NCBI RefSeq assembly: GCF_001293685.1 | Contig: NZ_BCAG01000003.1 | Span: 310,001 to 374,000 of the forward strand | Direction of reading: 5' to 3' | DNA length: 64,000 nucleotides | Source of the DNA: Desulfatitalea tepidiphila | Lineage (GTDB): Bacteria; Desulfobacterota; Desulfobacteria; Desulfobacterales; Desulfosarcinaceae | Shown here: piece by piece, positions 1-64,000 of the stretch | Layout: every line of letters starts with the position of its first letter | How positions within the stretch are numbered: the stretch's first letter is position 1 | The notes under the pieces: generated by a model | Seen by the model: only the letters and a program-made list of their open reading frames with translations | Databases searched by the model: none | What the model was told of the DNA's origin: nothing | Translations under genes and position numbers: made by a program

Positions 1-2
1 TT

Positions 3-866
3 GCCGTCGAATGCCGTAAAATGACCGCCTATGACCAGGGGCAGTTTTCCTATGACTATTTTCTGGCCGGCGCCTATGCCGGGATATCGCCCGTCATCAC
101 GCCTGCATATTCCATGTATCAGCAGATCAAGGCGGTTTCGGATCAGATCGGAAGGGAAGTCCCGGCGAGAACTTTCGTTATCTATGCCAATAAGAAGCCC
201 GTCTATGAATTCTTCTGTTACGCTGACACCGCAACCCCACAAATTACACAGGCCGATACGCCGCCTCTCGCCGTCATCTCCGAGGGTTCGCCGAAAATGA
301 GGAAGGAAGACAAGCTGCAGGTGGATCACAGCATGCCCATGAATCTGTCCTACCTCATCGATTCAAGACAATTTTATTCGAATCAGATCATGCTCGTCTA
401 TGGATTCCGGCCGGAGAACGACAAGGCCGGGAGCGCCGCCACCGTATGGGGGAAGAAGACCAGCGACCAGGATTGGCTGCTGGAGCGGGAGTCGGCGGCG
501 GTTTGGGTGACGGGCGTCGATGGTCCCCAGCATCATGAGGAGATCATTCTACGGACACGAATGGAAGAGAAAGACGGCACCGTCATGTTGCGCGGTTACC
601 AGGTGATCCAGGTCGGACCGGTGCAGGGACCCGGCGTTACGTTAAAAACGGGTGAGTATCTCTATTACGATCTGCCCGGCTCCCGGAGCAACAGCTGCCC
701 CATCGACCTGATCGGCGACGCCGTCGAAGCCGTCTTCTACGATGCCCACAGCGGCGTGATTCTCGAAGCCGTCCAACCGGGTACCGCCAAGCTGAAGGTA
801 TTTACCCACTGGTGGCAGGACCCCCAGCCCAAATTTCTCCGGGAGTACGAGATTGTCATTCATTAA
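3..866 (+). CDS. Hypothetical protein, probably 5'-truncated by the window edge
   Basis: I do not recognise the family. The frame is open from base 3. The first ATG, at 21, has no purine-rich ribosome site before it, so the real start probably lies left of the window. The visible 281 residues after that ATG have no obvious membrane segment. The N-terminal part mixes aromatic and proline residues (YFLAGAYAGISP), and the C-terminal third reads like a beta-rich domain ending in YEIVIH. No catalytic motif stands out. It is followed by about 115 bp of non-coding DNA and then an unrelated membrane protein, so its neighbours do not suggest a role. Confident as a real gene, none on function. Confidence 0.6.
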   Translation, partial: AVECRKMTAYDQGQFSYDYFLAGAYAGISPVITPAYSMYQQIKAVSDQIGREVPARTFVIYANKKPVYEFFCYADTATPQITQADTPPLAVISEGSPKMRKEDKLQVDHSMPMNLSYLIDSRQFYSNQIMLVYGFRPENDKAGSAATVWGKKTSDQDWLLERESAAVWVTGVDGPQHHEEIILRTRMEEKDGTVMLRGYQVIQVGPVQGPGVTLKTGEYLYYDLPGSRSNSCPIDLIGDAVEAVFYDAHSGVILEAVQPGTAKLKVFTHWWQDPQPKFLREYEIVIH

Positions 867-983
867 AGGGAGCGGTCACGGTCGGAAATCCACATATCGC
901 CATGACAACGGACCGCGTAAGTTCACCATGAAATCCGGCCCGTTTGACGTGGAAATGATACCAACTGGGCGAAGGAGTTGTAG

Positions 984-1415
984 ATGACGCAAAAAGTCGA
1001 GATCGTTCCCGGAAAACTGACGGCCCGCGGCGCGGCCATCGGCACTTGGGTAGTTTCCCTTTTGATGCTATTCGGCCTGGTGATGGCCGTGGTGGTGCTG
1101 ATGGAGACCTCCTTCTCCTCAGAGCCGGGCCTGGCGATTCTGATGTGCCTCTTCTGGCTGGTCTGGATGGGCGCCTGCATCGGTATCATCGTCCAATTCC
1201 GACGGGTGGTGAGGGCGTCGCGGCAGAGCGGTACGGACACCCTCGCGGAACTGCGATTCGACCCTCCGGACGCTTCCGGCGGCGCTCCCGGTGATCTTGC
1301 GCCGGGCGCCGACATCGAGGCGCGGTTGCGCCATCTGGACAAACTGCGCCACAGCCGGCTGATCGACGAGGAGGAGTACATCGCCCAGCGGGCCCGTATT
1401 CTTCAGGAGCTCTGA
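984..1415 (+). CDS. Small membrane protein with C-terminal SHOCT domain
   Basis: This 143-residue protein has two hydrophobic segments (about residues 13-35 and 45-68) in the N-terminal half. A short C-terminal module (about residues 112-143, LRHLDKLRHSRLIDEEEY) matches the SHOCT pattern: a leucine-rich helix, then an L-I-[DT]-x-E-E-[FY] turn and a final helix. SHOCT modules are usually found at the ends of membrane or oligomerising proteins and are thought to mediate self-association. The ATG at 984 follows a GAAGGAG ribosome site. It stands alone between an unknown gene and a convergent acyl-CoA dehydrogenase. A specific function cannot be given. Confidence 0.75.
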   Translation: MTQKVEIVPGKLTARGAAIGTWVVSLLMLFGLVMAVVVLMETSFSSEPGLAILMCLFWLVWMGACIGIIVQFRRVVRASRQSGTDTLAELRFDPPDASGGAPGDLAPGADIEARLRHLDKLRHSRLIDEEEYIAQRARILQEL

Positions 1416-1434
1416 TCTTACGGACGGCCGCCGA

Positions 1435-2679
1435 TCATTCGTAGATCTTCTCCCCTTCGGCAAAGGCTTCGGCCGCATCGTTTTCATAATCCCGTTCCGC
1501 TTTCTTCGCCTTGCTGGCCAGGTACTCCTTGTACCACTCGTGGGCGATGATCATGCTCATCACCTCGTTGGAGCCGGTCCAGATGGAGGCCAGGCGAAGG
1601 TCGCGGGCGATGCGTTCCACCGGAAACACGTTGGTGTAGCCGATGCCGCCCATCACCTGCATGGCGTTGTGGGCCACCTTCTGGCACGATTCGGTGACGA
1701 ACTTCTTGGCCTGGCTGACCATGCGGCGGGTCTCCCTGGCCGGGACGCCCGAGTCGACCATGCGGGCGGTGGTGTAGATCATGCTGCGGGCGGCATCCAG
1801 GAGCATGGCCGCCTCGGCCACCTGGAAGCTGACACCCTGGAACTGGGCGATGGGCTGGCCGAAGGCCTTTCGCCGTGTGGTGTAGCCCGTGGCCACGGTC
1901 AGGGCTGGTCGGGCCGCGCCGATGGTCATGGCCGCGGTGCCCAGGCGCTCGGGGATCATCATGGTGTTGAAGACCGCGTAGCCGCCGTTGAGCCGGCCCA
2001 CGATGTTCTCCTTGGGGACCCGGACATCCTTGAAGACCACCCGCCCGGCGCCGCCGCCGCGGCTGCCCATGAGGCCGTAGATATAGTCCACCCGCACCCC
2101 GGGGCCGCGGTCCACGATGAAGCAGGTGAGGGCCTTGTGTGGTTCGGCGGCCGGATCGGTCTTGGCGTACACAAGGAAGTAGTCGGCCCCTTCGGCGCCC
2201 ACGATGAAGCGTTTCTGGCCATTGATGACAAAGTGGTCGCCCTTGTCCTCGGCGGTTGTCGTGGTGCCGAAGAAGTCCGACCCGCCCCGGGGTTCGGTGA
2301 GGCATTCGGCGGCGAAGATTTCTCCGCTCAGAAGCGGCTTGACGTAACGCTCCTTCTGGGCGTCGGTGCCGTGCAGGATGATGGCGTCGCAGACCAACTC
2401 GGCACCCACCCCGAAGACGCAGGCAAAAATGTAGCCCAGGGTGCCCACCTCCTCCATGACCATGCATGTGGAGACCCAGTCCATGCCGCGGCCGCCCCAC
2501 CTCTTGGGGTAGCGGCAGCCGAACAGGTTGCGCCGGCCGGCTTCGCGCAGAAATTCTTTGGGGAACTGGATCTTGTCCTGGTCCATATCGAGGATCATCT
2601 GCCGCGGCACCCAGCGCACCAGGTCCCGCACCTCTTCGCGCAATTTTTTTTGTTCGTCGGTCATCATGAAATCAAACAT
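1435..2679 (-). CDS. Acyl-CoA dehydrogenase
   Basis: This is a 414-residue FAD flavoprotein of the acyl-CoA dehydrogenase family, predicted to introduce the alpha-beta double bond into an acyl-CoA and pass electrons to ETF. Family signatures are clear: TEPRGGSD (about 128-134), GQKRFI (154-159), RRKAFGQPIAQFQ (269-281) and MGGIGYTN (343-350). At the usual catalytic-Glu site (IYEG in medium-chain enzymes) it has IWTG (366-369). Glu244 in MIPERLG aligns instead with the isovaleryl/long-chain type base, so catalysis is plausible with a shifted base (inference). The ATG has a GGAGGG site and overlaps the upstream MerR gene by 8 bp, so the two are co-transcribed. The substrate is not determinable here. 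Confidence 0.92.
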   Translation of the reverse strand: MFDFMMTDEQKKLREEVRDLVRWVPRQMILDMDQDKIQFPKEFLREAGRRNLFGCRYPKRWGGRGMDWVSTCMVMEEVGTLGYIFACVFGVGAELVCDAIILHGTDAQKERYVKPLLSGEIFAAECLTEPRGGSDFFGTTTTAEDKGDHFVINGQKRFIVGAEGADYFLVYAKTDPAAEPHKALTCFIVDRGPGVRVDYIYGLMGSRGGGAGRVVFKDVRVPKENIVGRLNGGYAVFNTMMIPERLGTAAMTIGAARPALTVATGYTTRRKAFGQPIAQFQGVSFQVAEAAMLLDAARSMIYTTARMVDSGVPARETRRMVSQAKKFVTESCQKVAHNAMQVMGGIGYTNVFPVERIARDLRLASIWTGSNEVMSMIIAHEWYKEYLASKAKKAERDYENDAAEAFAEGEKIYE

Positions 2680-3088
2680 TTTTGCCCTCCTCCTGTTCCA
2701 GTTCGTCGCGCCGGAGCGTTATTTTTTCCAGCATTTCCAATATTTCCGATTCGAACAACCTGAGTTCTGCCATGCGTTGGCGGATCTCTCGCAAACTGCG
2801 GTCCGCATAGCGCAGGGTGCGCCGGATCTGTTCCCGCTCATCGATGCCGTCGGAAATCAGTCCGATCATGTCGGCGATCTCCTCGAGGGTGAAGCCGAAG
2901 CGCTTGCCCCGCAAAATCAACTTGAGGCGCGCGCGGTCCCGCTTGGTGAAGAGGCGGTGGCCGCCGTTGGTGCGGCTTGGCGCCAGCAAGCCCTTCTCTT
3001 CGTAAAAGCGGATGGTGCGGGTGCTGATATCGAATTCGCCGGCCAGTTGGCTGACGGTCCAGGTCGGTTCGTCGTTTGGGATGGACAT
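2672..3088 (-). CDS. MerR-family regulator of the adjacent acyl-CoA dehydrogenase
   Basis: This 138-residue protein has an N-terminal MerR winged helix: WTVSQLAGEFDISTRTIRFYEEKGLL at about 10-35 and GGHRLFTKRDRARL after it. A C-terminal coiled coil follows (about 80-130). It lacks the cysteines of metal-sensing MerR proteins. It resembles the LiuR-like subgroup that controls branched-chain or fatty acyl-CoA catabolism genes in proteobacteria. Its stop overlaps the dehydrogenase start, giving a two-gene operon. The palindrome at 3107-3124, just before its ATG, is the likely autoregulatory operator. Confidence 0.9.
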   Translation of the reverse strand: MSIPNDEPTWTVSQLAGEFDISTRTIRFYEEKGLLAPSRTNGGHRLFTKRDRARLKLILRGKRFGFTLEEIADMIGLISDGIDEREQIRRTLRYADRSLREIRQRMAELRLFESEILEMLEKITLRRDELEQEEGKNV

Positions 3089-3106
3089 GTCAGGAGCCTG
3101 TGTGAA

Positions 3107-3124
3107 GTTAACGTTAACGTTAAC
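3107..3124. promoter_or_regulatory. Palindromic operator (GTTAAC)x3, probable MerR/LiuR-type site
   Basis: Three head-to-tail GTTAAC hexamers form an 18-bp perfect palindrome, GTTAACGTTAACGTTAAC, 18 bp upstream of the merR start. LiuR-type MerR operators in proteobacteria carry a central ACGTTAACGT-like core, and this site contains exactly that. Its position between the regulator and the opposite-facing two-component genes fits autoregulation. Binding is inferred, not shown. Confidence 0.65.
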
Positions 3125-3317
3125 ATTTCATGGGGGTGATCCGTATGTCAACAGGAAAGTGATCGGTGCCTGTTCGCCACCCCGGCGTTGGCGTCGGTTG
3201 GTTCAAGGATTACATCCCTGAAAGTTTCGCGGAAATGCGGAAATGATTTGATCATCCGGTCCGCCTCAATATAGAACCAGCCATCTGGTGATGATGTGAT
3301 GAAAACAGGAGGCTTCC

Positions 3318-4007
3318 ATGCGATTACTCCTCATCGAGGACGATGCCAAAATCGCATCCTTTATCACGGTGGGGTTTAGACAGGAGGGCTTTGCGGTCGA
3401 CCATGCCTCGGACGGCCGGGAAGGTCTCCAGTTTGCCCTCAACGCCGACTATGACGCGGCCATCGTGGATATCATGCTTCCTGGAGATCTCGACGGTCTG
3501 GAGGTGATCGAGCAGCTCCGGCAGCAGGGCATCCGGACGCCGGTGTTGATCCTGAGCGCCAAAAGATCCCTTGGAGACCGGATCAAAGGCATCGAAACCG
3601 GCGGGGACGACTACCTGGTCAAGCCGTTCGCCTTTTCCGAGCTGCTGGTGCGGGTCCAGGCGCTGATTCGCCGATCGATGATGCATGGGGAGCGTTCGAG
3701 CCTGTCGTGCGGTGACCTCTCCATCGATCTGATTCGGCGCGAGGTGTATCGGGGAGGGCACAAAATCGACCTGCAACCCCGGGAGTTCGCCCTGCTGGTG
3801 CTGCTGGTGCGCAACGCGGAACGCACCGTGACCAAGGCCATGATCCTGGAGCATATCTGGGATTTTCAGTTCGATCCTCAGACCAATGTGGTCGACGTCC
3901 TGATCTGCCGGCTCAGAAACAAGATCGAAAAGGGGTATGGCAAGAAATTCATCCGGACCATCCGAGGGATCGGCTATGTTTTCCAGGACCCCGCTAAAAA
4001 TATTTAA
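3318..4007 (+). CDS. OmpR/PhoB-family response regulator (CusR/CopR-like)
   Basis: This 229-residue protein has an N-terminal receiver (1-118) with acidic residues at 8-9, phospho-acceptor Asp51 in VDIMLP and the conserved Lys in LVKPFAF. A C-terminal winged-helix trans_reg_C domain follows (about 128-222, ending IRTIRGIGYVF). The start has an AGGAGG site 5 bases upstream. It overlaps the kinase gene behind it by 32 bp, so the two are translationally coupled. It is most like regulators of metal-efflux systems, but no efflux genes are in the window. The stimulus is unknown. Confidence 0.92.
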   Translation: MRLLLIEDDAKIASFITVGFRQEGFAVDHASDGREGLQFALNADYDAAIVDIMLPGDLDGLEVIEQLRQQGIRTPVLILSAKRSLGDRIKGIETGGDDYLVKPFAFSELLVRVQALIRRSMMHGERSSLSCGDLSIDLIRREVYRGGHKIDLQPREFALLVLLVRNAERTVTKAMILEHIWDFQFDPQTNVVDVLICRLRNKIEKGYGKKFIRTIRGIGYVFQDPAKNI

Positions 4008-5373
4008 ATCCAACGCCTTCCGACTCTCCTTGTGGTATGCGGTGGCCTTTATCCTCGGGTTTGCGGCCCTGCTCATGGTCACCTACCTGTCCCTTTCCTC
4101 AGCCATGGCCAAAAACGACCGGGAGGACATTGAGGCGGAGTTGGCCGAACTGGCTGACCTTTACAATGCCGGCGGGTTGCCGGCCATCGACGCCGAGGTC
4201 GCAGTCAAGTACCGCTTTTTAAAGGCGGAAACCTACTTCTTCCGGTTGGCCGACGGCGCGAACCGGACCGTGAAGATCTATTTCCCCGATGTCTGGGACG
4301 AATTCGAGCTGGATCAGTTGGAGCGATTGCCCCTTGGCCCGGCCGGCGACTGGGTGTCGCTGCCGGCCAGGGAGGATCGTTTCCTGATGCTGGCCACGGC
4401 CCAGCAACTCAACGACGGTCGCTGGCTCCAGGTGGGCATGAGTTCCGAGGAGCGGGAAGAGACCCTGGGCCGTTTCCGGGATACGATGCTGCTGATCCTC
4501 TTCCCGCTGACGGTTTTGGGGATCGCCGCCGGATTGTTGATGGCGCTCAGATCGTTGCGGCCCGTGCGATCCATCATCCAAACCGTGACCTCCATCCTGG
4601 AAGGCGAAATGGCGGCCCGGGTTACCCGCTCCTACAACGGCGACGAGCTCGATGAGCTGGCCCGTCTCTTCAACGAGATGCTCGACAAGATCAAGACGCT
4701 CATCGAGGGCATGAAAGGGTCGCTGGACAACGTGGCCCACGATCTGCGCACCCCCATGACCCGTCTGCGCACGGTGGCGGAAAAGGCCCTCCAGGACGAT
4801 ACCGATCTCAAACAGACCCGCGACGCACTTTCCGACTGTATCGAGGAGTCGGACCGCATCCTTTCCATGGTCACCATGCTGATGGATATTTCAGAAGCGG
4901 AAACCGGCACCCTCAGCCTGCACCGCGGCACTTACAACCTCAGTTCACTCGTCAAACGGGTCGTGGATATGTATGAACCCGTGGCGGACGAAAAAGGCAT
5001 CGGACTGACGGTCGCGGCCCCTGCCGAGCTGTGCAACCGATGCGACGGGAACCGGATGAGCCAGGCCTTTGCCAATATCCTGGACAACGCCATCAAGTAT
5101 ACGCCGGCCGGCGGCCGCGTCGCCATCGAGGTGTTTCAGCAGGATGGAAACATTTGTATCCGCTTCACCGATACGGGCACCGGCATCCCTGCAGACGATT
5201 TGCCCAAGATCTGGGACCGTCTCTTCAGAGGGGCCAACGCCAGGTCGCAAAAAGGATTGGGGCTGGGATTGAGTTTTGTCCGGGCGATCTGTGAGGCCCA
5301 CAACGGCCGGGTCGAAGCGAAAAGTACCCTCGATCGAGGTGCCACATTCACCATTACCCTCCCGCCTGAATGA
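3976..5373 (+). CDS. Membrane sensor histidine kinase, partner of the upstream regulator
   Basis: The 465-residue reading starts at ATG 3976 inside the regulator gene, so it begins MFSRTPLKIFKS. Layout: TM1 about 17-40, a periplasmic sensor loop of roughly 130 residues, TM2 about 173-195, HAMP, then HisKA with His255 in VAHDLRTPMTRLR. An HATPase domain follows, with N-box NILDNAIKYTP, G1 box DTGTGIP and G2 box GLGLGLSFV. This is a classic two-TM, class I kinase, and the overlap with the regulator gene makes them a cognate pair. The periplasmic loop has no recognised ligand motif. Confidence 0.92.
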   Translation: MFSRTPLKIFKSNAFRLSLWYAVAFILGFAALLMVTYLSLSSAMAKNDREDIEAELAELADLYNAGGLPAIDAEVAVKYRFLKAETYFFRLADGANRTVKIYFPDVWDEFELDQLERLPLGPAGDWVSLPAREDRFLMLATAQQLNDGRWLQVGMSSEEREETLGRFRDTMLLILFPLTVLGIAAGLLMALRSLRPVRSIIQTVTSILEGEMAARVTRSYNGDELDELARLFNEMLDKIKTLIEGMKGSLDNVAHDLRTPMTRLRTVAEKALQDDTDLKQTRDALSDCIEESDRILSMVTMLMDISEAETGTLSLHRGTYNLSSLVKRVVDMYEPVADEKGIGLTVAAPAELCNRCDGNRMSQAFANILDNAIKYTPAGGRVAIEVFQQDGNICIRFTDTGTGIPADDLPKIWDRLFRGANARSQKGLGLGLSFVRAICEAHNGRVEAKSTLDRGATFTITLPPE

Positions 5374-5391
5374 CGACGCTTGCATAAACAA

Positions 5392-5420
5392 CCTTTCAAA
5401 ACTGTAATCTTCAGGAAAGG
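5392..5420. promoter_or_regulatory. Interrupted inverted repeat upstream of a small gene
   Basis: CCTTTC (5392-5397) and GAAAGG (5415-5420) form a short inverted repeat just after the kinase gene and about 70 bp before the next start. A TATAAA box follows near 5440. It could be an operator for the preceding OmpR-type regulator, but six-base arms are weak evidence. Confidence 0.25.
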
Positions 5421-5492
5421 GGCCGGCAATTATCTCCTGGTATAAAGCAGTCGTAGTTTGAACATACCTTTTCAATCCCAGGAGAATAAGCC

Positions 5493-5843
5493 ATGGAATG
5501 GAAATTCTGGAATCGTAAAAAGATTGCAGCCAACAAAAACGGCGAAGCCAAACTGGCCAAACCGAGAGAGTTGCCCCAACAAATCGGACAATATCTGGTG
5601 CTTCAAGAGCAGATGGACCCGGATTACGTTTGGGCCTTGAGGTGTGTGCTGCGGCCCTATCCGGACGTCAAAACCAAATTTGATTTTCTCGTGTTCAGCA
5701 CCCGAGCGGTTCGTTCGGCCGGCATCGATGTGGCCAATTACGACCACCTGGCCAAATATCCGGACCTTGTCCTCTACAGAGGGTGGTTCGACAAACGCAC
5801 CAATGAGATAGAGTTCCACAAGCCTACGAAGAAGGCGGCCTAG
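5493..5843 (+). CDS. Hypothetical 116-residue cytosolic protein
   Basis: I do not recognise the family. The start ATG follows a CCAGGAG site. The N-terminal 30 residues are lysine-rich. The rest is a compact alpha/beta-looking stretch with tryptophan and tyrosine residues (YVWALRCVLRPYP, LVLYRGWFDKRTNEIEFHKP). There is no signal peptide or membrane helix. It lies downstream of the two-component pair and has its own possible promoter, so it could be a target of that pair (inference). Confidence 0.6.
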   Translation: MEWKFWNRKKIAANKNGEAKLAKPRELPQQIGQYLVLQEQMDPDYVWALRCVLRPYPDVKTKFDFLVFSTRAVRSAGIDVANYDHLAKYPDLVLYRGWFDKRTNEIEFHKPTKKAA

Positions 5844-5854
5844 ACTCGATTTTT

Positions 5855-6724
5855 TTACAATCGGATCTGGTACTTCTTGACGAAATCCACCGGGTTGTAG
5901 GAGAGTTTGGCTTTGCGCAACCCCTCGTCTCCGATGTCCTGTTCCCGGTTGACGATGGTGGGGCCTTTGGGAAGTTTGGTCAGAAAGATTTGATTGATGG
6001 CCTGGTAGCTGCCTTTGTAGTCGGGGCATCCCTTTTCGAAATGAATCACCAGGCTGTTGTCGGGCATGATCTCCGCGATGGTGTACGCGGCGATGATGCC
6101 CTTTACGATCAGGGCGCCGCCGGTAATCGCCTGCAAGTGCTGCGCGGTGTCGAGCACGCGCGCGATGGCTTGGTTCTCCGAAGCCAGGGTTTCGACGTCT
6201 TCGCAATCGCGCCAGGCACACCAATCTTCCTGCATGGCCATGGCATGGTCGATCATGTCCGGTCCAAACGGCAGGTAGGTGTATTCATAGCTTTTGAGGA
6301 ACTGGTTGAGCAGGTTTTTCTTCTTGTGAAAGCGGTTGCCCTTCAGTTCGATCAGCTCTTCGATGCTGTATAGATAGTCCCAGTGTTCGCGGGTCTCTTC
6401 GGCCGTAATGGAGAGTGCATCGTTGCGTCGGAGGATATCTATCAACCCGTCGGGAATTCGGATGATCCGATCGGCGTCGGCTTTGGCCGCGGCCAGGGCC
6501 GCCGGCCAGTCGGTTTGTTGCCAGTCGCCTACCGGCGCCCACAGGGCGGGTTGGGGATCTTGTTGCCGTATCCATACCAGGTCGTCCTGCCAGGCCCATT
6601 GGAGGCCGTATTCCTCGCCCCATCCCCATAGATTGATAAAGCTGTAATCGGATGCGATCTGGCCGCACCGGGAGAGGTGCTTGAGATAGTCATCCTGGCG
6701 TTCGAGTCGAATCGGTTCGAATTG
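5855..6724 (-). CDS. DUF2156 protein (phosphatidylglycerol lysyltransferase C-terminal-like, GNAT fold)
   Basis: This protein of about 289 residues resembles the soluble DUF2156 family, whose fold matches the C-terminal tRNA-dependent aminoacyl-transferase domain of MprF: two tandem GNAT-like halves without the membrane flippase part. Typical features are SDYSFINLWGW near the N terminus, ELKGNRFHKKKNLLNQF in the middle, and NREQDIGDEGLRKAKLSYNP near the C terminus. The start is uncertain: ATG 6724 has a somewhat distant AAGGG site, and ATG 6754 adds ten residues. It overlaps the end of the glycerate kinase gene and is co-directional with it. The acceptor substrate is unknown. Confidence 0.8.
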   Translation of the reverse strand, partial: QFEPIRLERQDDYLKHLSRCGQIASDYSFINLWGWGEEYGLQWAWQDDLVWIRQQDPQPALWAPVGDWQQTDWPAALAAAKADADRIIRIPDGLIDILRRNDALSITAEETREHWDYLYSIEELIELKGNRFHKKKNLLNQFLKSYEYTYLPFGPDMIDHAMAMQEDWCAWRDCEDVETLASENQAIARVLDTAQHLQAITGGALIVKGIIAAYTIAEIMPDNSLVIHFEKGCPDYKGSYQAINQIFLTKLPKGPTIVNREQDIGDEGLRKAKLSYNPVDFVKKYQIRL

Positions 6725-8126
6725 CATGCGGGTGGTGGTTCCCTTCCGCGCCATCTTCAAAGATGGGCTGTTTTTCTGTTGTCATCACCAGAACGATATT
6801 CAAATCCATGACATTAGTACCCGTGGGGCCGGTGATCAGCAGGTCCCCCAGCGCTTCGAAGAACGGGTAGGCATCATTATGAGACAGATGGCGGCGGATG
6901 TCCAGCCCTGCACCGGCGGCGCGGGCCGCGGTGGTGTGGTCGACGAAGGCGCCGGCGGCATCGGTGGGGCCGTCGGTGCCGTCGGTGCCAGCCGCGAGGA
7001 TGAGGACCGACGGATGATCGGCGATGGAAAGGGCCGTATTCAGGGCGAACTCCTGGTTGCGGCCGCCGCGTCCGTCGCCTTTGAGGACCAGGGTGGTTTC
7101 GCCCCCAGACAGAATGCAGGCCGGCGGTGGCAAGGGGTTGCCCGAGGCTAGAATTTCCCGGGCCATAGCGGCGTGAAGGCGCGCCACGGTGCGGGTGTCG
7201 CCTTCGATGCAGGACGAGAGCACCATCGTATGGTAGCCCCGCTGCTCGGCGGCCCGTGCCGCGGCCTCAAGGGCCTGGCGGTTGCTGCCCACCATGAGAT
7301 GCGCGGTATGCCGCCAGTCGTGGGTGTCGGTCTTTGGTGTCTCGGCCACTCTTCCGGCGACACCGTCTCTGATGCGTTGTCGAACGACGGCCGGCAGTTG
7401 CGATTCGATGCCGTAACGGCCAATGATGTCCAGACAGTCGCCGAAGGTGCTGCGGTCCGGCACGGTGGGGCCCGAGGCGATGACATCCGGGTCGTCGCCG
7501 ACCACATCGGATAAAATGAGCGTCACGCACGGCGCCGGCGCCGCGGCCTGGGCCAGCTGGCCGCCCTTGATGCCGGAAAGATGCTTGCGGATGGCGTTCA
7601 TTTCGTGAATCGTCGCGCCGCAGGAGAGCAGCAGATCGGTGGTCGTTTGTTTTTCCGCCAGATGGAGGCCGTCGGCCGGCAGCGGCATCAGGGCCGATCC
7701 ACCGCCGGAGAGCAGCACGATGACCAGGTCCCTCGGTCCGGCTTGGCGCGCCAGGTCGAGGATGGCGCGGGAGGCCGCGACGCCGTTGGCGTCGGGCAGG
7801 GGGTGACCCGCTTCGACGGTGCGGATGCGGGCCAATGGTGCGGTGTGCCCATATTTAACACTGATGATGCCGTCTTCGATGCGGTCGCCGACGATCTCTT
7901 CAATAGCCCGGGCCATGAAGGCCGTGGCTTTACCGGCACCGACGACCCATATCCGGTCGATGGCCGAGAGGTCGAACCGGCGTTTGCCGATGCACAGTTC
8001 CCGTCCCGTTCGACGGCAGAGACGCCGGATGGCGGCCGCCGGGTCGGCGGCGCTCAGGCCGCTTCGGAATATCGCTTCGGCATCGGCGCGCATGCGGGCC
8101 AGGATGGGGTCGGACGTCGCGCTCAT
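6690..8126 (-). CDS. Glycerate 2-kinase (GckA/TtuD-type, MOFRL)
   Basis: This 478-residue enzyme is predicted to phosphorylate D-glycerate to 2-phosphoglycerate with ATP, feeding lower glycolysis. The N-terminal DUF4147 domain carries VVGAGKATAFMARAIEE and the nucleotide-binding LLSGGGSALMP. The C-terminal MOFRL domain carries ILSGGETTLVLKGDGRGGRNQE and AAGTDGTDGPTDAAGA. I start it at ATG 8126, which has a GGGGAG site and lies 4 bp after the stop of the sigma-54 activator, so expression is probably coupled. A longer reading into the activator gene would add a low-complexity extension in the wrong frame and is not credible. The 3' end overlaps the DUF2156 gene. Confidence 0.9.
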   Translation of the reverse strand: MSATSDPILARMRADAEAIFRSGLSAADPAAAIRRLCRRTGRELCIGKRRFDLSAIDRIWVVGAGKATAFMARAIEEIVGDRIEDGIISVKYGHTAPLARIRTVEAGHPLPDANGVAASRAILDLARQAGPRDLVIVLLSGGGSALMPLPADGLHLAEKQTTTDLLLSCGATIHEMNAIRKHLSGIKGGQLAQAAAPAPCVTLILSDVVGDDPDVIASGPTVPDRSTFGDCLDIIGRYGIESQLPAVVRQRIRDGVAGRVAETPKTDTHDWRHTAHLMVGSNRQALEAAARAAEQRGYHTMVLSSCIEGDTRTVARLHAAMAREILASGNPLPPPACILSGGETTLVLKGDGRGGRNQEFALNTALSIADHPSVLILAAGTDGTDGPTDAAGAFVDHTTAARAAGAGLDIRRHLSHNDAYPFFEALGDLLITGPTGTNVMDLNIVLVMTTEKQPIFEDGAEGNHHPHAIRTDSTRTPG

Positions 8127-8130
8127 GGCA

Positions 8131-9555
8131 TCATCGCTCCCCGGCCGCCCTGGGTCTTGGCTCCCCGGCGTCGGCGGCGATGGTCTTTTTATATTGCACC
8201 CCGTAGCGCCGCATGCGGTTCCAGACGGTGACCCGGGTGACACCCAGCAGCTCGGCGGCACGGGACTGGTTGCCCTCGGCCTCTTCCAGGGCTTCGATGA
8301 GTTCGAGGCGCTTGAGCGCCTCCCGGTCGAAGCCCTTGCGTCCGGCGGCGGCGGATTTGGGGGCATGATGGAAGATATTGGGCGGTAGATGGTTCGGGCT
8401 GATCATCGTCTCCTGGCACGTGACGAAGGCGTATTCGAAGGCGCTTTTCAACTCCCGGACATTACCGGGCCAGGGATAGGCCATCAGGCAGGCCATGGCG
8501 TCATTGCTGATGCCGCTGATCGGTTTGCGGTTTTTCAGGCCGACTTTGTGAAAGAAGGCTTCGGCCAGCAAAGGAATGTCTTCGGTGCGTTCGCGCAGCG
8601 GCGGCAGATGAATGGGGATCACATTGATCCGGAAAAAGAGGTCTTCCCGAAATCTTCCCTGGGCGATCAGCTCTTGCAGGTTGCGGTTGGTGGCCGAAAT
8701 GATGCGCACATCCACCGGAATCGGGGTGTTGTCGCCGACCCGCTCGATGATTTTCTCTTCCAGCACCCGAAGCAGTTTGACCTGGATGGCCAGGGGCAGG
8801 TCGCCGATCTCGTCGAGGAAGATGTTGCCCCCGTCGGCGAGTTCGAAACGACCCGCGCGATTGCGGTAGGCGCCGGTGTAGGCGCCCTTGACGTGACCGA
8901 AAAGCTCGCTTTCCAGCAGCGATTCGGTAAAGGCGGCACAGTTGACCTTGACGAACGGTCGGTCGCAACGTGCGCCGAGCTGATGGATGGCGCGGGCGGC
9001 CAGCTCCTTGCCGGTGCCGCTCTCGCCCAATATGATCACCGGTGCGTCCGAATGGGCGGCGTTTGAGATCAGTTCGAAGACTTGCTGCATGGGCGGGCTG
9101 GCGCCGAGAATGCCGCAAAGGCCGTCGTCGGAACGCAGCTGGCGCTCGTACGCGGCGATCTTGTTCTCCTTTTCGATCAGTTCGCTGATGTCGGTGATGG
9201 TTTCCACCGCTCCGATCACGGCACCGCCGTCGTCGTGGAGAAGGCAGGCGTTTTTCAGCGCATGCACGGGCCGGCCGTCTTTGCGCTTGATCACACACTG
9301 GCGAGCATTGACGGTTTTTCCGCTGAACAGCGAACACCATTGATTGCCGTCATTGTGGCGGATCTGTTCGCACACATCGCATTCCAGGCGGGTGCAGTTC
9401 CGGCCGATCAGCTCGTCTCTACTGTAGCCGGTGATGCGCTCCAGGGCGGTGTTGACCGAAACGATGATGCCGCGTTCGTCAACGATCATCAATCCATCGC
9501 GGATGGTATTGACGACGGTTTTCCAATAGCGGTCGATTTCGTGTTCGCTCATCAC
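8131..9555 (-). CDS. PAS-domain sigma-54-dependent transcriptional activator
   Basis: This 474-residue enhancer-binding protein has a PAS sensor (about 10-125), an AAA+ domain (about 145-385) and a Fis-type helix-turn-helix (about 415-455). Walker A is GESGTGKE at 177-184. The sigma-54 contact loop reads GAYTGA (224-229) where GAFTGA is usual; Tyr at that position occurs naturally. The PAS region has an unusual cysteine set (Cys54, 60, 62, 74, 87 and 104), which suggests a metal, Fe-S or redox-sensing site (inference). It is divergent from the sigma-54 promoter at 9720-9735 and is the obvious candidate activator for it. The glycerate kinase gene follows 4 bp downstream. Confidence 0.93.
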   Translation of the reverse strand: MMSEHEIDRYWKTVVNTIRDGLMIVDERGIIVSVNTALERITGYSRDELIGRNCTRLECDVCEQIRHNDGNQWCSLFSGKTVNARQCVIKRKDGRPVHALKNACLLHDDGGAVIGAVETITDISELIEKENKIAAYERQLRSDDGLCGILGASPPMQQVFELISNAAHSDAPVIILGESGTGKELAARAIHQLGARCDRPFVKVNCAAFTESLLESELFGHVKGAYTGAYRNRAGRFELADGGNIFLDEIGDLPLAIQVKLLRVLEEKIIERVGDNTPIPVDVRIISATNRNLQELIAQGRFREDLFFRINVIPIHLPPLRERTEDIPLLAEAFFHKVGLKNRKPISGISNDAMACLMAYPWPGNVRELKSAFEYAFVTCQETMISPNHLPPNIFHHAPKSAAAGRKGFDREALKRLELIEALEEAEGNQSRAAELLGVTRVTVWNRMRRYGVQYKKTIAADAGEPRPRAAGER

Positions 9556-9562
9556 GCATGCC

Positions 9563-9577
9563 TGTTAAAATTTAACA
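9563..9577. promoter_or_regulatory. Inverted repeat TGTTAAAATTTAACA, candidate activator-binding site
   Basis: Two perfect 7-bp arms (TGTTAAA and TTTAACA) flank one base, 8 bp from the activator start. Related half-sites recur at 9603-9610 (TTTTAACA) and 9653-9660 (GTTTAACC). These positions are about 85-180 bp upstream of the sigma-54 start site expected near 9745, the usual distance for enhancer sites. The site may also serve autorepression. Confidence 0.55.
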
Positions 9578-9602
9578 CCTGTCAAAAACGAATTCTTTAT
9601 CA

Positions 9603-9610
9603 TTTTAACA
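9603..9610 (+). promoter_or_regulatory. Second TTTAACA half-site
   Basis: TTTTAACA repeats one arm of the 9563-9577 palindrome in the activator/TusA-like intergenic region. A third, weaker copy (GTTTAACC) lies at 9653-9660. Confidence 0.35.
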
Positions 9611-9719
9611 TGCCATGGGCAATGCTCCTGTACGGGGTTCGGTCGTGATGAAGTTTAACCTTATGAATCCAAGAGGAAAACCCATTTCCAGGACAAGGTC
9701 CTGACCAGTGCCTGTTGGA

Positions 9720-9735
9720 TGGCATGGGGTTTGCC
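9720..9735 (+). promoter_or_regulatory. Sigma-54 (-24/-12) promoter
   Basis: TGGCAT, five bases, then TTGC matches the sigma-54 consensus TGGCAC-N5-TTGC with one mismatch. GG (9721-9722) and GC (9733-9734) are exactly 10 bases apart, the invariant spacing. Transcription would start near 9745, about 40 bp before the TusA-like gene. The adjacent divergent sigma-54 activator and the upstream repeats support it as real. Confidence 0.7.
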
Positions 9736-9785
9736 TATTAATTGCCCCCTGTGTCTGTGGTTTTTTTTTATGGAGCAGTGTACAG

Positions 9786-10025
9786 TTGCTTGAAAATCAT
9801 GTAGATTACAGCCTCGATTTTCGAGGCGCCATCGCCCCCCTGGCCATGCTCAAATTGAGTCGTGTCTTCAGGGAAATGCGCCCGAATCAGACGCTTGAAG
9901 TGCTAGGGCTGGACGCGGATACGCGCTCCGATCTGTTCCGATTGCTTCCGAAGGTTTCCTACGACCTTATCGCCATGGACGAGAGCGAAGCGGCGCTGAT
10001 TCGCGTTTGTTTGCGTAAGCGGTGA
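9786..10025 (+). CDS. TusA-like protein lacking the catalytic cysteine
   Basis: The 79-residue product read from TTG 9786 (GGAG site at 9772-9775) fits the length and pattern of TusA/SirA/YedF proteins. It has an N-terminal LDFRG strand, then the first helix and an EVLGLDADTRSDL segment. The hallmark CPxP motif after LDLRG is replaced by IAPLA, so the sulfur-carrying cysteine is missing. Such variants probably act as binding or regulatory proteins rather than sulfur carriers (inference). An upstream ATG in the same frame would add a hydrophobic leader that spans the sigma-54 promoter, so I prefer the TTG. It is the first gene after the sigma-54 promoter. Confidence 0.65.
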   Translation: MLENHVDYSLDFRGAIAPLAMLKLSRVFREMRPNQTLEVLGLDADTRSDLFRLLPKVSYDLIAMDESEAALIRVCLRKR

Positions 10026-10083
10026 TGGTATAGACAACACAGATTCAGGCAATTTTGGGAAGACAACGGTTAGGGCGTTGAGG

Positions 10084-10110
10084 CCATTTGCCGGCCGTCG
10101 GGGCAAATGG
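10084..10110 (+). promoter_or_regulatory. Perfect hairpin in the metF-1 leader
   Basis: CCATTTGCC (10084-10092) and GGCAAATGG (10102-10110) can form a 9-bp stem with a 9-base loop. It lies 38 bp before the metF-1 start and has no T tract behind it. It is more likely a processing, stability or attenuation structure between the TusA-like gene and metF-1 than a terminator. Confidence 0.4.
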
Positions 10111-10147
10111 AAAACCAGAAAAGCTTATAACTAGGAAAAGGGGAGCC

Positions 10148-11020
10148 ATGAGTTTTCAAAAACGATTAGCATCTGGCGAATTTGTGGTTTTGGCTGAGAT
10201 GAATACGCCCAAAGGGGTGGATATATCTCAGCTCATCACCAACGCTCGTAAAGTCAAGGGGCGGGTGGATGCGGTGAGCGTTCCGGACATGGATAACGGC
10301 GTCATGCGGATGAGCGCCCTGGCAGGGGGTGTTCTGATGCAGCAGCAGGGGATCGAGGCCATTATCCATACCTATGGCCGGGATCGTAATCGTATGGCCC
10401 TTCAAGGCGACCTGCTGGCCGCCCATGTCCTGGGGATCCAGAACCTGATCGTGGCCCACAGCGAGGCCATGGGAAACGGCGACCACCGGGATGCCAAAAC
10501 AGTGGACGATCTCGACGAGATCGGTCTTCTGAAGGCGATCCAGGGCCTGCAACAGGGCAAGGACCTGGCCGGGTTCGATCTGGAAGGTGCACCGAGTTTC
10601 ACCACGGGTTGCACCATTGCCTCGTTCGGCGACGCTGTGGCCCTGAATGCGGTACTGGCCGATGCCAAGGCCAAGGTCGAGGCCGGCGCCCAATTCATCG
10701 TAACCCCGCCGGTGTTCGACGTGGCGCGTTGCGAGGCGCTCCTGGACAAGCTCAAGGGGTTGGGGGTACCGGTCATTGCGACCATCTTCCTGCTCAAATC
10801 GGTCGGTATCGCCCGATATATCGCCCTGAACGAGCCCAACGCGGGTGTTACCGAAGCCCTTATCGGCCGTATCCGCAAGGCATCGGACCGCGAGCAGGAG
10901 TGCCTGCGGATTGCCGGTGAAACCATCGTCGCGCTCAAGGGCAAGGTGGCCGGTGTGAAGATCGAGACCCTTGGATGGGAGCACCGCCTGGGGGCCATTC
11001 TCGATTACGCCCAGATATAG
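10148..11020 (+). CDS. Methylene-tetrahydrofolate reductase family protein (MetF-1)
   Basis: This 290-residue TIM-barrel protein belongs to the MetF family, which reduces 5,10-methylene-THF to 5-methyl-THF with a flavin. Visible family features are the N-terminal FVVLAEMNTPKG strand with the conserved Glu, the YGRDRNR motif (FAD/folate region), FDLEGAPSFTTG, and AGAQFIVTPPVFD at the barrel's later strands. It starts at ATG 10148 after AAAGGGGAG. It is a paralogue of the enzyme at 15350, with which it shares RDRNRxAxQxD. The window therefore has one MetF on each side of hdrA-mvhD-metV. Its exact role next to MetF-2 is not clear; it may replace or supplement it. Confidence 0.85.
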   Translation: MSFQKRLASGEFVVLAEMNTPKGVDISQLITNARKVKGRVDAVSVPDMDNGVMRMSALAGGVLMQQQGIEAIIHTYGRDRNRMALQGDLLAAHVLGIQNLIVAHSEAMGNGDHRDAKTVDDLDEIGLLKAIQGLQQGKDLAGFDLEGAPSFTTGCTIASFGDAVALNAVLADAKAKVEAGAQFIVTPPVFDVARCEALLDKLKGLGVPVIATIFLLKSVGIARYIALNEPNAGVTEALIGRIRKASDREQECLRIAGETIVALKGKVAGVKIETLGWEHRLGAILDYAQI

Positions 11021-11174
11021 TCGGTCGATCCGGACGATGAAGGCCGGTTTCAAATAATCAGCAGCGTATGCGATCGGCATTACAAGGGCCAGGCAACGCC
11101 CGGTGGTGTTGTACGGCGGCCGATGCATGCGCATCGATAAATCCATATACCCAATCAAAGCGAGTAACAGACCC

Positions 11175-14100
11175 ATGACAGACCACACTGCAGAGCACAA
11201 CAAACCGATTCTCGTCATAGGCGGCGGCGTCGGCGGCATCAAGGTGGCTATGGACCTGTCGGAAGCACAGAAAGATGTGTTGCTCATCGACAAGGCTCCT
11301 GCCATCGGCGGCTTGATGACCCAGCTGGACCGCACCTTTCCAACCAACAATTGCGATTTGTGTACCATCTCGCCGAGGCTCTCTTCCGGCGCCCGGGAAA
11401 AGCACATCGGCTTGATGCCGCTGACCCAGGTGACCAGCCTGGAGGGCGAGGCCGGCGACTTCACGGTCAAGCTGGTCAGCGCACCGCGCTACATCGACCT
11501 GGAAAAATGCACGGCATGCGGGGAGTGCCACAAAAAATATCCCGAGTGCGTGCGTTTCGTTCCGGGCCTGGATCATCGTGCGCCGACCTGTATGCGCTAT
11601 CCGCAGGCCACGCCCCAGGCGTTTTCCATTGACATGGCGGCGTGCCTGGATGTGGACGGCCTGATCAAGTGCTGCCCGGCCAACGCCATCATTCCCGACG
11701 ACAAGGAGAAAACGGAAACCCGTAAGGTCAGCGCCATCGTGCTGGCCACCGGTGCCGATCTGTTCGATCCGGGCAAGCTGGACCATTTCGGCCACGGCCG
11801 CTACCCCAATGTGGTGACCGGCCTGGAGTACGAACGCATCATGTCGGCCTCCGGTCCCACCCTGGGCGAACTGGTGCGTCCGTCGGACCGTCAACAGCCC
11901 AAACGGGTGGCCTGGATTCAGTGCGCCGGATCGCGCGGTATCAATCGCGAGGATGTCTCCTACTGCTCGAGCGTCTGCTGCATGTACGCGCTCAAGGAGG
12001 CCATTGTCACCAAAGAGCGTTTTCAGAACGATATCGAGACCACGATTTTCTACATGGATATGCGCACCTTCGGCAAGGATTACGAGGGCTACTACGAACG
12101 GGCCAAGGATCAGTACGGCATCCGCCTGGTGCGCTGTCGTCCGCACAGTATCATTCCCGAAAAGGACAGCGACGACCTGCGGATCTCCTATGCCACCGAT
12201 CACGAGTCGGGCATGATCACGGAAAATTTCGATATGGTCGTTCTTTCCACCGGCTTCCGGCCATCGGCCCAGACGACGCAACTGGCCGAAACCCTGGGCA
12301 TCGAACTCAATCCGCACCGGTTTGCCAAGACCGGGAGTTTTCAGCCGGTCAGCACCAATCGGCCGGGCGTCTACGTCTGCGGGGTGTTTGAAAGCCCCAA
12401 GGATATTCCCGAAACCATGGTCCAGGCCAGTGCGGCCGCGTGCATGGCGGCCAAACATCTGCCCATCAAGACCAACGAGATGCCTGCGGCCGAAGATATC
12501 TATCCGCCCGAACGGGATGTGACCGGCGAAGCGCCGCGCATCGGCGTTTTCGTCTGTGACTGCGGCGAGAATATCGGCGGGGCCATCGATGTGGCCTCAG
12601 TGGTCGAAGAAGCGGGGAAGTATCCCCATGTGGTGTACGCCGAGATGGCCGGGCACGGTTGCGGCAGCGAGGCGCTGGCCCGCATGCAGAGCGTCATCAA
12701 AGAAAAAGGCCTCAATCGGGTGGTGGTCGGTGCCTGTTCGCCGCGCACCCACGAGGCGCTTTTCCAGGAGACGATCCGAAAGGCCGGATTGAACCGATAC
12801 CTCGTGGAGATCGCCAACATCCGCGATCAAAACGCCTGGGTGCACAGCAATGCCAGGGAGCTGGCCACGGCCAAGGCCAAACAGTTGATTCGCATGGCCG
12901 CTTTCAGTGTGGCCAAGTCCGGACCGCTGAGAGATCATCAGCTGCCCATGAACAAGAATGTGCTGGTGGTCGGCGGCGGCGTGGCCGGTATGAATGCGGC
13001 CCTGGAACTCGCCAACCAGGGCTTCAAGGTGGTGTTGGCCGAGCGCAACGGCCGCCTCGGCGGTCTGGCTTCGGTCGTTCGGCGAACCCTCGAAGGGGAC
13101 GATGTCAGGGCTTATCTCAACCAGCTGGTGGACCAGGTGAACCATCATGAAGGCATCGAGGTGATCACCAACGCCATCGTGGTCGACCATGCCGGCATGC
13201 CCGGCAAGTTTACCACCGGTTTCCAGATCGGCCCCCGGATGTACTACCGCCAGATCGAACACGGTGCCACCATCATGGCCACCGGCGCCATGGCCAACCG
13301 GCCCGGTCAATACCTCCTCGACCAGCACAAGGCGGTGATGACCCAGCTCGACCTGGACGACTTCATCGAGGAGACCCCGGCGCCTATCGCCGATTGGGAA
13401 AGCGTGGTGATGATCCAGTGCGTGGGGTCCCGCACACCGGAGAATCCCAACTGTTCGCGCATCTGCTGCCAGACGGCCATCAAGAACGCCTTGCGGCTGC
13501 TGGATCTCAATCCCCAGCTGCAGATCTTCGTGCTCTACCGCGACATGCGGACCTACGGATTCAGCGAAGACGCGTATATCGAAGCCCGGCGGCGGGGTGT
13601 CATTTTTGTCCGTTATCAACATGACGCACCACCCGAGGTCGAGGCGGCCGGTGACAAGGTGGCGGTGCGGTTTATCGACTCGGTGCTCCAGCGGCCGGTG
13701 GAGGTGACCTGCAATCGCCTGGTGCTGAGCACCGGCCTGGTGGCCGATGAAGAAAGCACCGAAGACCTGGCGGCCATCTTTCACCTCAACAGGACGGAAG
13801 ACGGCTATTTCCTCGAAGATCATGTCAAGCTCAAACCGGTGGATATGTCGGTGCCGGGATTCTTCGTGGCCGGCTGTGCCCATTCACCGCGCAGCATTCG
13901 CGAGAGCATTGCCCAGGCCCAGGCCACGGCCGCCCGCGTGCAGGCCATGCTGGCCCAGGATACGATCAACCTGGGTGCCGTGGTGGCCCGCGTCGATCCG
14001 GAAAAATGTGCTACCTGCCTGGCCTGCGTGCGCGCCTGCCCCTACCATGTCCCGTTTATCAACGAAGACCGTTATTCGGAAATCGATCCGGCCAAGTGTC

Positions 14101-14213
14101 ACGGGTGCGGTATCTGCGCGGCCGAATGCCCGGCCAAGGCGATTCAGCTGGCGTGTTTCGAAGACGAACCGATTATGGCCAAACTCGAAGGATTGCTCGA
14201 AAGGATAGCCTGA
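11175..14213 (+). CDS. hdrA: HdrA-like FAD/iron-sulfur electron-transfer protein, double-length
   Basis: This 1012-residue protein is related to heterodisulfide reductase subunit A, the flavin subunit used for electron bifurcation. It has two tandem HdrA-type nucleotide-binding halves. One starts with ILVIGGGVGGIKVAMDL near residue 12, the other with VLVVGGGVAGMNAALELA near 595. Each half carries its own cysteine set: NNCDLCTISPR and CAGSRG...SSVCC in the first, CVGSRTPENPNCSRICC in the second. The C-terminal 70 residues hold two [4Fe-4S] ferredoxin motifs (CATCLACVRACP and CHGCGICAAECP). Extra Fe-S sites include CTACGECHKKYPEC. The start at ATG 11175 precedes the Rossmann motif by the usual length. 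The stop overlaps the mvhD start (TGATG). Confidence 0.93.
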   Translation: MTDHTAEHNKPILVIGGGVGGIKVAMDLSEAQKDVLLIDKAPAIGGLMTQLDRTFPTNNCDLCTISPRLSSGAREKHIGLMPLTQVTSLEGEAGDFTVKLVSAPRYIDLEKCTACGECHKKYPECVRFVPGLDHRAPTCMRYPQATPQAFSIDMAACLDVDGLIKCCPANAIIPDDKEKTETRKVSAIVLATGADLFDPGKLDHFGHGRYPNVVTGLEYERIMSASGPTLGELVRPSDRQQPKRVAWIQCAGSRGINREDVSYCSSVCCMYALKEAIVTKERFQNDIETTIFYMDMRTFGKDYEGYYERAKDQYGIRLVRCRPHSIIPEKDSDDLRISYATDHESGMITENFDMVVLSTGFRPSAQTTQLAETLGIELNPHRFAKTGSFQPVSTNRPGVYVCGVFESPKDIPETMVQASAAACMAAKHLPIKTNEMPAAEDIYPPERDVTGEAPRIGVFVCDCGENIGGAIDVASVVEEAGKYPHVVYAEMAGHGCGSEALARMQSVIKEKGLNRVVVGACSPRTHEALFQETIRKAGLNRYLVEIANIRDQNAWVHSNARELATAKAKQLIRMAAFSVAKSGPLRDHQLPMNKNVLVVGGGVAGMNAALELANQGFKVVLAERNGRLGGLASVVRRTLEGDDVRAYLNQLVDQVNHHEGIEVITNAIVVDHAGMPGKFTTGFQIGPRMYYRQIEHGATIMATGAMANRPGQYLLDQHKAVMTQLDLDDFIEETPAPIADWESVVMIQCVGSRTPENPNCSRICCQTAIKNALRLLDLNPQLQIFVLYRDMRTYGFSEDAYIEARRRGVIFVRYQHDAPPEVEAAGDKVAVRFIDSVLQRPVEVTCNRLVLSTGLVADEESTEDLAAIFHLNRTEDGYFLEDHVKLKPVDMSVPGFFVAGCAHSPRSIRESIAQAQATAARVQAMLAQDTINLGAVVARVDPEKCATCLACVRACPYHVPFINEDRYSEIDPAKCHGCGICAAECPAKAIQLACFEDEPIMAKLEGLLERIA

Positions 14214-14659
14214 TGGAAACATTTGAACCTGTCATTGTGGCCTTCTGCTGCCACTATTGCGCATACACCGCCGCAGACATGGCCGGGACCATGCGCTTGA
14301 ATTACCCGACCAACGTGAAAATCGTGCGGGTGCCCTGCAGCGGTAAGGTGGACACCATTCACATGATGAAAGCGCTGGAAAAGGGGGCCGACGGTGTTCT
14401 GGTCGCCGGCTGCCTGGACGGCGACTGCCATTTTAAAAATGGCAACACCAAGGCGACCAAGCGCGTCGCTTTCGTTCAAAAGCTGCTCGAAGAGATCGGC
14501 ATCGAACCCCAGCGCCTGGCCATGGTGACCATGTCGGCCGGCATGGGGCCCCGTTTTGCCAAGATTGCCACTGAATTCACCGAAGAAATTCGAAAATTGG
14601 GACCCAACCCGGTCGGTGCCGCAAAGCAGGCACAAGCCGCCGCGGACAAGGTCGCATAG
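14213..14659 (+). CDS. mvhD: MvhD-type iron-sulfur electron carrier
   Basis: This 148-residue protein matches the delta subunit of methyl-viologen-reducing hydrogenase, which hands electrons to HdrA. It carries the [2Fe-2S]-type cysteines FCCHYCAYTAAD near the N terminus, PCSGKVD in the middle and AGCLDGDCHFKNGN. Its ATG overlaps the hdrA stop by one base, so translation is coupled. With no hydrogenase genes nearby, it most likely links HdrA to MetV/MetF, as in the acetogen MetVF-Hdr-MvhD complexes. The C-terminal alanine-rich tail is probably flexible. Confidence 0.93.
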   Translation: METFEPVIVAFCCHYCAYTAADMAGTMRLNYPTNVKIVRVPCSGKVDTIHMMKALEKGADGVLVAGCLDGDCHFKNGNTKATKRVAFVQKLLEEIGIEPQRLAMVTMSAGMGPRFAKIATEFTEEIRKLGPNPVGAAKQAQAAADKVA

Positions 14660-14684
14660 CACAGATAAAGGAGAGTAGACGATC

Positions 14685-15353
14685 ATGATTACAGCGGAAC
14701 GAAAACCCTTGGCGGAAATCATCGACAGCATCGACGACTGCCGACGAATTCTTCTGGTTGGGTGCAACGAGTGTGTGACGGTCTGTTCGGCCGGCGGTCG
14801 CAAAGAGGTGGCCATGTTGGCCTCGGCGCTGCAGATGGATTTCATGAAACGCGGCAAGACCCTGGATGTTCGTGAAATGACCCTGGAGCGTCAGTGCGAT
14901 CCCGAGTACGTAGAGCAGTTGGCGCCGTATATCGGCCAGGTCGATGCGGTGGTTTCCATGGCCTGCGGTTGCGGCGTGCAGGAAGTGGCCAAGCGCTTTC
15001 GCGACAAGCGCGTCTTTCCGGCGGTCAACACCAAATTCATGGGCGCCTCGGAAGGCCCGGGAATCTGGGCGGAACGGTGTCATGGCTGCGGCAACTGCCT
15101 GCTGGGCCTGACCGGCGGCATCTGCCCTATTGCGCGCTGTTCCAAACGCCTGCTCAATGGCCCCTGCGGCGGTTCCAGTCATGGCAAGTGCGAAGTCAGT
15201 GACGAGATCGATTGCGTATGGCAGCTGATCTGGGATCGGCTCAAGGAACTGGGCCAGGAGGATCGATACGAAGAAATTATAGAGGCAAAGGACTGGAGTA
15301 CGGAACGGGCCGGCGGGCCTCGCAAGATCGTAAGAGAGGATTTGGCACAATGA
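14685..15353 (+). CDS. metV: MetV, zinc/iron-sulfur partner of methylene-THF reductase
   Basis: This 222-residue protein has the MetV pattern: NECVTVC (about 26-32), ACGCGVQ, and a cysteine-rich C-terminal part, CHGCGNCLLGLTGGICPIARC followed by LLNGPCGG. In acetogens and sulfate reducers with the Wood-Ljungdahl pathway, MetV docks to MetF and connects it to an electron carrier. The ATG follows AAAGGAGAG. The stop overlaps the MetF-2 start (ATGA), the tightest coupling in the cluster, so MetF-2 rather than MetF-1 is its natural partner. Confidence 0.93.
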   Translation: MITAERKPLAEIIDSIDDCRRILLVGCNECVTVCSAGGRKEVAMLASALQMDFMKRGKTLDVREMTLERQCDPEYVEQLAPYIGQVDAVVSMACGCGVQEVAKRFRDKRVFPAVNTKFMGASEGPGIWAERCHGCGNCLLGLTGGICPIARCSKRLLNGPCGGSSHGKCEVSDEIDCVWQLIWDRLKELGQEDRYEEIIEAKDWSTERAGGPRKIVREDLAQ

Positions 15354-16273
15354 TGACAGAAAGTGTATTAGAAAAGGTAATGAAAGCCGGCCATATTGCT
15401 GTTACGGGCGAATGCGGCCCCCCGCGGGGCGCAATGCCGGAAAAGGTCAAGGAGAAGGCCGAATTGCTTCGCGGTTACGTGGATGCCGTCAACATTACGG
15501 ACAACCAGACCGCAATGGTGCGCATGTCGAGTTTCGCTGCCAGCATGATCCTGAAGCAAATCGATATGAACCCCGTTTTGCAGATGGTGTGCCGGGACCG
15601 CAACCGGTTGGCCATGCAGGCCGATATCATCGGTGCTTACAGCCACGGCATCAACACCATGTTGTGTCTGTCCGGCGACCACATGAAGTTCGGCGATCAT
15701 CCCATGGCATCGGGTGTGTTTGATCTGGATTCCATCCAGATGATTCAGATGGTGCGCAAGATGCGCGATGAGGGCAAATTTTTCGGAGGGGCCGAGATCA
15801 AGGGCGCGCCCAAGATGTTTATCGGTGCTGCGGCCAACCCGTTTGCCGATCCATTCGAGCTGCGCGTGGCCCGACTGGCCAAGAAAGTGCGGGCCGGTGC
15901 CGATTTTATTCAGACCCAGTGCATTTTCAATGTTGACAAGTTCGAGCAATGGATGAAAGGTGTGCGCGAGCGGGGTCTGCACAAAGAGACCTATATCATG
16001 GCTGGTATCACCCCGATGAAATCCGTTGGCGCGGCCAGGTATATGAGAAACAAGGTACCCGGGATGGATGTCCCCTCTGAACTGGTCGATCGCATGGCCA
16101 AGACGCCCAAAGAGAAGCAGGCCCAGGAAGGCATCGACATCTGCGTCGAGACCATTAAGCGGGTCCTGGACATCGAAGGGGTGGCCGGAGTTCACATTAT
16201 GGCCATCGAATGGGAATCTGCGGTGCCCGAAATCGTCGAACGCTCTGGACTCTATCCGAGGCCGCAGGTATAG
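15350..16273 (+). CDS. metF: Methylene-tetrahydrofolate reductase, MetV-coupled (MetF-2)
   Basis: This 307-residue MetF-family enzyme is predicted to make 5-methyl-THF in the methyl branch of the Wood-Ljungdahl pathway, or run in reverse during complete oxidation of acetyl-CoA. It shows HIAVTGECGPPRG (conserved Glu), CRDRNRLAMQADI, FGGAEIKGAP and AGADFIQTQCIFN. It is read from ATG 15350, which overlaps the metV stop. The linked HdrA and MvhD genes suggest the electrons come from a bifurcating or ferredoxin-linked module rather than directly from NADH. This is the last gene of the core C1 block. Confidence 0.93.
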   Translation: MMTESVLEKVMKAGHIAVTGECGPPRGAMPEKVKEKAELLRGYVDAVNITDNQTAMVRMSSFAASMILKQIDMNPVLQMVCRDRNRLAMQADIIGAYSHGINTMLCLSGDHMKFGDHPMASGVFDLDSIQMIQMVRKMRDEGKFFGGAEIKGAPKMFIGAAANPFADPFELRVARLAKKVRAGADFIQTQCIFNVDKFEQWMKGVRERGLHKETYIMAGITPMKSVGAARYMRNKVPGMDVPSELVDRMAKTPKEKQAQEGIDICVETIKRVLDIEGVAGVHIMAIEWESAVPEIVERSGLYPRPQV

Positions 16274-16348
16274 AGGCATCGGGACGATCCCCGATCGATT
16301 GGGGTCGGCACCGTTTTGAACACAAATCGATCAAGGAGGTCTCACACC

Positions 16349-16732
16349 ATGAGTAGCAAACAATTGGTACTGGTCGTCGACGATGACCCGGATCTGGTGG
16401 AATCGGTCAGCATGAAACTGGAAAGCCGAGGCTACCGTGTGGCCAAAGCCTATGATGGCGTGGAAGCCTGGGACAAGATCAAAGCTGAGCGGCCGGCCCT
16501 GGTGATTCTGGACGTCATGATGCCCCGTAAGAACGGGTACGTGCTGTGCAACGAAATCAAAAACGATCCCGACTATAAGGACATCGTGGTGGTTCTGCTG
16601 ACGGCCGTGGCCGATGCGGTGCCCAACACCAGCTACACCCACATGGACGGGAAGAACACTTTGGCCGATGATTTTATTCCCAAGCCGATCGATCTGGATA
16701 AATTGATGGAGATCGTCGCGGATAATCTCTAA
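16349..16732 (+). CDS. Stand-alone CheY-like response regulator
   Basis: This 127-residue receiver-only protein starts at ATG 16349 after AAGGAGG. It has the acidic pair in VVDDDPDL, phospho-acceptor Asp55 in VILDVMMPRKNG, the conserved Thr in LLTAVAD and the Lys in FIPKPIDLDKL. A small insertion around YTHMDGKNTLAD is seen in many PleD/CheY-like receivers of sulfate reducers. There is no output domain. It sits between metF-2 and two ACT-like proteins and a kinase, so it is probably a phospho-relay partner of that kinase (inference). Confidence 0.9.
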   Translation: MSSKQLVLVVDDDPDLVESVSMKLESRGYRVAKAYDGVEAWDKIKAERPALVILDVMMPRKNGYVLCNEIKNDPDYKDIVVVLLTAVADAVPNTSYTHMDGKNTLADDFIPKPIDLDKLMEIVADNL

Positions 16733-16807
16733 CGGCTATTGTATCCGGTCAGGTCTTGTCTCCTCCGTACGACGATTAGACGGTTCGGCCGGCCACGGAT
16801 TTGTTTT

Positions 16808-16840
16808 CGCCGGCAGTCCTTCACTTCGGGGCTGCCGGCG
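16808..16840 (+). promoter_or_regulatory. GC-rich hairpin between receiver and ACT genes
   Basis: CGCCGGCAG (16808-16816) and CTGCCGGCG (16832-16840) form a perfect 9-bp stem with a 15-base loop. No T run follows on the plus strand, so it is not a clear intrinsic terminator. It may reduce read-through or stabilise the upstream mRNA. Confidence 0.35.
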
Positions 16841-16957
16841 AGACAGACCGTGCGCCCGAAATTTGCCGGCCTGGTCGTCCGCACAGAGGGGCATCCGAAT
16901 GGGCCTCCGGCACCGTCTCTTGCCGACTATCGGCCATGATAGGGGTTGGTCTTCGAT

Positions 16958-17476
16958 ATGACCGAAAAGCTTTCCATCAATGGCCTCAAGCTCAGCGAAC
17001 CCCTGGCCCTGATCCAGGTTCATGCGCCTCATGCGACCGTTGGTCTCTTGTCTCCTTTCTGCCGCCTGCTGGCCCAACACCATGTCAACATCGCGTTCAT
17101 CACAACGACCGCTGCCATCGATTCGCAGCCGGTGGTATGCTGCATCGATGCCAAGGATCAATCGGTCGTCGAAGCCTTGACCGAGCAACACGAACGGCTC
17201 AGGGGATACGTCCATTTCTGCGGACGTGTCGGTGTCGTCACCTTCTATCCACACCATGCCAACCTCAAGTTCATGGGATTGGCCCTGCAAGTGTTCAGCC
17301 GAAACGGCATCAAGGTCCACGCTCTGGCCTCCTCGATCTCGGCTCTCAGCTTCGTGGTCGATTTCGATCGGCTGGAAGAAGCCGGCCGGCTGCTCGTCGA
17401 AGGTTTTCAATTACCTGAAAATGCCTCGCCGTTAAGGACGGATTTCAAAGTCCGTCAGGAAAGGCGGCCCGTATGA
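16958..17476 (+). CDS. ACT-like domain protein
   Basis: The product of about 172 residues appears to contain two ACT-type units. The first has LLAQHHVNIAFITTTAAID (about 40-60). The second has VGVVTFYPHH and ALQVFSRNGIKVHALASSISALSFVVDF (about 95-135), which reads like the regulatory domain of aspartate kinase. ACT domains bind amino acids or other small ligands. No kinase catalytic part is present. The start could be TTG 16946 or ATG 16958; I use the ATG, preceded by AGGGG. It lies directly before a second ACT-like gene and a PAS kinase, so it may be the sensory input to that kinase (inference). Confidence 0.75.
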   Translation: MTEKLSINGLKLSEPLALIQVHAPHATVGLLSPFCRLLAQHHVNIAFITTTAAIDSQPVVCCIDAKDQSVVEALTEQHERLRGYVHFCGRVGVVTFYPHHANLKFMGLALQVFSRNGIKVHALASSISALSFVVDFDRLEEAGRLLVEGFQLPENASPLRTDFKVRQERRPV

Positions 17477-17563
17477 TCCGGCCGGATCGCCATGCGGGGA
17501 GAGATCGGCCGGCCAGGTCGCCGATCCGGGTGCCTACAGCAGCCCGGGGAGGGATGGGAAACG

Positions 17564-18076
17564 ATGGAAACCATTGCCGTTTATTGGGAATCTAGAATTC
17601 GGACCTACGGATTTCATCTGTGCGAGGCGCTGCGGCTCTGCCGGATCGATATTGCACCGGAAAAGATGGCGCAGTGGGGGCAGGCCCTTCAATCCATGGC
17701 CGATCAGGGGCCGGTCTTCCAGATGGTTTGGGCCCAAGGCGGCCAGGGGGGCACGACCCGGTTTTTCCTGTTGAGCGATGAGATCCATTGGGGTAGGTTG
17801 AGTCCCTTTTTGGATCGTCAACTGGCAGTGGGCAACGCGTTGGTCATGGGGGACCCGATCCGTGTGGATCTGCTGTTTCTCCAGGGGCCGCACTACGGCG
17901 ATCGATATGGCGTGCTGGATTTTACCCTGACGCCACTGTTCGAGGCGCAAATCCCCATTCTGGCCGTCGCCTGCTCGGTGGCCACGATTTATCTGGTTCT
18001 GCCGACCGGTTGGGGCGGGCAGGCCAAAGCGCTGCTCACGGACGCATTCGAGATTCCTCGTCATGTGCGTATCTGA
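17564..18076 (+). CDS. Second ACT-like protein of the signalling block
   Basis: This 170-residue protein starts at ATG 17564 after GGGAGGGATGGGA. The N terminus (TIAVYWESRIRTYGF) and the C-terminal core (LDFTLTPLFEAQIPILAVACSVATIYLVLP) fit an ACT-like beta-alpha-beta arrangement, and the final strand resembles aspartokinase regulatory halves. It has no signal peptide or catalytic motif. It follows another ACT-like gene and precedes the PAS kinase with a 57-bp gap. Assignment to the ACT superfamily is moderate; the ligand is unknown. Confidence 0.6.
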   Translation: METIAVYWESRIRTYGFHLCEALRLCRIDIAPEKMAQWGQALQSMADQGPVFQMVWAQGGQGGTTRFFLLSDEIHWGRLSPFLDRQLAVGNALVMGDPIRVDLLFLQGPHYGDRYGVLDFTLTPLFEAQIPILAVACSVATIYLVLPTGWGGQAKALLTDAFEIPRHVRI

Positions 18077-18133
18077 CGCATGGCGACGCCGTTGGCGTCA
18101 TGGGTTCGATCCAGAGGAGTTGGAGACCGGACG

Positions 18134-19627
18134 ATGAATCAGAAACTGATGAATGAGCTCGACTGGCGCTTGCGGGTGTTCGATTCCCTCTCCTTTCCCA
18201 CCCTCATTCTAAAGCCGGACAAGACCATCTTATCGGCCAACCAGATCTTTTTGCAGCGCCACGGCCTCACCCTGGATCAAATTGTGGGCAGGCATTGCCA
18301 TGAGGTGTTTTACAACGCGCACACATGCCCGAACAAGGTATGCCCTTTTCAAAAAGTATTGACCGAGAAAAACGGTACCACCGTTATGCGGCGGCATACC
18401 ACCCGGACCGGTAAACGGCTCTATGAGGACCGGGTCTTTTCGCCTATTCTGGACGAAAATGGCGAGGTCGCCTATATCATGGAGAGCGTCCGTGATGTCA
18501 CCCGTCAGAAGAATCTGGAGCTGGCCCTGAAAGAGACCGAGGCCTTTCTCGAAAAGGTGATTCTCGGTTCTCCCATCGCCATCGTCGCCGCCGACCGCTA
18601 CGGTCATATCCTGCTCATGAACCCGGCCGCCGAAGAGCTGTTCGGGTATAGCAATCCTTTTGCCGTGCGCCATGTTACCGCGGATCAGCTCTATCCCCCC
18701 GGCACGGCCAGCCAGATCATGCGTTTTCTGGAAGATGCCCAAGGCAAATTGCCGAGCATCAAAACCACGATACGCAATGCCCAGGGGGAAAATATCCCCG
18801 TGGATCTGACGGCTTCGATCATCTACGAAGACGGTGAGGCGGTGGCTACCGTGGGCATCTATACCGATCTGCGCGAGAAGCTGGCCGTGGAGAAACAGCT
18901 CAAGGAGGCCCAGGCCCAGTTGGCCCAGTCCGAGAAGATGGCCTCGCTGGGGCAGCTCGCCGCCGGGGTGGCCCACGAGATCAACAACCCGCTGACCGGT
19001 ATCCTGTTTTACGCGACCCTTCGGTTGGAAGGCATGGACCACGACGACCCCGAGCGGGCCGATGTGCAGGCGGTGATCGACGATGTGAAGCGCTGCCGCG
19101 ACATCGTGCAGAATCTTCTGGCCTACAGCCGGCAATCGAGTCCCATGAAAGATATGATCCAGCTCAATACGCTCGTCGACCAGAGCATCAATCTGATCCG
19201 GGACCCGAAGTTGTTTCGCAATATCGAGATCGAACGTATCTTTTCAGATGAGATGATGATGTTGCATGTGGATAAAAACCAGATCAGCCAGGTGATCATC
19301 AACCTGGTGATCAATGCCGTGCACGCCATGCACGGCGACGGCAAGTTGACCTTGAGTACCTATCGGAACAAATTCGAAGGAAAGGCTTTTCTTGAAATCT
19401 CCGATACCGGATGCGGCATTGCCGCCCAGGACTTGCCGAAAATATTCGATCCGTTTTATACGACCAAGGCCCCCGGCGAAGGCACCGGCCTGGGCTTGAG
19501 CACGGCCTATGGGCTGCTCAAGGAGAACAGGGGAGAGATTCGTGTAAAAGAGACCGGCAGTTCGGGGACGACCTTTATCATTGAATTCGAGCTCTATTCG
19601 AGTGCCCAGGACCAAGATTTGGATTAA
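18134..19627 (+). CDS. PAS-PAS sensor histidine kinase, cytosolic
   Basis: This 497-residue kinase has no membrane segment. PAS1 (about 12-130) carries a cysteine-bearing insert (HCHEVFYNAHTCPNKVCPF), and PAS2 is at about 145-255. HisKA follows with His281 in GVAHEINNPLTGIL, then an HATPase domain with NLVINAVHAMHGDG, DTGCGIAAQDLPKIFDPF and GTGLGLSTAYGLL. It starts at ATG 18134. The cysteine-rich PAS recalls the one in the sigma-54 activator at 8131-9555, which suggests related redox or metal sensing (inference). Its gene is 12 bp before the receiver-kinase hybrid, so the two likely act together. Confidence 0.9.
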   Translation: MNQKLMNELDWRLRVFDSLSFPTLILKPDKTILSANQIFLQRHGLTLDQIVGRHCHEVFYNAHTCPNKVCPFQKVLTEKNGTTVMRRHTTRTGKRLYEDRVFSPILDENGEVAYIMESVRDVTRQKNLELALKETEAFLEKVILGSPIAIVAADRYGHILLMNPAAEELFGYSNPFAVRHVTADQLYPPGTASQIMRFLEDAQGKLPSIKTTIRNAQGENIPVDLTASIIYEDGEAVATVGIYTDLREKLAVEKQLKEAQAQLAQSEKMASLGQLAAGVAHEINNPLTGILFYATLRLEGMDHDDPERADVQAVIDDVKRCRDIVQNLLAYSRQSSPMKDMIQLNTLVDQSINLIRDPKLFRNIEIERIFSDEMMMLHVDKNQISQVIINLVINAVHAMHGDGKLTLSTYRNKFEGKAFLEISDTGCGIAAQDLPKIFDPFYTTKAPGEGTGLGLSTAYGLLKENRGEIRVKETGSSGTTFIIEFELYSSAQDQDLD

Positions 19628-19639
19628 AGGAAAGATGCT

Positions 19640-21133
19640 GTGACCGATACCCACCAACAACCGCAGCCGGGCAATGCCTGTGTAGATGGTTTCCAGAAGA
19701 CGAGTGTGCTGATTGTCGATGACGAGGAGCGGATTCGCCACGTTTGCACCCAGATGCTGACCAAAGAGGGATACGATGTGGCCCAGGCGGCAAACGCCGA
19801 CATCGGGCTGGAGATGGTCGCCCAGCGCCATTTTGATATCATATTGCTGGACCTGCTCATGCCGGGCATTTCCGGGCTGGAGGCCCTGGAACAGATTCGG
19901 GAGATGCACCCGGATACCGTGGTGATCGTTATCACCGGCTACGCCACCCTGGATCACGCCGTCAACGCCATGAAGAACGGTGCGTTCGACTTCGTTTCCA
20001 AACCTTTCTCCCCCCAGGACTTGCGCATAGTGGTCTCCAAGGCCATCGAGCACATCCGTACGTTGCAGGATATCACCAACGAAAAGTCGCGGGTCCGCAC
20101 CATGATCAACCATCTGGCTGGCGGCGTCATGGCCACCGATAACTGCAAGGTGGTGGCGCTGGCCAACCATGCCTTCCTCAACTTCGTCGATCACCGCGGT
20201 GAAACCCCCATCGGAAGGCCGGTCACCGACCTGGTCAAAGATCAAAAAATTCTTGCCATGATCGATCAGGCCCTGGCCATGCCGGGAGACCAGTTTGCCG
20301 AATTGAACGATGAAATCACGGTTGCATCTGGAGCTGATGGCGAGGAGCGCATCATCGAGGTTCGCTGTGTGCCGTTTCGGGACCGTCTGGACCGCAACCT
20401 GGGCACCATTACCGTCATGCACGATGTGACGGCCCTGAAGCGCATGGATCAGATGAAATCGGAATTCGTCGCCATGGTCAGCCATGAGATCCGGGGGCCG
20501 CTCAACTCCGTCCTCATGCAGCACAAGGTCATTCTGGACGAACTCGCCGGCGAGATCACCGAAAAGCAACGCGAGATTTTGACCCGCGCCTATGACAAGA
20601 TCAGCGCGCTGGTGGAATTGTCCACCGAGCTGCTCGATCTGGCCAAGATGGAGTCCGGGCTGATCGCAGTGGATAAAGAGAGGCTGCAGTTAGCGTCGAT
20701 ATTGGAAGATCAGCTGGCTTTTCATCTGCCCAAGGCACAATCCAAATCGATCGCTCTGGAGTTGATCCCGTTGCCTGAACTGCCGCCGGTCCTGGCCAAT
20801 CGCAGGAACATGGAAGAGGTGTTGTCCAACCTGATCACCAACGCCATCAACTATACCCCCGAAGGCGGCCGCGTGGCCATCGGTGCGGAAATCGACGGGC
20901 TCTTCGTCTGCATGAAAGTCAGCGACACTGGTTATGGGATTCCAAAAGAGGAGCTGGATCAAATCTTCAAACGCTTCTACCGGGTCAAAACTGAAAAGAC
21001 CCGTCTCGTAATCGGCACTGGCCTGGGGCTGCCCATCGTGAAAAAAATCGTGGAAACGCACAATGGCCATATTCAGGTGCAAAGCGAAGAGGGCCAAGGA
21101 AGTACTTTTACTGTTTGCATCCCGGCGGCCTGA
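19640..21133 (+). CDS. Receiver-PAS-histidine kinase hybrid
   Basis: The 497-residue product is read from GTG 19640 with an AAAGGAAAG site. An N-terminal receiver (about 14-130) has Asp71 in ILLDLLMPGISG, then a PAS-like segment (about 155-265). HisKA follows with His282 in AMVSHEIRGPLN, and HATPase has NLITNAINYTPEGG, DTGYGIPKEELDQIF and GTGLGLPIVKKIVETH. This order (receiver first) suits an enzyme that accepts phosphate from another kinase, such as the one encoded 12 bp upstream. It closes the signalling block that follows the C1 genes. The output target is not in the window. Confidence 0.9.
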   Translation: MTDTHQQPQPGNACVDGFQKTSVLIVDDEERIRHVCTQMLTKEGYDVAQAANADIGLEMVAQRHFDIILLDLLMPGISGLEALEQIREMHPDTVVIVITGYATLDHAVNAMKNGAFDFVSKPFSPQDLRIVVSKAIEHIRTLQDITNEKSRVRTMINHLAGGVMATDNCKVVALANHAFLNFVDHRGETPIGRPVTDLVKDQKILAMIDQALAMPGDQFAELNDEITVASGADGEERIIEVRCVPFRDRLDRNLGTITVMHDVTALKRMDQMKSEFVAMVSHEIRGPLNSVLMQHKVILDELAGEITEKQREILTRAYDKISALVELSTELLDLAKMESGLIAVDKERLQLASILEDQLAFHLPKAQSKSIALELIPLPELPPVLANRRNMEEVLSNLITNAINYTPEGGRVAIGAEIDGLFVCMKVSDTGYGIPKEELDQIFKRFYRVKTEKTRLVIGTGLGLPIVKKIVETHNGHIQVQSEEGQGSTFTVCIPAA

Positions 21134-21142
21134 ACACTATTT

Positions 21143-21285
21143 CGTGTCCATCCACAAATGTCCAATTTGCCCGATATCTGCGTTGCGCGAAAAATTTAAT
21201 CCTCGGAATATCGCCTATATACCTGCGGTTAAATTTTTCGTGCGCCTTGATCTCAACCAAATTTGCCTATTTGTGGACGGACACT
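21143..21285. repeat. Long inverted-repeat element
   Basis: The region between the hybrid kinase and the NUDIX gene is almost wholly one imperfect hairpin. Outer arms 21144-21159 and 21269-21284 (TGTCCATCCACAAAT against its complement, with one mismatch) enclose a second pair (GCGCGAAAAATTTAA near 21185 and its counterpart near 21228-21245). It includes one copy of the ATATCTGCGTTGCGC motif that recurs elsewhere in the window. It may act as a convergent-gene terminator or be a small non-autonomous repeat. Confidence 0.6.
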
Positions 21286-21712
21286 ATATAGCGCTTCTGT
21301 CGATATCGGTTGGCCCGCTTTTTTGCCGTGCCAACCATTCGGCGCCCTCGCCCAAGGCACGGCGCGCCTCTTCGAAGGACAAGACCTGTAGGGCATCCTC
21401 ACCGTCGACCCATTTCGCCGTCCTGTTTTCCATGGCCTGAATTTCCGCTACGGCTTGGACGAGATAGTATTGGGCGATCACCCTTTCGCCTGATTTTTGG
21501 AAACATTGCAGACTCAACGGTGCGACGATGTTGCCCACCACACCCGCCTCTTCGCAAAGTTCGCGCAATGCTGCCGCCTCGGCATTTTCGCCCGCCTCGA
21601 TATGCCCCCGAGGCAGAACCCAGTGAGCACCGGTGGATGACGACACAATGAGGAACAGTGGTCGACCATCCGTGAATCGGAACGTTACGGCGCCGGCATG
21701 GGTCATCTTCAT
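21284..21712 (-). CDS. NUDIX hydrolase
   Basis: This 142-residue protein contains the full Nudix box GHIEAGENAEAAALRELCEEAG (about 37-58; pattern G-x5-E-x7-REUxEExG), which binds the divalent metals for cleavage of nucleoside diphosphates linked to another group. The preceding HWVLPRG strand resembles diadenosine-tetraphosphate hydrolases (inference). I start at ATG 21712 (MKMTHAGAV), where the fold begins. A longer reading adds 21 unrelated residues. It is convergent with the hybrid kinase across the inverted-repeat element and divergent from the FrhB-like gene. The substrate is unknown. Confidence 0.88.
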   Translation of the reverse strand: MKMTHAGAVTFRFTDGRPLFLIVSSSTGAHWVLPRGHIEAGENAEAAALRELCEEAGVVGNIVAPLSLQCFQKSGERVIAQYYLVQAVAEIQAMENRTAKWVDGEDALQVLSFEEARRALGEGAEWLARQKSGPTDIDRSAI

Positions 21713-21978
21713 GGGATTGGCCTTTCGTTGATCATTTTGATGAACAGCATTCGGAATAGTCGAATATTGATGCATCTGTACAAGGTCTTTTCCGTAAATG
21801 TTGGAATCCTGCTTTCCTTGTGCCGATAGTTACGCTAAAATATTTTTGTTTAGTTATTGCCAGGGTCTTTCCAGCTCTCGGTGGGCTGCACGGAGAGGCG
21901 CCAAAATGTACGTCGTTCGGTGCCGTTATCCGATCGTCCACTTCATTTATCGTTATATCTATCATAACAGGGGGGCAC

Positions 21979-23127
21979 ATGCCACGGGTGTTCGGCTCGA
22001 CTGAATTGATCGAAGATGTCCATCGCAGAGAACTTTGCATCGGATGTGGGGCGTGTGTCGAATTGTGCCCTTATTTCAAAAATTACAATGGCAAAACCGC
22101 CCAGTTGTTTCCATGTACACTGCCCCAGGGACGGTGCTTTGCCTATTGTCCGAAAGCCGAGGTGGACCTGAACGAGATCTATCAATATGTTTGGCATATG
22201 CCTTATGACGGCAGTGCCTTGGGGCCCTACCGAACGATCCTGGCCGCCAGGGCAGGCGGTCAGATGGCGCCGGGTCATTACCAGGGCGGGGGGACCGCTT
22301 CGGCTCTGATGGCCTTTGCGATGAAGTCCGGGCGGGTCAAGGCCGCTGCCCTGACCCGGCGGGAAGCTTTGACGCCGGTGCCCGAGGTGGTGACCGACTG
22401 GACGCAGGTTGCCCGATTGGCCGGTTCCAAATTTATGGCAGCGCCGACCCTGGCGGGTTTAAACGCCGCGGTTCGTCAGGGGCAGCGGGATCTGGGGGTG
22501 GTCGGGACACCCTGCCAGATGTTGGCGGTTGCCCAGATGCGAATGAATCCATTGGGAAAGCCGGAGCATGAGGTGCCAGTGGCCTTGACCGTCGGCCTCT
22601 TTTGCAATTGGTCCCTGGATACCCGTCAGTTGATCGATTTGCTGGTTCAAAAGGTGGATATTGCCGACATTCGTGGCATGGACATTCCTCCACCGCCGGC
22701 CAATACGCTGGTGTTGGAGACGTCCCGTGGGCCTGTGGAGGTCTCCCTGAACGACATCAAGCCGCTTATCCCGCACACCTGCTTTATCTGCCTGGATATG
22801 ACCGCCGAACTGGCCGATGTGTCGGTGGGCATGTACGAAGGACGCAAAGGATGGAACACCTTGATCGTCCGCTCAGACAGAGGGGCACAACTGGTCGATG
22901 ACGCGGTCGCCGCCGGCTTTCTGGAGACAGAGGCCATGCCCGATGAGAGCGTGACCCATTTGTCAAAGGCGGCCGTTGCCAAGAAAGAGCGGTCGTTGCG
23001 CATGCTGATTCAAAGGCAGCTGATCCATACCAGCAATCAGACCAAAGACGGGACAGACGACGGGCCGCGTCCGGCCTTGCGCATGTCTCAGGAGGTGGTC
23101 GAGAAGATCCTGCCGCCAAAGAGATGA
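21979..23127 (+). CDS. FrhB/FdhB-family F420H2 dehydrogenase or hydrogenase beta-subunit-like protein
   Basis: This 382-residue protein is read from ATG 21979 after AGGGGGG. The N terminus has a ferredoxin-like cluster (CIGCGACVELCP from Cys20, plus CTLPQGRCFAYCP). The body follows the FrhB_FdhB pattern, with GGGTASALMAFAMKSG, DLGVVGTPCQM and a C-terminal HTCFICLDMTAELADVSVG. The family uses Fe-S centres and a flavin to oxidise or reduce deazaflavin F420 or ferredoxin. No hydrogenase or formate dehydrogenase large subunit is next to it, so it is an orphan here. It could accept electrons from another soluble redox complex such as the HdrA module. Confidence 0.85.
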   Translation: MPRVFGSTELIEDVHRRELCIGCGACVELCPYFKNYNGKTAQLFPCTLPQGRCFAYCPKAEVDLNEIYQYVWHMPYDGSALGPYRTILAARAGGQMAPGHYQGGGTASALMAFAMKSGRVKAAALTRREALTPVPEVVTDWTQVARLAGSKFMAAPTLAGLNAAVRQGQRDLGVVGTPCQMLAVAQMRMNPLGKPEHEVPVALTVGLFCNWSLDTRQLIDLLVQKVDIADIRGMDIPPPPANTLVLETSRGPVEVSLNDIKPLIPHTCFICLDMTAELADVSVGMYEGRKGWNTLIVRSDRGAQLVDDAVAAGFLETEAMPDESVTHLSKAAVAKKERSLRMLIQRQLIHTSNQTKDGTDDGPRPALRMSQEVVEKILPPKR

Positions 23128-23163
23128 TGGGCATCGCCGCGAGATGCCTTGTCGGGACCTACC

Positions 23164-25953
23164 TTAAGCCCGATCGAGCACCTCCCTGAGCTTCATCGAA
23201 AGTTCTTTGATGTTGTAAGGTTTCTGGATGAATCCCCGGCAGCCGCCCTCCAGGATCGTTTTGGCCTGGCCGTTGATACTGTAACCGCTGGAGAGAATCA
23301 CCCTGACATCTGGGTCGATTTTTTTCATTTCCCTGAAGGTCTCTCCACCGCTCATGCCTGGCATGATCATGTCCAGGAGGACCAGGTCGATGGTATCGTG
23401 TCGTTGCTCAAAGGTGGCTATGGCGGCCTTGCCGCTGCCTGCTGTCAAGACCCGATAGCCCAGTTTTTCAAGGATCAGCCGGCCGACTTCCACGATGCCC
23501 GCATCATCATCGACCAAAAGAACCGTTTCGTTTCCTGTTTTGGCTTCCATTTTCACTTCTTTTTGCCTTCCGGTCTGCATTTCCGTAGCCGGCAGGTAGA
23601 TGTTGAAGGTCGTGCCGACCCCCTGTTCACTATAGACGGTAATCGTGCCGCCGTGGTTCGATAGAATACCATATACCGATGCCAGTCCCAGTCCGGTACC
23701 GTGTCCCATCTCCTTGGTGGTGAAAAAGGGGTCGAAGATTCGGTTGATGGCCTCCGGTGGGATGCCGACTCCGGTATCGGTGACGGAAATTTTTATGTAC
23801 TTGCCTGGATTCAATCCATATGACCGGGCGGCTTGCCCTTCCAACGCACTATTTCGACTTGACAAAAACAGATCGCCGCCGTTGGGCATGGCATGCCAGG
23901 CATTGACGAAGAGGTTGAGCAGTACCTGCTCCATTTGGCCCCGATCCACCGTCGCCATCCATAAGGCGTCGTCCAGCTCCAGGTGAATGGTGATCTCTTT
24001 CCTGGTTCGGCTGAAGAGGTTTGTAGTGGCCTCGATCACATGATTCATGTGGGTGGGCTTTGCTTCGTACTTGCCGCCCCTGGCCGCCCCAAGCAGTTGC
24101 CGGGTCAGATCCGCGCCGGCCCGGACATACTGTTCGATGCTCTTCAGGTTGGTATAACTGGGATGGTCTTCGTCGGTGTCCATGAGGATCAGCGTCGTAT
24201 TGCCTTGAATTCCCATGAGCAAGTTGTTGAAATCGTGCGCCACTCCTCCGGCCAGTGTGCCGATGGACTCCATTTTGCTGGAATGCAACAGTTGGGACTC
24301 CATCTTCTTCTGCTCGGTGCGGTCTCGGGTAATGCCCCAGAACCCGACCGGCCGGCCGGAAACATCCCGGCGAAGGTAGGCTGATAATTCGCACTGGCGG
24401 ATCGATCCATCCTTGCGGATGATTTCATATTCCATGACGGTCGAGTGATCGCCGGTCTCGTAAATGTTTCGGAAAATGTTCGAAATCTTCTTGGCGTTGT
24501 CGGGTCGAAGATAACGTTTGTAGCTCATGCCCATCAGTTCGTCGACCGTATATCCGTGCAGCCGACAGGTCGAGGCGTTGAAGTAGGTGAATCGGCCGCG
24601 CAGATCGGTTTCATAGTAGCCCTCCTCCATGCTCTCGAGGACCGTTCGGTACTTCAGTTCGCTCTGGCGAAGCACTTCCTGGGCCTGCTTGAGCGAGGTG
24701 ATGTTGGTGACGATGACCAGCAGGCATTCCCGATCGCGAAACCGAATCTGCCGGGCCGATACGATGGCATCCAAAACCTGCCCGGATCTGTTTCGATATT
24801 GAATTTCCAGGCCTTCGACGTTGCCGTGTTTTTTGACCTGTTCGACGAGCCGGTCCCGATCCCGGGGATCGCGATACACCCCCAGTTCCAGTGGGGTCCG
24901 GCCGAGGGCCTCCTCAGCCGAATAACCGCTCAATCGGCAAAATGCATCGTTGACCTGGAGATATCGCCCCTCTTGAAGGTCGACCACAGTGATCGAATCC
25001 GGCGCCAGTTCGAGGATGCCGCGGTGGCTCTCTTCGCTTTGGCGCAGGGCATCCTCGGCCTTTCTCTGGTCGGTGCGGTCCCGCAGTATGCCGTAAAAAC
25101 CGATGGGGGCGCCCGATGCGTCCCGCAACAGGCTCACGGAGCTTTCGACGATTCTAGGGGTGCCGTCCTTTTTTTTTACACAGTAGTCTACAATCCTGCT
25201 GGAGGTGACGCCTCGAAAGATGTCATTGAAAACGGCATAGATCCGGTCAACATCCTCGGGTGCGGTGTACTGCCTGAAATTCATGCCCATCAGCTCATCG
25301 CGAGTGTATCCGGAGACTTGGACGAGGGTGTCGTTAAAAAAGGTCAGGTTGCCGGACAGATCGACTTCGTAGTAGCTTTCCGTGATGTGATCCAGGATGT
25401 TGCGAAGCTTGGCTTCCTTTTCCCGAAGGTCCCTCTGGGCCTGTTTGAGCGAGTTGATGTTGGCCGTGACGACCAGCAGGCATTCTTCCCCCTTAAACGT
25501 GATGGGCTGGGAGGACATGAGATTGTCGAGAATCTTCCCGGATTTGGACTTGAACTGAATCTCCATTCCCTCGATCTTGCCGTCTCTCTCCAGTGCCTCG
25601 ATAACGCGTTCACGATCCGATGGATTGGCGTAAATGCCCAACTCGTAGATCGTCCGGCCCACGGCTTCCTGGACCGTGTACCCGGTCCGCTCGCAAAAGG
25701 TGCGGTTCACTTGCATGAAGCGGCCGTCCCTGCGCCGTGTCACCGTGATCGAATCGGGCGCCAGGTCCATCAAATTACGATAGGTTTGTTCACTTTGCCT
25801 CAGGGCTTCCTCGATTTGTATCGGATCGGTTGGATGCCCAGGGGACTCTCGGGATGGGTCGTCATTCTGTGAGTGGACCGGTCGATCTTCATTGGGTTCG
25901 GTTTGCCTCTCGGTTGGTCGTTCGGACTTTCGATTGCTGCTGTCAGCGGTCAT
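23164..25953 (-). CDS. Four-PAS hybrid sensor histidine kinase with C-terminal receiver
   Basis: This 929-residue soluble hybrid kinase starts at ATG 25953 (AGGAG site). The four PAS domains cover about 40-535. They are two copies of one two-PAS unit: PAS1 pairs with PAS3 (LAPDSITV, LGxY, INSLKQAQ/ITSLKQAQ) and PAS2 with PAS4 (YYEVDL/YYETDL, GYTxDELMGM). HisKA carries His573 in GVAHDFNNLLMG. The HATPase domain has NLFVNAWHAMPNGG, DTGVGIPPEAINRIFDPF and GTGLGLASVYGIL. The receiver has Asp861 in LVLLDMIMPGMSGG. Because the receiver is on the same chain, a downstream phosphotransfer partner is likely elsewhere. Confidence 0.92.
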   Translation of the reverse strand: MTADSSNRKSERPTERQTEPNEDRPVHSQNDDPSRESPGHPTDPIQIEEALRQSEQTYRNLMDLAPDSITVTRRRDGRFMQVNRTFCERTGYTVQEAVGRTIYELGIYANPSDRERVIEALERDGKIEGMEIQFKSKSGKILDNLMSSQPITFKGEECLLVVTANINSLKQAQRDLREKEAKLRNILDHITESYYEVDLSGNLTFFNDTLVQVSGYTRDELMGMNFRQYTAPEDVDRIYAVFNDIFRGVTSSRIVDYCVKKKDGTPRIVESSVSLLRDASGAPIGFYGILRDRTDQRKAEDALRQSEESHRGILELAPDSITVVDLQEGRYLQVNDAFCRLSGYSAEEALGRTPLELGVYRDPRDRDRLVEQVKKHGNVEGLEIQYRNRSGQVLDAIVSARQIRFRDRECLLVIVTNITSLKQAQEVLRQSELKYRTVLESMEEGYYETDLRGRFTYFNASTCRLHGYTVDELMGMSYKRYLRPDNAKKISNIFRNIYETGDHSTVMEYEIIRKDGSIRQCELSAYLRRDVSGRPVGFWGITRDRTEQKKMESQLLHSSKMESIGTLAGGVAHDFNNLLMGIQGNTTLILMDTDEDHPSYTNLKSIEQYVRAGADLTRQLLGAARGGKYEAKPTHMNHVIEATTNLFSRTRKEITIHLELDDALWMATVDRGQMEQVLLNLFVNAWHAMPNGGDLFLSSRNSALEGQAARSYGLNPGKYIKISVTDTGVGIPPEAINRIFDPFFTTKEMGHGTGLGLASVYGILSNHGGTITVYSEQGVGTTFNIYLPATEMQTGRQKEVKMEAKTGNETVLLVDDDAGIVEVGRLILEKLGYRVLTAGSGKAAIATFEQRHDTIDLVLLDMIMPGMSGGETFREMKKIDPDVRVILSSGYSINGQAKTILEGGCRGFIQKPYNIKELSMKLREVLDRA

Positions 25954-26097
25954 CGGGTGAACTCCTGCCGGAAGTGTTGAGGATGCCTCGCCTTGTCGCC
26001 TGTCGGCCCTGCCTTGACATGCGATTGACACCGAATTTGCCTGCTTCTGAATGAGCACCGATCATCGTCCATGCCGGGTCCGTACATCATCACAGTC

Positions 26098-26128
26098 GAA
26101 AAGCGTTGCACAGATTGCAACGCTTTTC
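26098..26128 (-). terminator. Intrinsic terminator of the topA-marR transcript
   Basis: GAAAAGCGTTGC (26098-26109) and GCAACGCTTTTC (26117-26128) form a perfect 12-bp stem with a 7-base loop. The T-rich end sits inside and just after the stem on both strands. It lies about 70 bp past the marR stop on the minus strand, before the next minus-strand gene. Confidence 0.7.
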
Positions 26129-26197
26129 TATTGCAATGAAATTACATCAATTTTTAGCGTTAAGGCCTTGATCTGTCAAGCATCGGATAGGGATCGC

Positions 26198-26758
26198 TTA
26201 AGACAATCGTTTTTTGGACGATGCAGTTCGGGAGGTTGCTGTTCGAGCAGCGGATTCGGGAGCGGTTGCCGGCTGGGCACAAGGGTCCGTCCATTCCCCG
26301 GCGCCGACGATCGGCCAGGCATCGACATCCTGGACCGCCATCATGTGGACGATCCGGTCGAGGACCTGATCGATGTCGGCTTGCTCCTCCTCGGGCAAGG
26401 CAGAAAGGCGCTGTGCGAATCTTTCCTGGAGCGGCCACGGCATTAATTCGGCGATTTCCTGCCCCTTGTCCGTTAAGGCGATGGTCACCTTACGCCTGTC
26501 CGGGCGTCCGCGCTCCCGGCGTATCAGGCCTCTGGATTCCAGGCGGTCGAGAATACCGGTGACCGTGGCCTGGCTGAGAAACACCAGGCGCGAAAGGTGG
26601 CCGGCGGTGGACGGGCCATGCAGATAGAGCTGCCGCAGGCAGACCAGTTGCGGTACGGTCAGTTTGAATCGCGCACTGAGCTCCCTGCTGTGCAGATCGA
26701 TGGCCCGGGTGATGCGTCTGATCGAGCGCAGGATATTTTCAGCATAGGGACTAGTCAT
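26198..26758 (-). CDS. MarR-family transcriptional regulator
   Basis: This 186-residue protein has the MarR winged-helix core. LKLTVPQLVCLRQLYLHGP-type packing is followed by the recognition helix LSQATVTGILDRLESRGLI and the wing RRERGRPDRRKVTIALTDKG. A C-terminal tail of about 40 residues is alanine- and serine-rich and may be disordered. The gene lies 24 bp downstream of topA on the same strand, an uncommon pairing, so it may be expressed with it. The effector is unknown. Confidence 0.88.
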   Translation of the reverse strand: MTSPYAENILRSIRRITRAIDLHSRELSARFKLTVPQLVCLRQLYLHGPSTAGHLSRLVFLSQATVTGILDRLESRGLIRRERGRPDRRKVTIALTDKGQEIAELMPWPLQERFAQRLSALPEEEQADIDQVLDRIVHMMAVQDVDAWPIVGAGEWTDPCAQPATAPESAARTATSRTASSKKRLS

Positions 26759-26782
26759 TGGCGTTTGCCGGTCGACATGGGG

Positions 26783-29059
26783 TTACACATGCTCCTTGTA
26801 GCCGCATTCCCGGTTTACACAACATAAAAAGGTGCCGTCGCGCTTGGTCGTTTTTTCTACGAGATAGGGGCTGCCGCAGGCCGGGCAGGGCTTGTCGACG
26901 GGTTTGTCCCAGCTGGCAAAGGTACATGCGGGATAGCGGTCGCAGCCGTAAAACACCTTTCCGCGTTTCGATTTTTTTTCGACGATCTGTCCCGTGCACC
27001 CCGGTTCCGGGCACTTTACGCCGGTGCTTTTGCCATTGAAACCGCCGTTGATCGATTCGGTGTGATTGCATTCCGGGAATCCGCTGCAGGCCAGGAATTC
27101 ACCGTATTTGCCTCTTTTGACTACCATGGGTTTCCCGCACTTGGGGCAGACTTTATCGGTGGCGGCTTCATGGTTGGGTTCGACCGGTTGGATATGTCCG
27201 CGTTCGTCGCGTACGTAATCTCGTGAGTAGGTGCACTCCGGATAGCCGCTGCAGGCCAGAAAATGCCCGTTGCGGCCGACCTTGATGTGCAGCTTGTGAC
27301 GCTTGCACTGAGGGCAGTCGATATCCGTGGGAATGCCGACGCCTTTGACGCTGAGCATCCGCGCATCGGCCTCGGTGAGTTTCTGCTTGAAGGGCCCGTA
27401 GAAATCGCTCAGGACACTGACCGCGTCCAGTTCAGCCGTCTCCACGCGATCCAGGTTGTCTTCCATTCGGGCCGTGAATTCCACATTGAAGATCTCTGGA
27501 AAACTGAGCACCAGCAAATCATTGACGATGAGTCCCAGTTCGCTCGGATGAAAGTATCCCTTGATCAGCTCCACATAACCTTTGTCGCGAATGGTGGACA
27601 AGATGGCCGCATAGGTGCTCGGCCGGCCGATGCCGTTTTCTTCCAACTCCTTGACCAGTGAGGCTTCGGTAAACCGCGGCGGCGGCTGGGTAAAATGCTG
27701 TTTGGGCAGAATTTGCCTCAAATCGAGCTCATCCCCCTCGGTCAAAGGCGGCAGGGGCTGTTGTTTTCGGCTGTTTTCGGCCTCTTCGTCGACGGTCTGG
27801 TAAACGGTCATGAACCCGGGAAATTTGACCGACGATCCTGTGACCGTAAAGGTGTAGTCGCCGGCGGCGATGGAGATGGTGTTTTGATCGATCTGGGCAG
27901 GCGTCATCTGGGAGGCCACGAAGCGCCGCCAGATCATCTGGTACAGCGCCAGCTGATCCTTGCTCAGATATTTGGCCAGTGATTCGGGCGTATGGTTCAC
28001 CGAAGTGGGGCGGATGGCTTCATGGGCGTCCTGGACTTTGTTCCGGTTGCCGAAGTTGCGCGGCTCCTGCAGCGCATAATCGTTGCCGTGGGCCTGGCGC
28101 ACCCAATCGATGGCTTCCTGGGCCGCCTCGGCCGCAATGCGGGTGGAGTCGGTGCGCATATAGGTGATCAAGCCGACCGGTTCGCCCGGCCCCAGGTCGA
28201 TGCCTTCATAGAGCTGCTGGGCGATGAGCATGGTTTTTTTGGCGGAAAAACGCAACTTGCGGATCGCTTCCTGTTGCAGCTTGCTGGTGGTAAACGGCGG
28301 CTGTGGATTGCGGCGCACCGTTTTCTTGACCACCTTAGCCACCTGGTACCGCGCCGTTTTCAATTCCTCGACGATAGCCGTGGCCGCCGCCTCATCTGCG
28401 ATCTCGAGTTTCTCACCCTTCTTTTTGACCAGCTTGGCTTCAAAGGAAGGGGGTGTTTGACCCTCGAGCAGGGCCGTGATCGACCAGTACTCTTGCGGAA
28501 TAAACTCCTGAATGGCCTTTTCGCGTTCGCAGATGATGCGCACCGCAACGGACTGGACCCTGCCGGCACTGAGGTTGCCTTTGACCTTTTTCCACAGCAG
28601 CGGAGATACCTGGTAGCCAACCAGGCGATCGAGAATCCGCCGCGTCTGCTGCGCCTCGTATTTATCCTTGTTCAACTCTTCAGGATGGGAAATGGCCTTG
28701 AGGATCCCGTTTTGGGTCAATTCGTGAAAGAGGACCCGATGAAACCGGCGGCCCTTTTTTTTGAGCACTTCGGCCGCATGCCAGGCGATCGCCTCTCCCT
28801 CCCGGTCCGGGTCGGGTGCCAGGTAGATGTCATCGGCTTCGCCGGCCGCTGCCTTGAGCGCCGAGATCACCTTCTGTTTACCGGGAATGCTCCGATAAAG
28901 CGGCTTGAAATTGTTATCGATATCGATACCGATCTCTTTGGCCGGCAAATCCTTGATGTGGCCCACGGTGGCAGCCACGTTGAAATTATTGCCCAGATAT
29001 TTTTTGATGGTGCGAATTTTCGTTGGAGACTCAACAACGACAAGTGGTTTTGAAGACAC
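26783..29059 (-). CDS. topA: DNA topoisomerase I
   Basis: This type IA topoisomerase relaxes negative supercoils. The reading begins at GTG 29059, whose AGAGG site is 6 bases upstream, giving about 758 residues. The Toprim domain starts at PLVVVESPTKIRTIKKYLG with the acidic DPDREGEAIAWH motif. The active-site Tyr300 lies in LITYMRTDSTRIA. The C terminus has four zinc-ribbon-like modules, including CPQCKRHKLHIK, CPKCGKPMVVKRG, CPEPGCTGQIVEKK and a last one with CPACGSPYLVEK. The order dprA-topA on this strand is a widespread arrangement. Confidence 0.95.
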   Translation of the reverse strand: MSSKPLVVVESPTKIRTIKKYLGNNFNVAATVGHIKDLPAKEIGIDIDNNFKPLYRSIPGKQKVISALKAAAGEADDIYLAPDPDREGEAIAWHAAEVLKKKGRRFHRVLFHELTQNGILKAISHPEELNKDKYEAQQTRRILDRLVGYQVSPLLWKKVKGNLSAGRVQSVAVRIICEREKAIQEFIPQEYWSITALLEGQTPPSFEAKLVKKKGEKLEIADEAAATAIVEELKTARYQVAKVVKKTVRRNPQPPFTTSKLQQEAIRKLRFSAKKTMLIAQQLYEGIDLGPGEPVGLITYMRTDSTRIAAEAAQEAIDWVRQAHGNDYALQEPRNFGNRNKVQDAHEAIRPTSVNHTPESLAKYLSKDQLALYQMIWRRFVASQMTPAQIDQNTISIAAGDYTFTVTGSSVKFPGFMTVYQTVDEEAENSRKQQPLPPLTEGDELDLRQILPKQHFTQPPPRFTEASLVKELEENGIGRPSTYAAILSTIRDKGYVELIKGYFHPSELGLIVNDLLVLSFPEIFNVEFTARMEDNLDRVETAELDAVSVLSDFYGPFKQKLTEADARMLSVKGVGIPTDIDCPQCKRHKLHIKVGRNGHFLACSGYPECTYSRDYVRDERGHIQPVEPNHEAATDKVCPKCGKPMVVKRGKYGEFLACSGFPECNHTESINGGFNGKSTGVKCPEPGCTGQIVEKKSKRGKVFYGCDRYPACTFASWDKPVDKPCPACGSPYLVEKTTKRDGTFLCCVNRECGYKEHV

Positions 29060-29245
29060 AATATACCTCTGAAGCAAAATGTAGTGGGCATCATGCTAGC
29101 GCATGGCGGTTCAATTGTAAATATCGGTACCAAGGAATTTTTGGATCGAGGGTCGTTATCCTTCTGAAATATAAAATAAAATTAAGTTGTTTCATACAGC
29201 CGCTTTTTTTAAATTGCCTACGAAACAGGTGGTCCGCCATGGCCC

Positions 29246-30349
29246 TCAAGAATCGCAATAGTCCGCGTGGCGGACAAAGTGTTTGCCAGGTTCCTGGCAG
29301 ACCAATCCCTTGAGTTCCAGTTGAGACAAGATGCTGGTCAGCGGCGCCATGGCCTGCCCCAGGTCCCTTGCCAGATCGTCGATATGCACGGGGTCGACCC
29401 CGATGGCTTCGAAGACCCGATGTTCCAACTCAGAAAGGCCGACCGGCTGCCGCGTCTGTTGCGGTTCATGCCCGACGGCCAATTGAGGCGCAATCTCCTC
29501 GATGATGTCGTTGGCTGTTTCAACGAGTTTGGCGCCCTGTTTGATCAGGTCGTGGGTACCTCGTGCCATGGCCGAGTGAATGTTGCCCGGTACGGCGAAG
29601 ACCTCCCTACCTTGCTCGGCGGCCAGTCGTGCGGTGATCAGGGAGCCGCTCCGGCGGGCGGCTTCGACCACTACCGTGCCCAGCGACATGCCGCTGATGA
29701 TGCGGTTGCGCATGGGAAAGTGGTGGGCGTCCGGGATAGCGTCCATGGAGAATTCGGTCACCACTGCCCCATGCTCGGCGATCCGATGAAACAATTCTCG
29801 GTTTTGAGCGGGATAAATATGGTTCAACCCCGAACCCAGGACGGCGACCGTAACGCCACCCGCCTCGAGTGCACCCTCGTGAGCGGCTGTGTCGATGCCC
29901 AGGGCCATGCCGCTGACGATGTTGGCGCCGCTTTCGGCCAGCTGTCGGCATAAGCTCCTGGCCGTATTGCGGCCGTAGGGGGTGGCCCTGCGCGAACCAA
30001 CGACCGACAGGGGGTACTGGAGCTGGCTCAACCGGCCGTAAACGTAAAGGAGAGGCGGCGGATCCGGGATGTGCCGGAGCAAGGGAGGGTAGTCCTCGTC
30101 CTGGCAGGTCACGAACGTGTACCCCTTTTTATAGACCTGATCGATGTCGCGCATCACCGTATCCGGTGGGCGCTGCCGTCGGATGGCCTCAGCGATTCTG
30201 GGGGTGATGCCCGGCACTCGGGTCAACGCGCCGGTAGGAGCCTTCAATACCTTTTCCGGCGATTCGAAGCTCTTGAGCAACCGGTTGATGAGCAGGTTCC
30301 CGACGCCCGGAACACTCTTGAGCGTCAGCCAGGGGACGATATCGTTCAT
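29246..30349 (-). CDS. dprA: DNA-processing protein DprA
   Basis: This 367-residue protein loads RecA on incoming single-stranded DNA. It has an N-terminal helix-hairpin-helix-like region (SVPGVGNLLINRLLKS), then the Rossmann domain with VVGSRRATPYGRNTARSLC, SGMALGIDTAAHEGALEAG and FPMRNRIISGMS. A C-terminal winged-helix DML1-like part follows. ATG 30349 is 4 bp after the secF stop, so translation is probably coupled. No competence pilus genes are in the window. Confidence 0.94.
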   Translation of the reverse strand: MNDIVPWLTLKSVPGVGNLLINRLLKSFESPEKVLKAPTGALTRVPGITPRIAEAIRRQRPPDTVMRDIDQVYKKGYTFVTCQDEDYPPLLRHIPDPPPLLYVYGRLSQLQYPLSVVGSRRATPYGRNTARSLCRQLAESGANIVSGMALGIDTAAHEGALEAGGVTVAVLGSGLNHIYPAQNRELFHRIAEHGAVVTEFSMDAIPDAHHFPMRNRIISGMSLGTVVVEAARRSGSLITARLAAEQGREVFAVPGNIHSAMARGTHDLIKQGAKLVETANDIIEEIAPQLAVGHEPQQTRQPVGLSELEHRVFEAIGVDPVHIDDLARDLGQAMAPLTSILSQLELKGLVCQEPGKHFVRHADYCDS

Positions 30350-30353
30350 GCGA

Positions 30354-31382
30354 TCATTTTCGTTTTTGCCATGCCAGCAGGATCGGGCTGGCCACAAAAA
30401 TCGACGAATAGGTACCCACCAGGATGCCGACCAGCAGGGCGAAGGCGAAATCGTGGATGATGCCGCCGCCGAAGATAAAGAGCATGAGCACCACGATCAA
30501 GGTGGTCCCGGAGGTCAGAATCGTCCGACTGAGGGTCTCGTTGATGCTGCGATTGATCGTCTCGGCGAGGGGCAGCTTGTGGTATTTTCGCAGGTTTTCA
30601 CGGATCCGGTCGAAAACGATGATGGTGTCGTTCAGCGAATAACCGATGATCGTCAGCAGGGCGGCGATGATCGGCAGGGTGAACTCTTTTTGAAAAATGG
30701 AGAAAAAGCCCACAGTGATTGCGACATCGTGAATCAGGGCGACGATGGCTCCCATGGCATATTTCAGGTTCAATATATAAAACAGAACCAGGGTGACCAC
30801 CACCGCGGCCAACATCAGCATGGGGATGCTCAGGTGGGCCAGCCGCAGAATGTAGACGCTGAAGGCCAGCGCGCCGGCCACGGCCGCGCTGAGCAGCCAT
30901 TTGAGTTCGAATCGACCTGAAATGTAGACGGCGATGAAGAGCAGGGCGAAGAACATGGCCAGGAGTGCCTTTTCACGCAGGTCGCGGCCCACCTGTGGAC
31001 CGACCATTTCGAACGACTCCAGGGTTACCTGCCGTTGGGTCTGGGCGGCCAGGCCCTCCTTGAGGGTTTGTGCCAGATTCTCTTGCTCGGCCACGGCGGC
31101 CGGAATCAGGACGCGATAGAAATCCTCCGCTTCCTCCCCGTATTTTTGGACCACGGCCTCGAGCTGAAGGGCGTTCATGGCCGCCTTGACCTCCTCGATG
31201 GGCAGCGGTTGATCGAACTGGATCAACAACTCGGCGCCACCGGCAAAGTCGATGCCGTATTTGGGACCACCGTGGAAAATGAGAGACACGATGGTGATGA
31301 GGATCAGGATGGCCGAGACAATATAGGCCAGTACACGACGTCCCACGAAGTCGATATTTACATCTGGTTTAATGATCTGCAT
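30354..31382 (-). CDS. secF: Protein translocase subunit SecF
   Basis: This 342-residue inner-membrane protein of the Sec translocon uses the proton gradient to help release exported proteins. It has an N-terminal TM1, a periplasmic P1-type domain and five further TM helices. Typical motifs are KYGIDFAGGAELLIQF in TM1/P1, and GYSLNDTIIVFDRIRENLRK and RSINETLSRTILTSGTTL in the membrane part. It follows secD by about 80 bp and precedes dprA. Confidence 0.95.
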   Translation of the reverse strand: MQIIKPDVNIDFVGRRVLAYIVSAILILITIVSLIFHGGPKYGIDFAGGAELLIQFDQPLPIEEVKAAMNALQLEAVVQKYGEEAEDFYRVLIPAAVAEQENLAQTLKEGLAAQTQRQVTLESFEMVGPQVGRDLREKALLAMFFALLFIAVYISGRFELKWLLSAAVAGALAFSVYILRLAHLSIPMLMLAAVVVTLVLFYILNLKYAMGAIVALIHDVAITVGFFSIFQKEFTLPIIAALLTIIGYSLNDTIIVFDRIRENLRKYHKLPLAETINRSINETLSRTILTSGTTLIVVLMLFIFGGGIIHDFAFALLVGILVGTYSSIFVASPILLAWQKRK

Positions 31383-31462
31383 GGTCGGTTTTCCTCAGAA
31401 TCAATTCACGCATGCCCGCGGCATGACGATGTCCGAACGAGATGGCCGTTGGCGGCCCATGG

Positions 31463-33046
31463 TTAAATGCTCAAGGTCTTGATCGAACGCTTGGTCAGCA
31501 GAAATTCGAAAATGACGCGCGATACGATCAGGGCCGTAAACAGGCTGGCCACGACGCCCAGGCTGAGGGTCACGGCAAAGCCCTTGACCGGTCCACTGCC
31601 GAATTGAAACAAGACGACGGCCGCGATCAGGGTGGTGACGTTGGCGTCCATGATGGTCAGCGTGGCCCGTTCGAAGCCGGCGTCGACCGCTGCGCGAGCC
31701 GTCTTGCCCAGGCGCAACTCTTCTCGGATACGCTCAAAAATCAATACGTTGGCGTCGACTGCCATGCCGATGGTGAGGATGATGCCGGCGATGCCGGGCA
31801 GGGTCAGGGTTGCGTTGAAAGCGGCCAGGCCACCGGCGATGAGAATGATATTGAGCACCAGGGCCGCATCGGCGATGACCCCGGAACCTTTGTAGTAGAC
31901 GATCATGAAGAGCACCACGAGCACGCCGCCGATGAGCATGGAGAGCAGTCCCTTGCGGATCGAGTCTTCACCCAGCGAGGGGCCCACCGATTTTTCATAT
32001 AAAATTTTCACCGGCGTGGGGAAGGCCTCGCGCAGCACCAGGGCCAGGCTCTTGGCGCTGTCGTCCGTAAAATTGCCGGTAATCATGCCTTCACCGGTGA
32101 TCTTGGATTGAATTTCCGGGGCCGAATAGACCTCGTTGTCCAGGACGATGGCCAGGCGCTCGTGGATGTGCTTTTCGGTAATGTCGGCGAAGATGCGGGC
32201 GCCTTTGGGGTTGAACTTGATGGCGACGTAGGGCTGTCCGTTGGCCGGATCGAATTTGACGCGCGCCTCACTCAGGTAGTCACCGGTCAGCAGGGTTTCC
32301 TTCTTCAGGAGGATGGGACGGCCGGCCATGTCGGGGTCGTCTTTCCGATAATAGCGGATCTCGCTGCCGGGCGGGACACTGCCCGAGAGTGCCTGGCGCA
32401 CATCGTTGCTTTCATCGACCAGCTTGAATTCCAGGTTGCCGGTACGGCCGATTTCCTTGCGCGCCTTGTCGGCATCGATGACGCCGGGAAGCTGGACGAT
32501 GATGCGATCTTCGCCCTGGGGCCGGATATCCGGCTCGCGGGCGCCGTATTCGTCCACCCGGTTGCGGACTTTCAACACGGCTTTTTCGAACGACAGTTTT
32601 TTCACTCGTTCGATTTCGTCTGATTTGAGCTGCAGGACGATTTCACGCTGCCCTTCGCGGGTGCGGTCTTCCAGGTTGAAATCGCGGAATTCGTCGGCGA
32701 TCAACCCCTTGGATCGGTCGGCATCTTCACGTTCATCCAGCACCACTGTAAAGGTGGTGGCATCCGTTCTTTTCAACGCCGCGACACGGATATCGTTTTG
32801 ACGCATGAACGCTCGCAGCTCGTCGAACGATCGATCCACCGTATTTTCAACGGCCTTATCGGTATCCACCTGCAATACCAGGTGCATGCCGCCCTGCAGA
32901 TCCAACCCGAGGTTGATTTTGTTGTGAGGCCATAAGGTCGGAGACTCTTTTTTTTCCAGGACCATTTGAAGCGTCGGCAGCACATAGACCAGTGCGGCCA
33001 GCAGGACCACAATGACGACAATGGGACGCCAGGAAGTTGTTTTCAA
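31463..33046 (-). CDS. secD: Protein translocase subunit SecD
   Basis: This 527-residue partner of SecF has a short N-terminal TM, a large periplasmic region (P1, about 40-340) and six-helix membrane core elements. Signature segments are INLGLDLQGGMHLVLQVD near residue 45 and AVDANVLIFERIREELRLGK in the C-terminal half. Its length is slightly shorter than the enterobacterial form, as expected for this group. It is in the order yajC-secD-secF, all one operon on the minus strand. Confidence 0.95.
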   Translation of the reverse strand: MKTTSWRPIVVIVVLLAALVYVLPTLQMVLEKKESPTLWPHNKINLGLDLQGGMHLVLQVDTDKAVENTVDRSFDELRAFMRQNDIRVAALKRTDATTFTVVLDEREDADRSKGLIADEFRDFNLEDRTREGQREIVLQLKSDEIERVKKLSFEKAVLKVRNRVDEYGAREPDIRPQGEDRIIVQLPGVIDADKARKEIGRTGNLEFKLVDESNDVRQALSGSVPPGSEIRYYRKDDPDMAGRPILLKKETLLTGDYLSEARVKFDPANGQPYVAIKFNPKGARIFADITEKHIHERLAIVLDNEVYSAPEIQSKITGEGMITGNFTDDSAKSLALVLREAFPTPVKILYEKSVGPSLGEDSIRKGLLSMLIGGVLVVLFMIVYYKGSGVIADAALVLNIILIAGGLAAFNATLTLPGIAGIILTIGMAVDANVLIFERIREELRLGKTARAAVDAGFERATLTIMDANVTTLIAAVVLFQFGSGPVKGFAVTLSLGVVASLFTALIVSRVIFEFLLTKRSIKTLSI

Positions 33047-33177
33047 TGCTTCGTTCCTCTTGTTCGAACCGTGCTCGAGTCAAAATCAGGATACCCGCCA
33101 CCCACCGATCCGTCAGACCGTCTCAGGCCTGGCTGAAGATTGCGGTGTTGCTGCGGGTATCATCCTTGCGACTGGGC

Positions 33178-33546
33178 TTATTTTTTGTCGGTATCGGCTT
33201 TTTTGGGCGCCGGCGGTGTATCCGGCTTGCTCGTCTGGGCCAGACCGGCGACGTGTCCCCGGCTGACTTTAACGCGTACCTTGTCCGCGATTTCCACGGT
33301 CAGGTTGGCTTCGCTCACCCCGGTGATCCGGCCGTACAATCCGCCGGAGGTGATGATCATGTCCCCCTTTTTCAGGTTGGTGATCATTTCCCGATGCTCT
33401 TTTTGCTTTTTCTGCTGGGGGCGAATCAGAAGAAACCACATGATGGCCAACATCAAAATGATGGGCAACAGGGGCGTGGCCAAAAGTCCACCGCCGCCTT
33501 CGGCTGCTGCGGCGCCTCCCTGGCCCATGGCATAGGCTAAATTCAT
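33178..33546 (-). CDS. yajC: Preprotein translocase subunit YajC
   Basis: This 122-residue protein has a single N-terminal TM (about 28-48, LLPIILMLAIMWFLLIRP) followed by the YajC cytosolic motif KKQKEHREMITNLKKGD and VTSGG-like turns (IITSGGLYGRITGV). A charged C-terminal tail follows. It heads the Sec operon, so transcription probably starts just upstream, near 33560-33600. Confidence 0.93.
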   Translation of the reverse strand: MNLAYAMGQGGAAAAEGGGGLLATPLLPIILMLAIMWFLLIRPQQKKQKEHREMITNLKKGDMIITSGGLYGRITGVSEANLTVEIADKVRVKVSRGHVAGLAQTSKPDTPPAPKKADTDKK

Positions 33547-33661
33547 ATCGTCAAACCTCCCTTTCGAGAATAGAGTACAATTTGCAGCATTAAATGATGT
33601 GCATCATAAGACGGCGCTGGTATACTTGAAATGTCGGTGCAGGTCAAACCCTTCTTCCAGA

Positions 33662-35131
33662 TCAACACTCGGGATAGCAATCGATATGGCATTCATGGGG
33701 CGGCATGCCGGCGTCCCCCTCGATGGTCAGGGAAAAGCCGCGTTGCATTTCCAATTCAATGATTTCCTTGCGTTTTTTGTTGAGCACATAGTCCGCCACC
33801 GCTTTGGGCACGCTGCCGTGCACGCTCTGCAGTCCGCTCTTGCGCGTCATGGTCTTGAGTTGACGTAAAAAACGCAAGGCCAGCGTTTCGGTGGACGGGG
33901 TCAACCCCTTTCCCTTGCAATAGGGGCAGGCCACCAGGCTTCCCAGTTCGATGGACGGTGCCAGGCGCTGGCGGGCCAATTCCAAAAGGCCGAATTGTGA
34001 AATTCGACCGATACGCACCCGGGCTTTATCCCGTTTGACATGTTCGCGCAAGGCGCGTTCGATGGCGTTGCGGTTTTTCATTTCGCGCATGTCGATGAAG
34101 TCGACCACGATCAGACCGCCCAGGTCCCTCAGGCGAATCTGTCGGGCCACTTCCTCGGCCGCCTCAAGGTTGGTGTTCAGGGCGGTTTGCTCCAGGTCCT
34201 TTTCGCGGGTTCCTCGGCCGGAGTTCACATCGATGGCCACCAGGGCCTCTGTCTGTTCGATCACGATGGAACCGCCGGATTTCAGGGGCACCCGGTTCTC
34301 GAAGATTGTCGCGATCTGATCCTCGAGCTGGTATTTGGTAAAGATCGGCTTGTCCAGGGTGTAGTGTTTGACAATGCGCTTGTGACGCGGGGAGATGATC
34401 TGGACGAAATTTTTCACCTCCTGAAAGGCCGCTTCATCGTCGATCAGGATCTCGTTGACATCCGGTGTCAGATAATCCCGCACGGATCGAACGGCCAGGC
34501 TGCGATCCTTGTAGAGCGCGGCAGGGGCGGTCTCCTGAAGTCCCCGGTTTTTGATGTCGCGCCACAAACGCAGCAGGTAGCTGATGTCCTTGGCCAGTTG
34601 GGTCTTGGTGCAGCCCTGGCCGGCGGTACGCACGATGGTGCCGAATCCTTCGGGGATTTTCAGTTGGACCAGAATCTCCTTGAGCCGCTTGCGTTCCTCT
34701 TCATCCTCGATTTTACGGGATATGCCGCGGTTGTTGGTGCCCGGCATCAGCACGACGTAGCGGCCGGGCAGCGAGATGTAGGTGGTGAGCATGGCCCCCT
34801 TTTTCATCATGGGGTCCTTGGTCACCTGGACCATGATCTCCTGGCCTTTTTTGACCAGATTGTCGATCGTCCGCTGACCACTGTCACTCTCCTGAAAATA
34901 GTCGCTGTGAATTTCGTGCTGTTGCAAAAAGCCGTTGCGTTCACCGCCGAAATCGACAAACACGGCTTGCAGACTGGGCTCTACACGGGTGATGATGGCT
35001 TTGTAAATATTGCCATGGAGAATTTCACGACCGGCCATTTCGATCTGGAATTCCTCCATCCGGCTGTCCTGGACCTTGGCAATGCGAACCTCTTCCGGGT
35101 CGATGGCGTTAATCAGAATTTTGCTGCTCAT
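33662..35131 (-). CDS. rng: Ribonuclease G/E
   Basis: This 489-residue endoribonuclease processes rRNA and mRNA 5' ends. It has an N-terminal S1 domain with the 5'-sensor region (NIYKAIITRVEPSLQAVFVDFG), a DNase I-like catalytic centre with VAIDVNSGRGTRE and VVDFIDMREMKNR, and the zinc-link CPYCKGKGL. The ATG at 35131 (AGGAA site) is preferred over an upstream start that would add 55 unrelated residues. It lacks the long disordered C terminus of RNase E and so fits RNase G. Confidence 0.93.
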   Translation of the reverse strand: MSSKILINAIDPEEVRIAKVQDSRMEEFQIEMAGREILHGNIYKAIITRVEPSLQAVFVDFGGERNGFLQQHEIHSDYFQESDSGQRTIDNLVKKGQEIMVQVTKDPMMKKGAMLTTYISLPGRYVVLMPGTNNRGISRKIEDEEERKRLKEILVQLKIPEGFGTIVRTAGQGCTKTQLAKDISYLLRLWRDIKNRGLQETAPAALYKDRSLAVRSVRDYLTPDVNEILIDDEAAFQEVKNFVQIISPRHKRIVKHYTLDKPIFTKYQLEDQIATIFENRVPLKSGGSIVIEQTEALVAIDVNSGRGTREKDLEQTALNTNLEAAEEVARQIRLRDLGGLIVVDFIDMREMKNRNAIERALREHVKRDKARVRIGRISQFGLLELARQRLAPSIELGSLVACPYCKGKGLTPSTETLALRFLRQLKTMTRKSGLQSVHGSVPKAVADYVLNKKRKEIIELEMQRGFSLTIEGDAGMPPHECHIDCYPEC

Positions 35132-35359
35132 GTATGGGTTATTCCTGTGTTTCGATAACGTGAATGCCGTGGGGGGCGTCAGGCGTAGGCGACTGTAACG
35201 CTTTGATTCATATGTGTTTGCTGCGGTTAAGTCAAACAGATTGTCAACTTCCCACATATCTTGCACTTTGAATAAAATTATGGCATGAGAAATCAAAATC
35301 TTAAACGACCATGGCGCCGCATGCGCCGTCGCGGCGCTCTGTTTTTTGATGGCTGAAAG

Positions 35360-35495
35360 TTGATGAAACTGTAAAAAGTCGCAAAGGCGCCATCCCGGCG
35401 AACACCGGCATCCAGAACATACTGAAAATACTGGATCCCGGTGTTCGCCGGGATGACGGGAAAAGCGAATTCCGAACTTTTTACGGCGCCGTCAA
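35360..35495. repeat. MITE-like inverted-repeat element between rng and leuS
   Basis: The 417-bp gap holds this element. Its core arms are 35391-35415 and 35431-35455 (CATCCCGGCGAACACCGG and its complement; 24 of 25 bases pair, 15-bp loop). Outer weaker arms contain GTAAAAAGT (35371-35379) and ACTTTTTAC (35476-35484). Such palindromes with GTAAAAAGT ends are common intergenic repeats in deltaproteobacteria. I see no gene in 35132-35548. Confidence 0.6.
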
Positions 35496-35548
35496 AGTTG
35501 GAACCAGAACATTTAAATGTCCGGCCAAGCCGGTTCAGGTGACAAGCG

Positions 35549-38143
35549 ATGGATGAACAATACGATCCCCGTAAGATTGAGCAAAAATGGCAAGAGGAGT
35601 GGGAGCGGAGCCATCTCTTCGAGGTGGATGTCCAGGCCGACCGGCCGAAATATTATTTGCTGGAGATGTTTCCCTATCCTTCGGGCAAGATTCACATGGG
35701 CCATGTTCGCAATTATACCATCGGAGACGTCGTGGCGCGTTACAAGCGGATGCAGGGGTTCAACGTGCTGCATCCCATGGGGTGGGATGCGTTCGGCATG
35801 CCGGCGGAAAACGCCGCCATCGCCAACAACACCCATCCGGCCGAATGGACCTACGATAACATCGCCTATATGCGCAACCAGCTAAAACAGCTCGGTTTTT
35901 CCTACGACTGGAGCCGGGAGGTGACCACCTGCACGCCGGATTATTATCGTTGGGAGCAGTGGCTGTTTCTCAAGATGTACGAGAAAGGCATGGCCTACCG
36001 CAAGGAGGCTTATGTCAACTGGTGTGAACCGTGCCAGACCGTACTGGCTAACGAGCAGGTCGAAGCCGGCATGTGCTGGCGCTGCGGCCAGCCGGTCAGG
36101 CAAAAGAAGCTCAATCAGTGGTTTTTCCGCATCACCGATTACGCCGAGGATCTGCTCGTCCATTGCGATCAGTTGCCCGGGTGGCCGGAAAAGGTGACCA
36201 CCATGCAAAAGAACTGGATCGGTCGCAGCCAGGGGGCCGAGATCCGATTCGCGGTGGAGGAGAGCGACACGGTGATACCAGTCTTCACCACCCGCCACGA
36301 CACTGTTTTCGGCGCCACTTTCATGTGTCTGGCCCCCGAACATCCCCTGGTGCCCCAGTTGGCGGCCGGAACCGAACAGGCGGCGGCGGTGTCCGATTTC
36401 ATCGAGCGCATCAGCCTGCAGGAGCGCACCAGCAAGGCGGTGGAAACTTACGAGAAAGAGGGGGTCTTTACCGGCAAATATTGCATCAATCCCGTGACCG
36501 GCCGGCGCATGCCGATCTATACGGCCAATTTCGCTCTCATGGAGTACGGGACCGGAGCGGTCATGTCCGTACCGGCTCACGATCAGCGCGATTTCGATTT
36601 CGCCAGGAAATATGACCTGCCCATCATCCCGGTGGTCAACCCGGAAGGCGAGACCCTGGTCGCCGCCCAGATGACGGAAGCGTATGCCGGCGACGGTCTG
36701 ATGGTCAATTCCGGAGCGTTCGACGGGCAACCCAATCGCCAGGCGATGGAAAAGATCGCCGACCTGCTCGAGGCCAAGGGGCTGGGCCGGCGGGCGATCA
36801 GTTACCGGCTGCGGGATTGGGGGATTTCGCGCCAGCGCTACTGGGGCGCCCCCATCCCCATGATCTATTGTGATACGTGCGGGACGGTTCCGGTTCCCGA
36901 GGCCGATCTGCCCATCGTGCTGCCCGAGGATGCCCATCTGCTCGCCGGCGGCCGCTCGCCGTTGCCCACCCTCGACCATTTCGCCCGGACGACCTGCCCC
37001 AAGTGCGGGCGCACCGATGCGCGCCGGGAAACCGATACCATGGACACCTTCGTCGAGTCGTCCTGGTATTTCGAGCGCTATTGCAGTCCCAAATGCAACG
37101 AGGCCATGTTCGATCGCGACGCGGTGGCTTACTGGATGCCGGTGGATCAATATATCGGCGGTGTGGAGCATGCCATTCTGCACCTGCTCTATTCCCGCTA
37201 CTTCACCCGCGTACTTCACGACATCGGTTTGATCGATTACAAAGAGCCGTTCACCCGCCTTTTGACCCAGGGCATGGTGTGCAAGGAAACCATGTCCTGT
37301 CCCCAACACGGCTATCTGTTTCCCGAGCAGGCGCGCGAAGAGCGGGGCACGCTTTACTGCACCCTCTGCGATCGGCCGATCACCCTCGGGCGGGTGGAAA
37401 AGATGTCCAAATCCAAGCGCAACGTGGTGGACCCCAATGTGTTGCTCGAACGGTACGGAGCCGATACGACGCGCCTGTTCTGCCTCTTTGCCGCGCCGCC
37501 GGAACGAGACCTGGAGTGGAGCGACCAGGGGGTAGAAGGAAGCGCGCGCTTCCTCAATCGGGTCTGGCGGTTGGCCGGCACCTGGCTGGACGTGGTGCAG
37601 GGCGTGGCCTCTTACGACGGTCCGGTCGAATCGCTTCCCGACACTTTGCGGCAGACTTACCGAAAGGCGCACCAGACCATCGAAAAGGTGACCCGCGACA
37701 TCGAAGATCGTTTCCATTTCAACACGGCCATCAGCGCCGTCATGGAGTTGGTCAACCAGATGCATGCGGTCGGCCCCGACGACGGCGGTGCGGATCAGCG
37801 CAAGGGCGTCATGCGGCATGCCCTGGAGACGGTCATTCTGCTGCTGTCCCCCATCGTGCCCCATTTTGCCCAGGAGCTCTGGCATGCCCTGGGGCATGCC
37901 CAAAGCACGCTCGCCGTGCCCTGGCCGGTCTGGCGCAAGGATGCACTGGTCCAGGAAGAGGCCACCATCGTCGTTCAGGTCAACGGCAAACTGCGCGGCC
38001 GGTTTACGACCGCCGTGGACACGGATGACGATACCGTGAAGCAGCTTGCACTGGCGGATGAACGGGTGCAGAAGTTCGTCGGCGACAAGGCGCCCAAGAA
38101 GATCGTCGTCGTGAAAAACAAATTGGTCAACATTGTCGTTTAG
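35549..38143 (+). CDS. leuS: Leucyl-tRNA synthetase
   Basis: This 864-residue class I synthetase charges tRNA-Leu. It shows the HIGH-equivalent [13 protein letters not shown] (about 49-61), the CP1 editing region with [11 protein letters not shown], the zinc-type cysteines CEPCQTV/CWRCG, the [12 protein letters not shown] signature and an anticodon-binding domain. Length and motif order are normal. The first ATG is used; GACAAGCG precedes it weakly. The LptE gene follows after 88 bp. Confidence 0.96.
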
Positions 38144-38162
38144 GCGACAGCAGCGTAACGAA

Positions 38163-38194
38163 AAGTGTCAAGTTCGAAGTGTAAAGTTTAAAGT
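38163..38194 (+). repeat. Heptad AAGTNNN repeat upstream of lptE
   Basis: AAGT occurs at 38163, 38170, 38177, 38184 and 38191, exactly every 7 bp. The stretch ends in GAAGGAATTC. The same arrangement recurs upstream of argB and argG. Confidence 0.65.
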
Positions 38195-38231
38195 GAAGGA
38201 ATTCGGTCTACCTAATAGATGAGAGGTTGCC

Positions 38232-38789
38232 GTGACGGGTCGTGAACAGGGGGTCGACATCAAGCGGTACGCCAAATGGCCTCCGGCCGGCGGGTGGACG
38301 TTTCTCGTCCTTTCCCTATGCCTGCTGACGGCTTGCGGTTATCAGTTTGCCGGGCCGGGTCAGCTGCCCGGTGGGGTGCAGACCATCGCGGTGGAGGTTT
38401 TCACCAATCGTTCGGCCGAGTCCGGGCTGGAGACGACGCTGACCAACGCCGTGATCGATGAGATGACCCGCAGGCGGCAGGACCTGGTGGTCGGGCCAAA
38501 GGAGGCCGATGCCCGTTTGTCGGGTACCATCGACCGGCTCTCCACGGCAACCCTTTCCCGTGGCGGCACGTTGACCGCCGTCGAGCGCCGGGTGATCATG
38601 ACAGCCTCGTTTGTTTTGAAGGATCGGGGTGGCAAGGTGGTGTGGCAGGTGAGGGGGCTGAGGGCCGAGCAGGCGTATCCCGTGGGAGACAGCAAGGCCG
38701 CCACCGATCTGAACAAACGGCTGGCCATCGGACAGGTATCCGAACGGCTGGCCGAATATCTGTACGAGCGCCTCACGGGCTCATTTTAA
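38232..38789 (+). CDS. lptE: LPS-assembly lipoprotein LptE
   Basis: This 185-residue lipoprotein is expected to plug the LptD outer-membrane barrel. The signal peptide ends in a lipobox near residue 36 (LLTACGYQF). GGVQTIAVEVFTNRSAESGLE and the later strands fit the DUF799/LptE family fold. The GTG start follows AGAGG. It follows leuS, the usual order in proteobacteria (leuS-lptE). No holA gene follows here. Confidence 0.88.
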   Translation: MTGREQGVDIKRYAKWPPAGGWTFLVLSLCLLTACGYQFAGPGQLPGGVQTIAVEVFTNRSAESGLETTLTNAVIDEMTRRRQDLVVGPKEADARLSGTIDRLSTATLSRGGTLTAVERRVIMTASFVLKDRGGKVVWQVRGLRAEQAYPVGDSKAATDLNKRLAIGQVSERLAEYLYERLTGSF

Positions 38790-38833
38790 AAATATTGGGT
38801 GGCCCCGGGTATTCGGGGCTGGATAGCATAGCA

Positions 38834-38872
38834 AGCAAAGCACTCGGCCGTTCTCGCGCCGGGTGCTTTGCT
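38834..38872. terminator. Convergent hairpin between lptE and rpsT
   Basis: AGCAAAGCACTCGGC (38834-38848) and GCCGGGTGCTTTGCT (38858-38872) form a 15-bp stem (one G-U pair), located between the converging lptE and rpsT genes. No long T tract follows on either strand, so termination may be partial. Confidence 0.5.
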
Positions 38873-38885
38873 TTGAGATCCGGAA

Positions 38886-39152
38886 TCAGGATTTGATGGT
38901 TTGGGACAGCTTGGCCAGGCGGGCAACTTTTCTGGCGGCGGTGCGTTTGTGCAAAACGCCTTTTTTCACTGCCTTGTCAATCGTCGACTGAGCCGTCCGC
39001 AGCGACGCATCGACCGTTTCGACCGATTTGGCTGCGGCGGCCTGGCGGACCTCCTTGACCACATGTTTGACACGGGTCTTGACGGTCTTATTTCGCATGC
39101 GCCGTGTTTCGTTCTGGCCGGCGCGCTTGAGGGCTGATTTATGGTTGGCCAC
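38886..39152 (-). CDS. rpsT: 30S ribosomal protein S20
   Basis: This 88-residue protein has a highly basic helical sequence typical of S20 (MANHKSALKRAGQNETRR at the N terminus). It binds 16S rRNA as a primary binder. The start codon is GTG with an AGGAG site 8 bases upstream, which is plausible because rpsT often uses weak starts for autoregulation. It is transcribed away from murJ, across a 67-bp promoter region. Confidence 0.95.
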   Translation of the reverse strand: MANHKSALKRAGQNETRRMRNKTVKTRVKHVVKEVRQAAAAKSVETVDASLRTAQSTIDKAVKKGVLHKRTAARKVARLAKLSQTIKS

Positions 39153-39219
39153 TGAAATGCTCCTTTCACATTGATTTGTAGCTTTATAAAACGAAACTCT
39201 ATATAGGTATCTCTATAGC

Positions 39220-40887
39220 ATGTCAACAGGTTTCGACAAGGAAATCCCGGGTGCCGAAACGCCTTCCCACGAGGCACACCTTCATCTCGATTCCACCCCC
39301 GGTGTGCAAGGTAGCGATGGGGTTGTCATCGCCAAAGCGGCCGGTGTGGTGGGGGCCGCAACCCTGTTCAGCCGGGTGTTGGGTGCCGTACGGGATATAG
39401 CCATTGCCTCTTTTTTCGGGACCGGGATGATATCCGATGCCTTCATCGCGGCTTTTCGCATACCCAATCTGCTGCGGCGCATGTTTGGCGAGGGATCGCT
39501 GAGTATCGTCTTCGTGCCGGCCTATACAGAGTGTCTCTACCAGCAAGGACGCACCGAAGCCGATCGCCTGGCCGGCAGCGCAGCGCGTTTCCTGGCCGCC
39601 TGTTTGTTAACGGCGGCCTTGGCCGGCATGGCGGCGGCCCCTTTGCTGGTTCATATCCTCGCGCCGGGCTTTGCCGATTCGGTCGAAAAATTCGATCTCA
39701 CCGTGTCGTTGACCCGCACCATGTTTCCCTACATCTTTTTTATCGGATTGGTCGCCTTGTGCATGGCATTGCTCAATGTATTGGGGCATTTTGCCGCCCC
39801 CGCCCTGGCGCCTGTCTGCTTGAACGTGTCCATGATCGCGGCAATTGCGGTCGGCTCGCTGTGGGTCGACAGCCAGCAGGAGTTGGTGTACTGGCTCGCC
39901 GTGGGCGTGGTCGTGGGGGGCGCCCTGCAATTGGGGCTGCAGCTGCCGTTTTTGCTAAAAAACAGGATATTTTTATGGCGCCCCGCACCATGGTGGCATC
40001 CGGCCTTCAAACAGATCGGGGCCATGCTGGCACCGGTGCTGTGCGGCGCGGCCGTCTATCAGATCAACAACCTGGTGATCACTATCCTGGCCTCGATGCT
40101 GCATCAGGGCAGCATCTCCTATCTCTACTACGCCGACCGACTGCTCCAGTTTCCCCTGGGCATCTTCGGCATCGCGGCCGCCACGGCCGCCTTGCCGACC
40201 CTGGCGCGCCAGGCGGTCATGCAGCGATACGATGCCATGCGTCACACCTTCAATGAGGCCATCCGGCTGGTCTTGTTTGTCACCCTGCCGGCCATGGCCG
40301 GTTTGATCGTGCTGCGCGAACCGATCATCGCCATGTTATTTCAACGGGGGGCGTTCGATCTGGATTCCACGCGATTGACGGCCAGTGCCTTGTTGTACTA
40401 TAGCATCGGATTATGGGCGTTTTCGGCGGTGCGTGTCGTTCTGAATGTCTTCTATGCGTTGAAAGACACCCGTACACCGTTGAAGATCGCGCTTTTGACC
40501 ATTGCAGCCAACTTGATTCTGGGATTGGCACTGATGGGGCCGATGCGGCACGACGGCCTCGCACTGGCGTTCACGCTCGCCTCCATGTTGAACATCGGAT
40601 TGCTGGGCTTTGCCTTGCGGAAGAGACTGGGAACGATAGGCGGGCGGTCGATCGCATTATCCGCGTTGCGATCATCCGTCTGCGCGGCGGGCATGGCGGC
40701 CGGCGTGTGGATCGCTGCCAGGTGGCTGCTGCCCCATGACCCTAAGGCCGGCGTGGCCCTGCTGCCGGGTCTTTTGGGCTGTATCCTCATCGGCGCGGCC
40801 ATGTTCGGTGTATTGGCGCGTATCCTGAGAATGCCGGAGCTTCAAACCCTGATGTACATAATTCGGAGAAGGTCACCGCAGGCGTGA
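39220..40887 (+). CDS. murJ: Lipid II flippase MurJ
   Basis: This 555-residue polytopic membrane protein of the MVF family flips lipid II for peptidoglycan synthesis. It has about 14 TM helices and the typical motifs TLFSRVLGAVRDIAIASFFG, FIAAFRIPNLLRRMFGEGSLS and NNLVITILASMLHQGS. The N-terminal 40 residues are polar and precede the first TM helix. Its stop overlaps the ftsB GTG start. Confident. Confidence 0.94.
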   Translation: MSTGFDKEIPGAETPSHEAHLHLDSTPGVQGSDGVVIAKAAGVVGAATLFSRVLGAVRDIAIASFFGTGMISDAFIAAFRIPNLLRRMFGEGSLSIVFVPAYTECLYQQGRTEADRLAGSAARFLAACLLTAALAGMAAAPLLVHILAPGFADSVEKFDLTVSLTRTMFPYIFFIGLVALCMALLNVLGHFAAPALAPVCLNVSMIAAIAVGSLWVDSQQELVYWLAVGVVVGGALQLGLQLPFLLKNRIFLWRPAPWWHPAFKQIGAMLAPVLCGAAVYQINNLVITILASMLHQGSISYLYYADRLLQFPLGIFGIAAATAALPTLARQAVMQRYDAMRHTFNEAIRLVLFVTLPAMAGLIVLREPIIAMLFQRGAFDLDSTRLTASALLYYSIGLWAFSAVRVVLNVFYALKDTRTPLKIALLTIAANLILGLALMGPMRHDGLALAFTLASMLNIGLLGFALRKRLGTIGGRSIALSALRSSVCAAGMAAGVWIAARWLLPHDPKAGVALLPGLLGCILIGAAMFGVLARILRMPELQTLMYIIRRRSPQA

Positions 40888-41174
40888 ACCGTAAACAGAA
40901 AATATCGATCGTTTTGGCCGGCATCGCCATGTTTTATCTCCTTCTGGTGATCGTTTTCGGCGACAATGGATGGCTCGAGCGGCGCCGCATGCAATCGGCC
41001 CATGCCCAATTGGTGAGTGCAAATGAAGCCCTCACACAAGAAATTCTGCAGATGTACCGGACCATCGATCGGTTACAGAACGATCCGGCATTTCTTGAAA
41101 ATGTCGCCCGCCAGGAGCTTGGCATGATCCGCTCCGACGAACTCATTTTTAAATTTAAAAGCAACACCAGGTAA
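40884..41174 (+). CDS. ftsB: FtsB/DivIC-family septum formation protein
   Basis: This 96-residue bitopic protein has one TM (about 8-28) followed by a heptad coiled coil (VSANEALTQEILQMYRTIDRLQNDP), matching the FtsB/DivIC family that recruits septal synthesis enzymes. The start is GTG 40884, inside the murJ stop, so translation is coupled. The C-terminal MIRSDELIFKF ending is typical. Confidence 0.85.
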   Translation: MNRKQKISIVLAGIAMFYLLLVIVFGDNGWLERRRMQSAHAQLVSANEALTQEILQMYRTIDRLQNDPAFLENVARQELGMIRSDELIFKFKSNTR

Positions 41175-41183
41175 CCTGAGGAG

Positions 41184-41441
41184 ATGACCGAATCATCCGA
41201 GTTCTACACGGCGACCATGGCCAGGCTGTATGCCGAGCAGGGTTATTTGCTCAAAGCAGCCGAAATATATCGTCATCTTGCAGCCCAAAATCCGAAGGAC
41301 GCAGAATTGAAAAGGGCTTTGAAAGATATCGAACAGGAGATTGTCAGGCGGCAGGCGCCTACCCTGAGAGATGCCCAGCTCTTATTGCGGGAATGGATCG
41401 ATCTGTTAAGGAAGAAAAAGAAAAGAGAGCGAACCACATAG
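41184..41441 (+). CDS. Small TPR-like protein
   Basis: This 85-residue protein has one tetratricopeptide-like unit (TATMARLYAEQGYLLKAAEIYRHLAAQNPKD, about 9-40) and a basic C-terminal helix ending in RKKKKRERTT. The ATG follows a GAGGAG site. It is 10 bp after ftsB and precedes a lipoprotein gene, so it is probably an envelope-assembly helper in this operon. The function is not known. Confidence 0.75.
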   Translation: MTESSEFYTATMARLYAEQGYLLKAAEIYRHLAAQNPKDAELKRALKDIEQEIVRRQAPTLRDAQLLLREWIDLLRKKKKRERTT

Positions 41442-41463
41442 CTTTATTCAAGGAGGGAAGAAG

Positions 41464-41964
41464 ATGAAGAATTCAGTCGGTCATAGCGTGTTGATCAGTG
41501 TGTTGGTCTGGATAGGCGTCGTTCTTTTTTTGATTTCCGGGTGTTCGACCCTAAAAGGTAAGGATGAAGGAAATGCTTCCACCGACACCGTGGCTGCGGC
41601 CCCGGCGGTTACGGCCCAGGAGGCCGGCCCCATCTACCTGGATTTCGGCGATGTCATGCTGCCGCGGGAGTTGAAGGCCGACAAGAAGGAGTCGTTCGTC
41701 ATGAATACGGCCGGCATGACGTCGGGCGTGCTGGTACTGAGCGGGGGCGTGGATGCCAATTCGCTCGTCTCCTTTTTTGAAAGCAAGATGCCGGTGGATG
41801 GTTGGAGCAAGGTTGGATCTTTTCGATCGGCGCGATCCTTGCTGCTGTTCGAAAAGGCGACACGTTGGTGCGCCATTGCCATTACCGACGGCCAGTTCAG
41901 CACCAAGGTTGAAATCTGGGTGGCGCCGACCACCAATGTGACGCAAAACGGGTTGCACAAGTAG
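41464..41964 (+). CDS. Putative lipoprotein
   Basis: This 166-residue protein has a signal peptide ending in a lipobox (LFLISGCSTLKG, Cys about 27). It has an Ala/Thr-rich linker, then a folded domain with repeated LxxFFExxMxxxGW-like helices (SLVSFFESKMPVDGWSKVGS) and a final strand VEIWVAPT. I see this arrangement in unnamed Desulfobacterota lipoproteins located near murJ/ftsB or coaBC, but I cannot name the family securely. Outer-membrane location is expected because the residue after Cys is Ser. Confidence 0.75.
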   Translation: MKNSVGHSVLISVLVWIGVVLFLISGCSTLKGKDEGNASTDTVAAAPAVTAQEAGPIYLDFGDVMLPRELKADKKESFVMNTAGMTSGVLVLSGGVDANSLVSFFESKMPVDGWSKVGSFRSARSLLLFEKATRWCAIAITDGQFSTKVEIWVAPTTNVTQNGLHK

Positions 41965-41990
41965 TGCACTTCCCTGAATGAACCATTGGC

Positions 41991-42008
41991 CCGATGTCGG
42001 CGTTGCGC
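41991..42008 (+). repeat. ATATCTGCGTTGCGC-type repeat, copy 2
   Basis: CCGATGTCGGCGTTGCGC matches the element at 21171-21188 at 16 of 18 positions. It lies between the lipoprotein and coaBC genes. Confidence 0.45.
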
Positions 42009-42049
42009 GAGCAGACTTTTGCAAACAGGTACCGGATAAAAGGGGGGGT

Positions 42050-43276
42050 ATGGGATTCTCAATGCCTGGAAAACGGATCACGCTCGGTGTGTGCGGCGGT
42101 ATTGCCGCTTTCAAGGCCGCCGAGCTGGTACGTTTGCTCGTCAAGGAAGAGGCCCTTGTCCGCGTCATCATGACCGATAACGCGGGGTACTTTGTCGGGC
42201 CCATGACCTTCGAGGCCCTCAGTCAGCAAAAGGTGTGTCGTACCCTTTTCGAAACCTCGGACGAGGCGGCCATACAACATATCCACTGGGCCCAGGAGTC
42301 CGACGCGGTCGTGATCGCACCGGCCACGGCCAATATCATCGGCAAACTGGCCGGCGGCATCGCCGACGATGCCTTGAGCACCTTCATGTTGGCCGTCACC
42401 TGCCCGGTGTTGATCTGCCCGGCCATGAATACCAATATGTATCAGAGCCCGCAGGTCCAGCACAACCTGGAGCGGTTGAGGTCCTATGGCTACAAGGTGC
42501 TCGAACCGGGCAGCGGCGAACTGGCCTGCGGCACGGTGGGTCCCGGCCGCCTGCCGGATCCGGCGATCATTATGGATGCGGTGCGTGCCTTGTTTCAGCC
42601 CGCAGACTTTTGCGGCCGCCGCGTGCTGGTCACGGCCGGCCCGACCCGTGAGGCCATCGACCCGGTGCGCTTCATCACCAACCCTTCATCGGGCAAGATG
42701 GGCTATGCCATCGCGCGCGTCGCCACCATGCGCGGTGCCGAGGTGACGCTTGTTTCCGGTCCTACCGCTCTTTCGCCGCCCGATGGGGTTCGTCTGATCC
42801 GGGTGACCAGCGCCGCCGAGATGGCCGAGGCGGTGTTGGCCGAGATGGATGGCCACCAGGTGATCATCAAGACGGCCGCGGTGGCCGATTTTCGACCGAT
42901 GGCGGTTTCCGACCGCAAGATCAAGAAGGAAGACGCCGAAATGGTGATCCGACTGGAGCGGACCCAGGACATCCTAAAGGCGTTGGGGGAGCGCAAAACC
43001 CGTCAGATCCTGGTCGGTTTCGCCGCCGAAACCCATGACATGGAATCTTTTGCCAGGGGCAAGCTGGCGGCCAAAAACCTGGATATGATCGTCGCCAACC
43101 ACATCGGTTCGCCGGAGGCTGGTTTTCAGGCCGACACCAACCGGGCGACCTTTCTGTTTCGCGACGGTCGCCGCGAAGAGATCGGGCTCATGCCCAAGAC
43201 CGAGTTGGCCGGCATCCTCCTCGACCGCATCGCCGCTCTGATGGTTGCAGCGGCCGGCGCGACCTCATTGCGTTAG
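42050..43276 (+). CDS. coaBC: CoaBC, phosphopantothenoylcysteine synthetase/decarboxylase
   Basis: This bifunctional enzyme of coenzyme A synthesis joins cysteine to 4'-phosphopantothenate and then decarboxylates it. The N-terminal CoaC flavin domain has [29 protein letters not shown] and [11 protein letters not shown]. The C-terminal CoaB Rossmann domain has [28 protein letters not shown] and KIKKEDAEM. The start is ATG 42050 or 42062; both are within 15 bases of an AGGGGGG site. The length is about 409 residues, as expected for the fusion. Confidence 0.94.
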
Positions 43277-43285
43277 ATATCGCCC

Positions 43286-44008
43286 GTGATACAAGACCCC
43301 GCCACTGCCAACGATCCCCACTGTGCCCTGCGCGACACTTTGCTGCAGTTGTCACGGTGGGGATGTCAGGGGTTCGAGTGTTCGCCGCAGACCCTGGCGA
43401 TCCTGAACACCTGGTTCCGGCCGGTGCCGGCCGCTCCGTCTGAAGATGTCCCGGTGGACACCCTGGTCGCGATTCGAGACGATCTGGGAGATTGCCGCAG
43501 GTGCGGTCTGAGCGCCGGGCGGACCCACCTGGTGTTTGGGGAAGGCAACCCCAGGGCCGAGTTGATGTTCGTCGGCGAGGGCCCGGGGGCCGAGGAGGAC
43601 CGCAGCGGAAAGGTTTTTATCGGACCGGCCGGCCAGTTGCTCACCCGGATCATCGAGGCCATGCATCTGACCCGTGATCAGGTCTATATTTGCAATGTGG
43701 TCAAGTGCCGGCCGCCCGGCAACCGCAACCCGGAAGCCGTTGAGATTCAAACCTGCCGCCCTTTCCTCGAGCGCCAGATCAAGGTGGTCGGTCCCAAGGT
43801 GATCTGCGCCCTGGGCAGCGTCGCCACCCAGGTCCTGCTCGATACCGACCAGCCGGTATCCCGGTTGCGCGGCCGCTTTCACGACCGGAGCGGTATCAAA
43901 GTAATGCCCACCTACCATCCCGCATACCTGCTGCGCGAGCCGGACAAGAAGAAGCTGGTCTGGGAAGACGTGAAAAAGATCATGGCGTTCTTGCGGATCC
44001 CGCTATAG
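43286..44008 (+). CDS. Family 4 uracil-DNA glycosylase (Fe-S)
   Basis: This 240-residue enzyme of the thermophile/anaerobe type 4 UDG family removes uracil from DNA. The [4Fe-4S] ligands start with CRRCGLSAGRT near residue 71 and CRPPGNRNPE further on. Motifs MFVGEGPGAEEDRSGKVFIGPAG and HPAYLLR match the substrate pocket and the catalytic loop. The N-terminal 60 residues are unrelated to the fold and may be a linker. The start is GTG 43286. It follows coaBC by 9 bp. Confidence 0.9.
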   Translation: MIQDPATANDPHCALRDTLLQLSRWGCQGFECSPQTLAILNTWFRPVPAAPSEDVPVDTLVAIRDDLGDCRRCGLSAGRTHLVFGEGNPRAELMFVGEGPGAEEDRSGKVFIGPAGQLLTRIIEAMHLTRDQVYICNVVKCRPPGNRNPEAVEIQTCRPFLERQIKVVGPKVICALGSVATQVLLDTDQPVSRLRGRFHDRSGIKVMPTYHPAYLLREPDKKKLVWEDVKKIMAFLRIPL

Positions 44009-44057
44009 AATGTTTTAAAACGATCATGAGATGAAAATGGGATAAAGGAGAGGCTGC

Positions 44058-45356
44058 ATGCGTTGGATCCTGGGCTGGGCATGCATCGTCACGATGTTCA
44101 TAGGAGAACCGGCTTTCAGCGCCCGCGCCGAGACGGATACCGCGGGTACGGTCATGACCGTCGTCGTGGCCGATCCCATCGGTCCGGGGGTGGCCGAGTT
44201 TCTGGAAGACGCCATGGAGAAGGCCTCTGAGGCGGGGGCGGCCTGCCTGATCATCCAGCTCGATACGCCGGGAGGCGCGGTCGAGTCCATGCGCAGGATC
44301 GTTCAGGCGATCTACGCGTCCCAGATTCCCGTGGTGGTTTATGTCTCCCCGAGCGGTGCCCGGGCCGCTTCCGCGGGCGTGATGATCACCATGGCCGCCG
44401 ATATCGCAGCCATGGCGCCCGGCACCAACATCGGAGCGGCCCATCCGGTGGCCGGCGGCGGTCAGGAACTCGAGAAGACCATGACCGACAAGGTCGTCAA
44501 CGACCTGGTGGCCTTTACCCAGGGCATCGCCAAGCGTCGGGACCGCAACGGCGAGTGGGCAGAAAAGGCGATCCGCGAAAGCGTATCCGTGACTGCTGCC
44601 GAAGCCCTCGAACTCAATGTCATCGACCTGGTGGCAACAGACATGGCGGATCTGATCGCCAGGATCGACGGCCGGGAGATCCGCGGCAAGGGGAAGTTGA
44701 AGGTCGCCAGCGCCGAAGTCACCGAAATCACGCCCAATCTGCGCATTAAAATCCTCAAGGTGATCAGCGATCCCAACATCGCCTATATCCTGTTTATGAT
44801 CGGTCTGGCCGGGCTCTATTTCGAACTGTCCCAGCCTGGTGCCATCTTCCCGGGGGTCATCGGCGCCATTGCCCTCATTTTGGCCTTCTTCTCCTTTCAG
44901 ACGCTTCCGGTGAACATCGCCGGCATTCTCCTGATCCTGCTGGCGGTGATCTTTTTCATCCTGGAGATCAAGGTCACCAGTTTCGGCATGCTCAGCGTGG
45001 CCGGGGTGCTGAGCCTGGTTCTCGGATCACTCATGCTGTTCAAAGGCGCCGGTCCCGAATTCCAGGTGGCCTGGCAGCTGTTGATCCCGACCGTACTGAC
45101 CATTTCCGGCTTTTTCATCGCCGTGGTGACCCTCGTGGTCCGGGCCCATGCCCATCGGCCCTATGGCGGTTCGGAGGGCCTCGTCGGTGAGGTGGGGCTG
45201 GTGAAACAGGCCGATGGGCAGGAGGGAAAGGTCCTGGTGCACGGGGAGTTGTGGCGGGCCCGTTTCAAAGAACCGGTCGCCGTCGGCAGCAAGGTGGTCG
45301 TGAAAGCGGTGGACCGGTTGACCATCACGGTGGCGCCATTAAAAAAAGAAGCGTGA
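44058..45356 (+). CDS. NfeD-family membrane-bound serine protease
   Basis: This 432-residue long-form NfeD protein has a signal peptide (about 1-25). A ClpP-like protease domain follows (about 32-240) with LIIQLDTPGGAVESMR and the nucleophile Ser105 in GARAASAGVMI. Four TM helices (about 235-350) and a C-terminal OB-type NfeD domain (SEGLVGEVGLVKQADGQEGKV) follow. Long NfeD proteins cleave stomatin-type partners, and the stomatin-like gene lies 89 bp downstream, which makes the pairing convincing. Confidence 0.92.
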   Translation: MRWILGWACIVTMFIGEPAFSARAETDTAGTVMTVVVADPIGPGVAEFLEDAMEKASEAGAACLIIQLDTPGGAVESMRRIVQAIYASQIPVVVYVSPSGARAASAGVMITMAADIAAMAPGTNIGAAHPVAGGGQELEKTMTDKVVNDLVAFTQGIAKRRDRNGEWAEKAIRESVSVTAAEALELNVIDLVATDMADLIARIDGREIRGKGKLKVASAEVTEITPNLRIKILKVISDPNIAYILFMIGLAGLYFELSQPGAIFPGVIGAIALILAFFSFQTLPVNIAGILLILLAVIFFILEIKVTSFGMLSVAGVLSLVLGSLMLFKGAGPEFQVAWQLLIPTVLTISGFFIAVVTLVVRAHAHRPYGGSEGLVGEVGLVKQADGQEGKVLVHGELWRARFKEPVAVGSKVVVKAVDRLTITVAPLKKEA

Positions 45357-45445
45357 AACCGATGGGCCGACGATCGGCAACCGCAGGTTCCATCGGGCCG
45401 ATCGATCATTTGTGAATCCGAACGGCTACACATGGAGGTGTTTGC

Positions 45446-46195
45446 ATGTTTGCACCATTTGTCACCATCGTCGTCCTGGTGCTGCTCTTTCTTTGGTCGG
45501 CCATCAAAATTCTCAACGAATACGAGCGCGGCGTCATCTTCCGTCTGGGGCGCGTGATTCAGGCCAAGGGACCCGGGTTGATCATTTTAATACCCGTGAT
45601 CGACCGCATGCAGCGGGTGAGCATGCGCCTGGTGGCCATGGATGTCGACCCCCAGGATGTCATCACGCGGGACAACGTGTCGGTCAAGGTCAACGCGGTG
45701 ATCTATTTCAGAGTCGTGGATCCGACCAAGGCGATTGTGGAAGTGGAGAACTACGGTTATGCCATGTCCCAGCTGGCCCAGACGACCCTGCGCAGTGTCT
45801 GCGGTCAGGCCGAGCTGGACGAACTGCTCTCGGATCGGGAAAAGATCAACAACCAGCTTCAGGAGATCCTGGACACTCATACCGACCCCTGGGGTATCAA
45901 GGTGGCCACCGTCGAGTTGAAACATATCGATCTGCCCGCGGAAATGCAGCGTGCCATGGCCAAGCAGGCCGAAGCCGAACGAGAACGGCGCGCCAAGGTG
46001 ATCAACGCCGAGGGTGAATACCAGGCCGCCAACCGACTGGCGGAGGCCGCCCAGATCATCGCCGATCATCCCATGGCCATGCAGCTGCGCTATTTGCAGA
46101 CCATGCGCGAAATGGCATCGGAGAACAACTCCACCACCATCTTTCCCTTACCCATCGATCTATTCAGGATATTCATGGAGCGCAAGAAGGATTAG
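45446..46195 (+). CDS. SPFH/band 7 protein (slipin)
   Basis: This 249-residue protein has one N-terminal TM (about 5-22) followed by the band 7 domain: [52 protein letters not shown] and [21 protein letters not shown]. Slipins form membrane scaffolds and are partners of NfeD proteases. Its place directly after the NfeD gene follows a widespread bacterial two-gene module. The C terminus ends in ERKKD. Confidence 0.94.
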
Positions 46196-46212
46196 CGCAA
46201 CGCAGATATTGG
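46195..46212 (-). repeat. ATATCTGCGTTGCGC-type repeat, copy 3 (inverted)
   Basis: The reverse complement reads CCAATATCTGCGTTGCGC, the same element as 21171-21188 in the opposite direction. It overlaps the last base of the slipin stop codon. Confidence 0.5.
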
Positions 46213-46241
46213 ACTTTTTGCGGTATCGTCTCGCTTGAACA

Positions 46242-46271
46242 TTGACATTTTATAGCGGGATAGGTTAGTTA
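46242..46271 (+). promoter_or_regulatory. Sigma-70-like promoter
   Basis: TTGACA (46242-46247) is followed after 17-18 bp by TTAGTT/TAGTTA (46265-46271). The -35 is perfect and the -10 is weak. It would drive the leader or structured RNA at 46278-46400 and the Rho-N gene. Confidence 0.45.
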
Positions 46272-46277
46272 TGCCCT

Positions 46278-46400
46278 TTTAAGATGAGAGCCGAGGCCCC
46301 ATGGATGCCTTGGTGTTGCGCCTGCCCGGTCGGTTGCGTCGGGGCGAGGGCCCAACCCGGGCTTGCATGCCGTGGCCGTCTATTTTGGGAACTTTAGCGG
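46278..46400 (+). ncRNA. Candidate structured RNA or long 5' leader upstream of the Rho-N gene
   Basis: This stretch can fold into one long irregular hairpin: GGCC (46295-46298) with GGCC (46374-46377), GGATGC (46303-46308) with GCATGCC (46365-46371), GCCCGG (46324-46329) with CCGGGC (46357-46362) and GTTG (46333-46336) with CAAC (46353-46356). There is a promoter just upstream and no open frame. It could be a stand-alone RNA or an mRNA leader. I do not recognise a known family. Confidence 0.25.
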
Positions 46401-46463
46401 AGGTTCAAAACAGCCTCCGCTGCTGCTTTGCGACCGACGACCGGAAAGGAGAAGTGAACGAAG

Positions 46464-46790
46464 ATGGGGGGTAAGAAAAAAGACGTAAAGGAAAAGCCGC
46501 TCGATAAAATGACGGTGAAGGAGTTGCGGGAGATCGCCCTTCAAATCGAGGGGCTGGTCGGCGTTCATGGGATGAACAAACCGGAATTACTGGAAGTGAT
46601 AAAAGAGGTCAGAGGGATCACCGATTCCCCCAAGGCCAAGACCGGGGCTTCGACCAAGGAGATCAAAAGCAAACTCAAGGGGCTGAAAACCAAACGTCAG
46701 GAAGCCTTGGCCGCAAGAGACAAGACCTTGGCCACCCGCTTCCGGCGGCAGATATCCAAGCTGAAGAAGAAAACCCGAAGGGCGGCTTAG
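46464..46790 (+). CDS. Small basic protein with Rho N-terminal-like domain
   Basis: The 108-residue protein begins with a lysine-rich tail, then a SAP-like Rho_N helix pair (MTVKELREIALQIEG and MNKPELLEVIKEVRG). A strongly basic C-terminal region follows (LKTKRQEALAARDKTLATRFRRQISKLKKKTRRAA). The Rho_N fold binds nucleic acids, so RNA or DNA binding is likely. It is not a full Rho factor. The ATG follows GGAAAGGAG. The role is unknown. Confidence 0.7.
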   Translation: MGGKKKDVKEKPLDKMTVKELREIALQIEGLVGVHGMNKPELLEVIKEVRGITDSPKAKTGASTKEIKSKLKGLKTKRQEALAARDKTLATRFRRQISKLKKKTRRAA

Positions 46791-46931
46791 GCGTTGCGAC
46801 ATCCGGCGGCATGGATCAGGTGGATGCCGTCGTGCGACGGCCGCAATCCCTTGGGAGGCACGTGATGGGAACCGGCCACCGGGTCTGGATGCGGCCGGTT
46901 CCGCCTACCATTTACGGGGAATCGGCAAACC

Positions 46932-47864
46932 ATGGGATCGACTCTGCTGCTCGTCTCTATCGATCGTTTCATTGAAAGCCTGGCGGCCGAAAAGGGGTAT
47001 TCGGCCCATACGCTGCGGGCCTATCGCCACGACCTTGAAGAGCTGGCGGATTACATGGCCGGAGCGGCGGACGACCCGAAGCGTGAAGGCCGGCGTCTGA
47101 CCTTGAAGGTCGGCGAGGTGGATGCCATGCAATTACGCGGCTACCTCGCTTTTTTGCACAGCCGTAACCGCAAGACGACCATCGCACGTAAACTGGCGTC
47201 GATCCGTTCTTTCTTCAAACATTTGCAACGTCTTGGCCAGGTCCGCGACAATCCCACGGAAAACGTGCCGACCCCCAAACACGGCAAGCCCATACCCAAT
47301 TACCTTTCGGTCGACGACATGTTCCGGCTGCTGGATGCCGTTGTTCCCGAGGATCTGTTGGGCCTGCGCAACCGGGCGATCCTGGAGACCCTCTACTCGG
47401 GAGGTGTGCGGGTGTCGGAATTGGCCGGTCTGAATGTGTCCGATGTGGATTTGCGCAGCGGGATCATGCGGGTGCTGGGCAAGGGGAACAAACAACGCAT
47501 CGTTCCCATCGGCGAGAAGGCGGTGGGGGCCATCCGGGCCTATCGCGGCGCCCTGTCCGAGGGGCACGGCGAGCCATTGGCCGACGACGGCGCCCTCTTT
47601 CTCAACAAGGATCTGGGTCGGTTGACCACGAGGTCCATTGCCCGGGTTGTGGATAAATTCGCACGGGCCTGCGGCTTGCAGATGGGCGTGTCGCCCCATG
47701 CCCTGCGCCATTCCTTCGCCACCCACCTGCTCGACGCGGGTGCTGATCTGCGATCGGTGCAGGAGTTGCTGGGACATCGCAGCCTCTCCACTACCCAGCG
47801 CTATACCCATGTGAGTATCGACCGGTTGATGGCCGCTTACGACAAGGCCCACCCCCGGCGATAG
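46932..47864 (+). CDS. xerC: Tyrosine recombinase XerC
   Basis: This 310-residue recombinase resolves chromosome dimers. It has an N-terminal SAM-like core-binding domain (about 1-105) and a catalytic domain with the conserved Arg in LYSGGVRVSELAGL, HALRHSFATHLLDAG, LGHRSLSTTQRYTHVS and nucleophile Tyr291. It lies 28 bp before hslV and is in the conserved xerC-hslV-hslU order of proteobacteria and firmicutes. It is a housekeeping gene, not a phage integrase. Confidence 0.94.
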   Translation: MGSTLLLVSIDRFIESLAAEKGYSAHTLRAYRHDLEELADYMAGAADDPKREGRRLTLKVGEVDAMQLRGYLAFLHSRNRKTTIARKLASIRSFFKHLQRLGQVRDNPTENVPTPKHGKPIPNYLSVDDMFRLLDAVVPEDLLGLRNRAILETLYSGGVRVSELAGLNVSDVDLRSGIMRVLGKGNKQRIVPIGEKAVGAIRAYRGALSEGHGEPLADDGALFLNKDLGRLTTRSIARVVDKFARACGLQMGVSPHALRHSFATHLLDAGADLRSVQELLGHRSLSTTQRYTHVSIDRLMAAYDKAHPRR

Positions 47865-47891
47865 GCGTGTTTAACGAAAGGCAGGCAGCGC

Positions 47892-48464
47892 ATGACGCAA
47901 ACGAGCCATGGTTTTCACGGCACCACCATTCTGGCCCTGCGCCATGGGGGACGCGTGGTCCTGGCCGGTGACGGACAGGTCACCATGAACAACACCGTGA
48001 TCAAGCACAAGGCGCGAAAGGTTCGCCGGATTTACAATGACCGGATCGTAGTCGGATTTGCCGGTGCCACGGCCGATGCCATGAATCTGTCCGAGCGTCT
48101 GGAAACCAAACTCGAGCGCTACAACGGCAATCTGACCCGCAGTGCCGTCGAGCTGGCGCGGGATTGGCGCACCGACAAGATGCTGCGGCGGCTGGAAGCG
48201 TTGATGATTGCCGCCGATCCCCAGAAGCTGTTTTTGATATCGGGAACGGGCGATGTGATCGAACCGGATGAAGGGGTCATCGGAATCGGTTCGGGTGGCG
48301 TGGCGGCCCAGGCGGCGGCCACCGCCCTGCTTCGACACACCTCCCTGGATGCCCGCCAGGTGGCCGAGGCCGCCATGCGGATCGCCTCCGGCCTTTGTGT
48401 TTTTACCAACGAGCATTTTACCATCGAAGAGATGACTTACGATGCAGGACCTGAAACCGTCTGA
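47892..48464 (+). CDS. hslV: HslV (ClpQ) proteasome-like peptidase
   Basis: This 190-residue Ntn hydrolase forms the proteolytic ring of HslUV. The catalytic N-terminal Thr is Thr11 (FHGTTILAL), so a short 10-residue prosequence must be removed, as in many non-enteric HslV proteins. The conserved [15 protein letters not shown] and FAGATADA follow. The stop overlaps the hslU start by 23 bp. Confidence 0.94.
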
Positions 48465-49815
48465 GATTGTTGCCGAACTCGATCGTTACATCATCGGCCA
48501 GGGCAAAGCCAAGCGATCGGTGGCCATCGCCTTGCGCAACCGATGGCGCCGCAGGCAGGTGCCGGAGGAGTTGCGCGATGAGATCGCGCCCAAAAACATC
48601 ATCCTGATCGGTCCCACGGGGGTGGGCAAAACGGAAATCGCCCGCCGCTTGTCACTGATGACCGACTCCCCCTTTTACAAGGTGGAAGCCTCCAAGTTCA
48701 CCGAGGTGGGGTATGTGGGCCGCGATGTGGAATCCATGGTGCGCGACCTGGTGGAGTTGACGGTCAATGCGGTCAAGCAGGCCGAGCAGGAGGCGGTCCA
48801 GGAGCGGGCGCGCGCCATTGCCGAGGAACGCATGCTCGATTTGCTGCTGCCCAAGTCCGGCGGCCAGGAGCCGGTCAAGCGTGAAGGCGGGGGAGAAACG
48901 GCCCTGGAGTTGGTCGCTGGCGCCGGAGAAGAACACAGCTCCACCCGCGAGAAGCTGCGGCGCATGCTGCGGGACGGAAAGTTGGACAATCGCTTCGTGG
49001 ATTTGGATCTGCCCGATCGATCCGGCCCCATGGTGGAGATTTTTTCCAATATGGGCATGGAGGAGATGGGTATCAATTTCAAGGACATGCTTGGTGGTCT
49101 GCTGCCCAGGAATGTCAAACGCCGCAAGATAAAGGTACCCGAGGCGCTCAAAATTCTGACCCAGGAGGAGGCCCAGAACCTCATCGACATGGACAAGGTG
49201 GTGCGCACCGCCATTGCCAAGGTCGAAGAGTCGGGCATCATCTTCCTGGATGAAATCGATAAGATCGTGGCCAAAAGCTCGGGCCAGGGCCCCGATGTGT
49301 CGCGGGAGGGGGTGCAGCGTGACCTGCTGCCCATTGTCGAAGGCAGTTCGGTCAACACCAAATATGGGCCTGTGCGTTCCGACCATATTCTGTTCATCGC
49401 CTCGGGCGCCTTTCACGCCATCAAGCCTTCGGACCTGATTCCGGAGTTGCAGGGCCGGTTTCCCATCAGGGTGGAGCTGGATGCATTGGGGCGTGAAGAG
49501 TTCGCCCGCATCCTGACAGAGCCGCGCAATGCCTTGGTACTCCAGTATATCGCCCTGCTGAAGACCGATGGGGTGGATCTTGAATTCGGCGGCGACGCCA
49601 TCGCGCGCATCGCCGCCATTGCCGAAGAGGTCAACGAGAGCACCGAGAATATCGGGGCGCGCCGGCTGCATACCCTGATGGAGTGCTTGCTTGAAGACGT
49701 ACTCTTCGATGCACCGTGCGAGGGGATGTCCCGGGTGGTGGTCGATGCCGATTATGTGGATGCCAAGCTGAAGGCGCTGAAGGAAGACGAGGATTTGAGT
49801 CGGTATATTTTATAA
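48442..49815 (+). CDS. hslU: HslU (ClpY) AAA+ unfoldase
   Basis: This 457-residue AAA+ ATPase unfolds substrates for HslV. Walker A is GPTGVGKT (57-64). The pore region has [23 protein letters not shown], and Walker B is [11 protein letters not shown] family-specific intermediate domain (about 115-240) and the C-terminal sensor region [19 protein letters not shown] are present. It overlaps the end of hslV, giving a coupled two-gene module. Confidence 0.95.
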
Positions 49816-49820
49816 AAGAA

Positions 49821-49852
49821 GAGTGTTAAGTTTGAAGTGCCAAGTCTAAAGT
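49821..49852 (+). repeat. Heptad AAGTNNN repeat upstream of argB
   Basis: A GAGT at 49821 and AAGT at 49828, 49835, 49842 and 49849 recur every 7 bp. The stretch continues into GAAGGAATATCTGTCGA, 19 bp before the argB start. It is the same family as the lptE and argG copies. Confidence 0.65.
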
Positions 49853-49870
49853 GAAGGAATATCTGTCGAA

Positions 49871-50764
49871 ATGGAAGCACACATTCCCAAGGCCTCGGTC
49901 GCCGAGATTCTGATCGAGGCGCTGCCTTACATCCGTAGTTTCAGCGGCACGACCGTGGTCATCAAATACGGCGGTCACGCCATGGTGGACGAACAGTTGA
50001 AGGAAGATTTCGCCCGGGACATTTCACTTCTCAAGCTGGTCGGCGTGCATCCGGTGGTCGTCCATGGCGGCGGCCCCCAGATCAATTCGGTTCTGGACCA
50101 GATGGGCATCCGGCCGAAGTTCGTTCGCGGTATGCGCATGACCGACGGGGCCACCATGGATGTGGTGGAGATGGTGCTGGGCGGCAAGGTGAACAAATCC
50201 ATCGTGGCCCAGATCAACCAGCAGGGCGTCCGGGCCGTCGGATTGAGCGGCAAGGACGGCGGCTTGATCCAGGCGGAGAAGATGCAGATCGTCTTCCAGG
50301 AAGATGCCACCAAGCCGCCTGAAATCATCGACCCCGGCATGGTCGGCCAGGTGACCCGCATCAACCCGGCGATCATCCACACCCTGGCCAAGGAGGGGTT
50401 CATCCCCATCATCGCGCCGGTGGGCGTGGGCGAGAACGGCGAAACCTACAACATCAACGCCGACCTGGTGGCCAGCCATATCGCCATGGCCCTCAATGCC
50501 GGACGCCTGATCCTGATGACCGATGTGGACGGCGTCCTGGACGATGAGGGGCGGCTCATCTCCTCGATCGACGCGGCCACGGCCAAGGAGATGATCGAGA
50601 AGCAGAAGATCACCGGCGGCATGATTCCCAAGATCGAATATGCGCTCGAAGCCCTCAAAGGCGGCGTGAAAAAGGTGCCCATCATCAACGGCAAGCGGCG
50701 CCATGCGATTCTACTGGAGTTGTTTACGGATCAGGGGATCGGCACAGAAGTTACCCTGAGGTAG
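49871..50764 (+). CDS. argB: Acetylglutamate kinase
   Basis: This 297-residue enzyme phosphorylates N-acetyl-L-glutamate, the second step of arginine synthesis. It shows the amino acid kinase fold: [10 protein letters not shown] near the N terminus, [48 protein letters not shown], and [12 protein letters not shown]. It carries the N-terminal extension ([19 protein letters not shown]) linked to arginine feedback inhibition in other bacteria. It starts the arg gene run. Confidence 0.95.
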
Positions 50765-50879
50765 TGTTCATCCAGGGCAAACATCCCTTGGTTCGGGCCT
50801 GGATTCCCGCCTTACCCTTGATGGCTCCAGGTAGTAAAGATCAAACGTCAATAGTGAAGTGATGATTTCAGAGGCGTAT

Positions 50880-52061
50880 ATGGATATCAAGCAGACGGCT
50901 GACAAACACATTGCCAATACCTATGCACGTTATCCCCTGGCCCTGGTGAGGGGCGAGGGGTGCCGGGTCTGGGACGACGAGGGGCGGTCCTACGTGGATT
51001 TTATCGCCGGGATCGCGGTATGTAATCTGGGTCACGCCCATCCGGCGCTGGTGGAAACGCTGACGGCCCAGGCACGTAAGTTGTGGCATGTTTCCAATCT
51101 ATTTTATACCCAACCCCAGGCGGAACTGGCGGCCTGGCTGACAGAGCACAGCTTTGCCGACCGGGTGTTTTTCGCCAACAGCGGGGCGGAGGCCAACGAG
51201 GCGGCCATCAAACTGGCCCGGCGCTATTTCAAGGAGAACGGCGCCGCCGAGCGCTACCGGATGGTGAGCATGAAGCAGTCGTTTCACGGCCGCACCATGG
51301 CGACCTTGTCGGCCACCGGTCAGGAGAAGGTGCGCAAGGGGTACGACCCGATCCTGGAAGGTTTCGATTTCGTTGCTTTCAACGACATCGAAGAGCTCGC
51401 CTGCGCCATCGGTCCTGCGACCTGCGCCGTCATGCTCGAGCCCATTCAAGGCGAGGGCGGGGTGGTCGTTCCGCATCGCGACTATCTGGCCCAGGTGCGC
51501 AAACTGTGCGACGAATCCGGTTGCCTGCTGATTTACGATGAAGTCCAGACCGGAATGGGGCGCACGGGCAAATTATTCGCCTACGAGCACTCCGGGATTG
51601 CGCCCGACATTCTGACCCTGGCAAAGGCCTTGGGCAACGGGTTGCCCATCGGTGCCATGCTGGCCACCGAACGGGTCGCATCGGCCTTCGTGCCCGGCGC
51701 TCATGCCACCACCTTCGGCGGCACACCCCTGGTGACGTCGGTGGCCTTGAAAGTCCTCAAGCTGATTGTGGAAGAGGGCATTCTCGACGAGGTTCAACCT
51801 AAGGGGGACTATTTTCGCAGCGGCCTGGAAAAACTCAAATCCAAATACCCGGTCATCGAGGAGGTCCGTGGCAAGGGCTTGCTCGTGGGCGCCCGCCTGA
51901 ACATCCCCGGTGCGCCGATCGTCAATGCCTGCATGGAGCGCGGCTACCTGATCAACTGCGTCCAGGACAATATCCTGCGTTTCGCCCCGCCCCTGATCAT
52001 CAGCCGGGAAGAGATTGATGGGGTTTTGGATTGTCTGGATGAAGTTTTTACTACCATATAA
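50880..52061 (+). CDS. argD: Acetylornithine aminotransferase
   Basis: This 393-residue PLP enzyme is read from ATG 50880 (MDIKQTADKHI), with AGAGG 6 bases upstream; an upstream GTG would add seven residues. It shows the class III aminotransferase motifs: NSGAEANEAAIKLAR, KQSFHGRTMATLSATGQ, YDEVQTGMGRTGKLFAYE and the PLP-binding Lys249 in LTLAKALGNGLPIGA. It transfers the amino group in the acetylornithine step and often also acts on succinyl-diaminopimelate, which fits the dapF gene nearby. Confidence 0.95.
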   Translation: MDIKQTADKHIANTYARYPLALVRGEGCRVWDDEGRSYVDFIAGIAVCNLGHAHPALVETLTAQARKLWHVSNLFYTQPQAELAAWLTEHSFADRVFFANSGAEANEAAIKLARRYFKENGAAERYRMVSMKQSFHGRTMATLSATGQEKVRKGYDPILEGFDFVAFNDIEELACAIGPATCAVMLEPIQGEGGVVVPHRDYLAQVRKLCDESGCLLIYDEVQTGMGRTGKLFAYEHSGIAPDILTLAKALGNGLPIGAMLATERVASAFVPGAHATTFGGTPLVTSVALKVLKLIVEEGILDEVQPKGDYFRSGLEKLKSKYPVIEEVRGKGLLVGARLNIPGAPIVNACMERGYLINCVQDNILRFAPPLIISREEIDGVLDCLDEVFTTI

Positions 52062-52095
52062 GTAAAAAACGGCGATCGTTTGCAAAGATAGCGTT

Positions 52096-52245
52096 AAGTA
52101 AGAAGTGTTAAGTTTAAAGTGTAAAGGTTAAAGTGGTGGAATTCTGTCGATTTGATACTCTCCCGTCACATTTCCGGGCCGAGCAGCAAAATTTTAATCG
52201 ACAGCATTCATTCACTTTAGACTTAAAACTTCACACTTAAAACTC
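52096..52245. repeat. Inverted pair of heptad repeats between argD and argG
   Basis: On the plus strand AAGT or AAGG units lie at 52096, 52103, 52110, 52117, 52124 and 52131. In the opposite direction ACTT units lie at 52214, 52221, 52228 and 52235, with ACTC at 52242. Inside, CTGTCGAT (52144-52151) pairs with ATCGACAG (52197-52204). Together they can form an imperfect hairpin of about 150 bases. This fills most of the 206-bp argD-argG gap. Confidence 0.65.
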
Positions 52246-52267
52246 ATTTTTAAAGGAGATTCCAACC

Positions 52268-53482
52268 GTGACCGACACGATAAAAAAAGTAGTTCTGGCC
52301 TATTCCGGCGGCCTTGATACTTCAGTTATTCTCAAATGGCTCATCGAAACCTATGGGTGCGAAGTGGTGGCCTTTTCGGCCGACCTGGGACAGCCTGAAC
52401 CCCTGGACCATGTCGAGGCCAATGCCTACAAGACCGGCGCGGCCAAGGCCTATGTAGAGGATCTCAAGGAGACCTTCGTGCGCGACTATGTCTTTCCCAT
52501 GTTCCGCGCCAACGCCATCTACGAAGGAGAATATCTGCTGGGCACCTCCATCGCCCGGCCGTTGATCGCCAAACGTCAGATGGAGATCGCCAAGATGGAA
52601 GGCGCCGATACGGTCAGCCACGGCGCCACGGGCAAGGGAAACGACCAGGTGCGTTTCGAGTTGAGCTATCTCTCCATGGATCCGCACATCAAGATCGTGG
52701 CTCCCTGGCGCGAGTGGGACCTGCATTCGCGCACCGCGCTGATGGACTTCGCCAAACGGCACGGTATCCAGGTGCCCACCACGCCGTCCAAGCCTTACAG
52801 CACCGACGGGAATTTGCTGCACATCAGCTACGAGGGCGGCATTCTGGAAGATCCCTGGGCCAAACCGCCCGAAGATCTCTTCCAGTTGACCGTATCTCCG
52901 CAGAAGGCGCCCGACACCCCGGAGACCATCGAGATCGGTTTTGCCCAGGGCAATCCCGTGGCCATCAACGGCAAGGATTTCTCACCGGCCGACCTGCTGG
53001 CCGAACTCAACCGCCTGGGCGGCAAGCACGGCGTGGGTCGGGTGGATATCGTGGAGAACCGTTTCGTGGGCATGAAATCGCGCGGTGTCTATGAAACGCC
53101 GGGCGGCACCATCCTGCGCAAGGCCCACATGGCCATGGAGTCGATTACCCTGGACCGCGAAGTGCACCACCTGCGCGACAGCCTGATCCCCAAGTACGCC
53201 GAATTGATCTACAACGGTTTCTGGTTCGCCCCCGAACGCCAGCTGCTGCAATCCATGATCGACGAAACCCAGCGCCATGTCACCGGTGTGGTGCGCCTGG
53301 AACTCTACAAAGGCAGCTGTACGGTGGTGGGCCGCAAATCGGACTACTCGCTGTACAGCGAGGCCCATGCCACCTTCGAGGACGACGTGGTTTACAGCCA
53401 GAAGGATGCCGAAGGGTTTATCCGCCTCAACGCGCTGCGGCTGAGAATTCGCAAGCTGATGCAGGATACCCGGGGGTTATAA
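52268..53482 (+). CDS. argG: Argininosuccinate synthase
   Basis: This 404-residue ATP-dependent enzyme joins citrulline and aspartate. It shows [18 protein letters not shown] (PP-loop) at the N terminus, [24 protein letters not shown] and [11 protein letters not shown]-type motifs ([13 protein letters not shown]). The start is GTG 52268 with a strong AAAGGAG site. It is the next arg gene after argD, without an argF between them. Confidence 0.95.
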
Positions 53483-53509
53483 AACCGTTTCAGAAGAGGA
53501 ATCTTTTTC

Positions 53510-54925
53510 ATGAGCGACAAACCCTGGGATGGCCGCTTCGCCGAGCGAACCGACACCAGCGTCGAGGCATTCACCTCTTCGATCCAGTGCGACCGAAGAC
53601 TCTATCCGTACGATATCCAGGGCAGCGTGGCCCACTGCCGCATGTTGGCCAAGGTCGGCGTGATCACGGCCGAAGAGGCCGAAACGCTGGTGGAAGGGCT
53701 GTGGCGCATCAAGCGCGAGTTGGACCAGGGCAACTTCGAGTTCGACGACAGCCTGGAAGACATCCACATGCACATCGAGGCGCGCTTGCTGCAGGAGGTG
53801 GGCAAGGTCGCCCAGAAACTTCACACCGCACGCAGCCGCAACGATCAGGTGGCATTGGACATCCGCATGTTCCTGCGTGATGTCACCGCCCAGATCATTC
53901 AAGGGTTGAAAGCGCTGCGGACCATCCTGGTCGGCATGGCCGAACAGCATGTGGAAACCGTCATGCCCGGCTATACCCATCTGCAACGGGCCCAACCTGT
54001 GCTGCTGGGGCACCATTGGATGGCGTACTATGAGATGTTTTCCCGCGACGCCATGCGTTTTGCCGACGGCCTAAAACGCACCAACGTCATGCCCCTGGGC
54101 GCCGCGGCCCTGGCCGGCACCACCTACCCCATCGATCGCAGCTACACCGCCGAACTGCTCGGTTTTCCCAAAGTCACCGCCAACAGTATGGACAGTGTCG
54201 CGGACCGCGATTTCATTCTGGAATTTCTCTCGGCGGCCGGCATCTGCATGGTGCACCTGAGCCGTCTGTCCGAAGAGCTGGTATTGTGGTCCTCTTCCGA
54301 ATTCGGTTTCATCGAACTCTCCGATGCTTTTTCCACTGGCAGCAGCATTATGCCCCAGAAGAAGAACCCCGACATTCCCGAGTTGATCCGCGGCAAGACC
54401 GGCCGGGTCGTCGGCAGCCTGATGGCCGAACTCACCCTGATGAAAAGTCTGCCGCTGGCCTACAACCGGGACATGCAGGAGGACAAGCCGCCCCTGTTCG
54501 ATGCGGTGGACACGCTCCAGAGCTGCCTCAATATCACCATCAAGATGCTGCCCACCATCCAGGTCAAGATCGATAGGATGCGCCAGGCCGCCTCGGTGGG
54601 GTTTCTCAACGCTACCGACATGGCCGACTACCTGGTCGGCCGGGGCGTTCCCTTTCGCAAGGCGCACAGCATCGTCGGCCAGGCGGTCGCCTTTGCATTG
54701 GCCCAGGGCAAGGAACTCGATCAACTCACCCTCAAGGAGTTGCAGGGATTTTCAAAGGAGATCGAAGAGGATCTTTTCGAAAATCTGACGCTGGAGCACA
54801 TGATCGCGCGGCGCCAGTCGGCCGGCGGCACCTCGGGGGACAATGTGCGCGCGGCCATCGCGACGGCCCATCGGGAGCTGGCCACCGACGATCCTGACCA
54901 AACCGCCGGGGGGGCCACGGCATGA
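53510..54925 (+). CDS. argH: Argininosuccinate lyase
   Basis: This 471-residue enzyme of the fumarase/aspartase superfamily releases arginine and fumarate. It shows KPWDGRFAERTD at the N terminus, TARSRNDQVALDIRMFLRD, PGYTHLQRAQPV and the superfamily signature GSSIMPQKKNPD. It lies 27 bp after argG and overlaps the next gene by 4 bp. Confidence 0.95.
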   Translation: MSDKPWDGRFAERTDTSVEAFTSSIQCDRRLYPYDIQGSVAHCRMLAKVGVITAEEAETLVEGLWRIKRELDQGNFEFDDSLEDIHMHIEARLLQEVGKVAQKLHTARSRNDQVALDIRMFLRDVTAQIIQGLKALRTILVGMAEQHVETVMPGYTHLQRAQPVLLGHHWMAYYEMFSRDAMRFADGLKRTNVMPLGAAALAGTTYPIDRSYTAELLGFPKVTANSMDSVADRDFILEFLSAAGICMVHLSRLSEELVLWSSSEFGFIELSDAFSTGSSIMPQKKNPDIPELIRGKTGRVVGSLMAELTLMKSLPLAYNRDMQEDKPPLFDAVDTLQSCLNITIKMLPTIQVKIDRMRQAASVGFLNATDMADYLVGRGVPFRKAHSIVGQAVAFALAQGKELDQLTLKELQGFSKEIEEDLFENLTLEHMIARRQSAGGTSGDNVRAAIATAHRELATDDPDQTAGGATA

Positions 54926-55371
54926 AGGCCGGTGCGGGTCGGCGCTTGCCAGGTGTTCGCTGGGCGATCCTCATACTGTGCCTGTTGATGATCGGCCCGT
55001 GGGCTTGCGGAAGGAAGGCACCCCCGGTTCCGCCCAAACACCCGCCCTTGACCCAGCCCATGGAGTTGAAGGCCTGGCGCGAGGGAGATACGGTCGGTTT
55101 GAGCTGGCGGCCCGGGGAGCGCGAGCGTGGCGTGGTCCGTTACACCGTGCTGCGGAGCCAATGGCCGGTCGAAGCGCCGCCGTGCGAAGGCTGCCCCCTG
55201 GTTTTTCAGGAGGTGGGCAGCGTCGAGGCCGCGCCGGAAGTTGACGCGTACACGTTTACGGATCGCATCCAAACCGACCTGGTGTACAGCTATAAAATCG
55301 AGCCGGTCGGTTCGGCCGGAGATCGCGGACCGGCGTCGCGCCGGATCGTGGTCGCCCCGGCAGCGAGATAG
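54922..55371 (+). CDS. LptM-like lipoprotein with fibronectin-like domain
   Basis: This 149-residue lipoprotein has an N-terminal signal peptide ending in a lipobox (IGPWACGRKAPPVPPKHP, Cys about 29). The first residues after Cys follow the pattern of LptM/YifL, where CGxKGPxxxP precedes a short tail. Here the tail extends into a beta-rich, FnIII-like domain (LKAWREGDTVGLSWRPG, YTVLRSQWP, FTDRIQTDLVYSYKIEPVG). In E. coli yifL is directly upstream of dapF, as this gene is. Chaperone function for LptD is only inferred. Confidence 0.7.
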   Translation: MKAGAGRRLPGVRWAILILCLLMIGPWACGRKAPPVPPKHPPLTQPMELKAWREGDTVGLSWRPGERERGVVRYTVLRSQWPVEAPPCEGCPLVFQEVGSVEAAPEVDAYTFTDRIQTDLVYSYKIEPVGSAGDRGPASRRIVVAPAAR

Positions 55372-55379
55372 GATATTTG

Positions 55380-56261
55380 ATGAATGCCATCCCTTTTTAC
55401 AAAATGAGCGGCAGCGGCAATGATTTTATCATCATCGACAACCGCGACGGTGCGGTATCCGCCGATCCTCTGCCGCCCTTCGTGGCCAAGGTGTGTCTGC
55501 GCCGCATGTCGGTGGGCGCCGACGGGCTGATCCTGATCGAGCGCTCGGATCGGGCCGATTTTCGCTGGCGATTTTTCAATTCGGACGGCAGCAGGGCCGA
55601 GATGTGCGGCAACGGGGCTCGCTGCGTGGCCCGTTTCGCCCTGCTCAACGGCATCGCGCCGGACCGAATGGCCTTCGATACCGATGTGGGCCTCATCGAA
55701 GCCAGCGTGCACGGCGACCTGGTCAAGATCAAGATGTCCGATCCCAAGAACATGGTGCTCAACGATGGGATCGTCCTGGCCAACTACCCGGTGCCGATCA
55801 GCCGCGTGAACACGGGTGTGCCCCATGTGGTCATGGAGGTTAAGGACCTGCCTAGTGCCAATGTGAAGGCCGTGGGGCGCGAGATCCGCTTTCATGAACA
55901 GTTCGCGCCCGAAGGCACCAATGTCAACTTCATCGCACCGCTCAACGACCGGATGTGGGCCATCCGCACCTACGAACGCGGTGTCGAAGGCGAGACCCTG
56001 GCCTGCGGCACAGGCAATGTCGCTGCGGCCCTGGTTCTGGCCGAACGCTATCGACTGCCGTCGCCCATTTCGCTCAAGACCCTCAGCGGCAGCGACCTGA
56101 CCATCCATTTCAAGCGACGGGGCGATGCCGACTATTGCGATGTATATCTCGAAGGCGATGCCCGGGTGGTCTATCGTGGCGAGATGGATGCCGAGGCATG
56201 GCAGTTCGAGTTCGGCGCAATGGATCCAACGACTGCACCCTCTCAGAAAAAGTCCCGCTGA
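55380..56261 (+). CDS. dapF: Diaminopimelate epimerase
   Basis: This 293-residue cofactor-free racemase converts LL- to meso-diaminopimelate for lysine and peptidoglycan synthesis. The two catalytic Cys are in MCGNGARC and ACGTGN. KMSGSGNDFIIID at the N terminus and FDTDVGLIEASV are typical. ATG 55380 is used rather than the in-frame TTG 3 bp upstream. It follows the LptM-like gene closely and precedes folK by 2 bp. Confidence 0.95.
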   Translation: MNAIPFYKMSGSGNDFIIIDNRDGAVSADPLPPFVAKVCLRRMSVGADGLILIERSDRADFRWRFFNSDGSRAEMCGNGARCVARFALLNGIAPDRMAFDTDVGLIEASVHGDLVKIKMSDPKNMVLNDGIVLANYPVPISRVNTGVPHVVMEVKDLPSANVKAVGREIRFHEQFAPEGTNVNFIAPLNDRMWAIRTYERGVEGETLACGTGNVAAALVLAERYRLPSPISLKTLSGSDLTIHFKRRGDADYCDVYLEGDARVVYRGEMDAEAWQFEFGAMDPTTAPSQKKSR

Positions 56262-56263
56262 AC

Positions 56264-56797
56264 GTGACGAATACTGAACCTAAGCCATCCTGGGCGTTCA
56301 TTTCGGTCGGTGCCAACCTCGGCGACCGATTACGCAACTGCTGCCTGGGCATCGCCACACTTTGCGCCGATGACCGCGTGCGGTTGGCGGCCCGAGCCCC
56401 GTTCTATGAAACCGAACCGGTGGATTATACGGACCAGGACTGGTTTTTGAATACAGCCATCAAGGTCTGGACGCGACTGGCGCCGTTGGACCTGCTCAGC
56501 CATATGCAAGCGGTCCAGGCGGCTTTAGGGCGACAGGCCGGCGGAATTCGGTTCGGCCCCAGGACACTCGACCTGGACATCATTTTTTACGGGGACCTTA
56601 TCCTTAAAAGTGAACGTTTGATCCTTCCCCATCCACGCCTGCACAAAAGGCGCTTTGTCTTGCAACCCATTTGTGATATAGACCCGACTGTTGTGCATCC
56701 GGCATTGGGTGTGGATGTGAAAACGCTTTTAAATCAAATACCTGAGGGTGACCAAACCATCCAGCCATGTTCGTTCGACTGCTCATCTTTCTCATAA
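56264..56797 (+). CDS. folK: Hydroxymethyldihydropterin pyrophosphokinase
   Basis: This 177-residue folate-synthesis enzyme transfers pyrophosphate from ATP to the pterin. It shows FISVGANLGDRLRN at the N terminus, FYETEPVDYTDQDWFLNTAIKV, FGPRTLDLDIIFYGD and PHPRLHKRRFVLQPI. The GTG at 56264 lies 2 bp after the dapF stop and gives the expected short leader (VTNTEPKPSWAF). The 3' end overlaps the next gene by 31 bp. Confidence 0.93.
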   Translation: MTNTEPKPSWAFISVGANLGDRLRNCCLGIATLCADDRVRLAARAPFYETEPVDYTDQDWFLNTAIKVWTRLAPLDLLSHMQAVQAALGRQAGGIRFGPRTLDLDIIFYGDLILKSERLILPHPRLHKRRFVLQPICDIDPTVVHPALGVDVKTLLNQIPEGDQTIQPCSFDCSSFS

Positions 56798-57036
56798 TCG
56801 GTATGGTGGTTTACCGGGCGGCCAAGACATGGTTCGGCGGCGCCACCCAACGACAGGTGGGCAGGCCCGACAACTTGCCCCAGCGTGCGGATGACGCCCT
56901 GGTTCAGGATCCCCAATGCGGCGTCTACCTGACCCGCAGCGATGGCATCGCGTTGAATATCGACGGGCAGGAGCTCTATTTTTGCAGCGAAGCCTGCAAG
57001 GAAAAATATCTGGCCGGTAAAACGGATTCGGTCTGA
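56767..57036 (+). CDS. YHS/TRASH-type metal-binding mini-protein
   Basis: This 89-residue protein has one N-terminal TM helix (about 4-21). The C-terminal domain reads QDPQCGVYLTRSDGIALNIDGQELYFCSEACKEKYLAG, i.e. the YHS/TRASH zinc-ribbon-like C...C-x3-C motif. Such short membrane proteins appear downstream of folK or dapF in many proteobacteria. A metal-handling or sensor role is possible. The start overlaps the folK 3' end. Confidence 0.8.
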   Translation: MFVRLLIFLIIGMVVYRAAKTWFGGATQRQVGRPDNLPQRADDALVQDPQCGVYLTRSDGIALNIDGQELYFCSEACKEKYLAGKTDSV

Positions 57037-57092
57037 TTCATCATGAACATCGGACGATTGGGTAAACACCCAGCGTCAAAAAGGAGCTGTTA

Positions 57093-57737
57093 ATGAAATT
57101 CTTTATCGATACCGCCAACATCAAAGAGATTAAAGAGGCCCATGCCATGGGCATGGTCGATGGTGTCACCACCAACCCCAGTCTGGTTGCCAAGGAGGGC
57201 CGGGATTTCAAAGAACTCATCACCGAAATATGCAGCATCGTGGACGGTCCCATCAGTGCCGAGGTGATCGCCCTGGATACGGACGGCATGGTCCGGGAGG
57301 CGCGCGAACTGGCGCAAATCCATGACAATATCGTGGTCAAAATCCCCATGACCACAGACGGTCTCAAGGCGGTGCGCATCCTCAGCGACGAGGGCGTCAA
57401 AACCAACGTGACCCTGGTCTTTTCACCCCTGCAGGCCCTGATGGCCGCCAAGGCTGGCGCCAATTTCGTCAGCCCGTTCGTCGGCCGGCTCGACGACCTC
57501 AGCCACGAAGGCATGCTGCTCATCGAGCAGATGGTGGAAATATTCGCCAATTACGCCTTCGAAACCGAGATCATCGTCGCCAGCGTGCGCAACCCCCTGC
57601 ACGTCCTGGAGTCCGCCCTGCTGGGCGCCGATATCGCCACGATTCCGTTCAACGTGCTGAGTAAGCTGGCGTCCCATCCATTGACCGATAAGGGCATCAA
57701 GGCATTTCTGGACGACTGGAACAAGGCAAAGAAGTAG
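57093..57737 (+). CDS. Transaldolase-like/fructose-6-phosphate aldolase family enzyme
   Basis: This 214-residue TIM-barrel of the TalC/MipB family has [16 protein letters not shown] at the N terminus, [27 protein letters not shown] with the Schiff-base Lys, and [19 protein letters not shown]. This subfamily includes both small transaldolases and fructose-6-phosphate aldolase; the sequence cannot separate them. The ATG follows AAAGGAG. It is unlinked to a sugar operon. Confidence 0.9.
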
Positions 57738-57774
57738 CATTTACAACTTAACGCGGTGACAAAGAGGGACGGCC

Positions 57775-58341
57775 ATGCGCCCCCAAGATCAATTCAAGCG
57801 GCTTTTAGGCGATCCGAATACATTGACTCTTTTTCGTGTACTGACCGTACCGCTGGTGGTCCTGCTCCTGCTTGTGCCCAACCGCTTCACTTGTTTTTTG
57901 GCGGCCCTGCTTTTCAGTGCGGCGGCGATTACCGACTACTTCGATGGCTTTTTGGCCCGCCAAAAAGGCATGGTGTCCAACCTGGGGAAGGTCATGGACC
58001 CGGTGGCCGATAAATTGCTGGTGTCGTGCACGTTCATCATGCTCACGTCGCTGGGCTGGGTACCGGCCTGGGTGGTGTGCATCATAATCGGTCGTGAGAT
58101 CGCCGTAACGGGACTGCGCAGCCTCATCGCCCAGCACCAAGAGGATGTTTCCGCCTCCAACCTGGGCAAGTACAAGACCGGCTTTCAGATCGCCGCCGCG
58201 ATTCCGTTGCTGTTCCACTACCCCTATTTTACGGTGGACCTGCATGCCATCGGCATGTTTTTCCTTTGGGGGGCCGCGATTTTTACGGTGTGGTCGGGCG
58301 TCGATTACTTCGTGCGCTTCCGGAGATTGCTGCAGTCGTAA
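57775..58341 (+). CDS. pgsA: CDP-diacylglycerol-glycerol-3-phosphate phosphatidyltransferase
   Basis: This 188-residue integral membrane enzyme makes phosphatidylglycerol phosphate. It shows NTLTLFRVLTVPLVV in TM1 and the CDP-alcohol phosphotransferase motif TDYFDGFLARQ plus GKVMDPVADKL, with the four metal-binding Asp residues. About six TM helices are present. It is the last protein gene before the tRNA pair. Confidence 0.94.
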   Translation: MRPQDQFKRLLGDPNTLTLFRVLTVPLVVLLLLVPNRFTCFLAALLFSAAAITDYFDGFLARQKGMVSNLGKVMDPVADKLLVSCTFIMLTSLGWVPAWVVCIIIGREIAVTGLRSLIAQHQEDVSASNLGKYKTGFQIAAAIPLLFHYPYFTVDLHAIGMFFLWGAAIFTVWSGVDYFVRFRRLLQS

Positions 58342-58393
58342 TTTTTTGTTGACAAACGGGCCGCAGATCGTTAAATACCCGTTTTCATGCTGA

Positions 58394-58468
58394 GCGGGAA
58401 TAACTCAGTGGTAGAGTGCGACCTTGCCAAGGTCGAAGTCGCGGGTTCAAATCCCGTTTCCCGCTCCA
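58394..58468 (+). tRNA. tRNA-Gly (anticodon GCC)
   Basis: Acceptor stem GCGGGAA/TTCCCGC, D-arm with GTGGTAGAG, anticodon stem GACCT-TGCCAA-GGTC with GCC, and TPsiC arm CGGGTTCAAATCCCG. CCA (58466-58468) is encoded. The discriminator base is T, as usual for glycine tRNA. It is 8 bp from the next tRNA. Confidence 0.97.
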
Positions 58469-58476
58469 TTTTTTTT

Positions 58477-58551
<75 letters not shown>

Positions 58552-58566
58552 TCTTTCTCCAATGAT

Positions 58567-58598
58567 AGCGGATCGTTGATCGATCCGCTTTTCTTTTT
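58567..58598 (+). terminator. Intrinsic terminator after the tRNA pair
   Basis: AGCGGATCG (58567-58575), loop TTGAT, CGATCCGCT (58581-58589), then TTTTCTTTTT. A textbook Rho-independent terminator on the plus strand. Confidence 0.85.
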
Positions 58599-58617
58599 AT
58601 AGTGCTTCAAAAGTGCT

Positions 58618-59046
58618 TCATTTTATCCTCTTCAATTTGGCCGCTTTATACATCTCATCGACCACATTCTGAACCCGCAGCTGATCGCTGATGCGGTCAT
58701 GCATATAGTGATCGAAAGCATCTTCGGTTGCGGGTCCGGTGGCGCCGCGGCGGATCTGTTCGCGGGTCAGGTGCTGTCCCAGGGCGGTAGTATTGGTGTG
58801 TTTGGTGCCGGCATACAGGTAGGTCCCGATGCCGAACTGGGCGGCACCTTGCTGGAACCGGTGATTGAGGCGCTTTGGATGGATGCGCTCTCCGATTTTG
58901 ACTCCACTGCGTTCGACGGTATAGACCATGAAGTAATCGTCCGGATTGCCCCAGGGCTGAGTTTTCAGGTATTCGATCAGAGGATCTTGGGGTCGGGCTT
59001 GCGCCTGAGATACAAGCCGGTAATCATTCTTAGGGGTGGGAATGAT
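58618..59046 (-). pseudogene. C-terminal remnant of a phage-type tyrosine integrase
   Basis: The minus strand is open from a TAG at 59047-59049 to the stop at 58618. The reading runs IPTPKNDYRLV...HPKRLNHRFQQGA, LYAGTKHTNTTALGQHL and TEDAFDHYMHDR. This is the C-terminal half of an integrase: the GTxH-x3-TALG region and the catalytic Tyr in FDHYM. The core-binding and N-terminal arm domains are absent and there is no plausible start, so it is a truncated remnant. It points toward tRNA-Cys, the usual place for an integrase in a tRNA-inserted island. Confidence 0.7.
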
Positions 59047-59100
59047 CTACACTGCAATCAAAACGCTTGAAAAGTGCTGGCCACTGTTCAACCGGGATTC

Positions 59101-59554
59101 GTGGCATCAAAGCCCAGCTTCCGGGAGGCCTTTAAAAAACGGCGCTGCCTGATCGTGGCCGACGGCTTTTACGAGTGGGCGGGCAAGAAGGGCAGCCGGC
59201 AGCCGATGTACATCACCCTGCCGGATGAAAGGCCGTTTGCCTTTGCCGGGTTGTGGGAGGTATGGCACGACAGGGAAAAAGATGGGGAGGCCTATCGATC
59301 GTGCACGATCATCACGCGGCCGGCCGCGGGGGGGCATAGAGCGGCTGCACGACCGCATGCCGGTGATCCTGCCTGCCCAGGCCTACGATCCCTGGCTCGA
59401 TCCCGGCAACCGGGATGCGGCGCTGCTGGGCCGGTTGCTGGAAGAAAAGGCGCTGACCGAGTTGAAGTTTCACCCCGTGACCCGGGAGGTGAACTCGGTC
59501 GGGCACAACGATCCTTCCAACCTTGCGCCCGTGCAGATGCAGTTCGGGTTTTGA
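59101..59554 (+). pseudogene. Truncated and frameshifted SRAP (YedK/HMCES-type) gene
   Basis: The first part (59101 onward) reads FREAFKKRRCLIVADGFYEWA and FAGLWEVWHDREKDG, both typical of the SRAP family that crosslinks to abasic sites. Near 59323-59335, around a run of seven G, the reading must shift frame to continue with ERLHDRMPVILPAQAYDPWLDP and FHPVTREVNSVGHNDPSN. The N-terminal half, including the start and catalytic Cys2, is absent. It is therefore a dead gene, broken at the same boundary as the integrase remnant. Confidence 0.75.
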
Positions 59555-59556
59555 CG

Positions 59557-59787
59557 CTACAGCGCGGCGGATTTGTTTAACCTTTCGGCAAGCCAAATCT
59601 TGATGATCGCTTGCCGGGGGACACCAAGGCGTTTCGCTTCTTTGTCCAGGGATTGAATCATCCATAAGGGAAAATCAACATTCACCCTTTTTTGTTCCTG
59701 ATTCGGCCGTCTGGCCTTTGATAGGTCCAATTGATCTATAACGCTTTTGCCTTCGTCAAATTTTTTATCCAGTTGCTTAGCTTTCAT
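59557..59787 (-). CDS. brnA: BrnA-like antitoxin
   Basis: This 76-residue protein is the second gene of a toxin-antitoxin pair. The C-terminal helices (RVNVDFPLWMIQSLDKEAKRL-type ribbon-helix-helix and GVPRQAIIKIWLAERL) fit BrnA/CopG-type antitoxins. ATG 59787 overlaps the toxin stop by 11 bp, which is typical of brnT-brnA order. An upstream in-frame start would add nine residues within the toxin gene. Confidence 0.8.
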   Translation of the reverse strand: MKAKQLDKKFDEGKSVIDQLDLSKARRPNQEQKRVNVDFPLWMIQSLDKEAKRLGVPRQAIIKIWLAERLNKSAAL

Positions 59788-60037
59788 AAAGCTCAATCTC
59801 CTCGTTCCTGGCACGCCGTACGGATATGATCCTTATATTATCGGAACGATAGGTGATGATCCCGGTCCAGTGTGTTTCATCGATCCTGCCAATGACAAGA
59901 AATCGCGGCTCGTCTGTTGTTTTAGCCGGGATCTCCAATAAATCCCTATCGTCCCAAAGCTCCTGGGCCTCGATGAAATCAATCCCGTACTTGAGCTTGT
60001 TCGAATCCGACTTTTCAGGATCAAATTCAAAATTCAT
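59777..60037 (-). CDS. brnT: BrnT-like toxin (RelE-superfamily RNase)
   Basis: This 86-residue protein matches BrnT: FEFDPEKSDSNKLKYGIDFIEAQELWDD, then the RFLVIGRIDETHWTGIITYR strand region and IRIISVRRARNEEIELY at the C terminus. BrnT toxins cleave RNA and block translation. The antitoxin gene overlaps its end. Its promoter region holds GTATAT repeats. Confidence 0.85.
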   Translation of the reverse strand: MNFEFDPEKSDSNKLKYGIDFIEAQELWDDRDLLEIPAKTTDEPRFLVIGRIDETHWTGIITYRSDNIRIISVRRARNEEIELYES

Positions 60038-60039
60038 GG

Positions 60040-60074
60040 TATATGAAATATACTGATCAGGTATATGGTGTCAA
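60040..60074 (-). promoter_or_regulatory. brnTA promoter/operator with GTATAT half-sites
   Basis: GTATAT (60040-60045), spacer GAA, ATATAC (60049-60054), and another GTATAT (60061-60066) lie directly before the brnT start. On the minus strand TTGACA (60074-60069) is followed after 15 bp by TATATT (60053-60048). The half-sites overlap the -10 region, the usual way a TA pair is autorepressed. Confidence 0.55.
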
Positions 60075-60178
60075 TATAGGAGATGGGTTGAAATGGAATC
60101 GAACCGGGCTTGCCGGGCCTATTGTATTTTCATATGAAATGCCGGGTTCAAAAGAGGCGAGGATCGGCTGACCGCGAC

Positions 60179-60655
60179 TTAAAAGAATTGCCTTTCTGTT
60201 TCGTCCCCTTCGTCTTCGACGGTCAGTTCCGCATCTGTATCTTCCCATTCGATTTCGATACCAAAAAATCGGATGCCCTCCAGATTCGTATTATTGAGCC
60301 AATTCAAGACCGCGCGGTGCTTGTCCTCGAAATGCTCAGAGATCCATACGATATTGAGGATCTTATATTCGCCGGCACTGATTTTTAATTGAGTCAGACG
60401 GGTAAATTCGTTTTGCGGTGGGCCAATCCTGATGAGCACGTAATCACCGGTGCATGTGTCTTTGCAGAGCGTGCCGCTTTTGATTTTCCCGGCGCGAACC
60501 CTTCTTTCCATACACTCCAGCCGCATTCCGATGCAGTTCCCCAATCCTCTGAGATTTTCCGGATCCAAATACCATTCATCCAAAGAATTTCCGCCGTTGA
60601 TCGGACCGGATATGGCAACTCTCCTAAATTTGCAGGAAGACAGTTTTTCATTCAT
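60179..60655 (-). CDS. Short DUF4268-like protein
   Basis: This 158-residue protein contains the segment LNIVWISEHFEDKHRAVLNWLNN followed by GIRFFGIEIEW. That resembles the link between the endonuclease-like N-terminal half and the DUF4268 half of larger proteins (IVWIAERFxxEHRxALDWLNE, FFGLEIELW). Here the flanking large domains are missing and the N terminus has four Cys residues (CIGMRLEC, CKDTC). It may be a truncated remnant or a separate small protein. Relation to the family is moderate; function unknown. Confidence 0.5.
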   Translation of the reverse strand: MNEKLSSCKFRRVAISGPINGGNSLDEWYLDPENLRGLGNCIGMRLECMERRVRAGKIKSGTLCKDTCTGDYVLIRIGPPQNEFTRLTQLKISAGEYKILNIVWISEHFEDKHRAVLNWLNNTNLEGIRFFGIEIEWEDTDAELTVEDEGDETERQFF

Positions 60656-60973
60656 GATCCCTCAAGTGATCGTTTTGGTCACTAAAACCGTTTTCAATGA
60701 ATAATTGAATAGTTAGACGTGGCCAGAGGGCTTTCGAATTGTATTTAACATGTTAACAAATAGTGTTTTTGGAGCAACTGTCACAAGTGACAGGTACCAG
60801 CATAATGTGGCGTATCCATAAGGGGAAAATCATCAGATAGGAATTTACAGGTCTTTGAATTTGGCATAACATGATTTTGTCCAATCAATTAACAAATTCA
60901 AATTCCATATTTCGATCTCACTGCGGCCGACATCGAATCGATCTACCCACTTCAATTGCGAAAGGGGGTATGG
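60656..60973. other. AT-rich intergenic region upstream of the LuxR gene
   Basis: No gene is visible. It contains two palindromes: TTAACATGTTAA at 60745-60756 and the lux-box-like site at 60776-60795. The region from 60830 to 60960 is AT-rich and probably contains the promoter of the LuxR-type gene. Confidence 0.6.
60776..60795. promoter_or_regulatory. Lux-box-like palindrome upstream of the LuxR gene
   Basis: CTGTCACAAGTGACAG (60778-60793) is a perfect inverted repeat of 7-bp arms with a 2-bp centre. It fits the CT-N12-AG pattern shared by lux/las/rhl boxes, flanked by AA and GT as in many 20-bp sites. It lies about 180 bp before the LuxR start. Whether this protein binds it is unproven. 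Confidence 0.4.
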
Positions 60974-61732
60974 ATGCAGCAGGGTCTTTTGATCGAACAC
61001 TTGTCCTCCAGCGATCGCGCCGAATTGATGATGCTGAGCCATCAATCCATCAGATGCGATACCAAAGACCATTTAAAGAAACTCGTACTGGACCTGAAAG
61101 GCCTGATCGAATTCGAAAACGCGGTCTGTGCCCAGGGCACGATCCCGGATGTTTTCCTCTATCCCGATGCGCGGGTGGAGTGTTTGGATGTGAGCTATCC
61201 GGACGGGTACATGGATATTTATTTTGAAAAGAATTTCCAGTTGTCCGATGCGGTGTTGTGTGAGTTTTTCAACCACCTGTCGCCGGTGAACTGGGGGAGT
61301 CTGGAACGACAATTCGGATTTGACTATCCTGCCTCGGTGCTGGCCATCGAATACAATATGAGGGACGGATGGGCGCATGGCGTCCTCGATCCGTCCACGA
61401 TGACCAGTACCGTCTTTTTCCTGGGCGGCCCGAAGGCGGAGGCCGACATCCGGTCCCAAGCCGTTTTATCCTACATCATCCCCTTTTACGCGGAGGCCTT
61501 CAAAAAGGCTTTCGGCGCGACGAAGAGGCCGATTCAAAGGCTCACCCGAAGAGAAAAAGAGGTCCTCCAATGGATCAAGGAGGGCAAGAGCTCCTGGGAA
61601 ATCTCCAACATCTTGAAGTGCAGCAAGCGGGTGGTCGATTTCCACGCGATCAGCATCAAGCAGAAGCTCAACGTCGTGAGCCGTGCCCAGGCCGTGGCGA
61701 TCGGTCTTCAACACGGCATCATCGAATTTTAA
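60974..61732 (+). CDS. LuxR-family transcriptional regulator
   Basis: This 252-residue protein has a C-terminal LuxR helix-turn-helix: LTRREKEVLQWIKEG, SSWEISNILKCSKRVVDFH and LNVVSRAQAVAIGL (about 184-250). The N-terminal 170 residues do not show the usual residues of acyl-homoserine-lactone binding domains. The segment GWAHGVLDPSTMTSTVFFLGG recalls EpsA-type LuxR regulators of exopolysaccharide genes. ATG 60974 is chosen because AAAGGGGG lies 6 bp upstream. It has no luxI partner in the window. Confidence 0.85.
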   Translation: MQQGLLIEHLSSSDRAELMMLSHQSIRCDTKDHLKKLVLDLKGLIEFENAVCAQGTIPDVFLYPDARVECLDVSYPDGYMDIYFEKNFQLSDAVLCEFFNHLSPVNWGSLERQFGFDYPASVLAIEYNMRDGWAHGVLDPSTMTSTVFFLGGPKAEADIRSQAVLSYIIPFYAEAFKKAFGATKRPIQRLTRREKEVLQWIKEGKSSWEISNILKCSKRVVDFHAISIKQKLNVVSRAQAVAIGLQHGIIEF

Positions 61733-62394
61733 AAGCCTTGGGCGGCCCGCCGCTCCTCCTCCAGCATCTTCGATCGCACCTCCTCGTCGGCGATGGCCGC
61801 GTCCAGGTCGGCCACGGTGAACGATGCGGGCAGCGGATTCCTTCAAATACCAGGTATCATTAAAACGGAGCGCCGCATTGCGATTGTCGACAGATGTGAG
61901 ACGATGACCAAAGAGACGCTGCAATTCAACGCCGGTCGGGGTGCCGCATGGAAGAGGTTTAACGCGGCGGGTTGAATAATGGGAAGGGACTCCTGTCCAC
62001 TTGTGTCCATTTGTGTTTCTTATGATGACCGAAACCGACTCGAATTGACTTTGATTTGGCCGGGAGAGTGAAACGGAGAGGCCACGGAGGGGGAAGGCAG
62101 GGGGGGGCTATGTGGGGGGGTATGGATGACGTTTTAACGGTGTTGTTTGAATCGAGTTGATTTTTAACCGGTTTTGTGGTGTGGCAATATGTAACTGATC
62201 CTGCCAAATCCCGGCGCAAATTCCAACGAATTCAGACCTTCGCCAAATCGATTCATCTTCCGATGCCATCGCGTCCGCCGCTGTCAATTGATCGTGGAGA
62301 CCGGACCCGGTCCATGGGCCGTGCTTTTTGGCGGAATCAAGATATCGGCGTTTCCCGACAATTGGATACCATTTTAGTCCAGGGAGGTGAGCCC
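61733..62394. other. Gene-poor region with a degraded coding remnant
   Basis: There is no convincing intact gene in this 660-bp stretch. On the minus strand, 61729-61830 reads PLPASFTVADLDAAIADEEV...LEEERRAAQGF followed by a stop, but a stop codon also precedes it, so it is only a C-terminal remnant. Copy 1 of the direct repeat lies at 61937-62015. From 62060 to 62170 the sequence is rich in G runs. The ribosome site AGGGAGGTGAG of the next gene is at the right edge. Confidence 0.55.
61937..62015 (+). repeat. Direct repeat, copy 1
   Basis: The core GGTTTAACGCGGCGGGTTG (61957-61975) and GGGAAGGGACTCCTGTCC (61981-61998) recur with few changes at 63782-63862. The two copies flank the two exported-protein genes. 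Confidence 0.55.
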
Positions 62395-63096
62395 ATGAGC
62401 GCTTTATCTCGAACGGCGGTGGCCATGATGATCGCGCTTACACTGCTTTTTGCGAGTTCAGCCGCGATCGCGGAGGGGGAAGATGCTTCACCGGCAAGCT
62501 CGATAACCGTTGCCAATTTATTTGTCTGGGCCAAGAGCAGCCCCATCGCCTGGGGCACGGGCGGTCTCTACGCGGCCTTGGGGATCGTGGGGTCGATGGT
62601 CACCGTGTTCAGCCTGATCGGCGGCGCCATCCCGGGCACTTCGGGTTTCGCCAAGATCGAGGCCGACATGAAGCGGGTGGAAGAGCGCGAGAAGATCATC
62701 GACAAGCTGATCAGGGCGGAAAACAAGGACCCGGAGGTGATCAGCGCCATCGAGAAGGCGACGGACAATTTACGGGATGACTTGCGGTCCGACATGCGGC
62801 AGCAGTTTGCCCTGGCCGCCACGCTCTATGTGGTGCTCGGCGCGTTTTTCGCGGCGGCACTGGCCCAGGATCTTTTGCAAGCCCTGGTGATCGGCGCGGG
62901 CTGGACGGCCTATCTCGGCGCATTTGGACTGAAAAGAGATTATGCCGAGCGAAAATCGATCAAGGATAAGGCTACCGAGGAACTCGAGGCCGCCTTGCCG
63001 CCGCCGCCGGCTCCGGATCCGGCGACTGGGTTCGCTGCAATGACGGACCCATGGGGGGATGTTCGAATGGAAGCCCGGGTGTCCCGCTCGATTTGA
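62395..63096 (+). CDS. Exported or membrane protein of unknown function
   Basis: This 233-residue protein is read from ATG 62395 after AGGGAGGTGAG. A signal-like N terminus (about 1-30, ending SSAAIAEGED) precedes a hydrophobic segment (about 58-80). A charged helical region (about 85-135, IEADMKRVEEREKIIDKLIRA-type) is followed by two more hydrophobic segments (about 142-183). The C-terminal tail is proline-rich. It looks like an inner-membrane protein with a coiled-coil loop. I do not recognise it. Copies of a direct repeat flank this gene and the next one. Confidence 0.6.
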   Translation: MSALSRTAVAMMIALTLLFASSAAIAEGEDASPASSITVANLFVWAKSSPIAWGTGGLYAALGIVGSMVTVFSLIGGAIPGTSGFAKIEADMKRVEEREKIIDKLIRAENKDPEVISAIEKATDNLRDDLRSDMRQQFALAATLYVVLGAFFAAALAQDLLQALVIGAGWTAYLGAFGLKRDYAERKSIKDKATEELEAALPPPPAPDPATGFAAMTDPWGDVRMEARVSRSI

Positions 63097-63161
63097 GAGG
63101 GACGGTGCGCCTTCAGGCCCGCCTGTTTCAACAAGAGGCTAAGGTGATAGGAGGTGTGGCC

Positions 63162-63665
63162 ATGAACACAGGGTCGATCAAATGCTTTTTTGTAATGTTG
63201 ATGATTTCAGCGGACCTCGTTTTTCCATCTGCTTCTTATTCAACACCGCATCGTGTTGGCTTTGCCGGTAATCAGTGCGTGGAAATGTCCGGAGACGCGG
63301 AAAGCAGCTTGAGCTTCAATGGAACCTGGTATCTGTCGGGCGGCGCGAATCGTTGGAAAATAGTGTTGAAACAGAACGGAAATAAAGTCTGGGGCACTAT
63401 TTACACAAAGGATGTGTATCGCAGCGAGGCCGCAGTCGGAAGAGTGGAAGCCACGGTTGTTTCTGCAGACGGGCTCGCCTTGGAAGGGACTTGGTATTGG
63501 GACTATGATCCCAACCGGAAAATAGGCGGACTTGGAGAAAATCATTCGACTGACAGGCTAGAACTCTCTTTATCTCCGACACATGCCAACAAGATCATCA
63601 TCCGGGGCGTACGCATAGACCCTCCCTACCGGGTGGGCCTGCAGGGATCTAACGAAGAAAAATAG
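63162..63665 (+). CDS. Secreted small protein of unknown function
   Basis: This 167-residue protein starts at ATG 63162 after AGGAGGTG. A signal peptide of about 25 residues (FFVMLMISADLVFPSASYS) precedes a beta-rich domain. Tryptophan-containing strands such as SFNGTWYLSGGANRW and LALEGTWYWDYDP recur in it and suggest a lipocalin- or carbohydrate-binding-like sandwich, without a clear family. It follows the previous gene by 65 bp. No function can be proposed. Confidence 0.6.
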   Translation: MNTGSIKCFFVMLMISADLVFPSASYSTPHRVGFAGNQCVEMSGDAESSLSFNGTWYLSGGANRWKIVLKQNGNKVWGTIYTKDVYRSEAAVGRVEATVVSADGLALEGTWYWDYDPNRKIGGLGENHSTDRLELSLSPTHANKIIIRGVRIDPPYRVGLQGSNEEK

Positions 63666-64000
63666 CAGACGCTTGCGCCCCTGCATGGTCGCGTCACGGT
63701 TGACGGTGGCCTGATCGATGGTTGAAAACGCCATGGGATCGCTTCTCCCGGTTCAGTGTGGATCGGGTGACTGTCGGTCTGCGGCGGTGTGCTGTATGGG
63801 AAGGGTTTAACGCGTCGGGTTGGATAAAGGGAAGGGACTGCTGTCCATCCATGTCCTCTTATGTCCATAGCTTAAAAACATCCATATGCATACCGATTGA
63901 GGGTTGGACGCTATCGGGTATTTTTCGATGTTCAATCCAGGGTCGAAATCATAACGATCGAAGGGGTAAAAAAAAGGCGATGAAAGAACATATTAAGCAC
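63666..64000. other. Right-end region with no clear gene
   Basis: Apart from the second direct repeat (63782-63862), I see no intact gene. At 63980 an ATG begins MKEHIKH to the window edge, and it could be the start of a gene outside the window. Its site AAAAAGGCG is weak. Confidence 0.5.
63782..63862 (+). repeat. Direct repeat, copy 2
   Basis: GGTTTAACGCGTCGGGTTG (63804-63822) and GGGAAGGGACTGCTGTCC (63829-63846) match copy 1 at 61937-62015 at nearly every position. The flanking GTCC-rich tail is also similar. Confidence 0.55.

Follow-up and report, generated by a model that had tools for sequence, protein, structure and literature searches.

Does the sigma-54 activator gene that stands back to back with a row of metF and hdrA genes also control that row? 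The question is raised by a stretch of 64,000 nucleotides (the window) from the 5.6 Mb genome of Desulfatitalea tepidiphila, in which the intergenic region 9553-9785 lies between a minus-strand activator and a row of genes on the plus strand. This arrangement is very probably best explained by a dedicated sigma-54 circuit for TusL-metF1-hdrA-mvhD-metV-metF2; we infer binding and transcription from the comparisons described below. The activator would bind a pair of TTAACA-type sites close to its start codon and open a -24/-12 promoter, driving the divergent genes TusL-metF1-hdrA-mvhD-metV-metF2, with a single transcript probably extending to metF2. Its Cys-PAS domain may respond to the redox state or to a bound metal cluster. 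TusL, which would be made from the activator-driven promoter, may act back on the activator by feedback or signal relay. The features concerned are as follows.

8134..9552, minus strand: one-component sigma-54 activator (EBP) with Cys-PAS, AAA+ and Fis-type HTH domains (Pfam, ortholog alignment)
9563..9577, no strand assigned: predicted enhancer site 1 (UAS), palindrome TGTTAAA-A-TTTAACA, TGTTAAAATTTAACA (sequence, conserved in the family)
9578..9610, no strand assigned: predicted enhancer site 2, consisting of CCTGTCAAA at 9578-9586 and TTTTAACA at 9603-9610 (conservation)
9720..9734, plus strand: predicted sigma-54 promoter TGGCAT-N5-TTGC, ATGGCATGGGGTTTGCC (sequence, genome-wide count, conservation)
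9772..9775, plus strand: GGAG ribosome-binding sequence preceding the TTG start at 9786 (sequence)
9786..10025, plus strand: TusL, Cys-less TusA-fold protein (Pfam, predicted fold, co-location)
10148..11020, plus strand: metF-1 (MTHFR family)
11175..14213, plus strand: hdrA, start uncertain, ORF from 11103
14240..14659, plus strand: mvhD (FlpD/MvhD family)
14685..15353, plus strand: metV (PF12225, MTHFR C-terminal family)
15359..16273, plus strand: metF-2 (MTHFR family)

The names that a first-pass annotation had given to metF-1, hdrA, mvhD, metV and metF-2 are borne out, whereas its "TusA-like" protein lacks the catalytic cysteine. This protein is encoded by the first gene of the proposed operon, and the name TusL was coined in this analysis. 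On the plus strand, no terminator-like site was found from 9500 to the hdrA start.

The divergent gene had been called a sigma-54 activator, and Pfam agrees, finding PAS, Sigma54_activat and HTH_8 domains. The AAA+ Sigma54_activat domain typical of NtrC-type EBPs (PF00158, E 3.6e-71) contains a GAYTGA loop; of 72 aligned EBPs, 70 have GA[FY]TGA and two carry S instead of A. The C-terminus is a Fis-type HTH (PF02954, E 3.7e-12), as in other EBPs. No receiver domain is reported, and the protein is therefore regarded as a one-component EBP. Its ORF covers 8131-9555, with the ATG at 9552 as the likelier start. The PAS domain carries five cysteines (residues 53, 58, 61, 73 and 86); among the 72 aligned EBPs, C53 is invariant, and all five cysteines are kept in 56, four in 14 and two in 2. 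A PAS domain with four or five conserved cysteines most likely senses the redox state or binds a metal or Fe-S ligand. The predicted structure of the EBP (pLDDT 62.9) was discarded, being too poor for placing the cysteines. Sigma-54 activator domains are common in this genome (66 PF00158 matches), and thus the adjacency of an activator and a gene is by itself weak evidence of control. Three paralogs (A, B and C) with a similar Cys-PAS domain lie elsewhere in the genome; paralogs precede other genes, and the idea that the Cys-PAS EBP is specific to Hdr modules was rejected.

The metF1 clade was found in 45 of the 192 genomes, often drafts, of a class sample, with the EBP on the same contig in only 20, so that the metF module also occurs without the EBP. 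Within these 20 genomes the EBP is adjacent in 19, and in the remaining one (G166, L195) it lies about 11 kb off after an inversion. The 25 metF1-clade genomes without an EBP on the same contig belong mostly to two families (12 and 7), and G164 has just a remnant of the EBP here, consisting of residues 1-43 and 418-447. Thirteen genomes have the metF cluster with no adjacent EBP in the upstream stretch inspected (4.5 kb in ten; 2.7-3.1 kb in L085, L087 and L088). Their best EBPs genome-wide are at most 54% identical, and one genome gave no EBP at E <= 1e-100 in a whole-genome search. The window's genome encodes four Cys-PAS EBPs, against which 20 of the 28 EBP hits in these 13 genomes were compared. 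Fourteen matched paralog A or B best, including all hits at 52-54%; one further hit, at 46-47%, was nearest A or B, two were nearest C, and three (L167-L169, 40-43%) were marginally nearer the window's EBP than its paralogs. Identity thresholds proved inadequate for splitting orthologs from paralogs (the genome's own paralog C is 61% identical over the full length), and an EBP tree was therefore used instead. On this tree of 72 EBPs, the 38 metF-labelled EBPs require one change of state (shuffled mean 24.2; 0 of 500 shuffles as low) and all labels together require 15 (shuffled mean 31.9), the shuffles being flattered by near-copies among the rows, such as L080/L199 and L076/L233. The branch that sets the metF-labelled EBPs apart has a support of only 71, and labelling the inverted locus L195 as metF raises the requirement from one change to two. 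The tree and the genome counts together indicate largely joint inheritance of the activator and the module within this clade; elsewhere, the activator appears to have been lost or never present.

What the first gene of the row contributes is the second part of the question. TusL matches PF01206 (E 3e-08), and its predicted model (pLDDT 89.8) has the order strand-helix-strand-helix-strand-strand, the beta-alpha-beta-alpha-beta-beta arrangement of the TusA/SirA family (E. coli YhhP/TusA, 1dcj, 3lvj); the best PDB match of the model is E. coli YhhP/TusA (TM 0.77, E 2.3e-4). The Pfam match and the model thus both point to a TusA fold. Unlike the TusA/SirA carriers, which have the CPxP cysteine, TusL lacks it (DFRGAIAPLAMLK versus DARGSACPGPLLE in canonical TusA). 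No cysteine occupies the CPxP column in the window's TusL, in the 23 of 24 rows of the TusL profile A3 that cover the column, or in A4; the L179 row stops short of the column in A3, and the full L179 sequence is also without the cysteine. Sulfur transfer by TusL is therefore not expected. Ten first genes divergent to EBPs were examined; all ten match PF01206 with E-values no higher than 0.009, and six pass the curated cut-off.

New here, on the evidence of gene order, is that members of the Cys-PAS EBP family usually have, as their divergent neighbour, a Cys-less protein of predicted TusA fold. The profile A3 was built from 24 TusL proteins, all picked beside EBPs. In the window's own genome it found two TusL genes, both in divergent orientation to a Cys-PAS EBP, and no other hit exceeding 12.7 bits; the TusL of paralog A was missed by this genome search and gave a weak match of 15.5 bits in a local search, and no sigma-54 site of 9/13 accompanies paralog A. 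Across the 192 genomes, 105 TusL rows (E <= 1e-6) were crossed with 131 EBP rows (E <= 1e-155). At 60 bits or more, 48 of 58 TusL genes have a listed EBP in divergent orientation no more than 1.03 kb away, and the fraction is 10/20 at 45-60 bits and 6/27 at 30-45 bits; with the profile-source genomes removed, 22 of 31 TusL genes are divergent to an EBP. Seen from the regulator, a TusL accompanies 20/20 EBPs at 640 bits or more, 19/31 at 600-640 and 13/22 at 560-600, with listed TusL genes beside 2/16 at 540-560 and 10/42 at 519-540 (together 12/58). These low-scoring EBPs, and the eleven labelled as without TusL on the 72-EBP tree, mean that the partnership is not obligatory.

The ten exceptions among the 58 high-scoring TusL genes were inspected one by one. 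L209 and L212 adjoin a divergent EBP that scores below the cut, L213 has an EBP remnant, L214 has a divergent EBP 3.2 kb off, L208 has an EBP about 6.1 kb off, and L211 and L215 are at contig ends; for L210, L216 and L217, no EBP was found within the stretch fetched. A phylum sample of 395 genomes contained TusL (E <= 1e-12) in 17. Seven of these genes lie outside the window's own order: five have an adjacent divergent EBP, one has an EBP about 1.3 kb off, and one is at a contig start. L233, among the TusL loci of the phylum sample, appears to be from the same genome as L076. In the loci fetched for the pair test, TusL stands beside 28 of 35 EBP rows, and a -24/-12 site of at least 9/13 lies in between in 27 of these 28 pairs (a raw count, with no shuffle baseline).

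At the other loci of the Cys-PAS EBP family, the divergent gene is again TusL, and the genes that follow it vary (those without a BLAST hit were named by eye). Genes for canonical TusA, DsrE/MvhD-like and HdrA-like proteins follow in L179, L181, L183, L188, L189 and L193; a multihaem cytochrome and an FeS protein follow in L178, L180 and L182, though the L180 stretch shows no FeS protein; in L184 the next gene is disulfide-reductase-like, and in L197 an MBL-rhodanese-like gene and a peroxiredoxin follow. TusL thus seems to be tied to the regulator and not to the Hdr module, and with the EBP it may form a regulator pair that can be reused for different redox modules. Since TusL usually accompanies this EBP family, regardless of the genes behind it, the activator is its most likely point of action. 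Gene layout offers a model for such a role. The sigma-54 activator PspF has a divergent operon, pspA, whose first gene encodes an inhibitor of PspF, and in the window a divergent EBP likewise faces an operon whose first gene is a candidate partner of the EBP. The fold of PspA is unrelated to that of TusL, and the likeness is one of gene layout only; a role of TusL on the EBP would be modelled on PspA and PspF by analogy. We propose tentatively that TusL is a dedicated partner, an anti-activator or signal relay, of the Cys-PAS EBPs, and that the cassette fronts several redox modules across the phylum, including the metF/Hdr module.

The main rival to this partner role is a somewhat unlikely one, in which TusL would serve the Hdr/metF electron-transfer machinery as a structural or docking subunit and would adjoin the EBP merely through its position as first gene. 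At many loci TusL points in the same direction as an Hdr-type module, TusA proteins are known as partners of Hdr-like complexes (cf. PMC4175335, in part), and the TusL genes L208, L210 and L216, which have no EBP directly beside them, precede hdrA-type or metF genes, all of which would suit a docking subunit; the non-Hdr genes that follow TusL in L178, L180, L182, L184 and L197, where an EBP is still the usual neighbour, argue against it.

The dedicated circuit would further need binding sites for the activator. TTTAACA-type repeats had been proposed at three places in the intergenic region, and two of them, 9563-9577 and 9603-9610, are real and conserved, and relatives that share the gene order retain the palindrome beside the activator start. 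The window was aligned with 10 family relatives, leaving out L040, which has an insert of about 130 nt. Counting as conserved the columns shared by at least 80% of the rows, 22 of 31 columns are conserved at 9560-9590 and 12 of 18 at 9595-9612, against 6 of 33 at 9613-9645 and 3 of 56 at 9661-9716 between enhancer and promoter. The third repeat, at 9646-9660, exists in the window; it was rejected as part of the enhancer, with only 2 of 15 columns conserved among the 10 family relatives. An IHF site in the spacer between enhancer and promoter was also considered and was unconvincing (a match with at most one mismatch in 7 of 27 spacers, compared with 3.7 in mononucleotide shuffles). The exact sequence TGTTNAANTTNAACA occurs at only two places in the genome, and a wider regulon based on the palindrome was rejected, the second exact place being within an ORF (CarD-like by eye); there are thirteen places with one mismatch, and the one checked (L071) is coding. 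The paralogous EBPs have similar half-sites, and cross-regulation is therefore possible.

Enhancer site 1 is only 10 nt upstream of the activator ATG and overlaps the activator's own upstream region, a position that would also suit sites serving mainly to autoregulate (repress) the activator gene, with any activation of the operon being indirect. This reading is improbable: the sites stand at a near-fixed distance from the conserved -24/-12 promoter of the divergent operon, and EBPs are known to act over enhancer-promoter distances of this size. Both roles may coexist.

The promoter itself carries a strong argument for the dedicated circuit. The GG-N10-GC site that had been annotated is present (GG at 9721-9722 and GC at 9733-9734 of ATGGCATGGGGTTTGCC), with its core ending at 9734, not 9735, and transcription would be expected to start at about 9746, 12 nt past the -12 C. 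Sigma-54 sites follow the consensus YTGGCACG-N4-TTGCW, and the window site scores 10/13 against it. When this intergenic stretch was shuffled 500 times with dinucleotides preserved, 2.8% of the shuffles held a site of at least 10/13, and taken alone the window site is only moderately unusual. Genome-wide, TGGCAY-N5-TTGC occurs 66 times, compared with 12 occurrences of the reversed pattern as a control. Conservation was examined in 26 relatives with the same divergent pair, namely L040-L050 (family) and 15 from a second set of 20 divergent-EBP loci; the near-copy L039/L073, whose metF1 is 100% identical to the window's, and the duplicates L074, L075, L106 and L108 were omitted. On the operon strand, a site scoring 9/13 or more is present in 24 of the 26 (shuffle expectation 2.5; opposite strand 2), and in 21 the score is 10/13 or more (shuffle expectation 0.7; opposite strand 1). 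The -24/-12 pair, GG-N10-GC in the context TGGCAY-N5-TTGC, is thus kept in orthologous loci with the same gene order, as the first-pass annotation had called for. From the activator start to the -24 GG there are 168 nt in the window and 154-168 nt in 17 of the 24 site-bearing relatives. In the promoter alignment of the window with 10 family relatives, 9 of 21 columns are conserved in at least 80% of rows, L050 being misaligned there. The two relatives that fall below 9/13, L097 and L099 (Desulfofustis), have kept the EBP, the half-sites and TGGYCC, and have lost the -12 GC. In Desulfobacula, a -24/-12 site precedes metF1 without an adjacent EBP. This conservation is strong evidence for a sigma-54 promoter, and a chance -24/-12 match, which the 2.8% of shuffles reaching 10/13 and the 66 PF00158 matches of an activator-rich genome might suggest, is hardly credible given that all but two of the 26 relatives have a same-strand site scoring 9/13 or more, in 17 cases at nearly equal distance.

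The layout has a published precedent in the phylum. Divergent one-component EBPs and sigma-54 operons with predicted binding sites, including DVU3142-ohcBAC, are described for Desulfovibrio vulgaris (PMC4641369, in part). In the published description from which we draw the likeness, DVU3142-ohcBAC was predicted from the same kind of evidence: a one-component EBP divergent from a sigma-54 electron-transfer operon, with predicted sites, conserved in relatives. The target of DVU3142 is Ohc, whereas that in the window is metF/hdrA, and TusA, SirA, hdr and metF do not occur in the main text of PMC4641369. The claim that such a circuit had not been described therefore stands for the metF/hdrA target in the literature searched, and not for the divergent layout. 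In the open-licence PMC literature, titles and the first parts of abstracts of the papers listed yielded neither a metF/hdrA sigma-54 circuit nor an association of TusL with an EBP, no paper was found for TusA with sigma-54 and Desulfo, and no title among the TusA/sigma54 papers, including PMC3543383, names a TusL-EBP pair. Desulfobacteria have been noted as the richest in EBPs (PMC12316311, in part), and single-component activators, for example sigma-54-dependent ones, stand beside pathway genes in Desulfobacteraceae (PMC11887813, in part). Hdr/MvhD loci are described for Desulfobacterium autotrophicum (PMC2702500, in part), and the terms sigma54 and sigma-54 are absent from that text.

No description of the switching of the methylene-THF reductase step of the Wood-Ljungdahl pathway in complete-oxidising sulfate reducers was found in the literature searched. 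A dedicated sigma-54 circuit would offer a testable regulator with two predicted binding sites, and a TusA-fold protein unable to carry sulfur would become a candidate for a role in regulation. If the proposal is true, one type of redox-responsive cassette would link the control of Hdr, Ohc-like and C1 modules. As to the module itself, MetF, MetV, HdrA and MvhD are encoded together in the window, as in the MetVF-HdrA-MvhD modules of acetogens and sulfate reducers (PMC9430772 and PMC8515935, each in part); the window differs from these in having a second metF and no HdrB/C gene between the activator and metF-2. In some relatives, a candidate HdrC/B-like selenoprotein is encoded between TusL and metF1.

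The gene block that runs from the Cys-PAS sigma-54 activator to metF-2 is accompanied on both sides by further genes in the window, and a short repeat lies within it:

6690-8111, glycerate-kinase-type gene (DUF4147/MOFRL), behind the activator gene
10084-10110, perfect inverted repeat of 9 bp with a loop of 9 nt, between metF-1 and the gene for TusL, the TusA-fold protein without the CPxP cysteine
16352-21133, 3' of metF-2: response regulator, aspartate-kinase/ACT-like protein, unknown ORF and two histidine kinases

No T run follows the inverted repeat. The glycerate-kinase-type gene is also found behind the activator in three homologous loci from relatives (L040, L041 and L044), and the gene order 3' of metF-2 is kept in L042-L044, L046, L049 and L050; the L047 stretch stops within the first histidine kinase of this row.

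The interval between TusL and metF1 is about 1.4 kb in L079 and other loci. In L079, an HdrC/HdrB-like protein with the motifs LNTE-U-GH and CCGGGGGF is encoded there (3112-4431), its single in-frame TGA being read as selenocysteine. Similar N-terminal ORFs with an identical end point occur in L078, L086 and L098; the HdrC/HdrB-like ORF is absent between TusL and metF1 in the window.

Rearranged and decayed versions of the activator locus were also encountered. Locus L195 (6807-19890) has its metF genes in inverted orientation with respect to the activator gene. The two kinase genes and the unknown ORF are still grouped there with TusL and the ACT-like gene, all facing one way and divergent to the activator gene. 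In L213, only residues 1-43 and 418-447 of the activator persist (3926-4290), adjoining an apparently intact TusL-metF1-hdrA row; this arrangement indicates that the activator was lost recently.

The promoter varies as well. The Desulfofustis loci L097 and L099 retain the activator, TusL and the half-sites, and their -12 GC is substituted (TTTTGT, TTTTGA). In the Desulfobacula loci L107 and L109, a -24/-12-like site, TGGCATGGTTTCTGC, lies approximately 85-101 nt upstream of metF1, with no activator or TusL match adjoining it.

The genome of the window itself encodes paralogous Cys-PAS activators (L153, 6802-11042; L154, 11289-13139). Because the locus of one of them, paralog C, carries TTAACA half-sites and a sigma-54 site resembling those of the window locus, cross-regulation within a single cell is possible.
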